The notes under the pieces: generated by a model | The model's input: the letters and a program-made list of their open reading frames with translations, nothing else | Databases searched by the model: none | What the model was told of the DNA's origin: nothing | Program-made: the position numbers and the translations under genes | From: Chloroflexus sp. Y-396-1 | GTDB lineage: Bacteria; Chloroflexota; Chloroflexia; Chloroflexales; Chloroflexaceae | Reading direction: 5' to 3' | DNA length: 64,000 bases | Assembly: GCF_000516515.1 (NCBI RefSeq) | Contig: NZ_KI911784.1 | Location: 4,502,633 to 4,566,632, forward strand | Shown here: positions 1 through 64,000 of the stretch, piece by piece | Numbering within the stretch: the first letter of the stretch is position 1 | Layout of the letters: each line of letters begins with the position of its first letter

Positions 1-188
1 AGACCATGTGCGTAGAGACGCACAGCGTATCCTTCAGCAACCTGTAAGCGAGTGCTGACTTCGTCGTCGGACGGAATGAGCGCTCCGTGCTGGACAATAG
101 GAAGGAACAGACGATAAGCTGTCTGCGCCAGTCCCACGCCACCGACAACCAATACGATGCATACAATCAGTAATGTATGCCGTTTCAT
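1..188 (-). CDS. Secreted protein, probable sorbosone-dehydrogenase-like beta-propeller (partial, N-terminus only)
   Basis: The frame opens with ATG at 186-188 on the minus strand and runs off the window, giving 62 residues. It starts with a Lys-Arg pair and a hydrophobic stretch (LLIVCIVLVVGGVGL), a signal peptide or anchor. About 40 residues later comes EGYAVRLYAHGL. Openings of the type 'GF-V-LYA-GL' are typical of PQQ-dependent sorbosone/glucose dehydrogenase-like six-bladed propellers, which are exported. The enzyme assignment is inference from this short motif; the export signal is directly visible. It lies 72 bp downstream of etfA on the same strand, but a strong hairpin in the gap suggests separate transcription. 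Confidence 0.55.
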   Translation of the reverse strand, partial: MKRHTLLIVCIVLVVGGVGLAQTAYRLFLPIVQHGALIPSDDEVSTRLQVAEGYAVRLYAHG

Positions 189-209
189 TCTTAACCAGCA
201 CTTTTGCGA

Positions 210-242
210 AGCGGTGTATTGTCCTCAGTGCAATACACCGCT
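210..242 (-). terminator. Strong hairpin between etfA and the next gene
   Basis: A perfect 12-bp inverted repeat (210-221 with 231-242) with a 9-nt loop sits just past the etfA stop. On the minus strand the distal side is not a run of U, so it may be a weak or factor-assisted terminator, or an mRNA-stabilising hairpin. Confidence 0.5.
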
Positions 243-260
243 TTCACCGGCCAGAAAAAC

Positions 261-1238
261 TTACCGGTTGAGACGCGCTTTGATCTCTTCTGTCAGGAGC
301 GGCAAAATCTCGTTTACATCACCAACAACACCGAGCGTCGCAATGCGGAAAATAGGCGCTTCTGGGTCTTTATTGATGGCCACAATGGTGCGGCTGGTTC
401 GCATTCCGGCCAGATGCTGGATCGCGCCACTGACACCGGCAGCGATATAGAGTTTGGGACTGACCGTCTTTCCGGTCTGACCAACCTGGTGCTCATAGGG
501 AACCCAGCCATCGTCAACAATCGCTCGTGAAGCACCGTAAGCACCACCCAGAGCCTCAGCCAATGGTGGAATCAGGCGATAGTAGTTCTCTTTATTGCCC
601 AAGCCCCGGCCACCGGTCACGATAATTGCAGCGTCAGTCAGGTTGACTGCACCAGCCTTGGGTGCCACCGACAGTACTTCGGTACGTGAGGTAAGTTCGG
701 CTACCGTTAGCTCGGTAATTGGTGCGCTACGATCGGGTTGGGCTACTGCTTCTGGGAAGCTCTGCTTACGCACCAATGCCACAACTGGCGTCCCTGTGGC
801 GAAGCGATAGGTATTAATGACATTCCCACCATGCGACGGTCGCGTGGCCTGAATAGCACCATCAACCACTTGAATGTCGGTTGCATCGACCACCAGACCA
901 GCACCGAGATCGGTTGCCAGTGCTGCTCCAAAATCGCGCATCTGGAAGCTGGTTCCAGCCAGAATCAACGTCGGATGAAACGCCTTGACTGCTGCAAGCG
1001 CTGCTGCAATATAACCATCGGTTGTGTATTGACGTAGTGCTGGCGCATCAACCGTATAGATCTGATCGGCGCCAAAATTCCCGGCGCGTGCCGCAATGGC
1101 TTTTGTCGGACCAATTGCCAGTGCTGCCAGCGAACCACCTAAAGCATCTGCCAGTTGCCGCCCCTTGCCGAGCAACTCGCGCGAAATGGCGGCCAGATCA
1201 TCGCCAACTGCTTCTAAAACAACCAGTACGCCATTCAT
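261..1238 (-). CDS. etfA: Electron transfer flavoprotein subunit alpha
   Basis: This 325-residue protein has the length and layout of ETF alpha/FixB: an N-terminal alpha/beta domain and a C-terminal FAD-binding domain. The FAD domain shows the family signature: GGRGLG, then VDDGWVPYEHQVGQTGKTVSPKLYIAAGVSGAIQHLAGM, cited here only by its key residues GQTGK and SGAIQHLAG. ETF is a soluble heterodimer that takes electrons from acyl-CoA dehydrogenases and passes them to ETF:quinone oxidoreductase. An acyl-CoA dehydrogenase lies at 46.5 kb. It is the second gene of an etfB-etfA operon, 19 bp after etfB, with an AAAGGAG ribosome site 6 nt before the ATG. Confidence 0.93.
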   Translation of the reverse strand: MNGVLVVLEAVGDDLAAISRELLGKGRQLADALGGSLAALAIGPTKAIAARAGNFGADQIYTVDAPALRQYTTDGYIAAALAAVKAFHPTLILAGTSFQMRDFGAALATDLGAGLVVDATDIQVVDGAIQATRPSHGGNVINTYRFATGTPVVALVRKQSFPEAVAQPDRSAPITELTVAELTSRTEVLSVAPKAGAVNLTDAAIIVTGGRGLGNKENYYRLIPPLAEALGGAYGASRAIVDDGWVPYEHQVGQTGKTVSPKLYIAAGVSGAIQHLAGMRTSRTIVAINKDPEAPIFRIATLGVVGDVNEILPLLTEEIKARLNR

Positions 1239-1257
1239 GATCTGCTCCTTTCCGCGC

Positions 1258-2037
1258 TTAAATCACTTGATACTCCAACAGCTTATCGACCAGCTTGCGA
1301 ACCTTGGTAGCCGCGTCCGGCCCATCAATGATCTCGCCCTTGGGACGAGGTGGCGGTGGTACGCGCTCGACAAGTTGGGCGGTTGGGGTTAGATCAGCGG
1401 TGCTCAGACCCAGATCGGCGGCTGTCCACACTGGTGGCTCAACCTTTGCCACACGCTTGATTTTGAGGAGCGAGGGATAGCGTGGTTCGTTAATATCTTT
1501 GATCACCGACATCACCGCTGGCAGGCGACAGGCAACCGTCTCAATCACACTCTCCAGATGACGTTCAACTTTAAGCATTCCGCCGGGTTGCAGTTCCAAC
1601 ACCTTGCCGACATATGTTACCTGTGGCCAGCCCAGCAAGCGTGCCAGCGCCGGTGCAAAAGCGCCACTCTCGTCGTCGGTACTGTTGCGACCGGTGATAA
1701 CCAGATCGACATCTCCCAGCTTACGAATGGCAGCCGCAGCCACACGAGCGGCTGCAATCGGATCAAGCTGAGTAAATGCCGGATCACTGAGCAACAGTGC
1801 ATCGGTTGCACCCATTGCCAATGCCCGCCGCAACTGCTCGACCCAGTCAGATGTGCCAATAGAGAGTGCCGTTACCTTACCGCCGTGCTGTTCATTCCAA
1901 CGAATACCCTCTTCGAGCGCATATTCGTCGAAGAGGTTGATAATCTTTTCGATCCCCTCAGCGTCGATGGTCAAATCCGGTCGAATCTTAACCGAATTGT
2001 CGCGGGGTACCTGCTTCAAACACACAACAATGTGCAT
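1258..2037 (-). CDS. etfB: Electron transfer flavoprotein subunit beta
   Basis: A 259-residue protein opening MHIVVCLKQVPRDNSVKI, the classic ETF-beta/FixA N-terminus. It carries the family motif around GRNSTDDESGAFAPALARLLGWPQVTYV and the conserved ALRRALAMGATDALLL region, which bind AMP and the partner subunit. It pairs with the adjacent etfA to form the FAD-containing heterodimer for beta-oxidation-type electron flow. An AAGGAGG ribosome site lies 6 nt upstream of the ATG, making the start secure. The Pro-rich stretch VPPPPRPKGEIIDGPDAA near the C-terminus is the usual contact arm with EtfA. Confidence 0.94.
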   Translation of the reverse strand: MHIVVCLKQVPRDNSVKIRPDLTIDAEGIEKIINLFDEYALEEGIRWNEQHGGKVTALSIGTSDWVEQLRRALAMGATDALLLSDPAFTQLDPIAAARVAAAAIRKLGDVDLVITGRNSTDDESGAFAPALARLLGWPQVTYVGKVLELQPGGMLKVERHLESVIETVACRLPAVMSVIKDINEPRYPSLLKIKRVAKVEPPVWTAADLGLSTADLTPTAQLVERVPPPPRPKGEIIDGPDAATKVRKLVDKLLEYQVI

Positions 2038-2075
2038 GATGGCCTCCTTCGTACCATAAAGCGATAACGCACTGC

Positions 2076-2081
2076 ATTATA
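2076..2081 (-). promoter_or_regulatory. Probable -10 element for etfBA
   Basis: A perfect TATAAT on the minus strand lies 39 bp before the etfB start, just past the stop of the upstream gene. No good -35 hexamer is found at 16-18 bp, so the call rests on the -10 and its position. Confidence 0.4.
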
Positions 2082-2095
2082 ACAGAGGATTACCT

Positions 2096-3277
2096 TCACG
2101 TATTGATGTGCAAGGCCGCCGGAATATCGCGAGCGTATTGGAACAAGCCAGAAGGCAACTGTGCAAGTTGTAAAGCTAGATCAGCACGCACACCGACGAG
2201 TGTCACCTGAGCGCCGAGTAACCGTGCACCTTGACCGACCCGGATCAGGGTTTGCATCATCTGTTCATCGAATGCGACCAGGCCGTTCACATCGATCACC
2301 ACTGCCCGTGCCCGTCGCTGCTGAATAGCCTGTAATAAAGTCTGTTCAAGTTGCTTGCCCCGTTCAGTATCAAGATGACCTACAAGCGGTAAGAAGAGCG
2401 TGTGCGGTCCTAATGGGGTTACAGGTAGGCTTAAGGCCCTGATCGTTGCCTGCAATTCCCGTTCGCGAGCAAGTTGCGCCTGTTGCGCCTGCAATGCTGT
2501 TGCTAACTGGTGTTGCCGTTGCTGGTTCGCCTCTAGCAAACGCTGGAATGCATCGCGCAAGCGTTGGAGCTGTTTGATCGAACCAACCGAACTAAGTTGA
2601 CCCTGGGTTTCGGTTTGGGCAAAGTATTCGGCATCAGTTGTGAGCCGATCAACGTACTTCGCTATCTGCCAGTTTAACGTAACCGCCATAGCTATCGCGA
2701 GGACAGTTGCAAGAGCAACAGCAAATGCAGCATACCAGAAACCTTCATTAGCGATACGTTCCAGAGCATTGATCGCTTGCAGATACTGCACTTCATACTC
2801 TCGCTGGGCACCGACGACCAGACTATGGATGGCACGCACGTTGCGGTGATAATCAGTGGTGCTGATCATCGCCTGGGCTTGTTCACGGTTACCACGATCT
2901 AAAACGGTGAGCGCTGCATCGTGTTGTTCAACCATCACGTTAAAGCGAGCAGCCAGTTCTAGCTCAACAAAGTTACCGCCTTCTTGCAGCGTGTATTCCT
3001 CGAGAAAAGAACGTACTGTTGCCCGCTGTGATTCAAGAATCGTGCGATCACTCTGACGTCCGGCAATAATCTCGCTCACGTAATACTGTTCAAGGAGAAT
3101 CAGCGACTCGCTTTGAGCCACTTCAACCAGATTATTCGCTACCTGATCGACCTTCTTGATCGCCTGAGCTACACGCTGCTGCGTAACGACGGCAAGCACC
3201 CCAAAGAGGATGAGTGCAACTAGCAATGGTGAGAGTGATAAGATGAGACGAGCACGTAGATCCATAACAAATGGCAT
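2096..3277 (-). CDS. Membrane-anchored sensor with C-terminal STAS domain (RsbR-like)
   Basis: A 393-residue protein. Residues 10-32 form a first membrane helix, followed by a roughly 150-residue extracytoplasmic helical sensor region resembling a four-helix bundle. A second membrane helix (about 180-203) leads into a HAMP-like linker and a coiled coil (about 240-275, Gln/Ala-rich). The last 110 residues look like a STAS domain (VVIDVNGLVAFDEQMMQTL, then ARLLGAQVTLVGV). In RsbR-type proteins this domain sits in stressosome-like partner-switching complexes and is phosphorylated on Ser/Thr. Here the two positions that usually hold Thr are Asn and Glu, so classical phosphorylation is doubtful. 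No kinase or phosphatase partner is nearby. A Met four codons in is an equally possible start because no ribosome site is clear. Confidence 0.75.
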   Translation of the reverse strand: MPFVMDLRARLILSLSPLLVALILFGVLAVVTQQRVAQAIKKVDQVANNLVEVAQSESLILLEQYYVSEIIAGRQSDRTILESQRATVRSFLEEYTLQEGGNFVELELAARFNVMVEQHDAALTVLDRGNREQAQAMISTTDYHRNVRAIHSLVVGAQREYEVQYLQAINALERIANEGFWYAAFAVALATVLAIAMAVTLNWQIAKYVDRLTTDAEYFAQTETQGQLSSVGSIKQLQRLRDAFQRLLEANQQRQHQLATALQAQQAQLARERELQATIRALSLPVTPLGPHTLFLPLVGHLDTERGKQLEQTLLQAIQQRRARAVVIDVNGLVAFDEQMMQTLIRVGQGARLLGAQVTLVGVRADLALQLAQLPSGLFQYARDIPAALHINT

Positions 3278-3822
3278 GTCATGAGCAAACTGAAACCTTA
3301 CCTACATATTACCGCAGAAACGAGATGTTGGCGAATGAAATGTGGAGATCAAGCTGTGTTTGATACCATGCCCCTAACCGCTAGGCGCAGGCTTCTGGTA
3401 CGCATCCTGTCCGGCAGAGCGCATCCGTCACCTTTCCTCTCAGTTCTCTCAACGCTCTTTTAGAGCTTGATCAAAAACTCGGATTTCTCAGGAGGCTCGT
3501 ACCATTCCTCTGCGACCATTTCGTTCGAGGGCTAACATTCTTTTCCAGCCGCACGTTCCCCTTCCGCTTCCCATGGGGGAGCGGAAGGGGCCAGGGGGAA
3601 GGTGAGGACCGCCAGGCAGCTCCGCAGTACCGGCGCTGCAACCGTTAAAACCCTTTTCCATCGCGTTGCGGAGACGCAAGAGTTACCCGCCAACGTTCCC
3701 CGAAACAATGATATGGCGTACCATTGTCAAATCTCATCAAAAGCCCAAGTTTTTAATCACGCTCTTGGGGAAGTTGAGGCAGATCAGGAATCCACCTCGG
3801 CCTCTTCCTTTGCCCCCTACGC
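3278..3822. other. 545-bp non-coding region with a long hairpin
   Basis: No convincing gene is present. The short open frames on both strands lack ribosome sites and recognisable sequence. The region must hold the minus-strand promoter of the STAS sensor. Its main visible structure is the hairpin at 3558-3590. Confidence 0.6.
3558..3590. repeat. 15-bp-stem hairpin, possible dispersed intergenic repeat
   Basis: Positions 3558-3572 pair with 3576-3590 (one G-T wobble, 3-nt loop). The right arm contains GGGAGCGGAAGG, which recurs exactly at 19534-19545 in another intergenic region. In both places it is followed by a similar G/A-rich stretch. This points to a degenerate repeat family rather than a dedicated terminator. 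Confidence 0.55.
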
Positions 3823-6639
3823 TCACTTCACGAGCAATCCGCCGTTCACTGCCAGCCGTGCTGCCGGATCGCCCAGCAGCATATAGTTGCGTGCATCATT
3901 CCGCGCCATCCAGAGTGTTGCCAGTTCACGTGCTTCGGGTTGCTTCCCGAATTTAATATTCTCTAGCTCTTCAGACAGCGTTAACGAGCGTGCTGCCTGA
4001 ATAATGTTGAACTGGTCGGTTGCACTCCCCAACCGTTTACCACTTACCAGTCGCCCAATTACGTCTTCAAAACTCTGCGTCTGACTACGTGCTCCCTCCA
4101 GACTAAAGCTGTATGTCCATGCCCGTTCAACATGTCCAACCACACCAAGCGCACCCCGTAATAACATCTGCTGTGGCAGTTGCGCCACAAAGGTAAAGGG
4201 GGCAATCAGTGGACGACCTTTCTCTGAATCAAAAATGAACTCATCGCGTTGCGGACATCCGGCGCCATAACAGGCAAAGAGTAAGGCCACCATACCCTCC
4301 AACGAGAGATTGGTCGGCAAATCTTCAGCCGCAAACCAGTGATCGCGCTTAATCCCGCCAAACCCGCTCCAGTCTTGCGTTACCAGTGCACCTTGATACA
4401 TCATAAGCTCCCGATCATTGGCCGGCAAGCCCAGACCATGGGTAGCACTAAAGAAAATAGCCGGTGGCTGATTCCCATCGCGCAATGCTTGTTCCAGATT
4501 ACTGCGAGTGGCATCACCGGCCAGCAGCACCCGTCTGGCAAAGCCCTGTTTTTGAGGCAACCCGCTTTCGTGCCAGGCTGCCAACGGCATTACCAACTCA
4601 ACGGCACTGCGTTCAGTTGATTTATCAAGATCATGGCGGGTACCAAAATAGACGATCTCACGTCGGAGTCGAATATCACGTGCCGCTCGCCGCTCATGCT
4701 CAACCAGACGTTGCGCATACGTCCGATAATCGGCATAGCGGTGTTGACCTCGTTCATCGGTAAAGCAGAGCCGACCAACCCCCCAGAAGATGTCTAGTTC
4801 GTATTGAAAGTTGAAGCTGATGAACGATTTATCATCAGGTGTCAGTGGTCCTGGGCGCGCCGCAATTAAGAGGTAGAACGGAACACCCTGACTCGGCTTA
4901 ACCGGCCCGGCGATCGTTCCGTGGCGTGCTAACCAACTATTCACCCGTTCACCAGGACGATGGATCAAGACCGGTGCGCGCTGTTCCCACGGCTGCTTGG
5001 GATCGGCATAGCGGGCAGCCCATTCAGCGCAGGTCTCACCTGCTCGAAACGCAACGGGCGGTAACGTGATACCCTGTTGTTCGGCGCGGTGTTCGATAAG
5101 CGGCCAGAGTGCCTCGATTAAGCGCACATCATCAGTTGCACTGACCACCACTGCCCAGCGGGCCTGAGCCAGGTCTTCTTGATCAACATCAGCAACAACG
5201 CCAAAATGTTTCTCTTCTGCTTCGCTGCGTGTCTTGTGCAGAGTGTGCAATTCTTTGGGGTCTTCGCTCCGCTGAGCCAGCTCACTCGCACGAATCGTAT
5301 CAATTCGCAAAAGCGGCTCGCCTCGCCGACCGTCGATACCGTTAGGATGTAGCTCTTCACTATTAGGTGCATCAGCAATCAGGATCAACGGGCCTTGGTA
5401 GCCGACAACCGGCAGTGGTTCAGCGGGTTTGGCTGGAGTTGTTATCATTGGTGCTGGTGCACCTACCGAGGGTGATGACCCAACCAACACCTGCACCCGT
5501 TCAATGAGCGCATCGAGTCGACTACGCAGGGCCTGCATTTCAGCCAGAATGGAAGCCAGATCGTCGGCTGACGATGTGCCCAATGCCGACGGTACCGTTG
5601 CTGGCCGTTCGATAATCACACCGGTCGCAATCAATGCTGCCAGACCTTCCTCGAAGATCAACTGGTACGGTACATAACAATGCCCAGGACCATCAGGATT
5701 TTCGTTCGCCCAATCGCTCCCCCACGAATTGCGCACAATAAAGTAACCGCCGCCAGGTGCACTTGGATCATCGCGATAGCCCAGCGCACACATTGCGTGA
5801 CCGCCTAAGCGTTGCTCGCCGGGCAATGCCCGTCGTACCCGCCCAATTCGTCGCACCTGGCCGCTGTTCGTCCAATGCTCACCGATCATTAAACCGATTA
5901 ACACTGGCCGACCGGCGGACAAGGCGGCCTTGATCTGGTTAACATCACGTGGTGGTAACAGTTCCACAGCCTCCAGCCGACGCTGCTTTGCTTCACGAAA
6001 TGCCGCATCGCTCGGTCGTTCGTGTCCTGGCTGTTGATGATCAACCGGCTCTGGCCGGTAGGGCCACGTTTCTTCCCGACAAACTCCCAGCTCTGCAACA
6101 GCACGCATAGCCACCAATGGATTGGTACCAACGTCGCCAGGAATTCGATCACGATCCTTACTGATCCAGTAAATAAATTGTTCTGAGAGATCGGTCGGGT
6201 CTTTACTGAGAATCTGTACCATTGCAGCAATGCTGAAGGCAACACAGGTATTGCGCGGCCCCTGACTCACCGGTGGCGGTAGCGTGAGTAGTGGCGGCAC
6301 TTCCGGCGGCAAACCGACCGGCGGACTAAACGAAGTCGCATCCACTTCAGGAAGATCATCGAAAATAGCCCCGGTGCCAACCGGTTCCATTGCCACATCA
6401 ACACTGAACGAGCTGGCGTTAGGTACAACCTCTAACGCCGCCATCACCATCGCCCGCACATCATCTTCGCTTTTGCCCAAGACGTGGGCCAGCGCCGCCA
6501 GTCCACTTCCTAACCCCGTATTACTGGAACGGGCTGTTGCAACAAATTCTTCCACACTGGTGATCCAGTATGCAGCCAGTGTCATGCGGGTTGTTTCATC
6601 GATAGCGGATACGACGGTTAGTGGTGTGAGCGTGCGCAT
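3823..6639 (-). CDS. Two-protease fusion: papain-like C1 peptidase plus clan-CD (CHAT/gingipain-like) domain
   Basis: A 938-residue protein. Residues 1-75 form a helical segment resembling a helix-hairpin-helix domain. Residues 120-345 are a papain-like C1 peptidase: Gln126 with Cys132 (QGPRNTCVAFS), His281 (GGHAMCALGY) and Asn304 (VRNSWGSDW) form the oxyanion Gln and catalytic triad, all present. Residues 357-388 look like a short coiled coil. A second half of unknown middle structure leads to a region with His734 (FSATHGLG) and Cys790 (LLFACYGAGC). This His-then-Cys spacing after beta strands is the signature of clan CD proteases (caspase, CHAT, C25). No signal peptide is seen, so it is probably cytoplasmic. 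The C1 assignment is firm; the CD assignment is motif-based inference. Nothing in the neighbourhood names its substrate. Confidence 0.8.
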   Translation of the reverse strand: MRTLTPLTVVSAIDETTRMTLAAYWITSVEEFVATARSSNTGLGSGLAALAHVLGKSEDDVRAMVMAALEVVPNASSFSVDVAMEPVGTGAIFDDLPEVDATSFSPPVGLPPEVPPLLTLPPPVSQGPRNTCVAFSIAAMVQILSKDPTDLSEQFIYWISKDRDRIPGDVGTNPLVAMRAVAELGVCREETWPYRPEPVDHQQPGHERPSDAAFREAKQRRLEAVELLPPRDVNQIKAALSAGRPVLIGLMIGEHWTNSGQVRRIGRVRRALPGEQRLGGHAMCALGYRDDPSAPGGGYFIVRNSWGSDWANENPDGPGHCYVPYQLIFEEGLAALIATGVIIERPATVPSALGTSSADDLASILAEMQALRSRLDALIERVQVLVGSSPSVGAPAPMITTPAKPAEPLPVVGYQGPLILIADAPNSEELHPNGIDGRRGEPLLRIDTIRASELAQRSEDPKELHTLHKTRSEAEEKHFGVVADVDQEDLAQARWAVVVSATDDVRLIEALWPLIEHRAEQQGITLPPVAFRAGETCAEWAARYADPKQPWEQRAPVLIHRPGERVNSWLARHGTIAGPVKPSQGVPFYLLIAARPGPLTPDDKSFISFNFQYELDIFWGVGRLCFTDERGQHRYADYRTYAQRLVEHERRAARDIRLRREIVYFGTRHDLDKSTERSAVELVMPLAAWHESGLPQKQGFARRVLLAGDATRSNLEQALRDGNQPPAIFFSATHGLGLPANDRELMMYQGALVTQDWSGFGGIKRDHWFAAEDLPTNLSLEGMVALLFACYGAGCPQRDEFIFDSEKGRPLIAPFTFVAQLPQQMLLRGALGVVGHVERAWTYSFSLEGARSQTQSFEDVIGRLVSGKRLGSATDQFNIIQAARSLTLSEELENIKFGKQPEARELATLWMARNDARNYMLLGDPAARLAVNGGLLVK

Positions 6640-6706
6640 GGCACATCTTCCTATCTTATGCTAACGGTAGCCCTGGGATGGTGGATGATCGATGTCAACT
6701 TTATGT

Positions 6707-7528
6707 CTACCTCATGCGGGCCAGAATACCACAAAGGAGCGCAGCGAATTGCGGTTTGGCAGCTTCGCCGGCTGCCATCACCTCTTCGTGATTGGCTGGT
6801 GGCGCGTCAGGCAAAGCCAGATTCGTAATCAGCGAAAAACCAAGCACACGCATTCCACAATGGACAGCAACAACAATTTCTGGCGCCGTTGACATTCCCA
6901 CCGCATCAGCGCCCCACACTCTAAGCATCCGCAGTTCGGCTGCACTCTCGAAAGTTGGACCACTCAACATACAATACACGCCCTCGCGCAGTGGAATACC
7001 GAGTTCAGACGCTACAGCACGGGCTAGCGGCACCAGATCGTTATCGAACACACCAACCATTGCCGGGAAGCGTGGACCTAGTCGTTCGTCGTTAGGGCCA
7101 CGGAGTGGATGATGACCAGCCATACCGGGTAAGAAAATCTGGTCACTGATCCGCATAATATCGCCAACCTGCCAGTCTGGACGTAAACCACCGGCAGCGT
7201 TGGTTACGATGAGCGTTTCACAACCGATCGCATGTAAGACTCGCACCGGGAAGGTTACCTCTTGCATACTGTAACCTTCGTAAAAATGAAAACGCCCCCG
7301 CATCACGGCTACCGGTTGACCGGCCAACAACCCAATCGCCAGTTCACCACGATGCCCGGCTACTTTCGGCTCGTGAAAACCGGGAATATCGCGGTAAGGA
7401 ATGACAACAGCATCTTCGATCTCGTCGGCCAGTGCCCCTAACCCTGAGCCAAGGATCAGCCCAACGCGAGGGATGTGGCGTAAGCGCGCGATAATTGCAA
7501 TACGCGCTTGCTCGATGTCGTTAAACAT
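6707..7528 (-). CDS. punA: Purine-nucleoside phosphorylase
   Basis: A 273-residue protein of the trimeric PNP/MTAP class (usual length about 270-280). Seen in order: the phosphate-binding GLILGSGLGALAD near residue 24, the His motif MRGRFHFYEGYSM, TNAAGGL, the base-site segment around LSGPTFESAAELRMLRVWGADAVGMSTAPE, and SLITNLA. It cleaves purine (deoxy)nucleosides with phosphate to give the free base and (deoxy)ribose-1-phosphate in purine salvage. The segments VGMSTAPE and TN...A with Glu and Asn fit inosine/guanosine specificity. It lies 67 bp upstream of the protease fusion and may be cotranscribed with it. Confidence 0.92.
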   Translation of the reverse strand: MFNDIEQARIAIIARLRHIPRVGLILGSGLGALADEIEDAVVIPYRDIPGFHEPKVAGHRGELAIGLLAGQPVAVMRGRFHFYEGYSMQEVTFPVRVLHAIGCETLIVTNAAGGLRPDWQVGDIMRISDQIFLPGMAGHHPLRGPNDERLGPRFPAMVGVFDNDLVPLARAVASELGIPLREGVYCMLSGPTFESAAELRMLRVWGADAVGMSTAPEIVVAVHCGMRVLGFSLITNLALPDAPPANHEEVMAAGEAAKPQFAALLCGILARMR

Positions 7529-7623
7529 TCAGCACCTACTCTATTCAAGATACAGCGTCAACTGTCTGTGCTAATTTGAGCACAGAACACTATTCCAAAA
7601 GACCGGCGGGCAGGAATGATCGT

Positions 7624-8313
7624 TTAAATTCTACTCAACAAATCACGCTTTTTAGCCTCAAACTCTTCGGGAGAAAGTATCCCGCGATCACGCAACCGGG
7701 CCAGCTCCTCTAGGGTACGCTGAATCTCCGTGACACTACTTATCGGGCGACTGGGGATATACCCGTCTGCTTCCAGATAGCCATACCCACGTTCAAGATT
7801 ATGTTTCGCCTCGAGTAATGCCCGTTTGAACTCGAGCGGAGCCTCGATCCGATCCATTACGTTGGCGCCTTCAGCACCTGAAGCGGTTAAAATCTCGATA
7901 GTGCCGAAATTGAAGATCCGCCCTATGATGCTCTGGCGCAGCTCAATATCATTGATCTTCTCTAACGACGAGTCAATCACGCGCTTATTGAAGACACCAC
8001 GTATTTGTAACACACGGCGATCTGTAATAACGATCTGTTCCGAATTCCAGCGCAGAAAATCGAGAAAACCGCTGATCAGCACGATGATGCTAATCACAAG
8101 ACAGATCAGCAGAATCAGATCACTGATACTGATACCACCGATCATCGCCGTTGAATTGTTCCGGAATGCCAGATTCGAGGCAACCCCGGCCGCAACCAGA
8201 ATTCCAATCAGCGTCAGTTCGGTTAAGATGTTCATAATCAACACAAAAATATGCTGACGGGCGACGTACAAAATCTGCTCTCCCCGCCCGAGCAGGCTTT
8301 CCACATAACTCAT
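7624..8313 (-). CDS. Membrane protein with bacterial PH domain and C-terminal SHOCT domain
   Basis: A 229-residue protein. Two adjacent membrane helices (about residues 22-45 and 60-85) are followed by a bPH2-type pleckstrin-like domain (QIVITDRRVLQIRGVFNKRVIDSSLEKINDIEL...IGRIFNFG, cited by its landmarks TDRRV and DIELRQSIIGRIFNFGT). The last 30 residues are a SHOCT domain (LARLRDRGILSPEEFEAKK). Such proteins are common in Chloroflexota and Actinobacteria. SHOCT domains are thought to mediate oligomerisation, and the biological role is unknown. A strong AAAGGAGG ribosome site lies 7 nt before the ATG. Confidence 0.85.
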   Translation of the reverse strand: MSYVESLLGRGEQILYVARQHIFVLIMNILTELTLIGILVAAGVASNLAFRNNSTAMIGGISISDLILLICLVISIIVLISGFLDFLRWNSEQIVITDRRVLQIRGVFNKRVIDSSLEKINDIELRQSIIGRIFNFGTIEILTASGAEGANVMDRIEAPLEFKRALLEAKHNLERGYGYLEADGYIPSRPISSVTEIQRTLEELARLRDRGILSPEEFEAKKRDLLSRI

Positions 8314-8358
8314 AGCCCGCCCTCCTTTATTTCAGGCAATGTGGTCGTCATACGTTTC

Positions 8359-9114
8359 CTACTGTGATGATAACAGATGATTGAGAAACTCTGCCGATTT
8401 GAGATCCCGTTCCAGGAGATGGCGTATACTGGCCCGTAAGAGGTCTGCTGCTTGCTGACGGGTTGCCGACGAAATGCGCAGCGTTTCACCGGCAGCCACC
8501 GATTGGGCCTGAAGATAGCGTAGTAATCGAAACGTCGCCTCGCTCAGGGGTAAAGCATGCGGATCAGCCGTCCGATGGTTTGGACAGAGCACGCCGCCCA
8601 GACTTGGGCTATATCGGTCGGCATCTGGAGTGAGCAGCTCGTTGCAAACAACACAATAGTGCAACTGAGGCCGATAACCGAGAATATGCAGAAGGTGAAG
8701 TTCAAAGCTGCGCAGGGTCAGTTCAGGAGTTGGACTGCGATCAAGGGATTGGAACGTTTCAACCAGCAGCCGAAAGAGCAGGGGATTCTCTTCGGCCTCA
8801 GCCGTCAAACGGTCGTACAACTCGGCAACGTAAAAGCCACAACCGAGACGGGTCAGATCACTTCGTAGTACGGGAAAGGAGTCCACAATCTGGCTCTGGG
8901 TCACAATATCAAGATGACGCCCAACAGCTAACATCATCTGCACATACGTGAAGAGTTCGATGTGCCCAGCCAGCCGACTCTTCATTTTGCGTGTACCTTT
9001 AGCGATAACCCATCGCTTCCCGGCAGGAGTGGCAATCAGGAGCAGACGATCGGCCTCAGCAAAATCGGTACGACGAAGAATAATTGCTTCGTTGCGATAG
9101 ACTCGCTCGCGCAT
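8359..9114 (-). CDS. recO: DNA repair protein RecO
   Basis: A 251-residue protein of normal RecO length. The N-terminal OB-fold opens RVYRNEAIILRRTDFAEADRLL, the family hallmark, with GTRKMKSRLAGHIELF following. The C-terminal helical domain carries a zinc site (CVVCNELL...LCPNH). RecO works with RecR and RecF to load RecA onto SSB-coated single-stranded DNA and anneals complementary strands. It is the last gene of a minus-strand run, and divergent from smc across a 500-bp gap. Confidence 0.9.
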   Translation of the reverse strand: MRERVYRNEAIILRRTDFAEADRLLLIATPAGKRWVIAKGTRKMKSRLAGHIELFTYVQMMLAVGRHLDIVTQSQIVDSFPVLRSDLTRLGCGFYVAELYDRLTAEAEENPLLFRLLVETFQSLDRSPTPELTLRSFELHLLHILGYRPQLHYCVVCNELLTPDADRYSPSLGGVLCPNHRTADPHALPLSEATFRLLRYLQAQSVAAGETLRISSATRQQAADLLRASIRHLLERDLKSAEFLNHLLSSQ

Positions 9115-9319
9115 GAAACTTATCGCTATCGCGCCCCGTCGGACTGTACCGGCGATGCGCCTTGTGCGGGTATCGAGATCAAGTCTGATGAGTTCGCTAC
9201 CACACCTGAACGCATTCCCGCAGAACGAATCGGTCGATTGCCTTCGTTTATCTGTTCATGATCGGTGCAATATTCTCGCCTCATTATAGCCGCTTAACGA
9301 AGGCCGATCAAGCGTCTAC

Positions 9320-9348
9320 TTTACCACGTTGTCGGCCTGGAGTACAAT
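9320..9348 (+). promoter_or_regulatory. Probable sigma-A-type promoter for smc
   Basis: TTTACC (9320-9325), 17-bp spacer, TACAAT (9343-9348): 4/6 and 5/6 matches. It predicts a leader of about 255 nt before smc. Confidence 0.4.
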
Positions 9349-9365
9349 AGTGCGCTGGTGTAAAG

Positions 9366-9571
9366 CAGGGATTTTCAACGTTTTTCCCTGCCCGACAATG
9401 ATGGGAGATAGGGGCGAATGGGAAGGACAGGTTCCCACTTGACCGTAATTCCTCTTTCCGCTCGTGGATGTTGGAAGAAGGGCAGGGAAAAGATGAGGGG
9501 TGCCGGTTACTGTCGCTCCGTTTTTCTTGCGGATCGGTCGTTGGATGCACCCAAAACGAAAACGTTGAAAA
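9366..9571. repeat. Inverted-repeat-bounded segment in the smc leader
   Basis: TTTTCAACGTTTT at 9372-9384 is exactly inverted at 9559-9571, about 200 bp apart. The left copy is also flanked by a 6-bp hairpin stem (9366-9371 with 9385-9390). It could be a decayed miniature transposable element or a leader structure. Confidence 0.4.
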
Positions 9572-9610
9572 ACTCCAGGTGTATAGTGCTGACAAACGAT
9601 ATAGGGATCA

Positions 9611-12600
9611 ATGTACCTCAAACGACTGGAAATTCAGGGTTTTAAGACATTTGCAACCCGTACTGTATTCGAGTTTCAGCCGGGAATTACGGCAATCGTC
9701 GGGCCGAATGGAAGTGGGAAGTCGAATCTGGCCGACGCCGTGCGTTGGGTACTCGGTGAACAGAGTATGGTGGCGCTGCGCTGTAAGCAGGCCGGCGAAC
9801 TTCTCTTTGCCGGTGGTGGTAAACGACCACCCGCCGGGCTAGCCGAAGTAGCACTGACGATTGACAATAGCGATCGTCTGTTGCCAATCGATTTCGATGA
9901 GGTCACTATCACGCGCCGGGTAACCCGCACCGGCGAAAATGAGTATTTCATCAACCGTGCCCGTGTACGGCTCCGTGATCTGCTGGCCACCGTTGAACCG
10001 CTCGGTGGTTCGTACACGATTATCAACCAGGGCTTGGTTGATGCAGCGCTGACGTTACGACCCACTGAACGACGCCGGTTGTTTGAAGATGCCGCCGAGA
10101 TCGGCGGATTCGAGTTACGTAAAGCCGAGGCTCTGCGACGACTACGCGAGAGCGAGGCGAATTTGCAGCGGGTATCTGACCTGTTGGCCGATCTTGAACC
10201 ACGGCTGCGCACGCTGCGCCGTCAGGCTGGCCAGGCGCGTCAGTATCGCGAATGGCAAGCCGAGCTACAGAAGCTGCTCACCCGCTGGCACTACACCGGA
10301 TGGCAGGCAGCCCAGGCTCAGGCACAGCAAGCCCAACATCAGGCGCAACAGGCAGAAGATACTCTCGCCCGTCTGCGTGTTGTGCAGAGTGAAGTCACAG
10401 CCGCGCTTCACGTGCATCGAACTGCCTTACGTGAACGACGCGCAGTGCTCAGCGCATTACATCATCAAGCTGCCCAGCTTCATCAGCAAGCCGAGATATT
10501 ACAACGCGATCTGGCTGTTGAAAACGAACGCCTGGCCGCGCTGTCGCGGCGCAGTGAAGAGATTGAACGACAATTAACGACATTGGCCGACCGCCAACAC
10601 ACAACTGCCCAGGAATGTGAGCGAGTTGCTACCCAGTTGACACAAGTTGAACAAGTATTGACGGCGCTTCGCCATCAGCTCACGCAGGCAGAGCATGAAC
10701 AACAAACTGACAAACAAGCACGAGCCGTCCTTATATCCCAAATCAAAGCTGCGCAGGAACGCGCATTACAGGCTGCTCGCACTGAAGCCACGGTGCTCAG
10801 TCAGATCGATCAGCTTTCGACACAACAGAGCCGTTTGCAGACCGAGATCGAGCGGGTAAAAACGGCTTTGCGGCAGGCTTCTGAAGCAACAGTTGCTGCC
10901 CAGGTTGCGTTTGAAGAAGCGCAAAAGACTCTGGCTGCCGCCGAGCAGGCGTATCAAAGCAGTCATGCAACAGTCCAACATACCCGCCAGGAGATTGATC
11001 GTTTGCGCCAGGCTCGCGCCGCAGTAGACGAAGAGCGGGCTGCCTGTCGCCATACATTAGCCGAACGAGAAGCCCGTTTGGAAGCCTTGAGTCGGCTGGC
11101 TCGTTCCCATACCGGAACATTTGCCGGTGTACGAGCAGCACTCGAATGGGCGGAACGAAATCAGCGGCGCGGCTTTCTGTTGGTTCAGCAAATTATTCGC
11201 GTTCCACCGGAACTGGAGACGGCCATCGAGGTTGCACTCGGCGCCCGTTTGCAACACATCGTCGTTGAGGAATGGCGCGATGCCGAAGAGGCCATCGCTG
11301 AACTGCGCCGTACCGGTGCCGGACGAGCAACATTTCTGCCTCTTGATACGCTACGCCGTCCGCCTGATACTCGTCGGCCTGCTGCCTCGTCCCGCGTTAT
11401 CGGTGTCGCAGCCGAGCTGGTAACGTATGATCCGCATTATACGGTCGTCGTCGAACAATTGCTCGGCCGCATTCTGGTGGTGGCCGATCTGGAGACTGCG
11501 CGCAACGAATTGCGTCATCTTCCACCAGGTTGGACTATCGTCACCCTGGCCGGTGAACAGGTGCAGAGTAGCGGGGCTGTGACCGGTGGCGCACCGACGA
11601 AAGAGAGTGGTGTACTGCGCCGTGAACGTGAATTACGCGAATTACCAGAATTGGTAGCACAGGCACGGGCCATGTTGTCGGCAATTGATGAACGACGTTC
11701 GGCGCTCGATCAGGAATTGCAAGCGGCTGTCTCGCGGTTACGTAGCGCCGAACAGGCTGAACGTGAAGCACAACGCCGACTTGATGCGGCACGCAACGGT
11801 GTCGAACACGCCCAACGTCGTGTGCGACAACTCGAACAGGAACATCAATGGCTTGTAACGCAGCAGGAACGGCTCACCCAGGAACTCCACACCCTGGCTG
11901 AACAAATGACAATCCTGCAACAACGTCGGCACGATGTGCACAACGAGCGGATTGCTGCCGAGACCGATCTGGCAGCACTGCGTGAACAGCAAGAGCAACA
12001 GTCGCACCACGATCGGGCTGTTCAAGAGCGGATAGCTCACCTGCGGGCTGAGCTATCGGCTGCCGAAAGCCGACGGCAGATGCTCGCTGAACTACTCGCC
12101 GGTCATCAGCGTACTTTAACCGACCTCGATCATCAGTACCGCGAACTTGAATCTACTCTCGATGCGCTCCATCCCCAACGTACCGAACGTGAAGCGGCCT
12201 ACCGCTCAATGCTGACGCGCCAAGAGCAAATTTTGGCCGAGCTACACATGGTGCGTACTCAGATCGAACCAACCGAAGCCGAAATTCATGCAGCAGAGGT
12301 CGAACTGGCTCAACTGGAAACCTCCGAAGCACAAGCCACCGCTGATCTGCGGGCTGCCGAAGCCGAATATAGTCGCCTGGTTCGCGAAGCCCAACGCGCA
12401 GCCGATCGGCTCGATACACTCTTCGAGCGAGCCGCAGCCGATGGTATCGATCTGACGCAGACACCACCCTCCGACGATAGTCCGCCAATAGATGATCTAC
12501 CGGCAGCTATCGAGACGCTGCGCACTCGAATATTGCGGCTCGGTGTCGTGAACCCGCTGGCGCTCGAGGAGTATGAAGAGGCGGCCAACCGTCACACCTT

Positions 12601-13174
12601 CCTGACCTCCCAAGCTGCCGATCTGCGAGCGGCCAGTGCAACGCTCCATCAACTCATTAATGAACTTGACAGCACCATGAACGAACGCTTCCAACACACC
12701 TTCCATGCCGTTGCCACCGAGTTTAGTACCGTTTTCCAGGAATTGTTTGGAGGCGGCAGCGCACGACTTGAACTGGTCGAAACGACCGATGGCGAAGAAA
12801 ACAATGGCCGACGGTCGGTTACAGGGGTCGAAATTGTTGCCCGTCCACCGGGGAAGCGTCCGCAAAACATTGCCCTGCTTTCCGGCGGTGAACGCACGCT
12901 GACCGCCGTGGCACTGCTCTTTGCCATTCTGAAAGTCAACCCAAGCCCGTTCTGTATCCTCGACGAAACCGATGCGGCCCTTGATGAGAGCAACATCGGG
13001 CGCTTCCGCGAGATGCTACGACGCCTCAGTGACCGCACTCAGTTCATTGTCATTACCCACAATCGTGGTACGATCGAAGTAGCGGATACCCTTTACGGCG
13101 TGAGTATGGGTGATGACGGTGCTTCACGTGTCGTCTCGCTACGTGTTGCCGGGTATGTGGGAGCAAGATCATGA
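9611..13174 (+). CDS. smc: Chromosome segregation protein SMC
   Basis: A 1,187-residue protein, full length for bacterial SMC. The N-terminal half-ATPase has the Walker A GPNGSGKSNLADAVRWVLGEQ (key residues GSGKS at about 34-38). Two long Gln/Ala/Glu-rich coiled-coil arms (about 170-500 and 680-1000) flank a hinge whose end is marked by SGAVTGGAP. The C-terminal half-ATPase has the ABC signature LLSGGERTLTAVALLFA and Walker B CILDETDAALDE. It organises and condenses the chromosome with ScpA/ScpB, which are not in this window. The opening MYLKRLEIQGFKTFA is canonical. It overlaps the next gene by 4 bp (ATGA), so the two are translationally coupled. Confidence 0.96.
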   Translation: MYLKRLEIQGFKTFATRTVFEFQPGITAIVGPNGSGKSNLADAVRWVLGEQSMVALRCKQAGELLFAGGGKRPPAGLAEVALTIDNSDRLLPIDFDEVTITRRVTRTGENEYFINRARVRLRDLLATVEPLGGSYTIINQGLVDAALTLRPTERRRLFEDAAEIGGFELRKAEALRRLRESEANLQRVSDLLADLEPRLRTLRRQAGQARQYREWQAELQKLLTRWHYTGWQAAQAQAQQAQHQAQQAEDTLARLRVVQSEVTAALHVHRTALRERRAVLSALHHQAAQLHQQAEILQRDLAVENERLAALSRRSEEIERQLTTLADRQHTTAQECERVATQLTQVEQVLTALRHQLTQAEHEQQTDKQARAVLISQIKAAQERALQAARTEATVLSQIDQLSTQQSRLQTEIERVKTALRQASEATVAAQVAFEEAQKTLAAAEQAYQSSHATVQHTRQEIDRLRQARAAVDEERAACRHTLAEREARLEALSRLARSHTGTFAGVRAALEWAERNQRRGFLLVQQIIRVPPELETAIEVALGARLQHIVVEEWRDAEEAIAELRRTGAGRATFLPLDTLRRPPDTRRPAASSRVIGVAAELVTYDPHYTVVVEQLLGRILVVADLETARNELRHLPPGWTIVTLAGEQVQSSGAVTGGAPTKESGVLRRERELRELPELVAQARAMLSAIDERRSALDQELQAAVSRLRSAEQAEREAQRRLDAARNGVEHAQRRVRQLEQEHQWLVTQQERLTQELHTLAEQMTILQQRRHDVHNERIAAETDLAALREQQEQQSHHDRAVQERIAHLRAELSAAESRRQMLAELLAGHQRTLTDLDHQYRELESTLDALHPQRTEREAAYRSMLTRQEQILAELHMVRTQIEPTEAEIHAAEVELAQLETSEAQATADLRAAEAEYSRLVREAQRAADRLDTLFERAAADGIDLTQTPPSDDSPPIDDLPAAIETLRTRILRLGVVNPLALEEYEEAANRHTFLTSQAADLRAASATLHQLINELDSTMNERFQHTFHAVATEFSTVFQELFGGGSARLELVETTDGEENNGRRSVTGVEIVARPPGKRPQNIALLSGGERTLTAVALLFAILKVNPSPFCILDETDAALDESNIGRFREMLRRLSDRTQFIVITHNRGTIEVADTLYGVSMGDDGASRVVSLRVAGYVGARS

Positions 13175-13794
13175 TCAACGCTACTGAGTTAACTGAGCTT
13201 CTTAGCGGACGGATCGGTTCGCTTACCATTACTCCCGCAGGCGACGTGCGGATCGACGATCCGCCGCCGGGCGCAATTCTTCCCGGTAGCTTCAACCCAC
13301 TGCACGAAGGACATCTGGGGATGCAGCGCGCCGTTGTCGTCATGACCGGTCGGCCGGTACATTTTGAGTTAACGGTTCGTAACGCCGACAAAGGCGAGCT
13401 ATCGTTACCAGAGATCACTCGCCGCGTCGCTCAATTTGCAGGGCGTCATACCGTCATTCTGGCCGCGGCACCACTCTTCGTACAGAAGGCACGCCTTTAC
13501 CCTGGTCGTGCCTTCGTGCTCGGCTACGACACAGCCCTGCGCCTCGTCACATCAGCGTACTATGGGAGCGAATCCGCAATGCTGGCTGCGTTTGCAGCCA
13601 TTGCTGCCGCCAACTGTCGCTTTTTTGTCGCCGGTCGTCAGATCGACGGGCGTTTTTACACTCTCGCCGATCTTACCCTACCGGTCGGCTATGAACAACT
13701 CTTCACCCCGATTCCCGAAGACCTCTTCCGCCGCGATATTTCATCTACGCAGTTACGGGAACGTGCTGCTTCCCAAGGCGGAACAGTGTCGTAG
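13171..13794 (+). CDS. Nucleotidyltransferase-fold protein (NadD/NMNAT-like)
   Basis: A 207-residue protein with the class-I nucleotidyltransferase motif GSFNPLHEGHLGM (residues about 36-48; the 'HxGH' variant here is HEGH) and a C-terminal ISSTQLRE, the ISSTxLR motif of nicotinate/nicotinamide mononucleotide adenylyltransferases. It probably transfers an adenylyl or cytidylyl group. The middle is shorter and more divergent than in true NadD, and the substrate cannot be named from sequence. The start codon overlaps the smc stop by 4 bp. Confidence 0.75.
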   Translation: MINATELTELLSGRIGSLTITPAGDVRIDDPPPGAILPGSFNPLHEGHLGMQRAVVVMTGRPVHFELTVRNADKGELSLPEITRRVAQFAGRHTVILAAAPLFVQKARLYPGRAFVLGYDTALRLVTSAYYGSESAMLAAFAAIAAANCRFFVAGRQIDGRFYTLADLTLPVGYEQLFTPIPEDLFRRDISSTQLRERAASQGGTVS

Positions 13795-14001
13795 GGATGA
13801 TTTCCAGCGCTCTTGCCAGTAGCGCTACCCCTTCCTTTTCTACATTTGGAATAAGGATGGACAGAGAGACAATGATCCAAACGGTGAGGAACCGGGTCAA
13901 ACACGCATGGCATGTTCCGGTATCCTCCACCATCCTTAGTCCAGACCAGAAACTTGATCGAGTACAATGACGGTAAACAACCCGCTCAGTGGAGTAAATC
14001 T

Positions 14002-15075
14002 ATGACCCGTCCCTCAGTGCGTGAAATGCGTGAAGCGCTTGAAGACCAGATACTCTCACCATACGCTGCCAGAAGTGTTGATGCTGTACGCGATACGCCT
14101 GAACCTCCATGCCCAATTCGCACGGCGTACCAACGTGACCGTGATCGCATCTTACACTCCAAGTCATTTCGACGGCTCAAACATAAAACGCAAGTTTTCA
14201 TCGCGCCGCTTGGCGACCATTACCGTACCCGGCTCACCCATACGCTAGAAGTGACGCAAGTTGCCCGAACAGTCGCTCGTGCCTTACGCCTGAATGAAGA
14301 CCTGACCGAAGCAATCGGACTTGGTCACGACCTCGGTCACGCTCCATTTGGTCATGCTGGGGAAACGGCATTAAGCCGGATCTGTCCTAACCATTTCCGC
14401 CACAATGAGCAATCACGCCGAATTGTCGAAGTGCTCGAACGGGATGGGGCCGGTCTCAATCTAACGTATGCCGTTCGCGAGGGGATCCATCTTCATTCAA
14501 AAGCGCGTCGTGACATTACCGCTACGGCATGGGGGACGGCCAAAACGCTTGAAGGGCAGCTTATCAAGTTGTGTGATAGTATTGCCTACATTAACCACGA
14601 TATTGACGACGCGATCCGCGCCGGTATTCTACGCAGGGAAGATTTACCGCCTGAGTGTACCGACGTGCTAGGCAACAGCTCAAGCGAACTACTGACAACC
14701 ATGGTGAGCGATTTGATCTATCATAACTGGTGGGCTACTGGCGAGGGAACACCACCTGACCCGCCTGTACTGACGATGAGTCCACCAATCTTGGCTGCTA
14801 CCAACACATTGCGTGACTTTCTGTATCAACACGTCTATTGGCGACCAGCGGCAAAGGATGAAAATGAGAAAGTGGCATTTGTCATCGAAACCTTGTATCG
14901 GTATTTTACCAGCCACCCGGAAGCAATTCCCCGTGAACTACGGACAATTGTCGAGCGACGTGGGGAACCGATCGAGCAGGCCGTTGTTGATTACATTGCA
15001 GGGATGACAGATCGCTATGCGCTGGCAGTGTTCAAGCAAATCTTCGTGCCGCGTACTTGGGGAGCGGTATCGTAG
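14002..15075 (+). CDS. dgt: Deoxyguanosinetriphosphate triphosphohydrolase-like protein
   Basis: A 357-residue HD-domain dNTP triphosphohydrolase. The metal-binding residues are visible: His80 (RLTHTLEV), His109-Asp110 (GHDLGHAPFGHAGE) and further His residues. FRRLKHKTQVF upstream is also family-typical. It hydrolyses dNTPs to nucleoside plus triphosphate, controlling dNTP pools. The longer frame reaches back to 13912. The start at 14002 is preferred because GGAG lies 7 nt upstream, a TACAAT -10 box (13963-13968) would start transcription just before it, and homologues begin with this 'R...REALEDQ...SPYA' segment. Confidence 0.9.
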   Translation: MTRPSVREMREALEDQILSPYAARSVDAVRDTPEPPCPIRTAYQRDRDRILHSKSFRRLKHKTQVFIAPLGDHYRTRLTHTLEVTQVARTVARALRLNEDLTEAIGLGHDLGHAPFGHAGETALSRICPNHFRHNEQSRRIVEVLERDGAGLNLTYAVREGIHLHSKARRDITATAWGTAKTLEGQLIKLCDSIAYINHDIDDAIRAGILRREDLPPECTDVLGNSSSELLTTMVSDLIYHNWWATGEGTPPDPPVLTMSPPILAATNTLRDFLYQHVYWRPAAKDENEKVAFVIETLYRYFTSHPEAIPRELRTIVERRGEPIEQAVVDYIAGMTDRYALAVFKQIFVPRTWGAVS

Positions 15076-15303
15076 AGTCTGTCTGTATATGCCGCTCCGT
15101 GTCCGCTCAGTGACTGCTGTGCCTCCCCTTGCTGGAAATGGAAGGATGCCGGAGAAACCGGAAGACAGCAGCCTTTCCCCAATAGTGGAAGCGAGTCGGG
15201 AGTATGATCGGGCAGGAGTACATCCGTCGTCTCTCTATGAGGAGCGTGGCAGAGAGCCAGGCGACGTCGGGAGCTGACGACCACACCTGTGCTAGGCGTA
15301 GCA

Positions 15304-17280
15304 ATGAGAGACGCTATGAGCGTGATCGACGATATTAAAGCCAATGTTGACATCGTTGATCTGATCAACTCGATGGGGGTCGGACTACGCCGCAGCGGAC
15401 GTAGTTTTGTCGGCTTTTGTCCGTTCCATCCCAACACCCGTACCCCGGCGTTTCATGTCTACCCCGACACGCAGAGCTTCTATTGCTTCGGCTGTCATGC
15501 ATCAGGCACGGTGTTTGACTTTGTGATGCGGAAACAGGGGCTGGATTTCAAAGGCGCCCTGGAGCTGTTGGCCGAGCGGGCCGGGATTCGGCTTGAACCA
15601 AAAAATGATGCCCAACGGCAAGAAGATGCCCGTCGGGCGCGTCTACTCGAGATCAACGGTGTTGCGACACGCTACTTTAACTACGTGCTTCTGAACCTCG
15701 GCCGTGGTGAGCCTGGCCGTGAGTACATCGCCAAACGTGGGATCAATCGCGACGCTATTGACGCTTTTCAAATCGGGTACAGTCTCGATGACTGGCATCA
15801 TCTCTTTACCTATCTGCACGAGAAGAAAGGTTATAGCGTTGAAGACATTATTGCCGCAGGTCTGGCAATTCCCAGTGAACGCGGGCCGTATGATCGCTTT
15901 CGCAACCGTATCATCTTCCCGATCCGCAATATACGTGGTGAGGTGATTGGCTTTGGCGGGCGAGCATTAGGTGATGCTCAGCCCAAATATCTCAATACCC
16001 CAGAAACACCGCTTTTCAGAAAGAGCGAGGTACTTTATGGGTTAGACCTGGCGCGTGATGCCATTCGATCTGCTAACCGGGTCATTATCGTTGAAGGGTA
16101 CGTCGATGTCATCACTGCCCATCAATACGGCTTTCGCAATGTAGTGGCACCGCTCGGTACAGCATTGAGCAAGGCACATATCAACCAGCTCAAACGGCTC
16201 ACCGATCAGGTTTACCTTGCCTTGGATGCCGACGCTGCCGGGCAGAAAGCAACCCTCCGTGGGCTGGAAACCATCCGCACAACCACCGAAGAGGAAGGTG
16301 AAGGTCGGCTTGTCACCACTGCGCAGGGGATTGTCCGACTGGAAAATGATGTAACCATCCGTATCATTCGCTTACCCGCTGGACGTGATCCCGATGAGGT
16401 CATTGCTGCCGATCCGCAGCTCTGGCAAACGTTAGTTGATAATGCCACGCCGGTGATGGATTTCTACCTGGAGGCGTATACCGCTAACCTCAACATGCAC
16501 GATCCAGTCGAACAGCGCCTGGCGCTCGAACGGATTCTCCCCCTACTGAGTGAACTTGATGGCGCTGCCCAGCGCGTGTACGTCACTCGAGTCGAACAAC
16601 TTACCGGTGTTCGGAGTGAGTTACTCGTTGATCTGTTACGGGCCAGAATCCAACCGCCCCGGCGAAACGAGCGGCATCGCAGTATTCGATCTTCATCGCC
16701 GCCACCGGCACCACCGCCAACCACACCGCCACCAATCGATGAGCATCGACGTGATACCGAAGCCTATTTCCTGGCCCTGGCTCTTCGTTACCCTTCTGTT
16801 GATATGGCGATTGAACGTCTCCTAGAAAGCTATGCCGAGCGCTGCCCTGCGATAGGCGACATCTTCGGTGCGGGCATAGAAGACCTGCTCGAAGAACCGC
16901 TCCACCAGGCCATTTGGCAGGCTTATCTAGCAACACCGCTCGAACTGCGGCCCACTGACACCGAAAGTCTACAGGCCTGGATTGCGACCTTGGGTGAGCC
17001 GCTGAGCAGTGAAGCTGGCAAACTCCTGACAATCCTTGCCCGTCGTCCCGACGACGTGCGGTATCGTCATGAGGCTGAACAATGCGCTCGCATTCTTCGC
17101 AAAGCCCAGGTGATGGCGCGAATACATCGTTACAAAGAGCGGCTGAATGAGCTGACAGACGAAGAGGAACTACAGCGCGTGTTACAGCACATAAGCGACC
17201 TCAGCACCTATGTCGAACAGATCACCCGACCACGTCAATCGAGTACGTTCCCCGATCTGCGTGACTTGCTCGGTCAATGA
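15304..17280 (+). CDS. dnaG: DNA primase
   Basis: About 658 residues, full length for bacterial DnaG. The N-terminal CHC2 zinc finger has Cys39, His42 (FCPFH), Cys61 and Cys64 (CFGCHASG). The catalytic core with TOPRIM fold shows Glu264 (VIIVEGYVDV) and the Asp motif LALDADAAGQKA. A Pro-rich linker (PPPAPPPTTPP) precedes the C-terminal helicase-binding helices. It makes RNA primers at the replication fork and binds DnaB. Possible starts are GTG 15289, ATG 15304 and ATG 15316; ribosome sites are weak for all. The neighbours dgt and smc fit a replication and chromosome group. Confidence 0.94.
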   Translation: MRDAMSVIDDIKANVDIVDLINSMGVGLRRSGRSFVGFCPFHPNTRTPAFHVYPDTQSFYCFGCHASGTVFDFVMRKQGLDFKGALELLAERAGIRLEPKNDAQRQEDARRARLLEINGVATRYFNYVLLNLGRGEPGREYIAKRGINRDAIDAFQIGYSLDDWHHLFTYLHEKKGYSVEDIIAAGLAIPSERGPYDRFRNRIIFPIRNIRGEVIGFGGRALGDAQPKYLNTPETPLFRKSEVLYGLDLARDAIRSANRVIIVEGYVDVITAHQYGFRNVVAPLGTALSKAHINQLKRLTDQVYLALDADAAGQKATLRGLETIRTTTEEEGEGRLVTTAQGIVRLENDVTIRIIRLPAGRDPDEVIAADPQLWQTLVDNATPVMDFYLEAYTANLNMHDPVEQRLALERILPLLSELDGAAQRVYVTRVEQLTGVRSELLVDLLRARIQPPRRNERHRSIRSSSPPPAPPPTTPPPIDEHRRDTEAYFLALALRYPSVDMAIERLLESYAERCPAIGDIFGAGIEDLLEEPLHQAIWQAYLATPLELRPTDTESLQAWIATLGEPLSSEAGKLLTILARRPDDVRYRHEAEQCARILRKAQVMARIHRYKERLNELTDEEELQRVLQHISDLSTYVEQITRPRQSSTFPDLRDLLGQ

Positions 17281-17570
17281 CATTTTATAGAATGATATTT
17301 TATAGGCGGTGCGGACACAGCTTAGGTGAGGGCATTGCCGTACTGTTTCAGACACACGCTGAGGCGCGCATAAGGCTTTTTGGAGTTGGTTACATTCGAT
17401 AATCGAACGATTCAAAAACGACGCAACACCAACGAATCTCCCACACCTGGGAGCGCGGGCTTCCTGCTCACACCCTGTAGGTTATAGCCACCCCACACGC
17501 TGGAGAGCGGGGGCCGGAGGCCCGCACCCTGCGTTATAGCCGCGCCTGTATACCCTGCAGGTCATCTCTA
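17281..17570. other. Convergent intergenic region with short repeats
   Basis: 290 bp between dnaG and a convergent gene. Two near-identical A/T-rich words (ATTTTATAG, at about 17283 and 17298) follow the dnaG stop. A hairpin CTCCCA/TGGGAG (17438-17453) and two diverged GC-rich copies ending in GTTATAGCC follow. It probably contains transcription ends for both genes. No gene is seen. Confidence 0.5.
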
Positions 17571-19295
17571 CTACCGGGCCGCCATCGCCAACGCAATCCC
17601 CTGTGCACGATACACTGGCCACTCAGCTTGTGGTGCAACACTAATCACAATCGCATCACCAGAAAGGCGCGCTACACCGGCAACAGAAGTGCCATCAGCA
17701 CGCTGACCAATAAATGTTACGAGTTGACTCCCATCAGGAAGTCGATAAGGCGCTTCACTCTCGGTAACAGTTACCCAATCGACAACCGTTTGTGCCCATC
17801 GGTCAGCACTGAGGAGGGTTGGATCGGTAACGCTTCGCCGACCGAGAAACCGCCCTCGATAGGTCGCCGCCAAATCGGTTGCCTGGGTTGTCGGCAATAA
17901 TTCCCAATCAGTAGGAAACATGATTGCCCCGGCAACAATCTGGGCAGTAACCAGACCGGCCGGCGCCCAGACCAGGCGACTGGCATAATCAACGCCTGTC
18001 ACCAACCGTCGCTGTGGTTCACCCAACGGTGATACCTGCCAAATTTCGCCCATTCCCATATCGGTATACAGCGGAGCATTCGGATCGGCATTCGGGTTCC
18101 ACGCTGATGGTACCATCACTGCCAATGCACTTCCATCAGGCGCCCAGGTCGCAGCCGTGACTCGCGGCAACCTGATCGTCAATTGACCACGCAGCCTCAG
18201 ATTCCCATCTGGTAAAGCCTCACTACGTTCTCCGAGCAGTTCAATCAGGTACAGCTTCCATACATCATAGCCGGTAAAGCCTCGTGCATCGCTAAAGTTA
18301 TACTCCACCAGCGCCAGTTGTTTTCCATCAGGCGAAAAAGCTGGCGGACGATGCCAGCCGGCTCCGGCCAGCGTCGGTACACCACCACCGGCACTACTAT
18401 CGGCAATCATCGTCAGGTTGATGTCCACGAGGGCCTGATAACCCAAAAAACGTTGATACGCCACTTCTCGTGCATTGGGCGACCACACCGGTGCATAGAC
18501 AACGAGACCCGTTTCGGGTGAACCATCGGCAGTGGCAAAATTCCACTCGTTCGCACCAGCACGATTGATCAAACGAATAGCATTCCGCTCTCCAACAAAA
18601 GTCAAGAACGACGGCTGAGTTGTTGGAGGCGTTGCGAAAGCTAGACGACGGCCATCGGAGGCGAAACCAGGATCACATCCCGGACCGAGTGCACGCTCAG
18701 TCGCTGTCGGCACATCAAAAATATAGACAGTCGCCACAGTACACCAGCGACTCCACCGTTCCCAATCGAACGGCAGGATCGGTTCCTGAGACGCAGCAGC
18801 ATACGCTAGCGCCAGGCCATCTGGAGTCCAGCTCAAGCTATATGCAATGCGACCATCGATCAACCCACGCACAGCACCGCTCGCCCGATCAACAATACTG
18901 ATACCTTGATCGGTCGCAACGGCAATCTGTCGACCACTAACATCGACCGCCCAATCAAGCACCTCAGACGCCAAAGTGCGCTCTCGACCGCTAACCGGAT
19001 CAAACGCTACTAACGTTCTCTCACGTAAAAACAGTATCTCAGCGGGGTATGTTGGAGCAATGAGGTTGGGCTGTGCAATGACCGTTGGAGTTGGCGGAGC
19101 GAGTGTTGGTTCAGTTGTTGGCACTATTGTCGGTGAAGGTGTTGGTACCGCCGTTGGTACCACACGAGTTGCCATAGGTTCGGTAACTGTTGGCGAAGCG
19201 GAAGGTAAGGAGGGTGATGGTATTGGAGTAGGCGATATAGCCGTTGCGCATCCAGCCAATAATGACAGAAACAACACCCAAAGATGGCGCAGCAT
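17571..19295 (-). CDS. Lipoprotein with TolB/WD40-like beta-propeller repeats
   Basis: About 574 residues. Starting at 19295, the protein has a lipoprotein signal peptide (LWVLFLSLLAGC, lipobox LAGC) and then a Pro/Thr/Ser-rich linker of about 70 residues. The rest shows propeller-type repeats such as SWTPDGLALAYA, FASDGRRLAFA, AFSPDGKQLALVE and TWAPDGSALAVMV, the TolB/PD40 'W-PDG--LA' pattern. It is probably anchored on the outer face of the membrane; the ligand or enzyme role is unknown. A longer frame to 19403 exists but would bury the signal peptide. GGGAG lies just upstream of the chosen ATG. Confidence 0.83.
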   Translation of the reverse strand: MLRHLWVLFLSLLAGCATAISPTPIPSPSLPSASPTVTEPMATRVVPTAVPTPSPTIVPTTEPTLAPPTPTVIAQPNLIAPTYPAEILFLRERTLVAFDPVSGRERTLASEVLDWAVDVSGRQIAVATDQGISIVDRASGAVRGLIDGRIAYSLSWTPDGLALAYAAASQEPILPFDWERWSRWCTVATVYIFDVPTATERALGPGCDPGFASDGRRLAFATPPTTQPSFLTFVGERNAIRLINRAGANEWNFATADGSPETGLVVYAPVWSPNAREVAYQRFLGYQALVDINLTMIADSSAGGGVPTLAGAGWHRPPAFSPDGKQLALVEYNFSDARGFTGYDVWKLYLIELLGERSEALPDGNLRLRGQLTIRLPRVTAATWAPDGSALAVMVPSAWNPNADPNAPLYTDMGMGEIWQVSPLGEPQRRLVTGVDYASRLVWAPAGLVTAQIVAGAIMFPTDWELLPTTQATDLAATYRGRFLGRRSVTDPTLLSADRWAQTVVDWVTVTESEAPYRLPDGSQLVTFIGQRADGTSVAGVARLSGDAIVISVAPQAEWPVYRAQGIALAMAAR

Positions 19296-19688
19296 GAGAC
19301 ACTCCCTCTGCCCAAAATACCTGTCTCTATCATGACGAACGCAGCCTGAAACCGGTTCCCGCGCATCATCGAGCGAGAATGAAACGCGGCTAAGTGCACA
19401 CACCGCCGATGATCAGAGGATTGCGCACCGGGCACAACCACCACTCCATGAGGAGGCATGAGATAGGAACCCAGCGCGTTTCACCTCACTCAATGACCTT
19501 GCTGCTTCCTACTAGCATCCTTCCTTTCTGTGTGGGAGCGGAAGGAGGCAGGTTGGGGAAACCGCGATCACGCTCCTCGCCCTTCTCTGCATCATCATGG
19601 CAGGGAGAGAAAGAACGACGAAAAGCGCTGTAGCCCACAGAAGCGAATCGCCACGGTGTACCGCTATCGCCCGCCAATACACTGAACC
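19296..19688. other. Intergenic region with repeat remnant
   Basis: 393 bp between two minus-strand lipoprotein genes. It contains the GGGAGCGGAAGG word (19534-19545) shared with the hairpin at 3558-3590, here within a weaker hairpin (TCCTTCC paired with GGAAGGA). No supported gene is seen. Confidence 0.5.
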
Positions 19689-20639
19689 TTACTGCTGGGC
19701 AAGCGTGGTCACATCAACCAAAATCTCGATCTTACCCGCAGCCTCAGCCGCCTTCCGCAACTCAGCTACCCACGGCAGAAACGTCGTACTAAACGCCTCT
19801 TGGCCAGCAGGCGTCTCCAGAAATGCCCGATCATCAAACGAGCGTACCTGTGGCCCTTCAATAACTTCAATGATATGCCAGCCAAAATCGGTCTGCACAA
19901 GGCGCAACTCACCTGGCGCCATACTAAAGACCGCTTCATCAAACGGCGCTACATAAACTCCACGTGGCGCCCAGCCCAGATCACCCCCTTGCGCCGCCGA
20001 TCCCGGATCATCAGAACGTGCCCGCGCCAGAGCCGCAAAATCGGCTCCTCTTTGTAATTCGGCTAAAATTGCCTCTGCGGTTGCCTTCCGACTTGCGGCC
20101 TCTTCAGGCATAGCAGCAACCAGAATATGGCGAGCGCGTACCTGTTCAGCCGTGGTATACTTCAATAACATCTGCTCGATCAACTGATCGCGACCCAAGA
20201 GACGGCGCAACTCTTGCACATCGGCAATCTTATTCTCTCGCAAGAAGACCTGAAATTGGGCATCATCACCACCAGCCTGGGCTAGCCGCAACTGCTCAAC
20301 CTGCCCATCAATGACCGACTCATCAATCGTCGCGCCCTCTGCCAGAGCCGCCTGCACAACCAGTTCGACATCGATCATCTGATCAAGAATTGCCTTAACA
20401 TCACTGTTCGGCAGATAAAACCGATCAAAATCACGCCGCAAAATAAAGGCATCCCCCACTCGTGCAATCGCATCCGCCGGCGCCGAAGATGATTGGGTCG
20501 GCGTTGATGACCCCGGAGGCACGTTCGTCGTTGGGGAACCGGCAACGGTCGGGCCTGACGGCGCACCACAGGCAGTCAACATCAGAATCACGACTAATCC
20601 GATCCACACCGTATGCCGAAGCAACCAGTTCGTACTCAC
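19689..20639 (-). CDS. Parvulin-type peptidyl-prolyl isomerase lipoprotein (PrsA/SurA-like foldase)
   Basis: A 316-residue protein. The signal peptide ends in a lipobox (LMLTACG), followed by a Ser/Thr/Pro linker. The SurA_N-like helical domain (about 55-165) precedes a parvulin domain: VRARHILVA, FAALARARSDDPGSAAQGGDLGW and FGWHIIEVIEG are the family landmarks. It helps fold exported proteins outside the membrane. Translation starts at GTG with AAGGAG 6-7 nt upstream. Confidence 0.9.
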   Translation of the reverse strand: MSTNWLLRHTVWIGLVVILMLTACGAPSGPTVAGSPTTNVPPGSSTPTQSSSAPADAIARVGDAFILRRDFDRFYLPNSDVKAILDQMIDVELVVQAALAEGATIDESVIDGQVEQLRLAQAGGDDAQFQVFLRENKIADVQELRRLLGRDQLIEQMLLKYTTAEQVRARHILVAAMPEEAASRKATAEAILAELQRGADFAALARARSDDPGSAAQGGDLGWAPRGVYVAPFDEAVFSMAPGELRLVQTDFGWHIIEVIEGPQVRSFDDRAFLETPAGQEAFSTTFLPWVAELRKAAEAAGKIEILVDVTTLAQQ

Positions 20640-21314
20640 AAAGAACTCCTTCTAAACCACCAACATGGTGCTCACAATTGACGCACCATAACACGGGTAT
20701 CGTACCACATGTTCCTGAGCGGCAGGCGGCTATCTTCCGTTTTGCATACCGCCAGGAAACGGTATCACACACCTGTGCTGCACCCTGAAGGGTTTGGCAA
20801 TTCAGATGCTGCAACAAGGTGGTTGTTTCAATGAAGAACAAGCTACAGGGTGAATATCTGAAATACACGATGAATCCAGTATACTCGCCAAGGTCTTTCG
20901 CAAGTGGAACAAAGAAAGGAAATCGCTTCTCCATTTCACTTCTCTTACCTAAGCTCGTATCTGGTTTTCTTCATTATCGTTATTGGATAAGAAAAGAACG
21001 TTGAAAAGACTTAAATGTCTACAGATCTCCTGGTCAATCACCGAACAAGGTGGTATAATGGTCTATATGACGTCATAAGTGCGTATCATGAGGCTTTCGC
21101 CGAAACAGTCACTTCTTGGACAAGTGCCAGAGCACAATCGGATGACGGCAGAGAAATTGTTTCAGAAGTGGCGAGGGAAGATATTACCCGTCCGTAAGCA
21201 TATTTCTCAGGCATGAATGGAAATACGAGAAAGATTTGATCTACTTTGTTATGTATCACTCACACCCATATCAGGAATTTCAAACTCAATAAGATATATC
21301 AAGGTATACTATTG
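20640..21314. other. Upstream region of the ssp cassette
   Basis: 675 bp between the divergently oriented foldase gene and sspB. It contains the probable cassette promoter at 21031-21059. A 60-codon frame at 21015-21197 overlaps that promoter and has no recognisable features. No transposase or integrase remnant is recognised. Confidence 0.55.
21031..21059 (+). promoter_or_regulatory. Probable promoter of the ssp cassette
   Basis: TGGTCA (21031-21036), 17-bp spacer, perfect TATAAT (21054-21059). It predicts a leader of about 250 nt to sspB. This is the only good promoter seen before the six-gene unit. Confidence 0.5.
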
Positions 21315-22241
21315 ATGAACACACAACTTCCAGACACTGTTAGCTTCAGTGGACACGAAACCTTTACCCTACGTAGTAATTGGCTCAAGAAGGCATTCGA
21401 TCTGCTTAAAGAAACGCCTGACTTGTTCCGCTGCCAGGACGCTTTCGTCAGGTTGGGCGTTGGCAAAAACATGGCTCAAGCCATTCGATTCTGGGCTACT
21501 GCAACTAGGCTCTTTAGGAGAACAGAAAACGGAAACTTAGAGCCAACCAGGCTTGGTGAGGAACTCCTCGCGGATAACGGTTGGGATCCGTTTCTCGTTA
21601 CCGCAACATCGCACTGGCTGATTCATTATCAGATCACCTCTCGCCCAAATATGACATTTACGTGGTACTATACATTTAATATTCTTAAACGTGGTGAATT
21701 TACGATTCATTCATTATCAGAAAAAATCAGTGAATATCTAGTTCAGATAGATCGCAAAAAACCTTCAAAAACTACTTTAGAACGAGATATTGATTGTATG
21801 ATTCGCTGTTATACTCGACCGTCAACTACGCAGCCAACGTTTGCCGAAGATGCGTTACATTGTCCATTAAATGATCTCTATCTTGTTCAAACTCTCTCTG
21901 ATCAGACAGGTACTCATTATTACTTGACGAGTGGTTCCCAACCATCTTTACCTGATGCTCTAGTTGCATTCGCGGCATTAGAACAAGCCCGTTACCTCAA
22001 GCGTCATACGCTTACCTTCAACGAGCTCGCTTACGGTGAGCGCTCACCGGGACGAATCTTCCGCCTTGATGAGGATAGCCTGCTTAGCCGATTATTCCAG
22101 TTTGAAGAATTGACGAACGGCCAGGCAACATATAGTGATAGTGGAGGCATTCGTCAAATTATGTGGCGAACTATCGACGATCCAGAGCTTGATTGGTCAC
22201 TCCTTCGAATTGCATTCTCGCGTGAAACCACCTATGCTTGA
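21315..22241 (+). CDS. sspB: DUF4007 family protein, SspB-like (DNA phosphorothioation)
   Basis: 308 residues opening MNTQLPDTVSFSGHETFTLR. The SGHETFTLR...WLKKAFD segment, followed by LGVGKNMAQAIRFWATA, matches the DUF4007 family as I recall it. In Ssp systems SspB is a DUF4007 protein with DNA-nicking activity needed to place sulfur in one DNA strand. The nicking role here is by analogy. The start at ATG 21315 is chosen over a TTG-initiated frame at 21246: AAGG lies 10 nt upstream and the SGHETF block normally sits near the N-terminus. It overlaps sspC by 8 bp. It is the first gene of the six-gene cassette. Confidence 0.82.
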   Translation: MNTQLPDTVSFSGHETFTLRSNWLKKAFDLLKETPDLFRCQDAFVRLGVGKNMAQAIRFWATATRLFRRTENGNLEPTRLGEELLADNGWDPFLVTATSHWLIHYQITSRPNMTFTWYYTFNILKRGEFTIHSLSEKISEYLVQIDRKKPSKTTLERDIDCMIRCYTRPSTTQPTFAEDALHCPLNDLYLVQTLSDQTGTHYYLTSGSQPSLPDALVAFAALEQARYLKRHTLTFNELAYGERSPGRIFRLDEDSLLSRLFQFEELTNGQATYSDSGGIRQIMWRTIDDPELDWSLLRIAFSRETTYA

Positions 22242-25200
22242 TCTGATTTCCATATCGTCACGATTTACCCGATCGGTTCACATTCATCATGACTTTCGAG
22301 ATTTACGCCATCTTCTTGATGGTTATGTGGTAACTCCACTTATTCAACAAACCACAATTCGTATTCTTCGCGGTCTACATTCCGAAAATCGCGAGCGTGC
22401 TTTTTCGATCATTGGCCCTTTCGGAGCAGGTAAATCGGCGTTTGCCTTGTTTCTTGCTCACTTTTTGCAACGTAATGTCCAGTCGCGACACGTGTTACTC
22501 TCATCTTTGCATGCCGATAGTAATGTATTCCCGGTTGATGTTCCTTCCTTGTTGGCAGTCACTGTGCCAGGGAATAACACATCGCTCCGGTATGCTATTG
22601 TTCAGGCGCTTGTCGATGCCCTAAAACGTTCACGAATCAGGATACCCGAAACTATTCGCCAGGCTGGTAAGGAAGCCCTTGATCCGGTAAAAACCGCTGA
22701 GCTTGTTGAACAAACTGCCCACTATCTCAAGGAGCAAGGCCAATTCAAGGGAATTGTGTTGATCATTGACGAGTTGGGTCAGTACCTCGATTATGCAGCC
22801 CGTCATAATGATGAACGAGATCTCTTCGTACTACAAACACTGGCCGAAACCGCAGCGCGCAGTGGTGAAACACCGATCCTTGTCGTAACCATTCTCCACC
22901 AGGCATTTGAACACTACACTACCTACGCAGGTCCACGACGGCGGATTGAGTGGGCTAAGGTTCAGGGACGATTTGTTGATCTGGCATTTCAAGAACCAAC
23001 CAGCCAGATGGTACGCTTAATCGCTGCAGCATTGCGACCTGGAGGGAATATTGACCCACTCATGTCGCAACGACGGCAGTGGGCAGCACGGATTGCACCA
23101 ATGACCGAGGAACTAGGTTTACGCCCGATTGAGATAAACTACACCGAGTGGCAACAGATTATTGCCGACAGCTTTCCTCTCCACCCAATGACGTTGCTTG
23201 CGTTACCAGGCATTGTTCGTCAACTTGCGCAAAACGAACGTTCGTTGTTTGCATTCCTGAGTTCAGATGAACCATGGGGTCTCCGCGACGTGTTGGCTCA
23301 GGCAAAAGAGGATGACATTCCTATCTATCGATTGACACATCTGTTCTCGTATATCGAAACTAACTTGGGTGCCGGCTTGTTTACGCGCGGTCGAGGCCGC
23401 CGTTGGGCAGAACTAGTTGAGGCACGTACCGCTCTATCGAGCCGTGATCCGGTCTGCCTTGATACACTAACCGTGATCGGGGTGCTCGGTGCTCTTGAGC
23501 GTGCAGCCGGTATGCGCGCTTGTCAGGCGCATATCGCCTTTGCCCTCACTGACGACCCAACAGATCTAGCAATTGCTCGTGCACTTGACATCTTGCAGAC
23601 ACACAAACATATCGTTTATCGTCGGTATCGAGACAGCTTCGTACTTTGGGAAGGGAGTGATCTCGATCTCGAGACACTTACTCAAAATGTACGACGTTCG
23701 CTTACGGAACGATACACGCTTTGCGAACTACTTCACCGATATACTGATATTACACCACGCATCGCCCGCCAACACAGTTATCGCACGGGTGCAACAAGAG
23801 TCTTCGCTATACGTTATATCGACGTCAGTCAACTCACTCCTTCTCTACCGCTAACGACTGAACACGATGGCGAAATATTACACATCGTCCCGGCAAATGA
23901 TGAAGAGCATTCACAGGCATACCAATGGGCAACAGACGCGGCACGGGCACATGAAACAGCACGAGTTATTGTTATTCCCAAACGCATCGACGAATTCTAT
24001 GATTTGCTCCTTGAAGCCGCAGCATTACGAGTTATTCTTGAAGAACAGCCAGAGTTAGAACATGACCGTGTTGCCCGGCGTGAGGTCAATAGCCGGTTAC
24101 TTGAAGTAGAACAGGATCTCCGGGCTGTCATTCGTAGAACCTTTGGTTTCCAAAATGATTGGTTTTATCGGGGACAAGCTGTTGCCATTACCAATGAGCG
24201 GCACATTGACAACCTACTTTCTCAGGCTGCTGACAACACATACGCACTGAGCCCACGGATCTGGAATGAACTGATCGTGCGCGATGTCATCTCATCGGCG
24301 GCAGCTAAAGCACGACGAGATCTGATAGCAGCACTCCTGACACACTCAGAGCAAGAAATGTTTGGCCTCGTCGGTTATCCACCCGAACGAGCTATCTACG
24401 CTAGCATCTTTCAAGCGGGGGGTCTCCATCATCAGCGATCTGATGGAACCTGGGAGATCGGTCCTCCTCTCGACCCCGATCCACTCCATTTACGACCGGT
24501 CTGGCAGGCCTTGGAAGACAGATTACGGTCAGCAACAACCACACCACTGCAACTCACTGAATTATATGCCCATATACAACAACCACCTTACGGAGTAAAG
24601 GCGGGCTTACTACCAATACTGTTTGTTGCTTTCTATGTCGCTCAGGCCGGTGAATTGATGTTCTACGAGCATGGCAACTATGTACCGATGCCTGATATGG
24701 CAATGTTTGAGCGGCTATTAGCCCGACCTTCTTATTTTGCAGTGAGACTTTGTCAGGCCAGAGGAATCCGCTTACAAGTCTATCGAAAACTTGCCGCGGT
24801 GTTCGCTCCGCAGGCACTTCAACAACGCATTCAACCCGCACTCCTAGCGGTGTCTATCCGGATTTTGCGCATCTATCATCAGCTCCCGGTGTATAGTAAA
24901 CAGACAAAGCAGATAAGTCATCTTGCCCAATCGATTCGTGCAGCACTTAAGGAGGCTCGTGCACCGGATGAATTACTCTTTGTTCTCTTACCACAGGCAT
25001 GTCAACTACAGCCATTCAGTGATACTGACCAAGATGATGCAACAACTATCGACCTGTTTCTTTCATATCTACAACAGGGGCTAAAAGAGCTTCAGCAAGC
25101 GTTCCCAATGTTGCTGCAAACAATCGCGCAACATACGATGCAGGCCTTTCATCTCAGCGGGGATCCGGCACAAGCCCATTTCTTACTCTTGCATCGCTAC

Positions 25201-25635
25201 CAACGAATTGCACATCTTATCAACGAACCGCAACTCTACGCGCTTGGCGCTCGTTTGGAAACTGCACCTCCAAACGGTGAGGCCTGGTCTACTAGTCTGG
25301 CAGCACTCGTCGTGAAACGACCACCGGATCAGTGGCAAGATGATGATCTACCGGTGTTTCAGGCTGCGATCCGTGAGCTTGCACAACGTTTTGCTGCTGC
25401 TGAAGAACTTGCGCTCTATGCTACACAAACCTCTTCGCACCATGATATGATACGAATTAGTCTTACGAATGGTAGAAGAGAGTTGAGTCGTATTGTTCAT
25501 CTCCAGCGTCATCCGCAGATTCAAACAGTACGAGATGAGATACGAAAGATTCTATATGGTACAAATAGCCTCAGTAAAGAACAACAGATTAGCGCACTTA
25601 TTGAGATATTGCAATCATTGTTACAGGATGAATAG
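22234..25635 (+). CDS. sspC: Large P-loop ATPase, SspC-like
   Basis: 1,133 residues. Walker A is GPFGAGKS at about residues 61-68 and Walker B is GIVLIIDELGQYLDY with Asp-Glu at about 179-180, giving an AAA/STAND-like ATPase module at the N-terminus. The remaining roughly 800 residues are helical and not recognised. SspC is the ATPase of the SspBCD modification complex, but BrxC and DUF6079-type ATPases look similar at this level. The position between a DUF4007 gene and a PAPS-reductase-like gene decides for SspC. The start at 22234 overlaps the sspB stop, a typical coupling; the 99 bp upstream in frame lie inside sspB. Confidence 0.8.
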   Translation: MLDLISISSRFTRSVHIHHDFRDLRHLLDGYVVTPLIQQTTIRILRGLHSENRERAFSIIGPFGAGKSAFALFLAHFLQRNVQSRHVLLSSLHADSNVFPVDVPSLLAVTVPGNNTSLRYAIVQALVDALKRSRIRIPETIRQAGKEALDPVKTAELVEQTAHYLKEQGQFKGIVLIIDELGQYLDYAARHNDERDLFVLQTLAETAARSGETPILVVTILHQAFEHYTTYAGPRRRIEWAKVQGRFVDLAFQEPTSQMVRLIAAALRPGGNIDPLMSQRRQWAARIAPMTEELGLRPIEINYTEWQQIIADSFPLHPMTLLALPGIVRQLAQNERSLFAFLSSDEPWGLRDVLAQAKEDDIPIYRLTHLFSYIETNLGAGLFTRGRGRRWAELVEARTALSSRDPVCLDTLTVIGVLGALERAAGMRACQAHIAFALTDDPTDLAIARALDILQTHKHIVYRRYRDSFVLWEGSDLDLETLTQNVRRSLTERYTLCELLHRYTDITPRIARQHSYRTGATRVFAIRYIDVSQLTPSLPLTTEHDGEILHIVPANDEEHSQAYQWATDAARAHETARVIVIPKRIDEFYDLLLEAAALRVILEEQPELEHDRVARREVNSRLLEVEQDLRAVIRRTFGFQNDWFYRGQAVAITNERHIDNLLSQAADNTYALSPRIWNELIVRDVISSAAAKARRDLIAALLTHSEQEMFGLVGYPPERAIYASIFQAGGLHHQRSDGTWEIGPPLDPDPLHLRPVWQALEDRLRSATTTPLQLTELYAHIQQPPYGVKAGLLPILFVAFYVAQAGELMFYEHGNYVPMPDMAMFERLLARPSYFAVRLCQARGIRLQVYRKLAAVFAPQALQQRIQPALLAVSIRILRIYHQLPVYSKQTKQISHLAQSIRAALKEARAPDELLFVLLPQACQLQPFSDTDQDDATTIDLFLSYLQQGLKELQQAFPMLLQTIAQHTMQAFHLSGDPAQAHFLLLHRYQRIAHLINEPQLYALGARLETAPPNGEAWSTSLAALVVKRPPDQWQDDDLPVFQAAIRELAQRFAAAEELALYATQTSSHHDMIRISLTNGRRELSRIVHLQRHPQIQTVRDEIRKILYGTNSLSKEQQISALIEILQSLLQDE

Positions 25636-25648
25636 GAGAATATAGTAT

Positions 25649-26482
25649 ATGCCATCTCAACGAGATATTATCGAGCAATGGGCAGCTCGTCCTGGCCGAC
25701 ACATTGTCAACTTGAGTGGTGGGAAAGACAGCACTGCACTTGCAATTTTTCTTCACGATAAGATCCCACAGCTCGAATATGTATTCTGTGATACCCACAA
25801 AGAGCTGCCAGAAACGTATGCGTATCTTGACCGTTTAGAATCATTTTTACAAAAGAAGATTACAAAACTTAATCCAGAGCGAGGATTTGATCACTGGCTC
25901 GATATATACGGTGGTATGTTGCCATCAGCGCAGGTACGCTGGTGCACTCGTAAGCTGAAGATTGAACCGTTTGAGGCCTATATCGGTAATGATCTGGTTT
26001 GGAGTTACATTGGTATTCGGGCGGATGAAGGTCGTAATGGATATATTTCAACTAAACCCAATGTTCATCCCGTATATCCATTCAAAGAACTCGGTATGAC
26101 CATCACTGATATTGAAGCAATTCTGGAAAACAGTGGGTTAGGACTTCCGGAATACTACAAATGGCGTCAACGAAGTGGCTGTTTCTTCTGCTTTTTCCAA
26201 CGTACTGGTGAGTGGATTGGCCTAAAGGAACATCACCCTGATCTCTTCGAGCAAGCAAAGGCATATGAGTCAGAACGAGGTGGAGAGCATTTTTACTGGC
26301 GTCAGCGCGAAAGTTTAGCAGAATTAGAGAAACCCGAACGAGTTGCTCAGATAAAGCGTGAACACGCATTTCGTCTCGAACAAGAGCGAAAGAGGCGACC
26401 AAACCGTCCGCTGATAGAGCTTTTGGGGGCAATACTTGATGCCGAGGATGACGAAAAGGGATGTGATATTTGTCATTTGTGA
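25649..26482 (+). CDS. sspD: PAPS-reductase-like ATP pyrophosphatase, SspD-like sulfur transferase
   Basis: 277 residues with the PP-loop SGGKDS at residues 23-28, then FCDTHKELPET (the N-type adenine site of PAPS reductases) and Cys99 in WCTRKLK. Paired cysteines Cys178/Cys181 (GCFFC) and Cys272/Cys275 (CDIC at the extreme C-terminus) could bind an iron-sulfur cluster, as in DndC. In Ssp systems SspD activates the DNA backbone phosphate with ATP for sulfur insertion. At 277 residues it is well short of typical DndC, which favours SspD. It lies 13 bp after sspC and 6 bp before the next gene. Confidence 0.85.
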   Translation: MPSQRDIIEQWAARPGRHIVNLSGGKDSTALAIFLHDKIPQLEYVFCDTHKELPETYAYLDRLESFLQKKITKLNPERGFDHWLDIYGGMLPSAQVRWCTRKLKIEPFEAYIGNDLVWSYIGIRADEGRNGYISTKPNVHPVYPFKELGMTITDIEAILENSGLGLPEYYKWRQRSGCFFCFFQRTGEWIGLKEHHPDLFEQAKAYESERGGEHFYWRQRESLAELEKPERVAQIKREHAFRLEQERKRRPNRPLIELLGAILDAEDDEKGCDICHL

Positions 26483-26488
26483 GGTTGA

Positions 26489-28255
26489 ATGATGAAGAGA
26501 TACGTAAATTCATTTGTTGAGTATCTCAATCGCTACACAACCGCCTCACCTGATCATGAGGCGGCCTTCGATGAATTCATCGCTGGTGCACCACCGCCCG
26601 CTGCCGGCCCGCTCCAACTGACCACAAAGTTAGAACGTTTTCTTCAACAACTATACCAACGCGATCAACCGCCGTCTGTGATTTTGACAGGAAATGCTGG
26701 TGATGGAAAAACATACCTTTGTCGTCGTGTTGCTTCTATTATCTTGCAGTCGAATCAACCTATTGATTGGGATAAACTGATAGATCAACCGATTCGGCAG
26801 AACGGCCAATCGCTTTTCATCATTAAGGATTTGTCGGAACTGGATGAAAAAAAGGGTAAAGAAGTATTACAACGCTTAGCACGCACGTTACGTGAGCCTA
26901 CGTGCCGGGATCGTTATCTAATTGCGGCTAATGAAGGGCGGTTGCGAGCATTGTTAGCTGAGGTGAGTGAACCTGAACTTGAAACAGAGATCCGTAAACA
27001 ACTTGATCAAGAGCATCTCGAGATTGATCAAAAACTTCTTGTTATCAATCTGACCCGTGTAGCAACCTCCACCTTCATCTTCAAAGCCCTTGAATGGATG
27101 ACCGATTCTCGACACTGGCGTGATTGCCACCATTGTCCGGTGCAAACCAAATGTCCTATTTTCTATAACGCTCAACGTATAGCGGATAAGATCGTTGCGC
27201 ATAGAATACAACAACTTTATAAAATTCTTGAAGAAACCGGTTCCCACATTACATTCCGTGATATGTTGATCCATCTGGCATACACCATTAGTGGTGGAAA
27301 ACGGTGTGAGGATATCCAAACCGGGATTCAGGAGCGCAAAGATCTCTCATCATTGGCGTACTACGAAAATATCTTTGGTCGCGCTGACGATGAAGGTTTT
27401 AGGCGCAAAGCTCATGTCATTCAACTGCTTGATCTGCTTGAAATAGGTCAACATTCCGTTTTTGCGATAGATGAATTTATCGTTAGCGGGGGTGAGACAA
27501 CAGAGGAACAACGTGAGCACCAGCAGATATTTAGCGAAACAGTGGATGTACACTTTAAATATTTCCGGCAAATTCAACGTAAGTACCTCACTGATAACGA
27601 GCATGAGCAAGAGATTATTCGATGGCTACCACACTGCCGGAGAAAGATATTCTTTGAGAGTAGCCTCTTCCACTATGGACAGCTCCTGCCATTTCGTTTC
27701 TTCGATCAGTACCAATCTTTGCTAAGCCAGCCAAATAAGCGTCATGAGGAAACCCTCAGAATTTTTGTAAAGGGGTTGAACCGTTCATTCACACGATTGT
27801 ACCTTAACGAAACTGAATATCTTTACGTAACGGCTCGATATCTACATAGTATCAATCAACCGCATCCATTAGTATTATTAAAGATACCAATTATCAATTT
27901 ATCTTTTTCAATAATTCCCAGTTCCTATGATTACCTTGATTGCTCTGAGGTACAATTATACCTCGAAATAGCCCCGCCGGCTCAGGTTCGCAGAAACGTC
28001 GATTCGATACGCTGGTCATTTGGGTTACTACAGTTTGAGTACGTACTGCGGATCGCAATGGGTGGTCATCCTTCAGTTCTTTCAGCCCAATGTGAATTGG
28101 ATATTCGTCGCTTAAAGGATCGGCTGATCAGTACGTTCGTTATCGAAACGGCGAATAATAACACCTCAAGTATTGAATTTTTCGTTCCTAACCGATATCG
28201 TTACGAATTACGTAAACTTGGTATTGATGAACAGGGCAAGATAACTACGGTATAA
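26489..28255 (+). CDS. sspF: P-loop ATPase of the restriction module, SspF-like (DptF-like)
   Basis: 588 residues. Walker A is GNAGDGKT at about 68-75, and a possible Walker-B-like segment is LFIIKDLSELDE. A Cys cluster CHHCPVQTKC (Cys213, Cys216, Cys222) suggests a zinc site. The rest is unrecognised. The place in the locus (after sspD, before an unknown gene and an FtsK-type giant) matches sspF of SspBCD-SspFGH and dptF of Dnd loci. Both have an ATPase with an N-terminal 'GDGK' loop. It probably helps attack DNA that lacks phosphorothioate. Two adjacent Met codons are possible starts, with GAGG just upstream. Confidence 0.72.
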   Translation: MMKRYVNSFVEYLNRYTTASPDHEAAFDEFIAGAPPPAAGPLQLTTKLERFLQQLYQRDQPPSVILTGNAGDGKTYLCRRVASIILQSNQPIDWDKLIDQPIRQNGQSLFIIKDLSELDEKKGKEVLQRLARTLREPTCRDRYLIAANEGRLRALLAEVSEPELETEIRKQLDQEHLEIDQKLLVINLTRVATSTFIFKALEWMTDSRHWRDCHHCPVQTKCPIFYNAQRIADKIVAHRIQQLYKILEETGSHITFRDMLIHLAYTISGGKRCEDIQTGIQERKDLSSLAYYENIFGRADDEGFRRKAHVIQLLDLLEIGQHSVFAIDEFIVSGGETTEEQREHQQIFSETVDVHFKYFRQIQRKYLTDNEHEQEIIRWLPHCRRKIFFESSLFHYGQLLPFRFFDQYQSLLSQPNKRHEETLRIFVKGLNRSFTRLYLNETEYLYVTARYLHSINQPHPLVLLKIPIINLSFSIIPSSYDYLDCSEVQLYLEIAPPAQVRRNVDSIRWSFGLLQFEYVLRIAMGGHPSVLSAQCELDIRRLKDRLISTFVIETANNNTSSIEFFVPNRYRYELRKLGIDEQGKITTV

Positions 28256-28276
28256 TTCACACAGTTGGAGGAGTAT

Positions 28277-29920
28277 ATGCATGTTTATGGAAACTACGAT
28301 AAAAATGCACAATATACTCCTGAGACCATAATTTGGGGCCATCGTCTACGTGAAGGTCAGGAATGGATTGAGTATTTGCTCGAATTCCTAGCAGTACTAG
28401 CCGGGTATGATTACAACTTTGGCGTCTATACAGATGAATATATTGTCCCAAAACGACTTGGTTTGCGAAGATTTGTCTTCTACGACGAAAACGAAAAGAG
28501 CCCAGATCTACGGGATGAGGACGCGGTAAAGAAACTAAAAGAACGACTCGCTCATTATGTACAGGCTAACGGTCATCCAGTAGAGGACATCATTCAGCAA
28601 ATACGCTCACTCATCCGTTCATTCGCGATTATTGAAAAGAATAGATCATGGTATGCAAAAAGTCTATTTCCTGTTCACGAAGAGTTCATTCTTTGGGAGG
28701 CACTGCGAAAAGGATCGAAAAGGAATACATATCGTGATGATCTTACCCAACTTTCCTTGCATGAGCTTGATAAAGGAATTGAATTTTTCGCCCGTAATTT
28801 CTTTGCTCGTGGTGGTGAGCTGTACTATCTGATGATTTCAGCCGGAACAGTAACCAAACCGTTATGGCGAACAGGGATTGCCAGCCGCTTCAAAACATTG
28901 CTTAGAGACAGCCACTGGACGCTCGGCTCAATTGCCTCGATCATTAATCAGGCATGGGTTGACCTGACAAAATCGGATGGAAAAGCAGAAGATATTGTGA
29001 AGGGCAAGCCTGGCTGGTTACCAGACCCAACCTGTCCCCTCTATACATACTTTGCCGAAGACCTCTATAATCTGTTAGATAATCAGCTCGATGAACTTGA
29101 GTGTCTCGAATTAGTCGCTCATCTTATCTGTTTTCATATCATCATTTATATTTATCACCGTGCTCATCCAAAAAACTGCTCTGATTCTACGCTGCACCAA
29201 TCAGATCGTTGCCTTCAAAACTGTCGGCCGGAAATCCTCATCGATCTCCCAGGTGATAATGATGGGCAAATTATTCGATCAATATCAGCCAACTTGCTTA
29301 AACGACATGAACGCTGGCAGATCGATCAAGTGCGCCATTTCGTTCAGAACAGAGTCACATTGTCAATTCACCAACACCCTAATGCAAAACCAATCGATAT
29401 TGTCGAGAGATTGGCCGATGAATATTTCGGTAATATCCGTCAAACGATGCGAAGTGAATTTCAGCAGTCGATTGGTAAATTAAGGCAACGTGCTGCTAAG
29501 ATGAAGAATGAAGAGATTATTGAGGAACTTATCAATCTGATGTACGACGCACTGGCTAGTAACTTTCAGCGTCACTTTCTAGGCATTCACCGCCGACTGG
29601 GGCGAGCCATTGGCTTGATTGCTCCACAGCGTGGGCCACAACCTCGCTTCGTTATAGGCGATACGCTTCTGAAAACTCTGACAATGGTTATCGTCCCGTC
29701 AGGTGGAACACTTCCTTTCAGTAAATTTCTTGAACATCTGTATCAACGTTATGGCGTTATTATCGGACCAGATGAAGCAAAACAAACCGGCTTAATAAAT
29801 CGTTTTGCGGTCAATGAAGGAGCTTTTGCGCGTAATCGTGACCGCTTCCTCAACCGTATGAAATACGCTGGCTTGCTAACCCAATACTCAGATGCAACAG
29901 CTATGGTTCATCGACCATAA
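28277..29920 (+). CDS. sspG: Uncharacterised restriction-module protein, SspG-like (DptG-like)
   Basis: 547 residues with no motif I can name. It is rich in charged helices with a His/Cys-containing middle part (HRAHPKNCSDSTLHQSDRCLQNC), and the C-terminal region resembles a winged-helix-like fold (LEHLYQRYGVIIGPDEAKQ). The assignment rests on gene order: between the SspF-type ATPase and the FtsK-type protein, where sspG/dptG sits. A TTG-initiated longer frame begins at 28265, but GGAGGAG lies 5-6 nt before ATG 28277, which decides the start. Confidence 0.6.
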   Translation: MHVYGNYDKNAQYTPETIIWGHRLREGQEWIEYLLEFLAVLAGYDYNFGVYTDEYIVPKRLGLRRFVFYDENEKSPDLRDEDAVKKLKERLAHYVQANGHPVEDIIQQIRSLIRSFAIIEKNRSWYAKSLFPVHEEFILWEALRKGSKRNTYRDDLTQLSLHELDKGIEFFARNFFARGGELYYLMISAGTVTKPLWRTGIASRFKTLLRDSHWTLGSIASIINQAWVDLTKSDGKAEDIVKGKPGWLPDPTCPLYTYFAEDLYNLLDNQLDELECLELVAHLICFHIIIYIYHRAHPKNCSDSTLHQSDRCLQNCRPEILIDLPGDNDGQIIRSISANLLKRHERWQIDQVRHFVQNRVTLSIHQHPNAKPIDIVERLADEYFGNIRQTMRSEFQQSIGKLRQRAAKMKNEEIIEELINLMYDALASNFQRHFLGIHRRLGRAIGLIAPQRGPQPRFVIGDTLLKTLTMVIVPSGGTLPFSKFLEHLYQRYGVIIGPDEAKQTGLINRFAVNEGAFARNRDRFLNRMKYAGLLTQYSDATAMVHRP

Positions 29921-29940
29921 CGAGATTGAGGAACCGTAAT

Positions 29941-32900
29941 ATGAAGGAAAAAGTTAGCCAGGTCATTGCCAATACAATTATCCGATGTATCAGCAATGTT
30001 CAACCCTCCCAACAACATCACCGTATATTTATTCGTGTAGAAGATTTTGACACCGCAGTCTATCAGAACATTTTGAAGCATTTGCGTAATCGTCAAAAAA
30101 TTAATGATCATCACGTTTTAATTCGTAGCACCAGCCCAATCCCTGGTTTTGAGCAATATAACCTCGAACCTGATCGCTCGGCCACCTGGTATCGTAATCA
30201 CTTACAACCAGGATATATGCTTATCCTTATTTTTAATCAGCGTACAAGCGACGCACAGAGTCTCAAAGACTTGTATACTATCAATCCAGTTACACTTACA
30301 ACAAAGGAATTAAGTGAATTGATTGAATCAAGTATTCAAAATTATCAATACAGCAACGAAGAAAAAGAATCCATCATTCATTTCATTCAAATTCAGTTAC
30401 GAAAGGCCGGGATTATACCACCCCTTGAGCACATCGTTTCGTTTCTAATTGAGCTAGACCGACTTCTCGTCGAGAGTTATCGGCTTTCCGAAGCAATTGC
30501 TCATGCGCTCCCGCAACTCCATCTGTTCCGTTGCAACCAACTAGCGCAGCGACTGCAGACGGGAGGTAGTAGCAAGCTCTTGCGCGAAGTGTATCTCGCT
30601 TCTCGGATAGGGATGGAAGTCATAGACGAACCAAAAGAGAAATCTTATTTATTCAATTTGGAAACAGCTCATTTCAGTGATCAGAGTGCTTTGGGAGGAT
30701 TATCATCTGAGGTTAAAAAGAAACTTTTACGAGACTTTATAACAGGAAAGCTGATTGACGACCCTAAACGTCGGCAAGAAGTATTCCAGATCGATTGGGA
30801 AGAAGTACAGCAGATTATAAAACCACGTAAAAACAGGATCGATGTCGAACAAATTGTTCGTGAGCTGGAAGAAGCTAAGATAGAACATCCTGATACGAAT
30901 AAGGATATTGAAGAGTTAATCAGACAACTACAGTCTGGTTCAGACATTGATAGCCAGCTCGTCGAGGATGTCTTGAAAGCAATAGGTGAACTCCTTTCAC
31001 CCGAAGTTCGCACCGCACTGCGCAAATTGCTGCGACCACGTCCGACCAGAAATGTAGATTTTCTCAATGGTTTAATGCATCTGCTGCTTGAATTGCAAGC
31101 TATTTATCAATCAAATCTTACAAACAACTGCCGCATCTGCGTGAAGTTTGTCGAACCTGATCGATTTGATAACACGTCTATCGAAGCTGCACAGGTATTT
31201 CGATATTTGTACGGCGGTATTGAGCAGGTTATAACCAATGTTACATGGGATCTAAACGCATTGTGGAAACTTGCATCGCGTGAGAACATCGATAGTGAAG
31301 AAGATGATGAATCACAAAAACTCAAGCATGAGATAAAAGAAGAGCTTACGTTTCAGGTTGCTATTCGCGATTCAGTTAATGATAAATCCATTGGATCTGC
31401 GAAATTGATTTGGGAATATCATTCTGACAGTATCCAATCAATCACGGCAAAGGCCTTAGAACACGAATGGAGACGCATTCAAGCTGGAGATATACGAATT
31501 CCTACGTACAAAGTAGGACAGACTACAACAAAGCTGTTACATATCGATCTTCTTCGTCCAATAACAACCCTAGGGGCCTGGTATCAAAATGCAGCTGATA
31601 TACAAAAAGACCTACATGCACTAAAGTTTCCTGAGCAAATTACTCATCCAATTTTTCAGGCTCTTCACAGGCTGGAACAAGATTGGAGAAATTTTATTGA
31701 GCAATCACAGAACGGGTTATTTTCCTCTCAGATCGTTCATCTGAGTCAGTCTTACCAGCACCTATTGCAGACGATGATCCTTCATGCTTCAAAGAGTAGG
31801 TATCGCTCTCTATTCCATGTTATCAACCAATCCTGGATGATACGGCAACCAGGCGCTTCTTCCTGGGCAATTATGCCCCTCTTTCATCCGATCAAACTAG
31901 ACTGGTGGTTGCAAAGAGCACAGCTATTTCACGAATTGATCCAACACATGTTTTACGACGATCCGCCATCAATTGCAGTAGATTACAAGATTGTCCAACG
32001 TGAAATAAGCAACGTATACAGTTCGAGCAACGTACCACCCGTCGTCATGCATGATCGAGCACGCGGAAAGAACGATTGGCTACTAGCAAGTGCAGAAGCC
32101 TATGGCTATGAATTGTTCGTGAGTCTGCAGCAACACGACGAGGCTACTTCGTTTGATTATCTGGGAAATGCAGATGAGCAACGAGTAATTACTGATCAAG
32201 TTATCGATACGATAACGAATATTGTCCACGATTATATCGAGATCTATCCATTCGCTCAGAATGGGCTTAGGATATTGCTTCTCGAGTGTCGGAGTAGTGA
32301 TTTACCGATTATGCTTCTAGAACGTATAAAGGCCACGAACTCTCGTCAAGAAAATTCCTGGCGCCTTCATGTGGTAGTACATACCTCAAGGCACGGAGCG
32401 ACTCTTTTCCACCAGATTGATAAATGGCTGGAAGAAGCGCTATCTGTTCAGGAGAGCCTTTCTTATGTTCCTTCAATAACTATCGATGTGTTAGAGTGTC
32501 CGCTAGACGAGATCTTTAAACATGTTAAAGCAGTAGATATCGTATCCATTGTTGATCTCTTCTCACAGGACACAAAAAACTTAAGTTGCCGACTAACAGA
32601 AAACAATGAAGAATTATCTCATACAAACTGGTTTACAACGCCCATCCGCCCTGATCCATTAGAGGAAGGACAGATCTATCGACGTTTCCAACTTACCCCT
32701 ACACAAAAGACATCGCTTATGCGACTATTCTTATTGAGTCAGTATGTTGGGATTGCTGAACCCGGTGATGAATTGCCAGATATTCGCTCCGATATTCAGT
32801 TGTTCTATAACCAATCATTGGAAAAATGGCAAGATTTGCTTAAACAGCTTCATCAACATGCTCATTGGGTGGTGTGCTATGATCGAGCGGTTGATCGATT

Positions 32901-35121
32901 CTTACTACAAGCAACCTGTGATGACGCTCAAATCATCCGTTATGCCCTGGGTTTAGGGAAACAACGCTTATATCATTTGACGGTTTCTTCTTCAGGCCAC
33001 ACCCAGCAGATTGTTGTTCAGCGTCTGGCAAACCGTTTGCACGAAATGCTTCCTCTAGTCGATTACCAACGTTGTCAAAATATCGCGAAACGTCTGGCCC
33101 ATGAAGCAAATCGTATTTCAGGAGACATTGTACTTCGAGCTGCCGGGCCAGGTGCATTTCTCAATGAATTGATCGGCCTAGTAGCAACGATTACGAAGAC
33201 CGAACAACTATTTCAACAGCAACATCCTCATGCACTCTTGCTCTGGCTTTCACTTGATAATTTCAAGCACTGGTTTCCAAGTGATAAAACAAGGAAAACT
33301 CCAGACTTGCTGCTGATCGGATTAGCGAATGAAGCCGATCAGTGTACTATCCATTTGCAGATTATTGAGTCTCAGTGTATCCACAGTGGTGCGTTAGCTC
33401 GTGAAAAGCGTGATGCACAATTACAGGTACGGAATGGAGTAAATCAGTTGATTCGAGCCTTTGCGCCGGGTGCTCATCATCTTGATGCACCTTATTGGTA
33501 TGACCAGCTTTATCGGGCAATAGCAGGAAATCTACGGATTGGCGACGATCAACACGCAATCTGGAAACTTGTGCAGCGTTGTTTACCGGTCGGCGATTTT
33601 CAACTTTTCACCAGCGGACATAGCTGGATATTTTGCTACGATGCACAGGTGGGTGACACTAATGTTATTGAACAACCATTTAGTTCTGCTTCTGAAGCAC
33701 CAGAAGTTCCGTTAACTGAACATCTTTGCGGACGAAATGAACTCTTCGCAGTCTTAGGTAGTCTCGTTAACCAGGCGATCATACCTGATCCATTCATTAA
33801 TGAGTCCGTTGATCGGGGAGAACTATCAACAAAAGGTGATAATGTAACCGTTGGAGCCCTACCTGTAACGTCCGAAGCTGTAGGGGATCAGTATGAACCA
33901 TCAATCCTACCTCTCGTGGTTGCTGATACATCAGCTACTCCACTAGCGGACAATGCTGCAAGGGATCAGTATGAATCACCATCAATCTCACCATTCGTAG
34001 TTGCCGATACACGTGCTAATCCGCTGAGTGTCGAGCGTGAATGGCTTAATCAGAAAGCATCGGAAGTAGAACAAGCACTACGCCGTCGTGGGGTGCAGTT
34101 GTATGCTATCAACCCTGCCGACGCTGATATAGGTCCCAGTGTTGTACGATTTAAGTTTCGACTTAAACCCAACCAGCAACTTAAACGATTGAAGGCAATG
34201 ATTGACGATCTGGCGCGTGACTTAAAATTGGAACGACCACCGTTTATCGACAATGTACCCGGAACGGATTTTGTCGGTATCGATATACCTCGAAGTAGTC
34301 GTGAAGTTGTTGATCTTCAACCGTTACTCAGCTTGCTTCCTGAACCGAAGCCAGCAGAATTACCCATCATTATCGGTGTATCACCAAACGGAAGGCCCGT
34401 CATTGAAGACCTTGCCGAGTTTCCCCATCTGTTAGTGGCGGGTACCACAAAGTCTGGCAAATCGGTACTCTTACGTAATGTACTGATCAGTTTGCTCTCA
34501 GTCTATCGCCCTGGTCAAATTGAATTTCTGATTATTGATCCTAAACAAACCGATTTTGTTCAGTTTACTAAACTTCCGTTCTTGCGCAAGGGCAAGGTGA
34601 TCGTAGAACGGCGTGCAGCACGTGAAGCGTTACTAGAGTTAGCATACGAAGAAATGCCCCGTCGGCAGCGCCATATTGCTCATCGTAGCATGAAGATTAA
34701 GAACTTCAACCAGCGTTACCCGGCAGAAGCCTTACCACCGATAGTTGCAATTATTGATGAATATGGACTGCTGACAAGCTTAATGAATAAGAAAGAACGG
34801 GAGATGTTTGAACAAGACCTGAGTGCTCTTGCCGCTGCCGCACGTTCTGTAGGTATCCATCTCATCATCGCCACCCAACATCCAAGTGCCGAAGTCATTA
34901 CTCCGACGATTAAGGCGAATCTAGATGCTCGTATTGCCTTGCGGGTCGCTTCATCAATCTACTCACGGGTAGTTTTGGAGACTCAGGGAGCTGAGCACTT
35001 ACTCGGCCACGGCGATATGCTCTTCCGACGACCGGATGGAAGTATTGTTCGATTACAAGCACCTTTCATTGACGAAGATAAGATTCCTGAATTGCTACGA
35101 ACAATTGAGGCTCGCTCCTGA
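29941..35121 (+). CDS. sspH: Giant protein with C-terminal FtsK/HerA-type ATPase, SspH-like (DptH-like)
   Basis: 1,726 residues. The first 1,300 are not recognised and probably form a scaffold or nuclease part. The C-terminal 350 residues are an FtsK/SpoIIIE-type motor: a segment like the FtsK alpha/beta portion (GPSVVRFKFRLKPN), Walker A GTTKSGKS at 1501-1508, PKQTDFVQF, Walker B IIDEYG at 1604-1609 with Asp1606-Glu1607, and the sensor segment IHLIIATQHPS. DndH/DptH proteins have the same size and layout. It presumably translocates along or loads onto DNA lacking phosphorothioate. Between the parts lies a Ser/Pro-rich linker with an in-frame tandem 26-residue duplication. GAGG 9 nt before ATG 29941 supports the start. 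Confidence 0.75.
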   Translation: MKEKVSQVIANTIIRCISNVQPSQQHHRIFIRVEDFDTAVYQNILKHLRNRQKINDHHVLIRSTSPIPGFEQYNLEPDRSATWYRNHLQPGYMLILIFNQRTSDAQSLKDLYTINPVTLTTKELSELIESSIQNYQYSNEEKESIIHFIQIQLRKAGIIPPLEHIVSFLIELDRLLVESYRLSEAIAHALPQLHLFRCNQLAQRLQTGGSSKLLREVYLASRIGMEVIDEPKEKSYLFNLETAHFSDQSALGGLSSEVKKKLLRDFITGKLIDDPKRRQEVFQIDWEEVQQIIKPRKNRIDVEQIVRELEEAKIEHPDTNKDIEELIRQLQSGSDIDSQLVEDVLKAIGELLSPEVRTALRKLLRPRPTRNVDFLNGLMHLLLELQAIYQSNLTNNCRICVKFVEPDRFDNTSIEAAQVFRYLYGGIEQVITNVTWDLNALWKLASRENIDSEEDDESQKLKHEIKEELTFQVAIRDSVNDKSIGSAKLIWEYHSDSIQSITAKALEHEWRRIQAGDIRIPTYKVGQTTTKLLHIDLLRPITTLGAWYQNAADIQKDLHALKFPEQITHPIFQALHRLEQDWRNFIEQSQNGLFSSQIVHLSQSYQHLLQTMILHASKSRYRSLFHVINQSWMIRQPGASSWAIMPLFHPIKLDWWLQRAQLFHELIQHMFYDDPPSIAVDYKIVQREISNVYSSSNVPPVVMHDRARGKNDWLLASAEAYGYELFVSLQQHDEATSFDYLGNADEQRVITDQVIDTITNIVHDYIEIYPFAQNGLRILLLECRSSDLPIMLLERIKATNSRQENSWRLHVVVHTSRHGATLFHQIDKWLEEALSVQESLSYVPSITIDVLECPLDEIFKHVKAVDIVSIVDLFSQDTKNLSCRLTENNEELSHTNWFTTPIRPDPLEEGQIYRRFQLTPTQKTSLMRLFLLSQYVGIAEPGDELPDIRSDIQLFYNQSLEKWQDLLKQLHQHAHWVVCYDRAVDRFLLQATCDDAQIIRYALGLGKQRLYHLTVSSSGHTQQIVVQRLANRLHEMLPLVDYQRCQNIAKRLAHEANRISGDIVLRAAGPGAFLNELIGLVATITKTEQLFQQQHPHALLLWLSLDNFKHWFPSDKTRKTPDLLLIGLANEADQCTIHLQIIESQCIHSGALAREKRDAQLQVRNGVNQLIRAFAPGAHHLDAPYWYDQLYRAIAGNLRIGDDQHAIWKLVQRCLPVGDFQLFTSGHSWIFCYDAQVGDTNVIEQPFSSASEAPEVPLTEHLCGRNELFAVLGSLVNQAIIPDPFINESVDRGELSTKGDNVTVGALPVTSEAVGDQYEPSILPLVVADTSATPLADNAARDQYESPSISPFVVADTRANPLSVEREWLNQKASEVEQALRRRGVQLYAINPADADIGPSVVRFKFRLKPNQQLKRLKAMIDDLARDLKLERPPFIDNVPGTDFVGIDIPRSSREVVDLQPLLSLLPEPKPAELPIIIGVSPNGRPVIEDLAEFPHLLVAGTTKSGKSVLLRNVLISLLSVYRPGQIEFLIIDPKQTDFVQFTKLPFLRKGKVIVERRAAREALLELAYEEMPRRQRHIAHRSMKIKNFNQRYPAEALPPIVAIIDEYGLLTSLMNKKEREMFEQDLSALAAAARSVGIHLIIATQHPSAEVITPTIKANLDARIALRVASSIYSRVVLETQGAEHLLGHGDMLFRRPDGSIVRLQAPFIDEDKIPELLRTIEARS
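33886..34026 (+). repeat. In-frame tandem duplication inside sspH
   Basis: Two 78-bp units (33886-33963 and 33964 onward) encode similar 26-residue segments beginning DQYE and sharing P-VVADT-A-PL. They sit in the linker just before the ATPase domain, around residues 1316 and 1342. Synonymous differences show that the copies have already diverged. Confidence 0.75.
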
Positions 35122-35351
35122 GGAGTTTGTGACACGGTGACACGGTGACAAAATAGATTCAGACACGGTCTCAACCGGTGGCAGGAATCGGTTCCTCCTC
35201 GTCACTTGTATACCAGCATCAGGCATATATTGTGGTAGCATCTGTTGGCAACAACATCCATCCTCAGCCATAGGAACAACGACCAGCCAGAACTATTATG
35301 CGGCATCACTTCTCTTATTCGTCGCCTCGCTAACTATACGTAGTCTCACCA

Positions 35352-35462
35352 TCTCAGTACCCACCTTCATCACATCGTCCTCACCACGCGGTTTGTTTTG
35401 TAACCGCAGTCGTATTTGTTTCGAGGTCTCAGTACCCACCCTCACCACATCGTCCTCACCAC
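35352..35462. repeat. Two 36-bp direct repeats separated by 39 bp
   Basis: The copies at 35352-35387 and 35427-35462 differ at two positions and begin TCTCAGTACCCACC. The spacer holds a GCGGTT/AACCGC hairpin. Only two copies exist and no cas gene is near, so this is not called CRISPR. Confidence 0.7.
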
Positions 35463-35467
35463 TGTCG

Positions 35468-35476
35468 TGGTACAAT
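35468..35476 (+). promoter_or_regulatory. Possible extended -10 promoter for the MFS gene
   Basis: TGGTACAAT is an extended -10 (TGnTACAAT) starting about 95 nt before the MFS start. No -35 is visible. Confidence 0.3.
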
Positions 35477-35570
35477 AGCAACGCCGGGCAGACTGAAATG
35501 TTATAAGTACTCTTGACAAGGTGGGGTTGTGCATACTCACCGACAGCTATGGTGAGGTAAAGGAGCTTGC

Positions 35571-36911
35571 ATGGCAGTAGTAGCATCCGCAATTGACAAT
35601 CGTCGGGAACAGATCGGCTGGTACTTCTACGATTGGGCAAATTCGGCATTTTCGACCACGGTCGTCACCGTCTTTTTGGGGCCGTACCTGACTTCAATTG
35701 CCCGCAATGCGGCTGATACGAATGGGTTTGTCTACCCATTTGGGATTCCGGTGGCGGCCGGATCATTTTTTCCCTATGTTGTGTCGCTCTCAGTACTACT
35801 ACAGGTCTTTTTCCTCCCGATCCTAGGGGCTATCGCCGATTATTCCAACGCCCGTAAGCAAATGCTGGCTATCTTTGCTTACACAGGTGCGTTTGCAACG
35901 ATGGGCCTCTACTTTCTCGAGGGTACAAACTATTTGTTGGGTGGAATCTTATTTCTGATTGCGAATCTCACTTTCGGGGCCTCGATTGTCTTTTATAACG
36001 CCTTTTTGCCGGATATTGCCAGCGCTGAACGGCGTGACGCGGTTTCTTCGCAGGGATGGGCCCTTGGGTATCTCGGTGGTGGGTTACTACTGGCCGCCAA
36101 TCTGGTCTTCTTCCTCAATGCCGCGTCGTTCGGAGTAGAGAGTGCGATGGCAGTACGCATCAGTCTAGTGTCGGCGGGGATGTGGTGGGCAATCTTTACC
36201 CTGATTCCGATGTGGACACTGCGGAATCGGGGCGCAATTCGCCAGTTGCCGCCAGGCGAAAACTACTTGACAGTCGGTTTTCGTCAGTTAGCCCATACCT
36301 TTCGCCAGATGCGCGGCTATCCACAGACGCTGCTATTTCTGGCCGCCTATCTGCTCTACAACGACGGTATTCAGGCTGTTATTGCCCTCGCGGCTCAATT
36401 CGGTGCCGAAGAACTCGGCATTGGGGAGTCTACTCGGATTGCGACCATTTTGATGGTGCAGTTTGTAGCCTTTGTTGGTGCGTTGATCTTCGGTACCCTG
36501 GCGTCTCGCCTCGGCTCGAAGCGTGTGCTGTTGGGTAGTTTGGTGATCTGGACGCTGGTGGTCAGTTATGCTTACGTTATGCCAGCTAACAACGAAGCAC
36601 AGTTCGTTGCTCTGGGTGCAGCAATCGCACTCGTATTGGGCGGAAGCCAGGCGATCAGCCGTTCGCTCTTCTCATTGATGATCCCCAAAGGCCAGGAAGC
36701 AGAATACTTCAGTCTATACGAGGTTGGTGAGCGTGGTACAAGCTGGCTCGCACCGCTCCTGTTTGGGATTGCGTACCAGCTTACCGGGAGCTATCGCATC
36801 GCGATTGTGTCACTAATCATCTTCTTTATCAGCGGATTTCTCCTGCTGTTGTTCGTCAACGTGCGCAGGGCAGCCGCCGAGGCCGGAAATGAGGCACCGG
36901 CGCACGTATGA
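35571..36911 (+). CDS. MFS transporter, UMF1 family
   Basis: 446 residues with about 12 hydrophobic segments. The N-terminus IGWYFYDWANSAFSTTVVTVF is the hallmark of the UMF1/Atg22-like branch of the major facilitator superfamily (YDWANSA motif). Loop residues ADYSNARKQML and ASRLGSKRVLLG are MFS-type. It is an integral membrane exporter of unknown substrate; amino acids are the guess from the yeast vacuolar relatives. AAAGGAG lies 6 nt before the ATG. Confidence 0.88.
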   Translation: MAVVASAIDNRREQIGWYFYDWANSAFSTTVVTVFLGPYLTSIARNAADTNGFVYPFGIPVAAGSFFPYVVSLSVLLQVFFLPILGAIADYSNARKQMLAIFAYTGAFATMGLYFLEGTNYLLGGILFLIANLTFGASIVFYNAFLPDIASAERRDAVSSQGWALGYLGGGLLLAANLVFFLNAASFGVESAMAVRISLVSAGMWWAIFTLIPMWTLRNRGAIRQLPPGENYLTVGFRQLAHTFRQMRGYPQTLLFLAAYLLYNDGIQAVIALAAQFGAEELGIGESTRIATILMVQFVAFVGALIFGTLASRLGSKRVLLGSLVIWTLVVSYAYVMPANNEAQFVALGAAIALVLGGSQAISRSLFSLMIPKGQEAEYFSLYEVGERGTSWLAPLLFGIAYQLTGSYRIAIVSLIIFFISGFLLLLFVNVRRAAAEAGNEAPAHV

Positions 36912-36925
36912 TGGGCCGTCACCAG

Positions 36926-36948
36926 GGGGCAACCTATGGAGTTGCCCC
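36926..36948. terminator. Hairpin between convergent genes
   Basis: GGGGCAAC (36926-36933) pairs with GTTGCCCC (36941-36948). The right arm ends at the TAG stop of the minus-strand gene. There is no clear U run, so termination is likely but not certain. Confidence 0.45.
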
Positions 36949-37214
36949 TATGATTGTGGGCGACGACGGGTATTTTTCCGACCTCGTTGCACCATGATCT
37001 GCCATGCTTTATCCGGGTCTATCATTGTACGCAATTGTTGATCGCTGATCCGATGGGCCTGTCGTTCGTTGAGTTCGGCAATCTCACGGAGATGCTCTTC
37101 ATCTTCCGGTGAAATGTTTACCTGCTCACGCCAATACCGCCAGGCCGCAAATCCGATCAGTCCAAGCAGAACGGTCGTTACGACTGCAATCAGGATTCCG
37201 CCGATCTGTTCCAT
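36948..37214 (-). CDS. Small single-pass membrane protein, unknown function
   Basis: 88 residues: one N-terminal membrane helix (IGGILIAVVTTVLLGLIGFAAW) and a charged cytoplasmic tail (EDEEHLREIAELNERQ...RRRPQS). It is not recognised. It starts 10 bp after the stop of the upstream hybrid kinase with AGAGGTG before the ATG, so it is very probably cotranscribed with it and may be an accessory of that kinase. Confidence 0.7.
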   Translation of the reverse strand: MEQIGGILIAVVTTVLLGLIGFAAWRYWREQVNISPEDEEHLREIAELNERQAHRISDQQLRTMIDPDKAWQIMVQRGRKNTRRRPQS

Positions 37215-37224
37215 AGGGCACCTC

Positions 37225-40200
37225 TTAGCATGTCGGTCTTGCAGTTTGCCGAATCATGGTCAGAAGCTGATGACGGGTGAAGGGTTTACTCAACACCGGA
37301 AATGGTGGTGCGTTGCCGTTTGGCATGATGTGTTGCATGTATCCTGACATTAAGATCACCCGTATCTGGGGGAAAGACGCCTGAAGATGATGGGCCAACG
37401 TGATCCCATCACTTTGCGGCAATATCACATCGGTAATCAACACATCGACTTCATGTTGTTGAGCAATGGTTATCGCTTCCTGGGCGTAGGTTGCTTCTAA
37501 GACGGTGTATCCGTGTTCGCGGAGTAGGCGAGCTGCCATCTGCCGTACTCTAGGTTCATCTTCAACCAGTAAGATCGTTTCACGATTAATATTCTCATAC
37601 AGGTTCTCACTGTCAATGACGTCAGTATTGACATCTACAGGATCGGCAGTCACTGCCGGAAGTGCGACGGTAAAGCAGCTTCCGATACCCGGCTGACTAT
37701 CAACGTTGAAAAAGCCTCCGTGCTGGGTCACAATACCACTACAAATAGCTAATCCCAGCCCACTTCCCTTACCCATCGGTTTGGTCGTGAAGTATGGTTC
37801 AAAAATATGTTCGCGAATAGATTCATCAATGCCGGTTCCGGTATCACATACTGATAATAAAATGTACTTGCCGGCCTGGGCCTGACTGAGTGGCGGAATA
37901 TCACCAGCAGAAACATACTGAGTGGTCGTACGAATCGTTAGTTGACCACCGTTTGGCATTGCATCACGAGCATTAACCACCAGATTGATCAGCACCTGTT
38001 CAAACTGATTCGGATCAATCTTTACCTTTTCTATTGAATCATCCAACTCCAGGTGTAAATGAATATGTTCACCAATTAGACGCCTCATCATGCTCATTGT
38101 GTCACGAATCTGGCGATTGACGTCGATCACTTGCGGTTGACCTGGCTGGCGGCGAGCAAACGTCAATAGCTGCCGCACCAGCTCACCGGCACGGGCTGTA
38201 CTTTGGCGTATCGATTCAAGTTCGGGATAGATTGGGTGATCCGGAGTTATCTCGAGTAAAGCTAACTCTACATTGCCGGTAATGACGGTCAGAAGATTAT
38301 TGAAATCGTGAGCGATCCCACCGGCTAACTGACCAATAGCCTCCATCTTTTGTGCCTGAAGCAATTGAGCCTGCAATTTTGCCTGTTCACGCTCAGCCTG
38401 TTGACGTTCGGCAATTTCGCGCTGAGCAGCAGCGTACAGTTTGGAATTGTCGAGGATCAGCGCAGCTAGTTGGCCCAGCAACATCGCAAGTCGAATCTCG
38501 TCCGGGGTGAAAGGTGAACTATGCTGATCACGAGCCATACCCAGCACACCTAGACACTCATCTTCCACAATGATTGGAATGGTCATTGCTGGTCCAAAAT
38601 GAAACGATTCATAATCAGGTGAGTGGTCCGGCCATTCGGTGTAGTTGAGAACGATGGCCGGTTGACGGGTTTGGAACGCTTTCCATGATAAGACGGCGGT
38701 AGAGGATGATTCACGACGTGCGACCCGTGCCGGTAATGGTGGTGTACATGCACGGATAACAAGCGTCTGCTCATCCTCTACTAGCAGAAGCTCAGCGTAG
38801 CTAACATTGAGCAATGTATACGCACTATCGGTAATTGCCTGTAAAAGGTCGTCTATCTCACGACGTTGTAGCCAGTCGAGGGTAAGTCGGTGAAGGGCAG
38901 CGAGACGATCTCGTTGGCGACGGACGCTCTCTTCTGCCCGCCGAATGTCGGTAATATCAACATCCATGCGGACAATGTCGCTAACCCGCCCTCGAAAGAA
39001 GAGTGGGAACATCGCTGAATACATCCAACGCACATCACCGGTTTTGGTACGGATTTGCCAGGTTCGTGGGGGAAAAGCCTGACCGCTTTGCCAAATCTGT
39101 TCGATGTAATGTTCAAATTCGCTTATCTCCTGACCGGTCAGGATCAAATCTTGCAAACGTTGACCACAAGCTTCGGCTGCCGTGTAGCCGTAAAATTGCT
39201 CACATACCCGGTTCCATTCTAGTATCACACCGTGACGATCAACACGTTGGATGGCAACCAGTGGTGTCTGTTCGATAATATCGGTAAAACGACGCAGAGC
39301 CTCTTGCAGGCTTTGCTCGGCTTTCTTACGGGCAGTGGTCTCGCGAAACAGCAACACGTGACCACTCGGCTTCCCTTGATACCCTTCGATAGGGTTGATT
39401 ATCACGTCGAAGAACCGTTCAGGGTGGTGAGGATAATCGAGTTCGACCCGTACCGGCTCGGCTGAACCAACTACTTTTAGTAACGATGGCCATTTGAGGG
39501 CAGTTTCTAGACGATTGTTGATTGCCATTGAAGAGCCGAAGAGTTGTTGGGCAGCAGGATTCAGATCGACGATGCGCTGTTGTTCGTCGATAACGATCAT
39601 CGCATCAGACATGACCTCGATGAGACGGTTACGAGCAATGGGGGTCAGGTTCAAGAATTGATACCGGTATAGTCCAGATAAGATGAAAGGCGCTGAAAGT
39701 AGGAGCGAAATCGGTGTCAGATCAACGCCGAGATAAGTGACCTGACTGAGGTATGTCCAGTTTGATAAAAACGGGAAAAGGAACCCAATGCCCAGTAATA
39801 ACATCTGGCGCCGAAAGAGCGGTGAAGCGTGCCAAAACGCGCCGGCAATCAGAGCCAGACCACTGGTCAGGCACAGGTATGAATAGCCGATATGAAACCA
39901 GTACCAGTACCCAGGAACTACTCTGAGTTGAGGTGGTATCTCGGCACTCAGCAATACTTCACTATAGAAGAGACGGTGCCAGGGATTAGTAAGAGCAACA
40001 CCGAGGGTAATACCAGGTATGAGAAACAGCAACCAACGTGCCCGTGATCGGTTCCAGGGCTGAAAGTCGAGATAGCTAAAAGCAAACAACAGCCAGCTCG
40101 CCGGTAAAACAACGATCCCAATCTGCTGTACCGTTCGCCAGATCAATTTCTGTTCCAGCGTAGCTGATGCTAATTCCAGTGCATCCGCGCCAGCCCATAT

Positions 40201-40338
40201 CATAATGGCAGTCAACATAAGCAAAAATGCAACCCCGCCCGGTCTGCTACGTCGTGGCCAGAGATAAACAGCTACGCCTCCTGCAACAAGGCAGACGATG
40301 CACAGCAGAACGATTGTTGTGTTGAGGTTGAACACCAT
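37225..40338 (-). CDS. Hybrid sensor histidine kinase (7TM, PAS-PAS, GAF, HisKA-HATPase, receiver)
   Basis: About 1,037 residues. Seven hydrophobic segments (about 1-220) match the 7TM histidine-kinase N-terminal region. They are followed by a PAS (MSDAMIVIDEQQRIVDLNPAA), a second PAS/PAC (LVAIQRVDRHGVILEWN), and a GAF domain ending in MARDQHSSPFTPDEI. The HisKA has phospho-His in GGIAHDFNNLL and the HATPase shows N-box NLVVNARDAM, DTGTGI and GKGSGLGLA. A C-terminal receiver has the Asp in VLITDVILPQSDG. The sensor output is unusual only in having the receiver fused at the C-terminus; no DNA-binding partner is adjacent. The start is uncertain: GTG 40389 would add 17 residues and neither site has a good ribosome site. 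Confidence 0.9.
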   Translation of the reverse strand: MVFNLNTTIVLLCIVCLVAGGVAVYLWPRRSRPGGVAFLLMLTAIMIWAGADALELASATLEQKLIWRTVQQIGIVVLPASWLLFAFSYLDFQPWNRSRARWLLFLIPGITLGVALTNPWHRLFYSEVLLSAEIPPQLRVVPGYWYWFHIGYSYLCLTSGLALIAGAFWHASPLFRRQMLLLGIGFLFPFLSNWTYLSQVTYLGVDLTPISLLLSAPFILSGLYRYQFLNLTPIARNRLIEVMSDAMIVIDEQQRIVDLNPAAQQLFGSSMAINNRLETALKWPSLLKVVGSAEPVRVELDYPHHPERFFDVIINPIEGYQGKPSGHVLLFRETTARKKAEQSLQEALRRFTDIIEQTPLVAIQRVDRHGVILEWNRVCEQFYGYTAAEACGQRLQDLILTGQEISEFEHYIEQIWQSGQAFPPRTWQIRTKTGDVRWMYSAMFPLFFRGRVSDIVRMDVDITDIRRAEESVRRQRDRLAALHRLTLDWLQRREIDDLLQAITDSAYTLLNVSYAELLLVEDEQTLVIRACTPPLPARVARRESSSTAVLSWKAFQTRQPAIVLNYTEWPDHSPDYESFHFGPAMTIPIIVEDECLGVLGMARDQHSSPFTPDEIRLAMLLGQLAALILDNSKLYAAAQREIAERQQAEREQAKLQAQLLQAQKMEAIGQLAGGIAHDFNNLLTVITGNVELALLEITPDHPIYPELESIRQSTARAGELVRQLLTFARRQPGQPQVIDVNRQIRDTMSMMRRLIGEHIHLHLELDDSIEKVKIDPNQFEQVLINLVVNARDAMPNGGQLTIRTTTQYVSAGDIPPLSQAQAGKYILLSVCDTGTGIDESIREHIFEPYFTTKPMGKGSGLGLAICSGIVTQHGGFFNVDSQPGIGSCFTVALPAVTADPVDVNTDVIDSENLYENINRETILLVEDEPRVRQMAARLLREHGYTVLEATYAQEAITIAQQHEVDVLITDVILPQSDGITLAHHLQASFPQIRVILMSGYMQHIMPNGNAPPFPVLSKPFTRHQLLTMIRQTARPTC

Positions 40339-40442
40339 TCCTTTACCCCCGGTGCGTCTGAAGAGATTGGCGCCAAAAAGATTACGCACCCTTGTGTTGC
40401 ACCATCATTGTAGCCGGAAATAGCCTTCGCGGAGTCGACAAT

Positions 40443-40471
40443 TTGACAGAAAGATTGCTCTCGGTCATAAT
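40443..40471 (+). promoter_or_regulatory. Sigma-A-type promoter for the OsmC gene
   Basis: Perfect TTGACA (40443-40448), 17-bp spacer, CATAAT (40466-40471; 5/6). The predicted leader is about 40 nt. This is one of the two best promoters in the window. Confidence 0.65.
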
Positions 40472-40519
40472 ATTACCAATCCCTGGGTTCTCAACAAGTA
40501 GCACTGCGATGAGGCATCT

Positions 40520-41056
40520 ATGGCTCCGATTTGGAGTTTACGCGAGTTTTTAGTCCGTAAGCGGCAGGCGCTGGCTGCGTTTCGTGATCGGTTACGGGGT
40601 CAGCAAGTAACACCGGTCAGGTTGAGCGCCGCTGTTACAGTTGCAGCAGGCACAGGTTTACGTCCGGTGCGAATACGCGATTATACAGTGTTGAGCGATT
40701 CGGGACCAGCCCTCGGTGGTTATGATCTTGGTCCAAATGCGCCAGAGCTATTGCTGGCAGCAATGGCCAGTTGCATTGCGCATTCTGCGCTAGCAATTGC
40801 CGCCGATCGCGAACTGGCAATCGATGATTTACAGGTTGAAGTTAGTGGTCAGATCGATTATCGCGGTGCGCTGGCCGTCAGCACCGATGTGCCGGTGGCG
40901 CCCACCGATCTGCAATATACGATCCGGTATCGCGGCGATGTCAGTGATGCCGAGATGAAGGCACTTCAATCCGATCTCGAACGCCTTTGTCCGGTCTTGC
41001 TGGCAGTGTTGCAACCACAATCACTCAACGGACAGGTAGAGCGGATTGAGGCTTGA
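40520..41056 (+). CDS. OsmC family protein
   Basis: 178 residues with the OsmC fold markers: GGYDLGPNAPELLLAAMASCIAHSAL, with the peroxidatic Cys in MASC, and the resolving Cys in ERLCPVLLAVLQ. These proteins reduce organic hydroperoxides through a Cys pair in the cytoplasm, or have a less defined role in the YhfA branch. The roughly 40-residue N-terminal extension is longer than in minimal OsmC. GAGG lies 7 nt before the ATG. Confidence 0.87.
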   Translation: MAPIWSLREFLVRKRQALAAFRDRLRGQQVTPVRLSAAVTVAAGTGLRPVRIRDYTVLSDSGPALGGYDLGPNAPELLLAAMASCIAHSALAIAADRELAIDDLQVEVSGQIDYRGALAVSTDVPVAPTDLQYTIRYRGDVSDAEMKALQSDLERLCPVLLAVLQPQSLNGQVERIEA

Positions 41057-41208
41057 AGCTCTGGGAGCGATGGTCAGAAGAGGCGATCGCGTTCTCTGCC
41101 CGATGCCCCTCTCAGTAAGTATTGGTTGCAAAAGGTGGATTGAAAACTCGCTTCTGCTGATACGTTGACGGTGTGATTTGCAGAAAGTGTCTGAAAAGGA
41201 GAGGTTGT

Positions 41209-42036
41209 ATGTGTCCACCGCGCTTCATCGAGTCGATCCAGTCACCCGAAATCAGTCGGCGCAGTCTCCTCAAATTTGGCTTGGGTGCAGCGGTTGCAGC
41301 CGTAGCCGCGCCGTTTACGGCTGAAGCAGCCACCAGCACGCGGGTAAGTTTTCAGAATGTTGCCGATCTGACCCATTTGTTAGGAACCCAATTTCCTCTC
41401 TTCCCCGGTGCGGCGCCGTTTCAGATTACACCGGTGGTCTTCCACGACCGCGACGGCTATTACGGCAGCATCTTGAATTATTGGGAGCATTCGGGCACCC
41501 ACATGGATGCGCCGGTGCACTTTGCACCCAACGGCCTCTTTGTCGATCAAATTCCGGTGCGATCACTGGTCGTACCGGCAGTCGTGATCAACATTACCGA
41601 ACGCGCTGCCCGTGATCCCGATACGGTGGTTACCCCGGATGATATTCGGGCCTGGGAGCGACGGTACGGTCGAATTCCCAATAATGCAGCAGTACTGATG
41701 GCCAGTGGTTGGGGCGCACGTGCTCATTCGGTAGAGCTGTTCCGTAACACCGATTCGAGTGGGGTGATGCATTTTCCCGGTTTTGGGAAAGATGCAATTG
41801 ATTTTCTGCTTACCGAGCGTAACATCAGCGGAATTGGGGTTGATACGCTAAGCCTCGACCATGGCCCATCAACGACGTTTGCCGTCCACTATACGTTGTT
41901 GCCAACCAATCGCTGGGGATTAGAGAATCTGGCGAACCTGGAATCTATTCCGCCCAGTGGAGCAACGTTGGTAGTTGGTGCGCCGAAGATTGCGGCAGGT
42001 TCCGGTGGGCCGAGCCGAGTATTTGCGTTGTGGTGA
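41209..42036 (+). CDS. Tat-exported cyclase-family protein (kynurenine formamidase-like)
   Basis: 276 residues. The N-terminus has a twin-arginine signal SRRSLLKFG followed by an Ala-rich hydrophobic core and cleavage near AEAATS. The mature part is a cyclase/KynB-type metal-dependent hydrolase: HSGTHMDAPVHF carries the conserved His/Asp ligands, and later GVDTLSLDHGPST. The family opens cyclic amides or formamides using a bound metal. Export of the folded metalloenzyme through Tat fits. The substrate is unknown. ATG 41209 has AAGGAG upstream; the longer GTG frame from 41173 would run through that ribosome site. Confidence 0.87.
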   Translation: MCPPRFIESIQSPEISRRSLLKFGLGAAVAAVAAPFTAEAATSTRVSFQNVADLTHLLGTQFPLFPGAAPFQITPVVFHDRDGYYGSILNYWEHSGTHMDAPVHFAPNGLFVDQIPVRSLVVPAVVINITERAARDPDTVVTPDDIRAWERRYGRIPNNAAVLMASGWGARAHSVELFRNTDSSGVMHFPGFGKDAIDFLLTERNISGIGVDTLSLDHGPSTTFAVHYTLLPTNRWGLENLANLESIPPSGATLVVGAPKIAAGSGGPSRVFALW

Positions 42037-42047
42037 TGCGCAAAGAG

Positions 42048-42070
42048 GGGGCGGATCAGGAACCCGCCCC
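42048..42070. terminator. Hairpin between convergent genes
   Basis: GGGGCGG (42048-42054) pairs with CCGCCCC (42064-42070), abutting the TAG stop of the minus-strand CoA transferase. The arrangement is the same as at 36926-36948. Confidence 0.45.
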
Positions 42071-43245
42071 TATACAATGCCCTCAGCACGGAAGCGGCGA
42101 ATCTGTTCAGCAGAATAGCCAAATTCTGCCAGCACAGCCTCTGTGTCGGCGCCAAGCGCAGGTGGTGCCGAGCGAATGGTCGCAGGTGTGGCACTGAAGA
42201 CAGGCGCCGGGCCAACCATCCGTATCCCATCAATATGCTGTACCATTGCTCTGGCTTGGGCCTGGCGACTATGAAGCGCGGTAGGGATGTCGTTGACCGG
42301 CCCGCAAGGCACGTCAGCAGCGCGCAACTTTTCCACCCAAACAGCGACCGGTTCACGGGCAATAATGTCGGCGATGGCCTCGATTAAACATTCACGATTG
42401 GTGACACGGGCCGGATTAGTAGCAAACCGCTCATCGGTCACCCATTCAGGACGGTTGAGCACCTGACAGAAACGGGCAAATTGTCGGTCATTCCCAACGG
42501 CAATCATAATGTAGCCATCGGCAGCGGCGAAGGGCTGGTAAGGTACGATTGTGGCGTGAGCATTGCCGTACCGTCGTGGTGGTTGACCAGAGATCAGGTA
42601 TGCCGAGGCGACATTCGCTAACCAACTCAGTTGTACATCGAAAAGGGCTAGATCGATGTATTGGCCTTCACCGGTTTGGGATCGATAATGAAGGGCAGCC
42701 AAAATACTGGTTGCAGCATATAAACCGGTTGTAATGTCGGCAACGGCAACCCCGGTCTTCATCGGTTGACCGTCTGGTTCGCCGGTAATACTCATCAATC
42801 CGCCTTCAGCCTGAACGACAGTGTCGTAGCCGGGTCGGTGCGCATCAGGACCGTACTGACCATAGCCGGTAATGCTGCAATAGACCAGCCCTGGATTGAT
42901 GAGTCGCAGATCGTCATACCCTAGTCCGAGCCGCAACATTGTCCCCGGTAAGAAATTCTCGATTAGCACATCGGCACGTCGGGCGAGGGTACGGGCAATA
43001 GCCTGACCATCTGGATGTTTGAGGTTGATCGTCACACTTTGTTTGTTGCGGTTAACGGCAATAAAGTACGCACTGAGTCCATCTTCGGTGAAGGGAGGTC
43101 CCCACCGGCGCGTTTCATCGCCAAGACCGGGTTGTTCGATTTTGATTACACGAGCACCCAGATCGGCGAGAACCATGGTAGCGTATGGACCGGCGAGGAC
43201 CCGACTAAAATCGAGAATGAGCAGATCGGCTAAAGCACCAGGCAT
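42070..43245 (-). CDS. CaiB/BaiF family CoA transferase (family III)
   Basis: 391 residues, typical for family III. Landmarks: LLILDFSRVLAGPYATMVLADLGARVIKIE (N-terminal Rossmann part), NRNKQSVTINLKHPDG, VLIENFLPGTMLRLGLGYDDL, SITGYGQYGPDAHRPGYDTVVQAEGGLM with the likely catalytic Asp, and GEGQYIDLALFDVQLSWL. It moves CoA between dicarboxylic acids by a covalent enzyme-anhydride mechanism. Chloroflexus uses several such enzymes in the 3-hydroxypropionate cycle; this one stands away from those genes as far as seen here, so the substrates are open (a succinyl-CoA:dicarboxylate type is plausible). ATG 43245 is chosen with AAGGTG upstream. Confidence 0.9.
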   Translation of the reverse strand: MPGALADLLILDFSRVLAGPYATMVLADLGARVIKIEQPGLGDETRRWGPPFTEDGLSAYFIAVNRNKQSVTINLKHPDGQAIARTLARRADVLIENFLPGTMLRLGLGYDDLRLINPGLVYCSITGYGQYGPDAHRPGYDTVVQAEGGLMSITGEPDGQPMKTGVAVADITTGLYAATSILAALHYRSQTGEGQYIDLALFDVQLSWLANVASAYLISGQPPRRYGNAHATIVPYQPFAAADGYIMIAVGNDRQFARFCQVLNRPEWVTDERFATNPARVTNRECLIEAIADIIAREPVAVWVEKLRAADVPCGPVNDIPTALHSRQAQARAMVQHIDGIRMVGPAPVFSATPATIRSAPPALGADTEAVLAEFGYSAEQIRRFRAEGIV

Positions 43246-43494
43246 AAACACACCTTTTTCAGATACAAACCGGTTTAGACGAACAAGAGGATTTTTTGGC
43301 CGTATGATGACAGCCCGATTGGTTTTATTGCCGTGCGTAGCATAGCAGGTTGGAACCTCATTCCTCTACCGACGACAAAAACACGTTGTTATGACCGCTC
43401 TTCGTGTCGTATCCTACGTGAAATGTTGCACCTCAGGTTATGATACCATTCCCCGATGTCAGGGACGTTCGGCCAAAGTATTGAGGAGTCGATT

Positions 43495-44394
43495 ATGCAT
43501 GAACGGATCGGTTTTATTGGTCTGGGCATTATGGGGCGCGGAATGGCAGCCAATATTCTCCGTGCCGGCTTTCCGCTGACCGTCTGGAATCGGACACCTG
43601 GGCGAGCCGATGAGTTAGTGGCAACCGGAGCACGGCTGGCTACTTCGCCAGCCGATCTTGCCGCACACAGCGATATTGTGATCAGTTGTGTGAGTGATAC
43701 ACCTGATGTTGAATCGGTGCTATTCGGGCCGCACGGTGTTGTAGAGGGCGCACGGGCCGGAACGCTGGTTATTGACATGAGCACGATCAGCCCGCAAGGA
43801 GCACAACAGTTTGCTGCTCGCCTCGCAGAGCGTAGTATCGGCTTTCTCGATGCACCGGTAAGTGGGGGCAGTGAAGGCGCGGCACGCGGGACGCTGAGTA
43901 TTATGGTTGGCGGCCCGGCAGCTCTGGTAGAACGGGCTATGCCGGTTTTGCAGGCAATGGGGAAAACTATCACCCATGTCGGCGACCATGGCGCCGGACA
44001 GACGGTGAAGTTGGTGAATCAGATTTTAGTGGTCGGAACAATGTTGGCTATCAGCGAAGCGTTCGTCTTTGCCCAGGCAAGTGGAGTTGATCTCGAAAAG
44101 ACACTAGCAGCGGTAAGCGGTGGTGCTGCGGGAAGCTGGATGCTCACGAATCGCGGTCCACAGGTCATTCAACGCGACTGGCGGCCTGGCTTTACCATCG
44201 ATCTCCAACAGAAAGATTTACGATTGGTTTTAGCGGCGGCTGATGCAGTTGGTGCACCGATGCTAACCACTTCTACCGCCTTTCATCTCTACCGTACCCT
44301 GCAAGCCGCCGGTTTGGGGCACGAGGGCAATCATGCGTTGATTAAGGCGCTTGAACGCCTGGCCGGTATCGAAGTTGGACGTCATAGCGATTGA
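43495..44394 (+). CDS. NAD(P)-dependent beta-hydroxyacid dehydrogenase (GarR/MmsB-like)
   Basis: 299 residues. The Rossmann motif is IGFIGLGIMGRGMAANIL (Gly9, Gly11, Gly14), then the substrate-binding FLDAPVSGGSEGA from Asp119, and the catalytic Lys172 in GAGQTVKLVNQILV. This is the 3-hydroxyisobutyrate dehydrogenase / 2-hydroxy-3-oxopropionate reductase family, which oxidises a beta-hydroxyacid with NAD(P). The exact substrate is not decidable. ATG 43495 has GAGGAG 7-8 nt upstream; an in-frame start at 43456 lies before this ribosome site. Confidence 0.9.
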   Translation: MHERIGFIGLGIMGRGMAANILRAGFPLTVWNRTPGRADELVATGARLATSPADLAAHSDIVISCVSDTPDVESVLFGPHGVVEGARAGTLVIDMSTISPQGAQQFAARLAERSIGFLDAPVSGGSEGAARGTLSIMVGGPAALVERAMPVLQAMGKTITHVGDHGAGQTVKLVNQILVVGTMLAISEAFVFAQASGVDLEKTLAAVSGGAAGSWMLTNRGPQVIQRDWRPGFTIDLQQKDLRLVLAAADAVGAPMLTTSTAFHLYRTLQAAGLGHEGNHALIKALERLAGIEVGRHSD

Positions 44395-44403
44395 ACACGT
44401 CTG

Positions 44404-44441
44404 GCAGCACAGGGGTATCTTTCGTTGCACCCCTGTGCTGC
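44404..44441. terminator. Strong bidirectional terminator-like hairpin
   Basis: GCAGCACAGGGGT (44404-44416) pairs perfectly with 44429-44441 (13 bp, 12-nt loop). On the plus strand a T-rich stretch follows. It sits between convergent genes and ends each. Confidence 0.7.
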
Positions 44442-44800
44442 TATTTAATTTTAATCCGCTCACCGCTGATCTGCTCCCACAACCAGACCAACAGGTACAA
44501 TCCGCAGATGCCGAGCAGGGTAAGATTGGCGAACACTGCGGCGTTGATAATCAGGCCATTCTGACCAATAATGCGTACAAGATTCCCAATTGGGGCAAGG
44601 ACGCCCAACAGTCCTACGAGCGCGGCTAGTCGTTCAAAGAGACGTGGATTATTACTACGTTCAATTGCGATACCTAGGCCAAAGAGAACGATTCCAAATA
44701 GGGCAGGAATAGTAGCCGTTATCGCACCGGTAGAAAAGACACCGCCAACCCCAAGAACAATAAGCAAGATGGCAGTAGCGATAGTGGTATTTACGGGCAT
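44441..44800 (-). CDS. Small four-helix membrane protein, unknown function
   Basis: 119 residues with about four membrane helices (TTIATAILLIVLGVGGVFS, ITATIPALFGIVLFGLGIAI, LAALVGLLGVLAPIGNLV, ANLTLLGICGLYLLVWLW). It is not recognised beyond being an integral membrane protein. It is convergent with the dehydrogenase gene and shares its terminator hairpin. Confidence 0.72.
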   Translation of the reverse strand: MPVNTTIATAILLIVLGVGGVFSTGAITATIPALFGIVLFGLGIAIERSNNPRLFERLAALVGLLGVLAPIGNLVRIIGQNGLIINAAVFANLTLLGICGLYLLVWLWEQISGERIKIK

Positions 44801-44889
44801 GGAATGACCTCATCAATCGTAGTATGACGGTTTGCTATAAGATTATACGAAATGACAGAAAGAATGGATTGCAGATTTGCACAAAACAA

Positions 44890-45086
<197 letters not shown>

Positions 45087-45207
45087 AATTCAAACATGCA
45101 ACAGGAATCGTCGCCATCCTGCGTCGTACAACCGAAAAACACCGTAGGGGTACATCAGCACTGTGCCGACGGCGATTCCGTTCCCCAGACGGCTCTCCAC
45201 AGGAAAA

Positions 45208-45228
45208 GGGCACGTCGCCAACGTGCCC
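45208..45228 (-). terminator. Rho-independent terminator of the sigma factor gene
   Basis: GGGCACGT (45208-45215) pairs with ACGTGCCC (45221-45228); on the minus strand the hairpin is followed by TTTTCC. It lies 26 bp past the sigA stop. Confidence 0.65.
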
Positions 45229-45254
45229 CTTCCTACGTACCGGCGTATAGTACC

Positions 45255-46451
45255 TCAGGCTTGATCAAGGAAATCCTTCAGCAGCTTCCCCAACCGTGGA
45301 TGGCGTAACTTACGTAACGCTTTCACCTCGATCTGACGCACTCGCTCGCGCGTCACGCCAAACGCCTTTCCCACCTCTTCCAGGGTGCGCGGCTGACCAT
45401 CGGTTAAGCCGTAGCGCAGCTCAAGCACACGCCGTTCGCGCTCGCTAAGCTGATCGAGGGCGGCAGCAATCTGCTGGCGGAGCATACCACTTGCCGCTGC
45501 GTCATCAGCATCAAGCGCATGGGGATCGGGAATAAAATCGGCCAGCGTGCTATCGGCCTCTTCCCCAACCGGAGTCGCCAGCGATACCGGGTCTTGCGCA
45601 GTACGTCGCAACTCACGCAGCTTCTCCTCATTCATCCCAAGATGATTTGCCAGTTCGGTATCGGTTGGCTCCCGACCGAGCGTCTGGGTAAGTTGACGAC
45701 GTGCAGTCTGAATGCGATTGAGTGTCTCGCCCAGATGAACCGGCAGTCGTACCAACCGCGATTGATCGGCCAAGGCGCGCGAGAGCGCTTGTTTGATCCA
45801 CCAGGTCGCGTAGGTACTAAACTTATAGCCTTTCTTGTAATCAAACTTTTCGATTGCCCGCAGCAAACCCAGGCTTCCTTCTTGAATCAGATCGAGCAGC
45901 GGCAAGCCACGGTCGCGATAACGTTTGGCAATACTAACTACCAGACGTAAATTTGCCGCCGCCATTTGCTGCCTGGCCTCATCACCCTGCGCTTTCACCT
46001 GCCGTAAGCGCACCGCTTCCGGGCTATCAGGCGGAAGGGAAGCCAGTTTCCGTTCTGCTTCCTGACCCCGTTCAATCAATTGCGCCAGGCGCTTTTCTTG
46101 TTCGGCCGTGAGCAGCGGTACCTGCCCGATCTCGCGCAGATAGAGCCGCACGCTATCGCTCAGCAGCGCGTCTGACAACTCATCGTCGAGATCGATATCC
46201 ATTGCTGACAGCGATGATGGCTCATCTTCCAGAACCACTTCATCGCCGTCTTGCACAGGGATACCGGCCTCGGCTAGTGTCGCATAGATGCTGTCGATCT
46301 GTTCGATCGACTCATCCGGGTTAGGGATCAGCCGCTGAATATCCTCGAATGTGACGAAGCCTCGTTGCCGTCCCTGCGCAATGAGCGCCTGCAAATCAGC
46401 CGGATTGATCGCAGGACCGGCGCGGTCGGTCTCGGGCTGGCTTTGCGTCAT
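45255..46451 (-). CDS. sigA: RNA polymerase primary sigma factor
   Basis: 398 residues. Region 1.2 is [16 protein letters not shown]. Region 2 has [56 protein letters not shown], cited by its landmarks DLIQEG and [10 protein letters not shown]. Region 3 follows ([13 protein letters not shown]), then region 4.2, the helix-turn-helix [20 protein letters not shown]. The N-terminus (about 1-85) is short and acidic, as in many non-proteobacterial RpoD/SigA proteins. With full regions 1.2-4 it is a primary-type or close paralogue sigma; Chloroflexus carries several, so housekeeping status is likely but unproven. The upstream TGCTACAAT extended -10 suggests it reads its own promoter type. Confidence 0.92.
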
Positions 46452-46501
46452 AGTACTTCCTCGTCAGAGACCTCATAAGCACTGGCTATCGTGCGTCTTT
46501 T

Positions 46502-46510
46502 ATTGTAGCA
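46502..46510 (-). promoter_or_regulatory. Extended -10 promoter upstream of sigA
   Basis: On the minus strand TGCTACAAT (TG-n-TACAAT) gives transcription starting near 46495, about 44 nt before the ATG. No good -35 is visible, consistent with an extended -10 promoter. Confidence 0.45.
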
Positions 46511-46517
46511 CAAGCTG

Positions 46518-47666
46518 TTACCCGCGCAGGCCGAGAACAGAATGGGCAATGACCCCACGTAAGATTTCCGACGTTCCTTCACCAATGGTCAGCAGCCGTG
46601 TATCACGGTAGAGGCGTTCAACCGGATACTCTTGACTATAACCGTAGCCGCCAAACACTTGAATGGCATCGCGACAGATACGCTCTGATGCTTCAGAAGC
46701 GAAGAGCTTAGCAATAGCCGCCTCGCGGGTATAGGGGCGCCCAGCGTCTTTCAGGCGGGCTGCACCATATACCAGAGCACGGGCGGCTGCCAGATCAACG
46801 GCCATGTTTGCAATCATGTTCGCAACCGATTGATGAGCGCCTATCGGTTTGCCAAAGGCCGTTCGTTCGCGGGCATACGCCACTGCGGCTTCGTATGCTG
46901 CCTGGGCAAGACCGATGGCCATTGCTCCAATTCCAATTCGGCCGCCATCCAGAACCTGTAGGAATTGAATAAAACCACGACCACGCTCACCGAGCAGGTT
47001 TTCACGTGGTACCCGCACATCATCGAGCATCACGGCGGTACTAATCGAGCCGCGTAATCCCATCTTCGGTTCGTGTTTACCGAAGCTCAGTCCTGGTGTT
47101 CCGCGCGGAATGATAAATGACGAGATGCCCTTCTTGCCGAGTTCGGGGTCGGTGACAGCAGTAACGATGATATGACCGGCAATGGGGGCATTGGTGATCC
47201 ACATTTTTTGGCCGTTGATTACCCATTCATCACCAACTAGGCGAGCAGTGGTGCGAGTAGCACCTGCATCAGAGCCGGCGTGTGGTTCGGTGAGACCAAA
47301 AGCAGCCAGATATTCGCCTCTGGCAGCCGGCACCAGGAAGCGACGCTTCTGTTCTTCGGTACCGAACATTGCAATCGGCGCGCTACCCAGGCCAATGTGG
47401 GCAGCGTATGCCAGTGCTGTGCTGCCACAGCAACGGGCCACCTCTTCAATCGCAATTGCGGTGCTCACACTATCAGCACCGGCGCCACCATACTCTTCAG
47501 GGAAGGGCAAGCCCATCAGACCGAGCTGAGCCATTTTTGCAAAAGTCTCACTCGGAAACGCACTGTGTTCATCGACGTAGCGGGCCTTCGGCGCAATTTC
47601 CTTCTCGGCGAATTCACGTACTGTCTGCCGAATAAACTGCTGTTCGGGTGTTAATTCAAAATCCAT
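46518..47666 (-). CDS. Acyl-CoA dehydrogenase
   Basis: 382 residues, standard ACAD length. Landmarks: FELTPEQQFIRQTVREFAEKEIAP at the N-terminus, FGLTEPHAGSDAGATRTTA and WVINGQKMWITNA for FAD/substrate binding, and the C-terminal QVFGGYGYSQEYPVERLYRDTRLLTIGEGTSEI, whose Glu in 'EGTSE' region is near the catalytic base position. It oxidises a short- or branched-chain acyl-CoA to the enoyl-CoA, passing electrons to ETF; etfAB lies in the same window. Chain specificity is not decidable. AGAGGA lies 8 nt before the ATG. Confidence 0.92.
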   Translation of the reverse strand: MDFELTPEQQFIRQTVREFAEKEIAPKARYVDEHSAFPSETFAKMAQLGLMGLPFPEEYGGAGADSVSTAIAIEEVARCCGSTALAYAAHIGLGSAPIAMFGTEEQKRRFLVPAARGEYLAAFGLTEPHAGSDAGATRTTARLVGDEWVINGQKMWITNAPIAGHIIVTAVTDPELGKKGISSFIIPRGTPGLSFGKHEPKMGLRGSISTAVMLDDVRVPRENLLGERGRGFIQFLQVLDGGRIGIGAMAIGLAQAAYEAAVAYARERTAFGKPIGAHQSVANMIANMAVDLAAARALVYGAARLKDAGRPYTREAAIAKLFASEASERICRDAIQVFGGYGYSQEYPVERLYRDTRLLTIGEGTSEILRGVIAHSVLGLRG

Positions 47667-47693
47667 ATAGGGAATCCTCTCTAGTACCAGTGC

Positions 47694-48860
47694 TCAATGA
47701 TGCATGGTTTGGGTTGCCGAGTCAAATGTCATGACCGGCACGCCTTCCATCGTCTCGGTCATCAGATGGTCTACCACAGCTTTCAAGTCGTTGGTTTCGG
47801 CAAACACGCGCAGTTGGCGGTCGGCACTCGTACCATGCTCGACGATCTTGAGGAGATATTCTACCTCACGTCGTGAGCCAAGCATATCAACAACATCGTC
47901 TACCAGTTCGACGATCTCGTACACCAACGCCTTCGCCTCTACCTCTTTCCGTTTACCGAAATCGATGAGTTTACCATCAAGCCCCCAGCGTTGGGCCCGC
48001 CATTTGTTCTCGTTGATCAAGGCGCGGCGGTAGACGCGGAAGGTCATATTTTCCTCAAACAAGGTGTAAAACTTCACGATCAGCGCCTGCATAGTGGCGG
48101 CCAGCGCCAGACACTCTTCAACTCTGGTGGCAATATCGCAGACGCGAAACTCGAGTGTACCGAAGAAGGGGTGTGGCCGCAAATCCCACCATATCTTTTT
48201 GCCATTATCAATACAGCCGGTATTAATTAACAACTGTACGTAACGCTCGAATTCACTGGCCGAATGAAAAGTTGGCGGAATCCCGGTACGCGGAAACGTG
48301 CTGAAAATCACACTACGATATGACTTGAAACCGGTATTACGTCCCATCCAAAACGGAGAAGAGGTGCTGAGCGCCAGTAAATGCGGACAGATATAGCGTG
48401 CAACATTCATTAGCTCAATCGCGACCTCGTTGTTGGGCATGCCAATGTGGCAATGCATGCCGAAGATGAGGAGTTGGAGTGCGGCCTCCTGCATTTCACC
48501 AACGACCATGTGGTACCGTTCATCGGGGGTGATCTCTTGCTGCATCCACGATGAGAAGGGATGGGTACCGGCAGCGACGATCCGCAGGTTGTGACGGGCT
48601 GCCAGGCCGGCGATTGTACTGCGTAGCCGGGTAATCTCGGCTCGGGCCTCGCTTATCGTGCGGCAAGGACGAGTACCTACTTCGACAATGCTCTGATGCA
48701 TCTCTGGTTTGATTTGTTCGCGTAGAATGGTACGACCTGGCTCAAGGATTTGAGTGATGTAGCTGCGTAACTCACGGGTTTCAGGATCGACGATCTGGTA
48801 CTCTTCTTCGATCCCGATTGTGAACGCAAAATCGGCATCGTTGGGGTTATACACGCTCAC
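47694..48860 (-). CDS. Carboxylate-amine ligase, GCS2 family (YbdK-like)
   Basis: 388 residues. IGIEEEYQIVDPETREL at the N-terminus, GTRPCRTISEARAEI, IVAAGTHPFSSW and FGMHCHIGMP are the landmarks of the glutamate-cysteine ligase type 2 family (YbdK/EgtA-like). Such enzymes use ATP to join a carboxylate, usually glutamate gamma-carboxyl, to an amine such as cysteine. This one may contribute to low-molecular-weight thiol synthesis, but YbdK itself shows only weak activity. Translation starts at GTG with GAGGAG 7 nt upstream. Confidence 0.88.
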   Translation of the reverse strand: MSVYNPNDADFAFTIGIEEEYQIVDPETRELRSYITQILEPGRTILREQIKPEMHQSIVEVGTRPCRTISEARAEITRLRSTIAGLAARHNLRIVAAGTHPFSSWMQQEITPDERYHMVVGEMQEAALQLLIFGMHCHIGMPNNEVAIELMNVARYICPHLLALSTSSPFWMGRNTGFKSYRSVIFSTFPRTGIPPTFHSASEFERYVQLLINTGCIDNGKKIWWDLRPHPFFGTLEFRVCDIATRVEECLALAATMQALIVKFYTLFEENMTFRVYRRALINENKWRAQRWGLDGKLIDFGKRKEVEAKALVYEIVELVDDVVDMLGSRREVEYLLKIVEHGTSADRQLRVFAETNDLKAVVDHLMTETMEGVPVMTFDSATQTMHH

Positions 48861-49010
48861 CGCGCACTCCTCACTGATTTATGAGAAACGTTTTTTGTAC
48901 CGGTATTCTGTATTATATCGCGTCTTGCGAAAATGTGGGGGAGAGTTGGGAGGGTGTCTTTTGGTCTTACGAGAACCAATGCGCTGTAACCGGACGGAGG
49001 GATACAACGA

Positions 49011-49267
49011 TGAATATCATCCAGACGCTTAAAACGTCATTGACCTACGCGGTCACCCAGGTACGCGGGCCTCTGGCCCGCATTGAACGTGAGGTGAACG
49101 AACACCGCTTTGCTGACGTGCATAATCGGCGAGCCAACAAGGAGTACCAGAAACGTTCATCTGAGCGGAAAGCAACGGGCCTCCACATGTGCTACGGACG
49201 GGTTGGAACCTATCTGTACCTTGATCCTCTCTTCTCCTACCCTCCGTCCCTATGTCGGATGAGGTGA
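49011..49267 (+). CDS. Possible small protein, unknown function
   Basis: An 84-codon frame with GGAGGG about 10 nt before its ATG, the only support for it. The product is basic (RGPLARIEREVNEHRFADVHNRR, RRANKEYQKR) without a membrane segment or known motif. It lies alone in a 490-bp gap between two minus-strand genes; the rest of the gap shows nothing else. Treat as tentative. Confidence 0.3.
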
Positions 49268-49353
49268 AAACAGAGCTCTTTGCAAAGTTCTAACCATCAC
49301 CCATACTGGGCAAAGAATCATTAGACATACGCTCACTTCTATACTCAGACCGT

Positions 49354-51063
49354 CTAAACGATCAAAATCGGTAGCCGACGGGTACGCAACAATGCTTCAG
49401 TTGTCGAACCAATAACCAGATCACTTAACGGATCGCGGTGGCCGTAGCCGCCCATTACCAATAGATCGGCGCGGGTCTGTTCGGCTGCGTGAATGATTGC
49501 CGAAGCCGGCTCACCTCGCTCAATGATATACCCGGCGGCAATCTGATACTGTTCGAGATAACGAAATGCGCGTAGCCGTACCTGTTCGGCACCAGCGTTT
49601 CCTTCGAGCACGGTGACAACATTGATCACCAGATGCCAGCGTGCAGCGAGGTATGTCGCCAAATAGAGCGCCTCTTCAGCTTTACGACTACCATCGTAAG
49701 CCAACAGTAACCGCTCGACCTGCGTAACCGTTTGGGATACCGCTAACACCGGGCGTACTGAACAACGCAGAATCGTGCGCAGACCAGAGGCCAAGCGCGC
49801 CAGCGGTGACGAACCGGGTGGATGGTTTACCTGCACAGCGATCAGATCGACCAGACGTGCCCGCTCGCGAATTGCCCGTCCGATAGCGCCAACCTCGATG
49901 GCACACTCACCGCGCACACCAGCGGCAGCGCAGCGATCTATAAACGTCTGCACAACTGACCGAGCAGCAGCCGAATCACGCTGACGAGCACTACGTACAA
50001 CATGGAGACCGAGTAGTCGGATCGGCTCGCGTTCAGCCCATTGCAACAACTGATCGAGGACCTTCCATTCATCAGGATTCCCACCCACCGGCACCAGAAC
50101 TTCGCGAAACAACCAGGATGACGGATCGAGTCTACGATTGCGACGCCAGATACCGGCTGGCGTCGCCGGTTCAAGGTTATCGGGAATCATCCGCTCAAGG
50201 AGTTGTTCCGCCCGACCGGGTGATTCTGTCAGATCGTCGATGGCCTGGATCAGACTGATGTCCCAGCCCAATTGTTTGCTCAGCTCGTCACGGTGATCAC
50301 AGAGCCAAAGATAGAGATCGGTTGTGGTCCGTTGCGGGAAATCGCGTAGCAACCCCCGCTCCTGGATCAAATCTGCAACCGGACGATATACTTGATCGTA
50401 CCAGATGCATGCCGCTTCCACGAACGATGGCGTAACATCGACTGTGGTCAGTCGTTGTTGAAGGTGCTCGATCTGTTGACGCAACTTCTCATATTGTCCG
50501 GCAACAGTTACTCGTAAATCGCAACCAGGCCGCAGCGTGTCAAGCCGGGTGGCTTCGAGAAAACTGGCATATTCACCAGCAATGATCACCTCTTCTAAGG
50601 TCATCGACGGATCAATCGGCACCCGCGATTGTAGAGGGATGACATACGCCTGGATGTGATCCATCCCCATCTGACGTGCCACCGATACGCGATGATTGCC
50701 GTCGATCACGAAGTAAGCTTCGCCGATCTGATACACTTCGATTGGTGACCAGCCATGCCAGCTATCAACCGCAGCCATCACTCGTGACCAACGCTGCCAG
50801 TCATCGTCACGTCGGGGTAAGAAGCTGCGGTTGAAGTCGTGGTACCGTCCAACACTTCCTACAATCGCGTCGAGCGGAATTTCACGTAACTGACGTTCAC
50901 CGGCTACACTGGCCCAGACTCGTTGGCGCACTTCTTCAAACGGCAACAGGTCATCTGATCGGCCACGCAGACGCGCCAAAAGATGTTCAATATCAGCCCG
51001 CCAGCGTAGTCGTTGAAAGTCGTGCAGTGCGGACACCATGCGACTATTGGTTGACTCGTCCAT
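49354..51063 (-). CDS. Fusion of a ParB-like domain with tandem universal stress protein domains
   Basis: 569 residues. Residues about 95-165 contain a ParB/Srx-like 'GNHR' motif (YFVIDGNHRVSVARQMG). A roughly 150-residue helical middle follows. The C-terminal half holds two Usp-like alpha/beta domains: the first (about 310-435, beginning VPVGGNPDE) is degenerate. The second (about 445-569) is canonical with LLLAYDGSRKAEEAL, then LVMGGYGHRDPLSDLVIGSTTEALLR, the G-2x-G-9x-G(S/T) ATP-binding signature. It is probably cytoplasmic and nucleotide-binding. ParB-like domains of this type can bind CTP or DNA, so the pairing is interesting. The function is unknown. Confidence 0.75.
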   Translation of the reverse strand: MDESTNSRMVSALHDFQRLRWRADIEHLLARLRGRSDDLLPFEEVRQRVWASVAGERQLREIPLDAIVGSVGRYHDFNRSFLPRRDDDWQRWSRVMAAVDSWHGWSPIEVYQIGEAYFVIDGNHRVSVARQMGMDHIQAYVIPLQSRVPIDPSMTLEEVIIAGEYASFLEATRLDTLRPGCDLRVTVAGQYEKLRQQIEHLQQRLTTVDVTPSFVEAACIWYDQVYRPVADLIQERGLLRDFPQRTTTDLYLWLCDHRDELSKQLGWDISLIQAIDDLTESPGRAEQLLERMIPDNLEPATPAGIWRRNRRLDPSSWLFREVLVPVGGNPDEWKVLDQLLQWAEREPIRLLGLHVVRSARQRDSAAARSVVQTFIDRCAAAGVRGECAIEVGAIGRAIRERARLVDLIAVQVNHPPGSSPLARLASGLRTILRCSVRPVLAVSQTVTQVERLLLAYDGSRKAEEALYLATYLAARWHLVINVVTVLEGNAGAEQVRLRAFRYLEQYQIAAGYIIERGEPASAIIHAAEQTRADLLVMGGYGHRDPLSDLVIGSTTEALLRTRRLPILIV

Positions 51064-51208
51064 AAGGGTTCTATCTGAATGACTTCGGTAATCACGATGA
51101 GAGTCATGGTACCATTAAGCACCCATTTCGTTCAACGGAACCTATAAACACTACAGCGGTTCTTAAGCCTTTCGGCTGCGGGTTGCATACGCTCACCGAA
51201 CTGCGGTG

Positions 51209-51328
51209 CCTGCACGCCTGGGTACGCAAGCCGCCGGGCCGCCTCGGGCCTGCACCCCTGGGTACGCAAGCCGCCGGGCCGCCTTCTGCCTGCACGCCTG
51301 GGTACGCGGGCCGCCTCGGGCAGTATGG
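51209..51328. repeat. Three tandem copies of a 40-bp GC-rich repeat
   Basis: Units begin at 51209, 51249 and 51289, each starting CCTGCACSCCTGGGTACGC and ending in GGGCCGCC-type sequence. The third unit is shortened. Similar 'TGCGCGCCTGGGTACGC' words are known to recur in Chloroflexota intergenic DNA, which is recall and not checked here. Confidence 0.8.
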
Positions 51329-51443
51329 GAGGTAACAGATCGCGCACCACAGATGGGTTAGGAACCTACCCTTCCCTTGTCCACATCAATCCGCTTACCT
51401 CCGCTGCCGTACAGGAATAGCCTTGAAAAGCGCTGAAAACACA

Positions 51444-51480
51444 ACGAGGGCAACTCACTCTTCCAGCAAGTTGCCCTCGT
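51444..51480 (-). terminator. Rho-independent terminator of nuoM
   Basis: A perfect 12-bp stem (51444-51455 with 51469-51480), 13-nt loop, followed on the minus strand by TGTGTTTTC. It lies 20 bp past the nuoM stop, so no gene is cotranscribed downstream. Confidence 0.75.
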
Positions 51481-51500
51481 AATCCGGCTTTGCACTCGTT

Positions 51501-53099
51501 CTACCAGCCGTTCAATCGGGCTGCGGCCTGAACTGCTGGCGTTATCGCTTCAACCAGCCCTTGTACCGAACCGGAAGTTCCACTTAGCAAGAGATTCGGG
51601 AACAATCCCAATGCGATAATAACCAGCGCCAACCCACCTAGCGTCATCAGTTCACGACGCTGCAAATCTGGCAAATCAAAATTCGCCGTATTACGTACTT
51701 CACCCATAAAGGCCAGACGGAATACGCGCAGAGCATACGCCGCTGCCAGAATGATGCCAAGCACTGCACCCACGGCAAAAGGCCAACCGAGTAACGGCGA
51801 GGTAAAGATACCCTGCAACATCGTAAACTCACCGACAAAGCCGCTTAGACCAGGCAGACCAGCCATTGCCAGCAGGGTGAGCAAAGTGAAACCAGCGTAG
51901 AGAGGGGTCACCTGCCACAGACCGCCAAATGAACCAAGTTCACGACTCTCACGGCGCTCCTCGATCACCGCAACGATAATCAGCAGTGCTGCTGTTACGA
52001 TACCGTGCGATACCATCTGGAGCAGAGCACCATTCATCGCAATGGTATTCAAGGCCAGGATACCCAACGCGATAAAGTTCATGTGACTGATCGAAGCATA
52101 TGCAATCATTCGTTGCAAATCGCGCTGGGTAAAGGCGATGATTGCTCCGTACACGAGGCCGATGACGGCCAGAACCGCAATAACCGGTGCCGCCCAAGAG
52201 ACAACCTCCGGGAAAAGAGTTACATTGAAGCGGATAAAGCCATACACACCGAATTTCGCCATCAACCCGGCCAGCAGAATCGCTACCGGCGTTGGCGCAA
52301 CGCTATACGCATCAGGCAACCAGGTGTGGAATGGCCAGAGCGCCAGTTTAATGGCAAAGGCGACGAAAAACGCCCCAAACAGTAGTCGTGCCACCAGCGG
52401 ATCGAGCGTAAAGAGACCCGAGCGCATATCGGCCACAATTTGGTTGAGGGCAAATGTACCGACATAAGTCGGGTCAACAACTGCCACCGCATTACGATGC
52501 AAAAGGTGCAGACCGATAATAGCTAGCAGCATTAACAACGAACCACCGAACGTATACAGGAACAGCTTCAATGCGGCTGCGGCTCGCCCATGACCACCCC
52601 ACATCCCGATCAGGAACACCATCGGGATTAATGCCAGCTCGTAAAACACATAGAAGAGCAGCATATCCTGGGCGAGGAAAACCCCAAGGAAAGCGGTTTC
52701 TGCCAGCAGGAGTAACACAAGCAGTAAGCGCAGGTTACGTGTCTGACGCTGCCAGGTGGCAGCAATAGCAAATGGGGCCAGGAAAGCAGTTAGACCTACC
52801 AGCCACAGATTAATACCATCAACACCTATCAAGTAACTAGCGCCGAATGCAGGCAACCAGGCCACCGAGTCAACAAATTGCAATGGTGGGCCAACAACGA
52901 CACCGAACGCAGGCCCATAAGGACCAGTATAAAACAGCACAACAACAGTTCCGGCAACGACGAGGGTCGCTAATGCTACACTCATTGCTGTCCAGCGATG
53001 CAGCGCAGGACGTCCACGCGGTTGCAACAAGATCACAAGAGCACCAAGCGCCGGTAGCCAGAGCAACAGTGACAGGATGGGTAGGCCGAGCAGGTTCAT
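51501..53099 (-). CDS. nuoM: NADH-quinone oxidoreductase subunit M (orphan copy)
   Basis: 532 residues with about 14 membrane helices. Family landmarks: FYVFYELALIPMVFLIGMWGG with the conserved Glu of the antiporter-like subunits, KLALWPFHTWLPDAYSVAPTPVAILLAG (the broken helix with Lys and His), and IAYASISHMNFIALGI. It is one of three proton-pumping antiporter-like subunits of complex I in the cytoplasmic membrane. No other nuo gene is beside it: 600 bp of regulatory DNA lies upstream and a terminator lies downstream. It therefore appears to be a single-gene unit, perhaps a swap-in subunit or a member of a distant paralogous complex. Confidence 0.93.
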   Translation of the reverse strand: MNLLGLPILSLLLWLPALGALVILLQPRGRPALHRWTAMSVALATLVVAGTVVVLFYTGPYGPAFGVVVGPPLQFVDSVAWLPAFGASYLIGVDGINLWLVGLTAFLAPFAIAATWQRQTRNLRLLLVLLLLAETAFLGVFLAQDMLLFYVFYELALIPMVFLIGMWGGHGRAAAALKLFLYTFGGSLLMLLAIIGLHLLHRNAVAVVDPTYVGTFALNQIVADMRSGLFTLDPLVARLLFGAFFVAFAIKLALWPFHTWLPDAYSVAPTPVAILLAGLMAKFGVYGFIRFNVTLFPEVVSWAAPVIAVLAVIGLVYGAIIAFTQRDLQRMIAYASISHMNFIALGILALNTIAMNGALLQMVSHGIVTAALLIIVAVIEERRESRELGSFGGLWQVTPLYAGFTLLTLLAMAGLPGLSGFVGEFTMLQGIFTSPLLGWPFAVGAVLGIILAAAYALRVFRLAFMGEVRNTANFDLPDLQRRELMTLGGLALVIIALGLFPNLLLSGTSGSVQGLVEAITPAVQAAARLNGW

Positions 53100-53313
53100 A
53101 GCGCCAGACCTTCTTTCGTTTGAAACAACAACAATCTACAGTGCGACACCCCTATGGTATCGCTAAGACAAAGCTGACATAGCCCAACGAATGGTGACGA
53201 CTTCGTCAGGAGTGAGGGTTATGGTGTTGGTAGAACGGTACAATTATTTCCTATCGACGCGATACGCTGTTCTGCCTGTGTGAGCTGAGGTTATACCTGC
53301 ATGGTTACCTCTT

Positions 53314-53329
53314 TGTGATAAACCTCACG
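53314..53329. promoter_or_regulatory. CRP/FNR-family-like operator 1
   Basis: TGTGA-N6-TCACG, 9 of 10 matches to the TGTGAN6TCACA consensus. Its centre lies about 18 bp downstream of the predicted nuoM transcription start, a position that would repress. Confidence 0.5.
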
Positions 53330-53346
53330 TTTGCACCACGCTTATT

Positions 53347-53375
53347 GTTATAGCCCGATTCTGTTTTTTTGTCAA
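53347..53375 (-). promoter_or_regulatory. Canonical sigma-A promoter of nuoM
   Basis: On the minus strand TTGACA (53370-53375), 17-bp spacer and TATAAC (53347-53352). This is the strongest promoter match in the window. Transcription should start near 53340, with a leader of about 240 nt. Confidence 0.75.
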
Positions 53376-53410
53376 CCGCTGAAGGTTCGGCTTTTTGCGG
53401 GCATAGTTCG

Positions 53411-53426
53411 CGTGAAAGGAATCACT
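53411..53426. promoter_or_regulatory. CRP/FNR-family-like operator 2
   Basis: CGTGA-N6-TCACT, 8 of 10 consensus matches. Its centre is about 78 bp upstream of the predicted start and 50 bp from site 3. Confidence 0.5.
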
Positions 53427-53460
53427 AAGAATGTGAAAGGTTCAGGATAGCTCAAAAAAT

Positions 53461-53476
53461 TGTGACATTTATCACA
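53461..53476. promoter_or_regulatory. CRP/FNR-family operator 3 (perfect palindrome)
   Basis: TGTGA-N6-TCACA, an exact match to the CRP-type consensus; the palindrome extends one base on each side (53460-53477). Its centre is about 128 bp upstream of the predicted nuoM start. Confidence 0.7.
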
Positions 53477-53727
53477 AGATAGATGTAGGAACGATGTTGG
53501 GCAAATACATCGTATTCTCGCGACGAGAGCGCCTAGCCGGTCATGGGGGCTAGACGATCATGGTCATCATGGTCATTCTGCATTATACCTGGCAGTCCCA
53601 TTCAGACGCGATGGCGGCTATGTATGCTGCTTCGACACACCAGTGAGCAGGTTGCAGAGTAAGGTCGTCATTGGTAAGGGGTATTTAACACCGACGCTAG
53701 ATTGGGCTGATCGTAACCGGTCGATAG

Positions 53728-53757
53728 GTGACGCTATCAGCAATCTACCGTTATAAT
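53728..53757 (+). promoter_or_regulatory. Probable promoter for tatD
   Basis: GTGACG (53728-53733), 18-bp spacer and perfect TATAAT (53752-53757). A second, extended -10 (TGCTACAAT, 53783-53791) lies closer to the gene and would give an almost leaderless mRNA. Confidence 0.45.
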
Positions 53758-53805
53758 AGTTCCGACGACAAGTGGGCATGTATGCTACAATGGTGTGGAA
53801 TGCCT

Positions 53806-54597
53806 ATGAAATCAACACAACCCTTAATTGATACGCATCTTCATCTCGCTTCAGAGCAGTTTAATGAGGATCGCAGAGCGGTGATTGAACGGGCTATCGA
53901 AGCCGGTATCGCCGCTATGGTCGAGATCGGTTACGATTTAGCATCGAGTCATGCAGCCGTAGCTCTGGCAAATGCGCATCCGGCCATTTTTGCAGTCGTT
54001 GGTATTCAGCCTAATCATCTGCATGACTTACCGTCAGACTGGATCGATCAGATTCGCAAGCTCGCTGCCCATCCAAAGGTCGTGGCAATTGGCGAAATTG
54101 GCCTCGACTACTACTGGATGAAATCGCCACCCAGTGCACAAGAGGAGGCGTTTCGAGCGCAACTGGCGCTGGCCGCTGAGCTAGGGTTGCCGGTTGTGAT
54201 TCACTCACGTGAGGCAATGCCCGAAACTATTGCGGTCTTACGCGATGCCGCACGTGGTCCGGGCGTGATGCACTCATTCTCAGGAGACTGGACCGCGGCC
54301 CAAGAGTGTCTGGAACTAGGTTTCTACCTCTCATTTTCAGGACCTCTAACGTTTCCAAAATCAGCAGCACTTCATGAGGTCGTGCAACAAGCACCGTTAG
54401 AGCGTCTGTTGATCGAGACCGACAGTCCATATCTTAGCCCGCATCCGCACCGCGGCCAACGGAATGAACCGAGTCGGCTGGTGTATATTGCTCAGAAACT
54501 GGCCGATCTGAGAGGTTTGTCGTTAGCAGAGTTGGGCCCACAGCTCTGGCAGAATACGCTACGTGCATTTCCGCGAATGGCTGAGACATTAGGGTAG
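53806..54597 (+). CDS. tatD: TatD family metal-dependent hydrolase (deoxyribonuclease-like)
   Basis: About 263 residues, the usual TatD length. The metal ligands are visible: DTHLHL near the N-terminus, AIGEIGLDYYW (Glu), VIHSREA (His), MHSFSGD (His) and LIETDSPYL (Asp). TatD-type enzymes are TIM-barrel metal nucleases acting in DNA repair or quality control in the cytoplasm. ATG 53800 is an alternative start two codons earlier; the longer frame to 53728 would overlap both promoters. The stop is 1 bp before the next gene, so the two are cotranscribed. Confidence 0.92.
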   Translation: MKSTQPLIDTHLHLASEQFNEDRRAVIERAIEAGIAAMVEIGYDLASSHAAVALANAHPAIFAVVGIQPNHLHDLPSDWIDQIRKLAAHPKVVAIGEIGLDYYWMKSPPSAQEEAFRAQLALAAELGLPVVIHSREAMPETIAVLRDAARGPGVMHSFSGDWTAAQECLELGFYLSFSGPLTFPKSAALHEVVQQAPLERLLIETDSPYLSPHPHRGQRNEPSRLVYIAQKLADLRGLSLAELGPQLWQNTLRAFPRMAETLG

Positions 54598-54598
54598 G

Positions 54599-56971
54599 AT
54601 GAACCAACCAGATCTGCCAACTTTAACCGGTCTCACTCGTGTCTGGTGGATGTTGCCGGGCATTGGCTTGATCATTCTCCTAACCGGTGCTGTCATCCGT
54701 AGTCTGGCTATATCTGGCTGGGCTGACGGGCTATCGATTTTACCGTCGATAGGTGCATTTGCCCTGGTGGTCGGGTTGGTGCTGGTAAGCTGGCAGCGCC
54801 TACCAGGTTGGAGTGCTCATATTGTAGCGCTGGTTTTCGCCTGGGTCTGGATCGTCCAGCAGGTCGGCCCACTGCTCGATGAACGACTCGTCAGTTGGCG
54901 AGACCGCGCCGTTGAACTGATTATTCGGATCAGCGGCTGGGTTCGCGTGCTCGCCAGTGGTGGTCGTGGCGAAGACATCGTCTTGTTTGTGGTCGCGCTG
55001 GCTTTTCTCTGCTGGTGGCTAGTCTATGGAACCGTCTGGGCTGTGTTTCGACAACAGCGACCGTGGTTGCTGATTGTTGCCAACGCCGCAGTATTTCTCA
55101 TTAATTACACATACGTGTTGCCCAAACCCGATACAGAGGCCTTCGTTTTAATTGCCAGTGCGTTGCTATTGCTGGTGTATCACCACGTGATGCAACGCCG
55201 GTTGGTTTGGGAAACCCGGCAGATGAGCTATCCCGACCTGCTCCCTTTGCGTGCCATGTGGGCAGCAACGGTCGTTGGTGTGGTCTTAATTGCGTGTACT
55301 GCGCTCTTACCTGCCAATATTCCTAGTGAGCGGGCTGCGCAGACGTGGGAGATGCTGCGGTCGCCGTTTCGCATAGCACGGGCAGCCTGGGAAGATGCTT
55401 TTAGCACAATCAATGCCCCACCCGGAGCCGGAAGTATTTCGTTTACGGCGAGAGTTGCGCCTCTTGGAGGTTCACGGGCACCGGGATTTGATCTCGTCAT
55501 GACGGTACGCTCGTCACGTCCTGAATATTGGCGAGCAGTTGCATTTGATCGGTACGATGGTTCAGGTTGGTCGAACACTACTGGCGAGTTAGCCCGTTCT
55601 GTATTGGGCATTGCTACTGCCGAACAGGCGCGCACACCTCTTGCTGCTGGAGAGGCACTACCGCTGACTGAACGGCGGGCACGGCAGCTTATTACCCAAA
55701 CGATCACGCTGGCGCAAGAACGGAATGATGATTTGATGCTATTCGGGGGCGCACCATTACAGTTTAGTCTGCCGACCAAGGTTGAACACCTTATTGTTCG
55801 TGATGAAAATGGTGGAATAGCGCCAATTTATGATGATATAGCGCTAATTACCGCGTTGACGCCACTGTGGGCAGAGACAACCTACACCGTGACAGTACTA
55901 GCTTCAGTGGCCGATGTCCAGAGTCTGCGTCAGGCCGGTAGGGATTACCCAACCTGGGTTCGAGAACGCTATCTGCAAGTACCAGACACCCTACCGGCAC
56001 GGGTACGGGCTGAGGCTGCGCGAATCATCGCGGCTGCCAATGCTGAAACGCCATACGATCAGGCTATTGCTATTCAAGATTATTTGCGTCGGTTTACCTA
56101 CAGCGAGGACATTCCGCCCCCGCCAGGGAATGTTGATCTGGTAGACTGGTTTCTCTTCGAGCAACGGGCCGGTTACTGTGACTATTTTGCCTCGGCAATG
56201 GTTGTTATGTTGCGTTCAATCGGTGTGCCGGCACGTTGGGTTCGCGGTTACGCCAGCGGTGATTTTGATCCCGAACAGGGAGTTTATATTGTGCGTGAAA
56301 ATGTCGCTCATAGCTGGCCAGAAGTTTACTTTCCCGGTATCGGCTGGGAGCGATTTGAGCCAACAGCAGCGAGTTATACTTCACTTCCGCAGCGTCCACT
56401 GCAACCAATCTTCGGCGCCGAAGACGAGGGGGCAGCGAGTAGTGTAGGGGGGGCTGGTCTCGATCCGGGTCGGTTTGAGGAGCTTGACAATAACTCGATT
56501 GCCAGTAGCGCAACTGGTGGAGCTGCTGCTTCATCATCACTGAACAACCCACCAACCCATTCTGGTGGAACACTGATCGGCTGGCTTCTGGTGATATTAG
56601 CGATTCCGCTAAGTATTGGTTTGATATTGTTTGGAGGACAGTGGTGGCTCAGGCATGAATTGCGGGGTCTCCGTCTGGCATCCGCAGCATACGCCGAAAT
56701 GGCATGGCTGGCCCGGCTGGCCGGACTAGAGCAGCAACCGTCGGAAACGCCACAAGAATATGCCCAACGTCTAGCAGGTATCTTGCCTGAACATGCAGCA
56801 ACGATACGTGGTATCGCAACTGCTTACACCACCGAGCGTTATCGTCGTGGCGCAGCCGTTCGGGTACCAGCGGAAGCTGATCGTCGAATGCTCCAGCAGG
56901 CATTATGGCGTTATGCAGTGCAACACGGCTTGCGGCGCATCTGGTTACCACTCCGCAGGCCAATAGCATAA
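54599..56971 (+). CDS. Membrane transglutaminase-like protein (DUF3488/DUF4129 type)
   Basis: 790 residues. About six membrane helices fill residues 10-240, with an extracytoplasmic region from about 250. The transglutaminase core has its triad in RAGYCDYFASAMVVMLRSIG (Cys), NVAHSWPEVYFP (His) and the following GWERFEPTA region (Asp replaced by Glu). Ser/Gly-rich linker, another membrane helix (about 660-682) and a C-terminal DUF4129-like tail follow. Such proteins, often beside MoxR ATPases and DUF58 proteins, are thought to process or crosslink envelope proteins. Neither partner is in this window. It starts immediately after tatD. Confidence 0.88.
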   Translation: MNQPDLPTLTGLTRVWWMLPGIGLIILLTGAVIRSLAISGWADGLSILPSIGAFALVVGLVLVSWQRLPGWSAHIVALVFAWVWIVQQVGPLLDERLVSWRDRAVELIIRISGWVRVLASGGRGEDIVLFVVALAFLCWWLVYGTVWAVFRQQRPWLLIVANAAVFLINYTYVLPKPDTEAFVLIASALLLLVYHHVMQRRLVWETRQMSYPDLLPLRAMWAATVVGVVLIACTALLPANIPSERAAQTWEMLRSPFRIARAAWEDAFSTINAPPGAGSISFTARVAPLGGSRAPGFDLVMTVRSSRPEYWRAVAFDRYDGSGWSNTTGELARSVLGIATAEQARTPLAAGEALPLTERRARQLITQTITLAQERNDDLMLFGGAPLQFSLPTKVEHLIVRDENGGIAPIYDDIALITALTPLWAETTYTVTVLASVADVQSLRQAGRDYPTWVRERYLQVPDTLPARVRAEAARIIAAANAETPYDQAIAIQDYLRRFTYSEDIPPPPGNVDLVDWFLFEQRAGYCDYFASAMVVMLRSIGVPARWVRGYASGDFDPEQGVYIVRENVAHSWPEVYFPGIGWERFEPTAASYTSLPQRPLQPIFGAEDEGAASSVGGAGLDPGRFEELDNNSIASSATGGAAASSSLNNPPTHSGGTLIGWLLVILAIPLSIGLILFGGQWWLRHELRGLRLASAAYAEMAWLARLAGLEQQPSETPQEYAQRLAGILPEHAATIRGIATAYTTERYRRGAAVRVPAEADRRMLQQALWRYAVQHGLRRIWLPLRRPIA

Positions 56972-56981
56972 CGACGGCGAG

Positions 56982-57476
56982 TCAGTGTTTCCCTAATTCA
57001 CCCTGTTGCCAGCGGATATTCCCGCGTAGTAGCAAGTTCGATGAGCGAAGTTTATAAGCGAGATCGGCCGCCATATTGCGCATGACCAGATAACCAATGC
57101 GAGGGTTTCGTTCACACAATGTAGCGAAATCACGCTCGTTGATCACCAGTAAAACACACGGATCAACGCAAACAACCGTTGCCGAGCGGGTAGCACCGCC
57201 GAGCAGTACCATCTCACCAAAACTCTGCCCTTTGTAGAGCAGATTAATCGTTGAAGGCGCGAACCTCCCCTCCGATGTACGGGTATTGATCATAATCCGT
57301 ACACAGCCTTCGTGGATGATAAACAGCTCGTCGCCGTCATCTCCTTCACGGAAGACCGCTTGCTCAGCACCGAGTCGGCGTACCTTGCAGATTGTAGCAA
57401 TCTGCAACAATTCCTCGTCGCTCAGACCGCTGAACAGTTCAACCCGTCGTAGGTTTTCGATAACGCCCTTATTCAT
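56982..57476 (-). CDS. Stand-alone cyclic-nucleotide-binding domain protein
   Basis: 164 residues forming one CNB domain. The phosphate-binding cassette GQSFGEMVLLGGATRSATV has the Gly-Glu and Arg-Ser-Ala residues that contact cAMP or cGMP. The C-terminal helix that would pair dimers is present, but there is no helix-turn-helix, unlike Crp/Fnr regulators. It may be a regulatory subunit acting on a partner protein. The gene is convergent with the transglutaminase gene. A GGGGAG ribosome site precedes the ATG. Confidence 0.85.
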   Translation of the reverse strand: MNKGVIENLRRVELFSGLSDEELLQIATICKVRRLGAEQAVFREGDDGDELFIIHEGCVRIMINTRTSEGRFAPSTINLLYKGQSFGEMVLLGGATRSATVVCVDPCVLLVINERDFATLCERNPRIGYLVMRNMAADLAYKLRSSNLLLRGNIRWQQGELGKH

Positions 57477-57515
57477 ATCTCCCCCACCAAATCGTGCCTC
57501 TCTGGGAGCAGCGGT

Positions 57516-58562
57516 CTAATCGTGCGACGGTGCGTTCAGCGAGCTGGTACGTACCTTACTACTCACCAGTGGCGTTACCGGTTCGTGCATCAACCAGTGA
57601 TAGCAAATGGCCGCAATTGGCGCGGCCAGCCAGTAATTGAACAGCCGAAAAATGATAGCAGCCGGTACTGCCGCTGGCCCCACTCCCATCTGGCTTAATA
57701 CTGCTACCAATGCAGCCTCAACCGTACCACCACCGCCAGGGAGTACATTGAACGTCGATGTAACCAGAGCTACACCAAATGCCGCCAACACTACCGCAAA
57801 GCTGACATCGGTGCCCAAGGCATGCAAGACCAGCAGCATCGCCAGACTATGGCCACTGAGAGCAGTTAACTGGATCAGAACTAGCAAGAAGACATCACTT
57901 CGACGATGGATCAAGAGGTTTCGACCACGAGACAGGTCACCGACAATTCGATCGATCCAGGTGCTGCTCCACCTGCGACCAAATAAACGCCCTATTCCCT
58001 CCTGCAGACCGTAAAGCCATTGGCGCAGTGTCTTCTCACTGCGGGTTAAGACAAAGATTGCGATACCGATAACGGAAAGACCGACGAATCCGGCAATATA
58101 ACTGGCACCGGTTGCTTCAAGCCCACGCCATGCGAAGTAGCCCAGGCTAAACGAAAAGATCAGCAGCATTGCCATCACATAACTGAGGGTTTCGAGCGAA
58201 GCCAACAGTGCCGACTCACCGGGCCGAATACCACGCCGGTTAAAATTGCTTATGAGAAACGCATAGCTTCCAACCCCACCGGCAGGCACCGACTGACTGA
58301 TAATAATGGCCGTCAGGGCAGTTGCCCACAGACGGAGGAGATTCATGCGGTAACCGAGCGAACGGAGGACAACATTAAAGACCTGCGCACTCATCAGATA
58401 GCTGAAAGCAATCAGCACCAAAGCCGCGAGTAGCCAACCGTGCTTTGCTTCATTCAAGAGACTAAACGCCTCAACGATCCAGTGGCGGTTGAGAATAGCA
58501 AGTATAATAATACCAATACTGATGAGGGCGCTGGTGATCAGTTTCCATGGTTTAACGCCCAT
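57516..58562 (-). CDS. UPF0104 / lysylphosphatidylglycerol synthase-like membrane protein
   Basis: 348 residues with about eight membrane helices. Landmarks: AFSYLMSAQVFNVVLRSLG, SQSVPAGGVGSYAFLISNFNRRGIRPGESALLASLE and NVLPGGGGTVEAALVAVL, the YbhN/AglD-type family related to the flippase half of MprF. It is an integral membrane protein probably moving lipids or lipid-linked groups. The start is set at 58562: AAAGGA lies 5 nt upstream and the longer frame (to 58847) would overlap acyP on the same strand and add a basic, non-conserved 95-residue stretch. Confidence 0.82.
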   Translation of the reverse strand: MGVKPWKLITSALISIGIIILAILNRHWIVEAFSLLNEAKHGWLLAALVLIAFSYLMSAQVFNVVLRSLGYRMNLLRLWATALTAIIISQSVPAGGVGSYAFLISNFNRRGIRPGESALLASLETLSYVMAMLLIFSFSLGYFAWRGLEATGASYIAGFVGLSVIGIAIFVLTRSEKTLRQWLYGLQEGIGRLFGRRWSSTWIDRIVGDLSRGRNLLIHRRSDVFLLVLIQLTALSGHSLAMLLVLHALGTDVSFAVVLAAFGVALVTSTFNVLPGGGGTVEAALVAVLSQMGVGPAAVPAAIIFRLFNYWLAAPIAAICYHWLMHEPVTPLVSSKVRTSSLNAPSHD

Positions 58563-58686
58563 AGGTGTCCTTTCGAGCCGTAGAGTTGTTGTCGTTGACT
58601 CTGCAGGAGTCGGGTCGAGCATTCGTTGACGCCGATGCATGCCTAATGATACGGGATGGAAATGCTTCATCCTACGGCGTCGGGCT

Positions 58687-58965
58687 TTACCAGACAATGG
58701 AGAATATCCCCTCTTTGCCGGTCGGTTCTTCCCAGTGAACCTCAACTCGCTCGACTTGCGCTTGACTGGGGCCGCTGTAGCACCAGCTAATAAGCTTTTG
58801 AACGGCTGGTCGTGTTCCTTCAAAGACTGCCTCCACGCGACCATCACTCAGGTTGCGTACCCACCCTCTGACTTGCGCTTCACGCGCGCGATCGCGCGTG
58901 TACGCTCGAAAGCTAACGCCCTGTACGCGACCAGAGATAAAGACATGAGCACGAACGAGATCCAC
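58687..58965 (-). CDS. acyP: Acylphosphatase
   Basis: 92 residues, the exact family size. The catalytic Arg20 sits in SGRVQGVSFR and Asn38 in GWVRNLSDGRVE, the two residues that bind and position the acyl phosphate. It hydrolyses carboxyl-phosphate bonds in the cytoplasm. It starts at GTG with AGGTGG just upstream. Confidence 0.93.
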   Translation of the reverse strand: MDLVRAHVFISGRVQGVSFRAYTRDRAREAQVRGWVRNLSDGRVEAVFEGTRPAVQKLISWCYSGPSQAQVERVEVHWEEPTGKEGIFSIVW

Positions 58966-59103
58966 GTTCCACCTATCTGTCGCTATAGCTCTGTGTCCAA
59001 TTTACCTGACTATTGCTGAGTATAGCGCACGAACAGCAGCTCTGCAACTCGTATACAGTAAAAACTTTGTCAGAGATGTATATTGTGGTACAGTGCGATA
59101 CTT

Positions 59104-59508
59104 CTACCATACAGGGGGACGCAACAAGTGCATGACAGCATCTTGCACCGACATACCGATCCGTACTCCGCTTGCGGCTGCTGCCTGGTTGATGGCACTG
59201 ACAATTCCATGTTCCCACGTGTCGGCAGCGTCTCCAATGCGGGCACTCGTGTGGGCAACAGCAATAGCGGGTATCTGTACTGTGTCGAGCAGGTATAACC
59301 CGGCAATACCGGCATTATCTTTCCCTATACCGGCATCGTTGAAGACCACGCCAGCCAGTGTAATGGTAAGAGCATAACGCGCCGAGCTGAGGCCACCGTG
59401 TGAACCACTCACCACACAAGTCCCTGCCTCCTCTGGAGTAAGGTATGAGATAGAGTCCATCAAGACGACTCTGCCATAGACAAACGAAATGACGGTTTTA
59501 CGTTCCAT
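59104..59508 (-). CDS. Conserved protein of unknown function
   Basis: 134 residues. It has a strikingly conserved-looking pattern: VVSGSHGGLSSARYAL, VFNDAGIGKDNAGIAGLYLLD, AVAHTSARIGDAADTW, and a Gly-Met near the end. The block 'FNDAG-G-D-AGI-GL' and 'SARIGDA' suggests an enzyme or ligand-binding fold, and I have seen such blocks in uncharacterised proteins of other phyla. No function can be given. Its ATG is only weakly preceded by a ribosome site, and it lies directly downstream of the tRNA-His terminator. Confidence 0.75.
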   Translation of the reverse strand: MERKTVISFVYGRVVLMDSISYLTPEEAGTCVVSGSHGGLSSARYALTITLAGVVFNDAGIGKDNAGIAGLYLLDTVQIPAIAVAHTSARIGDAADTWEHGIVSAINQAAAASGVRIGMSVQDAVMHLLRPPVW

Positions 59509-59522
59509 GACCCGAATATGAT

Positions 59523-59548
59523 AAAAGCCGGGAGTTAACCCGGCTTTT
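59523..59548. terminator. Rho-independent terminator after tRNA-His
   Basis: AAAAGCCGGG (59523-59532) pairs with CCCGGCTTTT (59539-59548), 6-nt loop, with A and T runs on either side so it works on both strands. It lies 8 bp past the tRNA 3' end. Confidence 0.85.
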
Positions 59549-59556
59549 TAATCGTG

Positions 59557-59632
59557 TGGGGTGCCTGATGGGGCTCGAACCCACAACTTCCTGATCCACA
59601 GTCAGGCGCTCTGCCATTGAGCTACAGGCACC
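59557..59632 (-). tRNA. tRNA-His (anticodon GTG)
   Basis: On the minus strand the cloverleaf closes with acceptor GTGCCTG/CAGGCAC. The anticodon arm CCTGA/TCAGG carries loop CTGTGGA with anticodon GTG. The T-loop is GTTCGAG. The genome-encoded extra G at position -1 pairs with discriminator C73, the histidine identity element. A CCA end is encoded (59557-59559). Confidence 0.95.
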
Positions 59633-59689
59633 GTACAGCACTGAAGAATATATCACAACCACGCCATCTCGTCAAATGGAAACACTCCT

Positions 59690-60517
59690 TTATTGGAGCA
59701 CACTAAATACAACAACTCCGTACTGCCATTGGGCCCGCAGACGAAGACCAGCAGCGGCAAAGTATCGATTAAGTTCTGCCAGCGTCGGAAACTGGAGACC
59801 TCCCGTTGCGAGGAGCTGTTGCAGCATCCGTCCGGGCAGCGTTGTTGCCTGAACCAGACTCATCATAACACCTCGACCGCCAGGTCTTAGCAGACGCCGC
59901 CACTCAGCCAACGCAGCCGGTATGTCACCGATTTCGTTGAGCGTACCTCCCATCACCAGCACATCGACGGTAGAGTCTGCAAAGGGTAAAGCCTGGGCAC
60001 TGGCCCGCATCAGGGTTATCGATAGGCCATCACGACGCACACGTCGTTGTGCTTCGCCGAGCATGGCCATGCTCAGATCAACCCCGACAACGAAACCACT
60101 CGCATTGCTCTGACGACGTGCCCGTTCCAAAGCACGTGCGTACAGGCCATTGCTGCAGCCAACATCAATCATCAGCCCACCCCGTTCGGCGCCGGCTAGA
60201 CCGGTTATGAGCCGAAGTTCACGGGTAAGTGGAAAAGGCTCACCGGTGAGTAAGCTCAGTGATAGCGGTCGCCAGGTTCGCTCGTAAGCCCAGGCCGCTG
60301 GCGGTAAGTCATTCACCATCTGTGCCGCACTTGTTGGATGGTGTTCTCCTACGACATCGAGAATACCATCTGCTATCGGATATTCTGCGGCACACGATGA
60401 ACACCGCAGGCGACCGGTGATGATCGTACCATCGATCATGCGATCTATTTGTGCTACCACCAACGTCGCGGTAGGGTGATAAGGACAAGTTAAAAGTGGT
60501 AGAAGTCTGAAATCCAT
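59690..60517 (-). CDS. SAM-dependent methyltransferase with N-terminal zinc-ribbon (Trm112-like)
   Basis: 275 residues. The first 65 residues have a Cys pattern (LTCPYH...LRCSSCAAEYPIADGILDVV) like the Trm112/UbiE-associated zinc segment. The rest is a class-I methyltransferase: GGLMIDVGCSNGLYARAL (motif I), VVGVDLSMAMLGEAQRR, LPFADSTVDVLVMGGTLNEIG (motif IV) and WRRLLRPGGRGVMMSL. Small-molecule or ubiquinone-type methylation is possible; the substrate is unknown. ATG 60517 begins the conserved segment and leaves 31 bp after the receiver gene. Confidence 0.85.
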   Translation of the reverse strand: MDFRLLPLLTCPYHPTATLVVAQIDRMIDGTIITGRLRCSSCAAEYPIADGILDVVGEHHPTSAAQMVNDLPPAAWAYERTWRPLSLSLLTGEPFPLTRELRLITGLAGAERGGLMIDVGCSNGLYARALERARRQSNASGFVVGVDLSMAMLGEAQRRVRRDGLSITLMRASAQALPFADSTVDVLVMGGTLNEIGDIPAALAEWRRLLRPGGRGVMMSLVQATTLPGRMLQQLLATGGLQFPTLAELNRYFAAAGLRLRAQWQYGVVVFSVLQ

Positions 60518-60548
60518 GTAATCATGGTACCACAAAGACACCAGGATA

Positions 60549-60911
60549 TCACTGTATATACCGACGAGCAATCGAGATCAAATGTTCGTATTCAATTGGC
60601 TTCGACAGGAACTCGACACAACCCGCCTGATGTGCACGTTCAATATCATTCCGCGTCACATGACCACTCACTGCGACCACCGGAATCTGGCCGAGTTCGG
60701 GGTCGCGCTTGATATATTCAGTCGCTGTCCAGCCATCGAGGCCAGGCATCGACAGGTCCATTAGGATCAGGCCTGGCCGATGCTGCCTAGCAAGTTTAAT
60801 TGCGGTATGGGCATCCGCAGCGAGTTCGACCTTGAAGCCACTGAAACTCAACATCTGACCGATAATATTACGATTGTCAAAATTATCATCGACGACGAGA
60901 ATGAAGCTCAT
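60549..60911 (-). CDS. Single-domain response regulator (receiver only)
   Basis: 120 residues, a bare receiver: acidic pocket VVDDNFDNR near residue 8, phospho-acceptor Asp in LILMDLSMPGLDGW, Thr/Ser switch in VVAVSGHV and Lys in EFLSKPIEYE. It has no output domain, so it signals by protein contact. It overlaps the upstream kinase by 4 bp (ATGA) and is presumably its partner. Confidence 0.92.
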   Translation of the reverse strand: MSFILVVDDNFDNRNIIGQMLSFSGFKVELAADAHTAIKLARQHRPGLILMDLSMPGLDGWTATEYIKRDPELGQIPVVAVSGHVTRNDIERAHQAGCVEFLSKPIEYEHLISIARRYIQ

Positions 60912-62572
60912 GCCGGTTCTCCAACTAGAGGCAGTTTCGACGACAACGATGAGGAGGCAACCGTAGAAACAGGTATGGTTGGGAGCCAGACCGTAAACGT
61001 GGATCCGACACCAACCTCACTTTCCACCTCGATAGTACCGCCAAGCGCCTGGACAATCTGCTTGCTCAGTGCCAGACCGAGACCGGTGCCCTCATAACGC
61101 CGGGTAACTGACGAGTCGATCTGGCTGAACGGTTGAAAGAGTTTATCTTGTTTGTCGCGTGGAATACCGATCCCGGTATCGATCACCGCGAACTGAATAC
61201 CGGCCACATCGCCGCGCTTTGCCGATGTTACTTCGAGTCGGATCGTTCCGTTTTCGGTAAACTTGGCAGCATTGCCGAGCAAATTGATCAAGACCTGACG
61301 TAAACGACGACCATCGGTCTCGATAGTGTCAATTTCGGCAGGACAATACGCCTGAACCTGGTTATGATGTCGCTGCGCTAACGGTAGTGTCATTGCAACC
61401 AGCTCATCAACCAGTGTTGGGATATGTACCTGACTGTACTCCAATTCAAGCGCACCCTGTTCAATTTTTGCAAAGTCGAGAACATCACTAATTAGCGTCA
61501 GTAAATGTCGCCCGGAAGCCAGGATTCGTTCCAGGTATTGCGCATTAGGTTCGGCTACCGATTTGCTGAGGTGTAATAGCTGAGCATAACCGAGGATCGC
61601 ATTGAGCGGTGTCCGTAGTTCGTGGCTCATCGTAGCCAGAAAAGCACTCTTGGCCTGACTGGCCGCTTCTGCTGCGGCGCGAGCACGTTCTGCTTCGGCT
61701 TCAGCCTGCTTGCCGCGGACAATCTCTTCCATCAATTGAGCCTGTCGGGCAAGACTTTCTTGCAAAGCGCGGTTGCGATCTTCTAGTTCACTACGCTGGT
61801 GACGAAGGCTAGCGAGCATCTGATCAAATGCCCGCGCCAGATCGCCGATCTCGTCACGGATCTGCTCATTAATAGAACCTACGAAGTTACCGGCCGAAAC
61901 CCGGTTTGTTGCTTCCACCAGGCGTCGTAGACGACGGGCAATACGCGCCGAGAGAAACAACCCAATCGCAGCCGAGATAATAATCGCAATAACTGTATCG
62001 AATACGATAAATGTACGAGCCGTGTCATAGCTTGCAGCTACTACGTCGAGGGACGCACGTGCCTGCCGTTGATTCTCTTGAACTAACCCTGCCATCGCCT
62101 GGTCGAGCGCATCATACGCCGGATTCATACGTGAATAAAATGGCTGAACGCTACCATCACTCACCAGACGGACTGCCGGAATGAACCGCTCGTGGTTGGC
62201 TCTGACAACTTCACCCCAGGCTGCTTCAACTGCATCGAGCTGATTTTGCTCACGTGGAGAGCTGATCAATGAGCGATATGTTAGGAAATAACCGCTCATC
62301 TCAGATTCTATCGCTCGCATCTGGTCGAGAATACGGTTACGATCACCATTGTTAGTATAGATGAGAAATTCCAATTGGCGAGCGCGATAACGGTTGATGG
62401 CAGTTGTCATATCACCCACGGTATCGAGCGACGGGATTGTATGGCGCTCGATGAAGACTGCCCGTTCGTTCATTGTAGCCATCTGATGGACGGCAAAATA
62501 GCCGAGGACCATCATCAAGATCAAGTCGATGGCTAGGGCGCCTAGCAATTTAGCCCGGATCGGAAAACGCAT
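60908..62572 (-). CDS. Membrane histidine kinase with 4HB-type sensor, HAMP, HisKA and HATPase
   Basis: 554 residues. Two membrane helices (about 9-30 and 190-212) bracket a roughly 150-residue periplasmic four-helix-bundle-like sensor. Then follow HAMP (RLRRLVEATNRVSAGNF), a coiled coil, HisKA with phospho-His in ATMSHELRTPLNAILG, and a HATPase with NLLGNAAKFTENG, DTGIGIP and YEGTGLGLALSKQIV. It starts 2 bp after the PstS-like gene stop and couples to the receiver gene, giving a three-gene signalling unit. Confidence 0.93.
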   Translation of the reverse strand: MRFPIRAKLLGALAIDLILMMVLGYFAVHQMATMNERAVFIERHTIPSLDTVGDMTTAINRYRARQLEFLIYTNNGDRNRILDQMRAIESEMSGYFLTYRSLISSPREQNQLDAVEAAWGEVVRANHERFIPAVRLVSDGSVQPFYSRMNPAYDALDQAMAGLVQENQRQARASLDVVAASYDTARTFIVFDTVIAIIISAAIGLFLSARIARRLRRLVEATNRVSAGNFVGSINEQIRDEIGDLARAFDQMLASLRHQRSELEDRNRALQESLARQAQLMEEIVRGKQAEAEAERARAAAEAASQAKSAFLATMSHELRTPLNAILGYAQLLHLSKSVAEPNAQYLERILASGRHLLTLISDVLDFAKIEQGALELEYSQVHIPTLVDELVAMTLPLAQRHHNQVQAYCPAEIDTIETDGRRLRQVLINLLGNAAKFTENGTIRLEVTSAKRGDVAGIQFAVIDTGIGIPRDKQDKLFQPFSQIDSSVTRRYEGTGLGLALSKQIVQALGGTIEVESEVGVGSTFTVWLPTIPVSTVASSSLSSKLPLVGEPA

Positions 62573-62574
62573 CG

Positions 62575-63660
62575 CTAGCGATCCTCTAACTGCAACAATT
62601 GCTCTATCGACAGGCCAACCTGCGATCCGCCGGTAAATACTGAACCAGTTATCCGCCGTTCAAACCGACGGAAGGCCAGTTGGTATACGGCCTCAGGTAA
62701 AGGCGTGTACAACGCCTGTTGCGCAAACACGGCTCCGTTCTGTAGATACATTTGGATGAAGGCCTGCACGTGCGGTCGACTCGCTCTATCGGCACGCACA
62801 TAAATAAACAGCGGCCGAGACAGTGGCTGATAACGACCATCTGTTATCGTTTCTAGTGTTGGTGCAACACAGCCATTCCCATTATCGATTGCCACAGCCC
62901 GTAGCTGCTGGGAATATTCAACGTAGTAGGCATAGCCGAAGAACCCTAATCCTAACCGGTCGGCTGCAACGTCCTGAGCGAGCAGATAATCGTCCTCACT
63001 GGCCGTGTAATCGCTACGGCTCACACCTTCCACACCAACAATGGCCGAGGTAAAGTAATCATACGTTCCGGAGTCAACACCAGCACCGTACAGGTGCAAC
63101 GGTTCATCGGGCCATTCCGGTCGTATCTGATTCCAGCGCGTGATGTTACCTTGCGCTTCCGGCGCCCATATACGCTGAAGCTCGGCTACGGTTAGACATT
63201 GTACCCAATCATTCTGTGGATTTACTACGACCGACAACCCATCGAACGCTACCGGTAGCTCGATAAAGGCGATGCCCTGGGCGGCACATGCTTCCATCTC
63301 GCGCTGCTTGATCGGGCGGGAAGCGTTGGAAATATCGGTCTCGCCAGCGCAAAAACGGGTAAACCCGCCGCCGGTGCCACTGACCCCCAAGCGCACGGCA
63401 ACATCAGGCGCGAGCTGGCTAAAGGCAATAGCTACTTGCTCGGTGATTGGAAAGACCGTACTCGAGCCATCGATTTTGATTTCGCCACGAAGCTGACCAA
63501 GATCAATCGCCGGAAGCGAAATTGCTGTCAACTGACTTTGCTGCAATGTTGGCGTAGGTGTTGGTGAAGAGATATTGGTTGGTTGTGCGGTAGGCATTGA
63601 ACCACACGCAGCGAATGATAGAATGGCAAGACCGTAGATAAGCAGGCACAAATATCGCAT
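62575..63660 (-). CDS. PstS-like phosphate-binding lipoprotein
   Basis: About 361 residues. The N-terminal lipoprotein signal ends SFAACGS (lipobox), followed by a Thr/Pro linker. The mature protein is a type-II periplasmic binding protein of the phosphate class: [40 protein letters not shown] and [17 protein letters not shown] are the PstS anion-pocket landmarks. No PstCAB transporter is nearby; the next gene is a histidine kinase. It may feed substrate state to the kinase. GTG 63711 would extend the signal peptide by 17 residues; ATG 63660 is preferred. Confidence 0.88.
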
Positions 63661-63973
63661 ACGTCGCCGCAGATGTCTAATCACGATCGTATCGACAAGG
63701 CGCAATCGCACAACCGCTTTTATTATAACGTTGTGACTAACTGTCGTTGGTTAAGAACATATTAAACCTTCTTGAAGGATTTAGGACTAGGCTTCACAAA
63801 CGGTTATTGAGGATTTGAACAAAGACCCTGATTGCTCATCAGGATCATCCCGTGCGCGTCGTACCATTGCCTGGGAGTAGAATAGGAAGTAGGGTTGAGT
63901 GGTAAGGATTTTCAGAGTTCTTAGATTTGGGTCACCTTCGATGAATGACTGATGAAAAAGCGGAGTGACAGCA
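63661..63973. other. Intergenic region at the window end
   Basis: 313 bp with the operon promoter above and a small CCTGA/TCAGG hairpin near 63825. No gene is supported. Confidence 0.5.
63722..63727 (-). promoter_or_regulatory. Probable -10 element of the PstS-kinase-receiver operon
   Basis: A perfect TATAAT on the minus strand puts transcription near 63715, about 55 nt before ATG 63660. No convincing -35 is seen. Confidence 0.4.
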
Positions 63974-64000
63974 ATGAACATCGTGCACCCGCTTCCGGTA
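63974..64000 (+). CDS. Possible start of a plus-strand gene (partial)
   Basis: ATG at 63974 with GGAG 8 nt upstream, followed by nine open codons (MNIVHPLPV) to the window edge. This is too short to identify. Confidence 0.3.

Follow-up and report, generated by a model that had tools for sequence, protein, structure and literature searches.

The window analysed here is a 64,000-nucleotide stretch (positions 4502633-4566632) of the single-contig, 4.89-Mb genome of Chloroflexus sp. Y-396-1. Six consecutive, co-directional reading frames lie between 21315 and 35121 on its forward strand (Table 1), all of them intact and without internal stops. If the likely starts are used, the first 8 bp of sspC lie within sspB, and the gaps between sspC and sspD and between sspD and sspF are 13 bp and 6 bp. 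The gap before sspG is 9 bp from a TTG start and 21 bp from the ATG at 28277, and the gap before sspH is 5 bp from a TTG start and 20 bp from the ATG at 29941. This spacing, an 8-bp overlap and gaps of 5-21 bp, fits an earlier sequence-only reading of the locus, which gave overlaps or gaps of 5-35 bp. The same reading placed the genes behind one promoter. A promoter-like site upstream of sspB makes a single promoter plausible, but such sites are no commoner here than in shuffled sequence (12 found in the region, 26.4 expected from shuffles).

Pfam recognizes the product of sspB as DUF4007 (255 bits), that of sspC as an AAA ATPase, SspD as a PAPS reductase, and FtsK alpha and FtsK_SpoIIIE domains in SspH. 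Matches of SspF to P-loop families are sub-threshold, with the Walker A motif GNAGDGKT present, and a Pfam search of SspG found no domain. The domains that had been read from the translations (DUF4007, P-loop ATPases, a PP-loop protein and an FtsK-like giant) agree with Pfam and the motifs.

Table 1. Features of the ssp locus, in window coordinates; profile scores are from PADLOC.
Feature	Position	Strand	Evidence and remarks
Promoter-like site, TGGTCA-17-TATAAT	21031..21059	+	Upstream of sspB; TG before second hexamer; 10/12 consensus matches
sspB, DUF4007 protein	21315..22241	+	SspB 291 bits; alternative start TTG 21246
sspC, large AAA/P-loop ATPase	22234..25635	+	SspC 1178 bits; alternative start GTG 22135
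sspD, PP-loop/PAPS-reductase-like sulphur transferase	25649..26482	+	SspD 377 bits; SGGKDS and conserved cysteines
sspF, P-loop protein with GNAGDGKT	26489..28255	+	SspF 946 bits
sspG, predicted fold DndG-like	28265..29920	+	SspG 166 bits; likely start ATG 28277
sspH, methyltransferase-like fold, PD-(D/E)XK-like block, FtsK alpha, FtsK motor	29926..35121	+	SspH 3778 bits (profile probably made from this protein or a near-twin); likely start ATG 29941
SspH aa 746-1025, predicted Rossmann methyltransferase-like fold	32161..33000	+	Model: best match 2eg5_E, Z 16.7, rmsd 3.3, 189 aligned
SspH aa 1065-1170, PD-(D/E)XK-like block	33118..33435	+	E1081, D1127, E1148 invariant; Q1150; secondary structure
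SspH aa 1477-1654, FtsK/SpoIIIE motor	34354..34887	+	Walker A GTTKSGKS

Family membership and relatives of the cassette

The six genes most probably form an SspBCD-SspFGH phosphorothioation restriction cassette, to which we give a probability of about 0.87. Such cassettes have been described (mBio 2021, PMC8092258). For each of the six products, the best PADLOC profile was that of its own Ssp family; best matches to BREX or unrelated profiles, which the sequence-only reading had named beforehand as evidence against itself, were found for none. The writer genes sspB, sspC and sspD are adjacent as an operon, followed by adjacent sspFGH, with a Walker A motif in SspF and an FtsK-like C-terminus in SspH. 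The SspH profile is matched over its whole length, by aa 167-1727 of the protein, and the very high score makes it probable that this protein or a nearly identical one was used to make the profile. Family membership, gene order and the open state of the frames are direct observations.

Further evidence comes from individual proteins. The solved SspB structures 6juf and 6lb9 match the cassette SspB with an E-value of 7e-39. In SspD, SGGKDS and cysteines 99, 178, 181, 272 and 275 are kept in all eight aligned sequences, and matches to DndC and BrxP are weak. SspC matches one BrxC profile at 590 bits, against 1178 bits for the best SspC profile. The DUF4007 gene and the SspF match of the cassette are the only ones in the whole genome, which has two PAPS-reductase matches, one of them SspD. 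At the sequence level, SspF, SspG and the SspH block matched PDB entries no better than by chance.

By published description, the SspABCD-SspFGH system of Vibrio anguillarum FF-93 has the same six products, with sspBCD beside sspFGH, a Walker A motif in SspF and an FtsK-like C-terminus in SspH (PMC8092258). In both, the desulfurase comes from outside, IscS having been used with FF-93 sspBCD. The system in the window differs from that of FF-93 in its Chloroflexus host and in a glutamine at SspH position 1150. SspABCD-SspE has the SspBCD writer in common, but an sspE gene is missing from the cassette; two DUF262-DUF1524 (GmrSD/HEC-06-like) genes elsewhere in the genome score far higher with their best families (817 and 732 bits) than with SspE (78 and 74 bits). 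Likeness to MADS consists of a weak match of SspG to MAD7 (44.7 bits, cut-off 410) and a match of mad8 to the SspH motor only (94 bits). The cassette is ordinary in kind, one more phototrophic Chloroflexus (green gliding bacterium) host for a known system, and its odd feature is the changed SspH residue.

DUF4007 was found in 28 of the 61 genomes searched, the present one included, and in three of the eight within the genus. Among ten relative regions, the B-C-D-F-G-H order is kept in four (L022, L023, L025, L026), and part of it lies beside a contig end in three (L024, L029, L031). Two others have SspH with no detectable SspF or SspG, and one has an SspH-like FtsK end alone. Querying genome contigs with SspF gave no relatives. 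An alignment scan of contigs with the SspH nuclease block gave 16 loci, nine of them on contigs among L022-L031. The seven further loci, with repeated contigs among L032-L047 counted once, comprise C(part)-D-F-G-H (L034, L035), F-G-H (L040, L042), G-H (L041), H only (L037; short contigs) and one locus, L045, where F-G-H is accompanied by B and C in opposite orientation. The block matched 14 of 400 Chloroflexota genomes. In 72,556 plasmid records, the SspF query matched 39 and the SspH block 33, six of these 33 being examined. Plasmids of Chlorohelix, Azospirillum and Hymenobacter carry an annotated PAPS reductase gene with three genes directly after it, the last encoding an FtsK giant; in Methylibium and Aminobacter plasmids, this trio faces a divergent set of PAPS reductase, hypothetical and DUF4007 genes. 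The first and third plasmid genes were assigned by tblastn (SspF, SspH block), and the middle one is taken as SspG by position only.

Predicted structure of SspG and SspH

The predicted model of SspG (pLDDT 79.3, pTM 0.83) has a sole strong match in the PDB, DndG (7exx). The structure comparison (VIA) gave Z 16.1 over 374 residues, next best Z 5.6, at an rmsd of 7.6, which means that either the arrangement of domains differs or the SspG model is imperfect. Foldseek assigned the pair a probability of 1.00, but an E-value of 0.015. The match is one of shared fold only.

For SspH, aa 540-1285 were modelled with 17 sequences, the first 539 residues lying outside the model (mean pLDDT 80.7, pTM 0.84). 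Methyltransferase matches fall on model residues 207-486. In Foldseek only 6kpd_C, from a plant SCL3, fell below E 0.001; methyltransferases followed from 1.2e-3, and TM-scores were low. Pfam gave no methyltransferase match in the six proteins or ten flanking frames. Past the methyltransferase-like part, the model has a helix (540-560), strands (565-570, 589-597 and 600-613), a helix (615-639) and a strand (687-698). The order of elements in the PD-(D/E)XK core fits this secondary structure. Model residues E542, D588 and E609-x-Q611, which are E1081, D1127, E1148 and Q1150 of the protein, lie on or at the expected elements. The list of structural matches is filled by the methyltransferase part, and the PD-(D/E)XK-like block fits by secondary-structure order only; motif and model suggest that it is a nuclease.

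The C-terminal side of DndH is described as an inactive methyltransferase, an REase and a HerA/FtsK domain, after other domains (PMC10853773). The predicted SspH shares this order of methyltransferase-like, PD-(D/E)XK-like and FtsK parts, the fold comparison covering SspG and SspH aa 540-1285. The DndG-like fold of SspG and the succession of domains in SspH, as far as it was modelled, are properties of the predicted structures, and because of the two together SspFGH and DndFGH look like diverged relatives. PMC8092258 reports no significant sequence identity between the two and notes in each a protein with Walker A and another resembling a translocase, and sspFGH have been termed 'homologs' of dndFGH in passing (PMC12707154). 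We did not find the SspG-DndG likeness spelled out in the open-access literature searched, and neither the available part of PMC8092258 nor a search of its text assigns a nuclease domain to any of SspF, SspG and SspH. The SspG-DndG match and the SspH domain string would bring two attackers printed as lacking significant sequence identity under one architecture; they also suggest where the SspFGH nuclease lies and supply candidate active-site residues (E1081, D1127, E1148 and position 1150).

Residue 1150 and alternative readings

The 28 SspH proteins compared come from Chloroflexota, Alpha- and Betaproteobacteria, a cyanobacterium, a bacteroidete and others; L030, with the FtsK end only, was excluded. 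The acidic residues of motifs I-III (E1081, D1127 and E1148) are invariant in all 28. Position 1150, the presumed catalytic lysine of the (D/E)XK motif, is lysine in 27 of 27 other sequences, 26 of which are distinct in the block (L073 equals L054) and some of which are over 90% alike in pairs. Only the SspH of the window departs from it, with a glutamine encoded by CAG at 33373-33375, one base from the lysine codon AAG. The change may have modified or abolished the working of the restriction half.

A variant of the Ssp reading, possible but on balance doubtful, is that the nuclease is inactive and marking persists, with SspFGH decaying or serving merely as a motor or roadblock. Besides the glutamine, a small insertion preceding the motif II aspartate, missing in close relatives, points in this direction; the frames are all open and the FtsK Walker motifs seemingly intact, as such a variant would have it. 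Against it, the three acidic residues are retained, and glutamine at the (D/E)XK lysine position is tolerated in certain restriction enzymes, for example BglII. Q1150 also rests on one assembly of the species, where an assembly error is possible. Unlikely, and more so, is a joint reading in which this SspFGH would act through its motor and DNA binding without cutting (K1150Q), by mark-gated translocation or blockade, and would be a diverged branch of DndFGH and not an unrelated module. A natural glutamine variant would be a ready test of whether defence needs cutting.

The sequence-only reading had also raised a hybrid of an Ssp-type writer with a Dnd- or Dpt-type attacker, which we regard as very improbable. 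Some Dpt likeness does appear at the level of fold, in the SspG-DndG match and in the modelled part of SspH, which together with its FtsK end gives the C-terminal domain string of DndH (PMC10853773). This likeness is a property of the family and not of this copy, and by sequence the attacker proteins belong to SspF, SspG and SspH (PADLOC). In comparison with DndABCDE-DndFGH (DptFGH), the writer is SspBCD and not DndBCDE, and none of the dnd_assoc, Dnd or Dpt restriction families matched the six proteins at E <= 0.1 (PADLOC and NCBIfam, including TIGR03237). TIGR03237 was found neither in the rest of the genome nor in any of 80 relatives, and in one of 400 genomes of the phylum, weakly; it was silent in 14 of 14 control genomes too, so little weight can be put on its absence beyond the six proteins. 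A type 4 BREX or other BrxC system is scarcely credible: type 4 BREX carries homologs of SspB, SspC and SspD, with DUF4007, BrxC/SspC and PAPS reductase in common (PMC12839542), but neither PglZ nor BrxL matched the six proteins (PADLOC, Pfam), PglZ matched none of the ten flanking frames (Pfam), and SspF, SspG and SspH follow instead.

Sulphur source, proposed working and origin

The window contains no cysteine desulfurase gene: all 14 PF00266 matches in the genome fall outside it. By NCBIfam, the five best of these are SufS, a NifS/IscS/DndA-like enzyme, a desulfurase-like protein, a phosphoserine transaminase and one without a match at E <= 1e-60. The NifS/IscS/DndA-like enzyme (G000:C1:1806200-1807291) scores 503.9, against a NifS cut-off of 530.75. 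A desulfurase of the kind that the cassette requires is available elsewhere in the genome, and this enzyme or SufS may serve Ssp; an IscS ortholog is able to replace SspA (PMC8092258).

With the genes taken as SspBCD-SspFGH, a housekeeping desulfurase (NifS/IscS-like, in place of SspA) would hand sulphur on to SspD; SspB, a nickase that binds DNA, would act with SspC to direct the chemistry to target sites, and the writer would insert sulphur into one DNA strand. The mark expected of SspBCD-SspFGH is a phosphorothioate in one strand within a short motif, which is CCA in the strains that have been studied. SspF (P-loop), SspG (DndG-like subunit) and SspH would assemble on unmarked DNA, translocate along it and damage it. 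Single-strand marking, damage to unmarked DNA and protection against phage are expected here from papers on relatives.

The cassette genes have a GC content of 43-49%, and the DNA beside them 54-56% (13000-20499) and 49-54% (35500-41499). This low GC, together with the patchy occurrence of DUF4007 in the genus, suggests that the cassette was gained horizontally. Its neighbours encode an SMC protein, a DNA primase, a PPIase and an MFS transporter, and no integrase was found among the ten flanking frames (Pfam). The flanking PPIase and MFS genes are present in all eight genomes of the genus. They are ~173 kb apart in one (G003) and ~0.8 Mb in another (G005), and on separate contigs in five draft genomes, where adjacency across a contig break is possible. 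Since the two were never found together in the seven other genomes, there is no clean empty site among these.

No other defence system was among the matches listed for the scanned flanking frames (PADLOC, Pfam). A PADLOC match to MzaA (45255-46451) was dropped, the product being a sigma-70 factor, and the product matched as mad3 (9611-13174) is the SMC protein. An Rfam scan gave tRNA only. There are no edge repeats on the upstream side (20600-21400), and on the downstream side (35000-35700) there is one 36-bp direct pair.

SspH relatives in other gene settings

At the SspH locus L027, the putative nuclease motif of SspH is complete, and neither SspF nor SspG was matched in the 19 kb examined. 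Two SNF2-type helicase genes (BrxH/DrmD-like) adjoin the SspH gene on the opposite strand. A TPR-repeat protein occupies the SspG position, just before SspH, at L028. The run at L030 encodes, in order, proteins of 776, 520, and 1955 aa; the SspH-like region of the last is confined to its C-terminal FtsK alpha and FtsK end (52% identity), and the first two had no Pfam or PADLOC match at E <= 0.01. This run is possibly an undescribed FtsK-based defence module.

Loci discussed in this section and the next two
Feature	Position	Remarks
SspH locus, L027	3369-16474	contig of Candidatus Viridilinea mediisalina
SspH locus, L028	4308-11040	end of Roseiflexus MAG contig
Three-gene run, L030	4294-14080	G032:C160
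SspD match, L057	about 1163-1943	Pseudanabaena plasmid ABRG53b
DUF262-DUF1524 gene, L075	G000:C1:929679-930359	GmrSD-type, PADLOC Orf5/HEC-06
DUF262-DUF1524 gene, L076	G000:C1:4145644-4146324	GmrSD-type, PADLOC Orf5/HEC-06
Direct repeat pair, 36 bp	window 35352-35462	94% alike, spacing 75

A split SspD match and weakly SspE-like genes

The plasmid-borne SspD match (L057) is split into two pieces, and genes for a PemK/MazF toxin and a Uma2 nuclease lie close by. No gene is listed there in the plasmid's gene table, which is incomplete, and SspD may be broken at this locus. The two DUF262-DUF1524 genes, located outside the window in its own genome, are weakly SspE-like and could encode type IV enzymes.

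Contig label and downstream repeat

The 13,306-base contig carrying L024 and L036 is titled a Candidatus Gracilibacteria MAG in the contig collection, and a contig of equal length belongs to G023, a genome listed in the same family as the window; this may reflect an incorrect title or a binning error. In the window, the direct repeat pair sits between sspH and an MFS gene.
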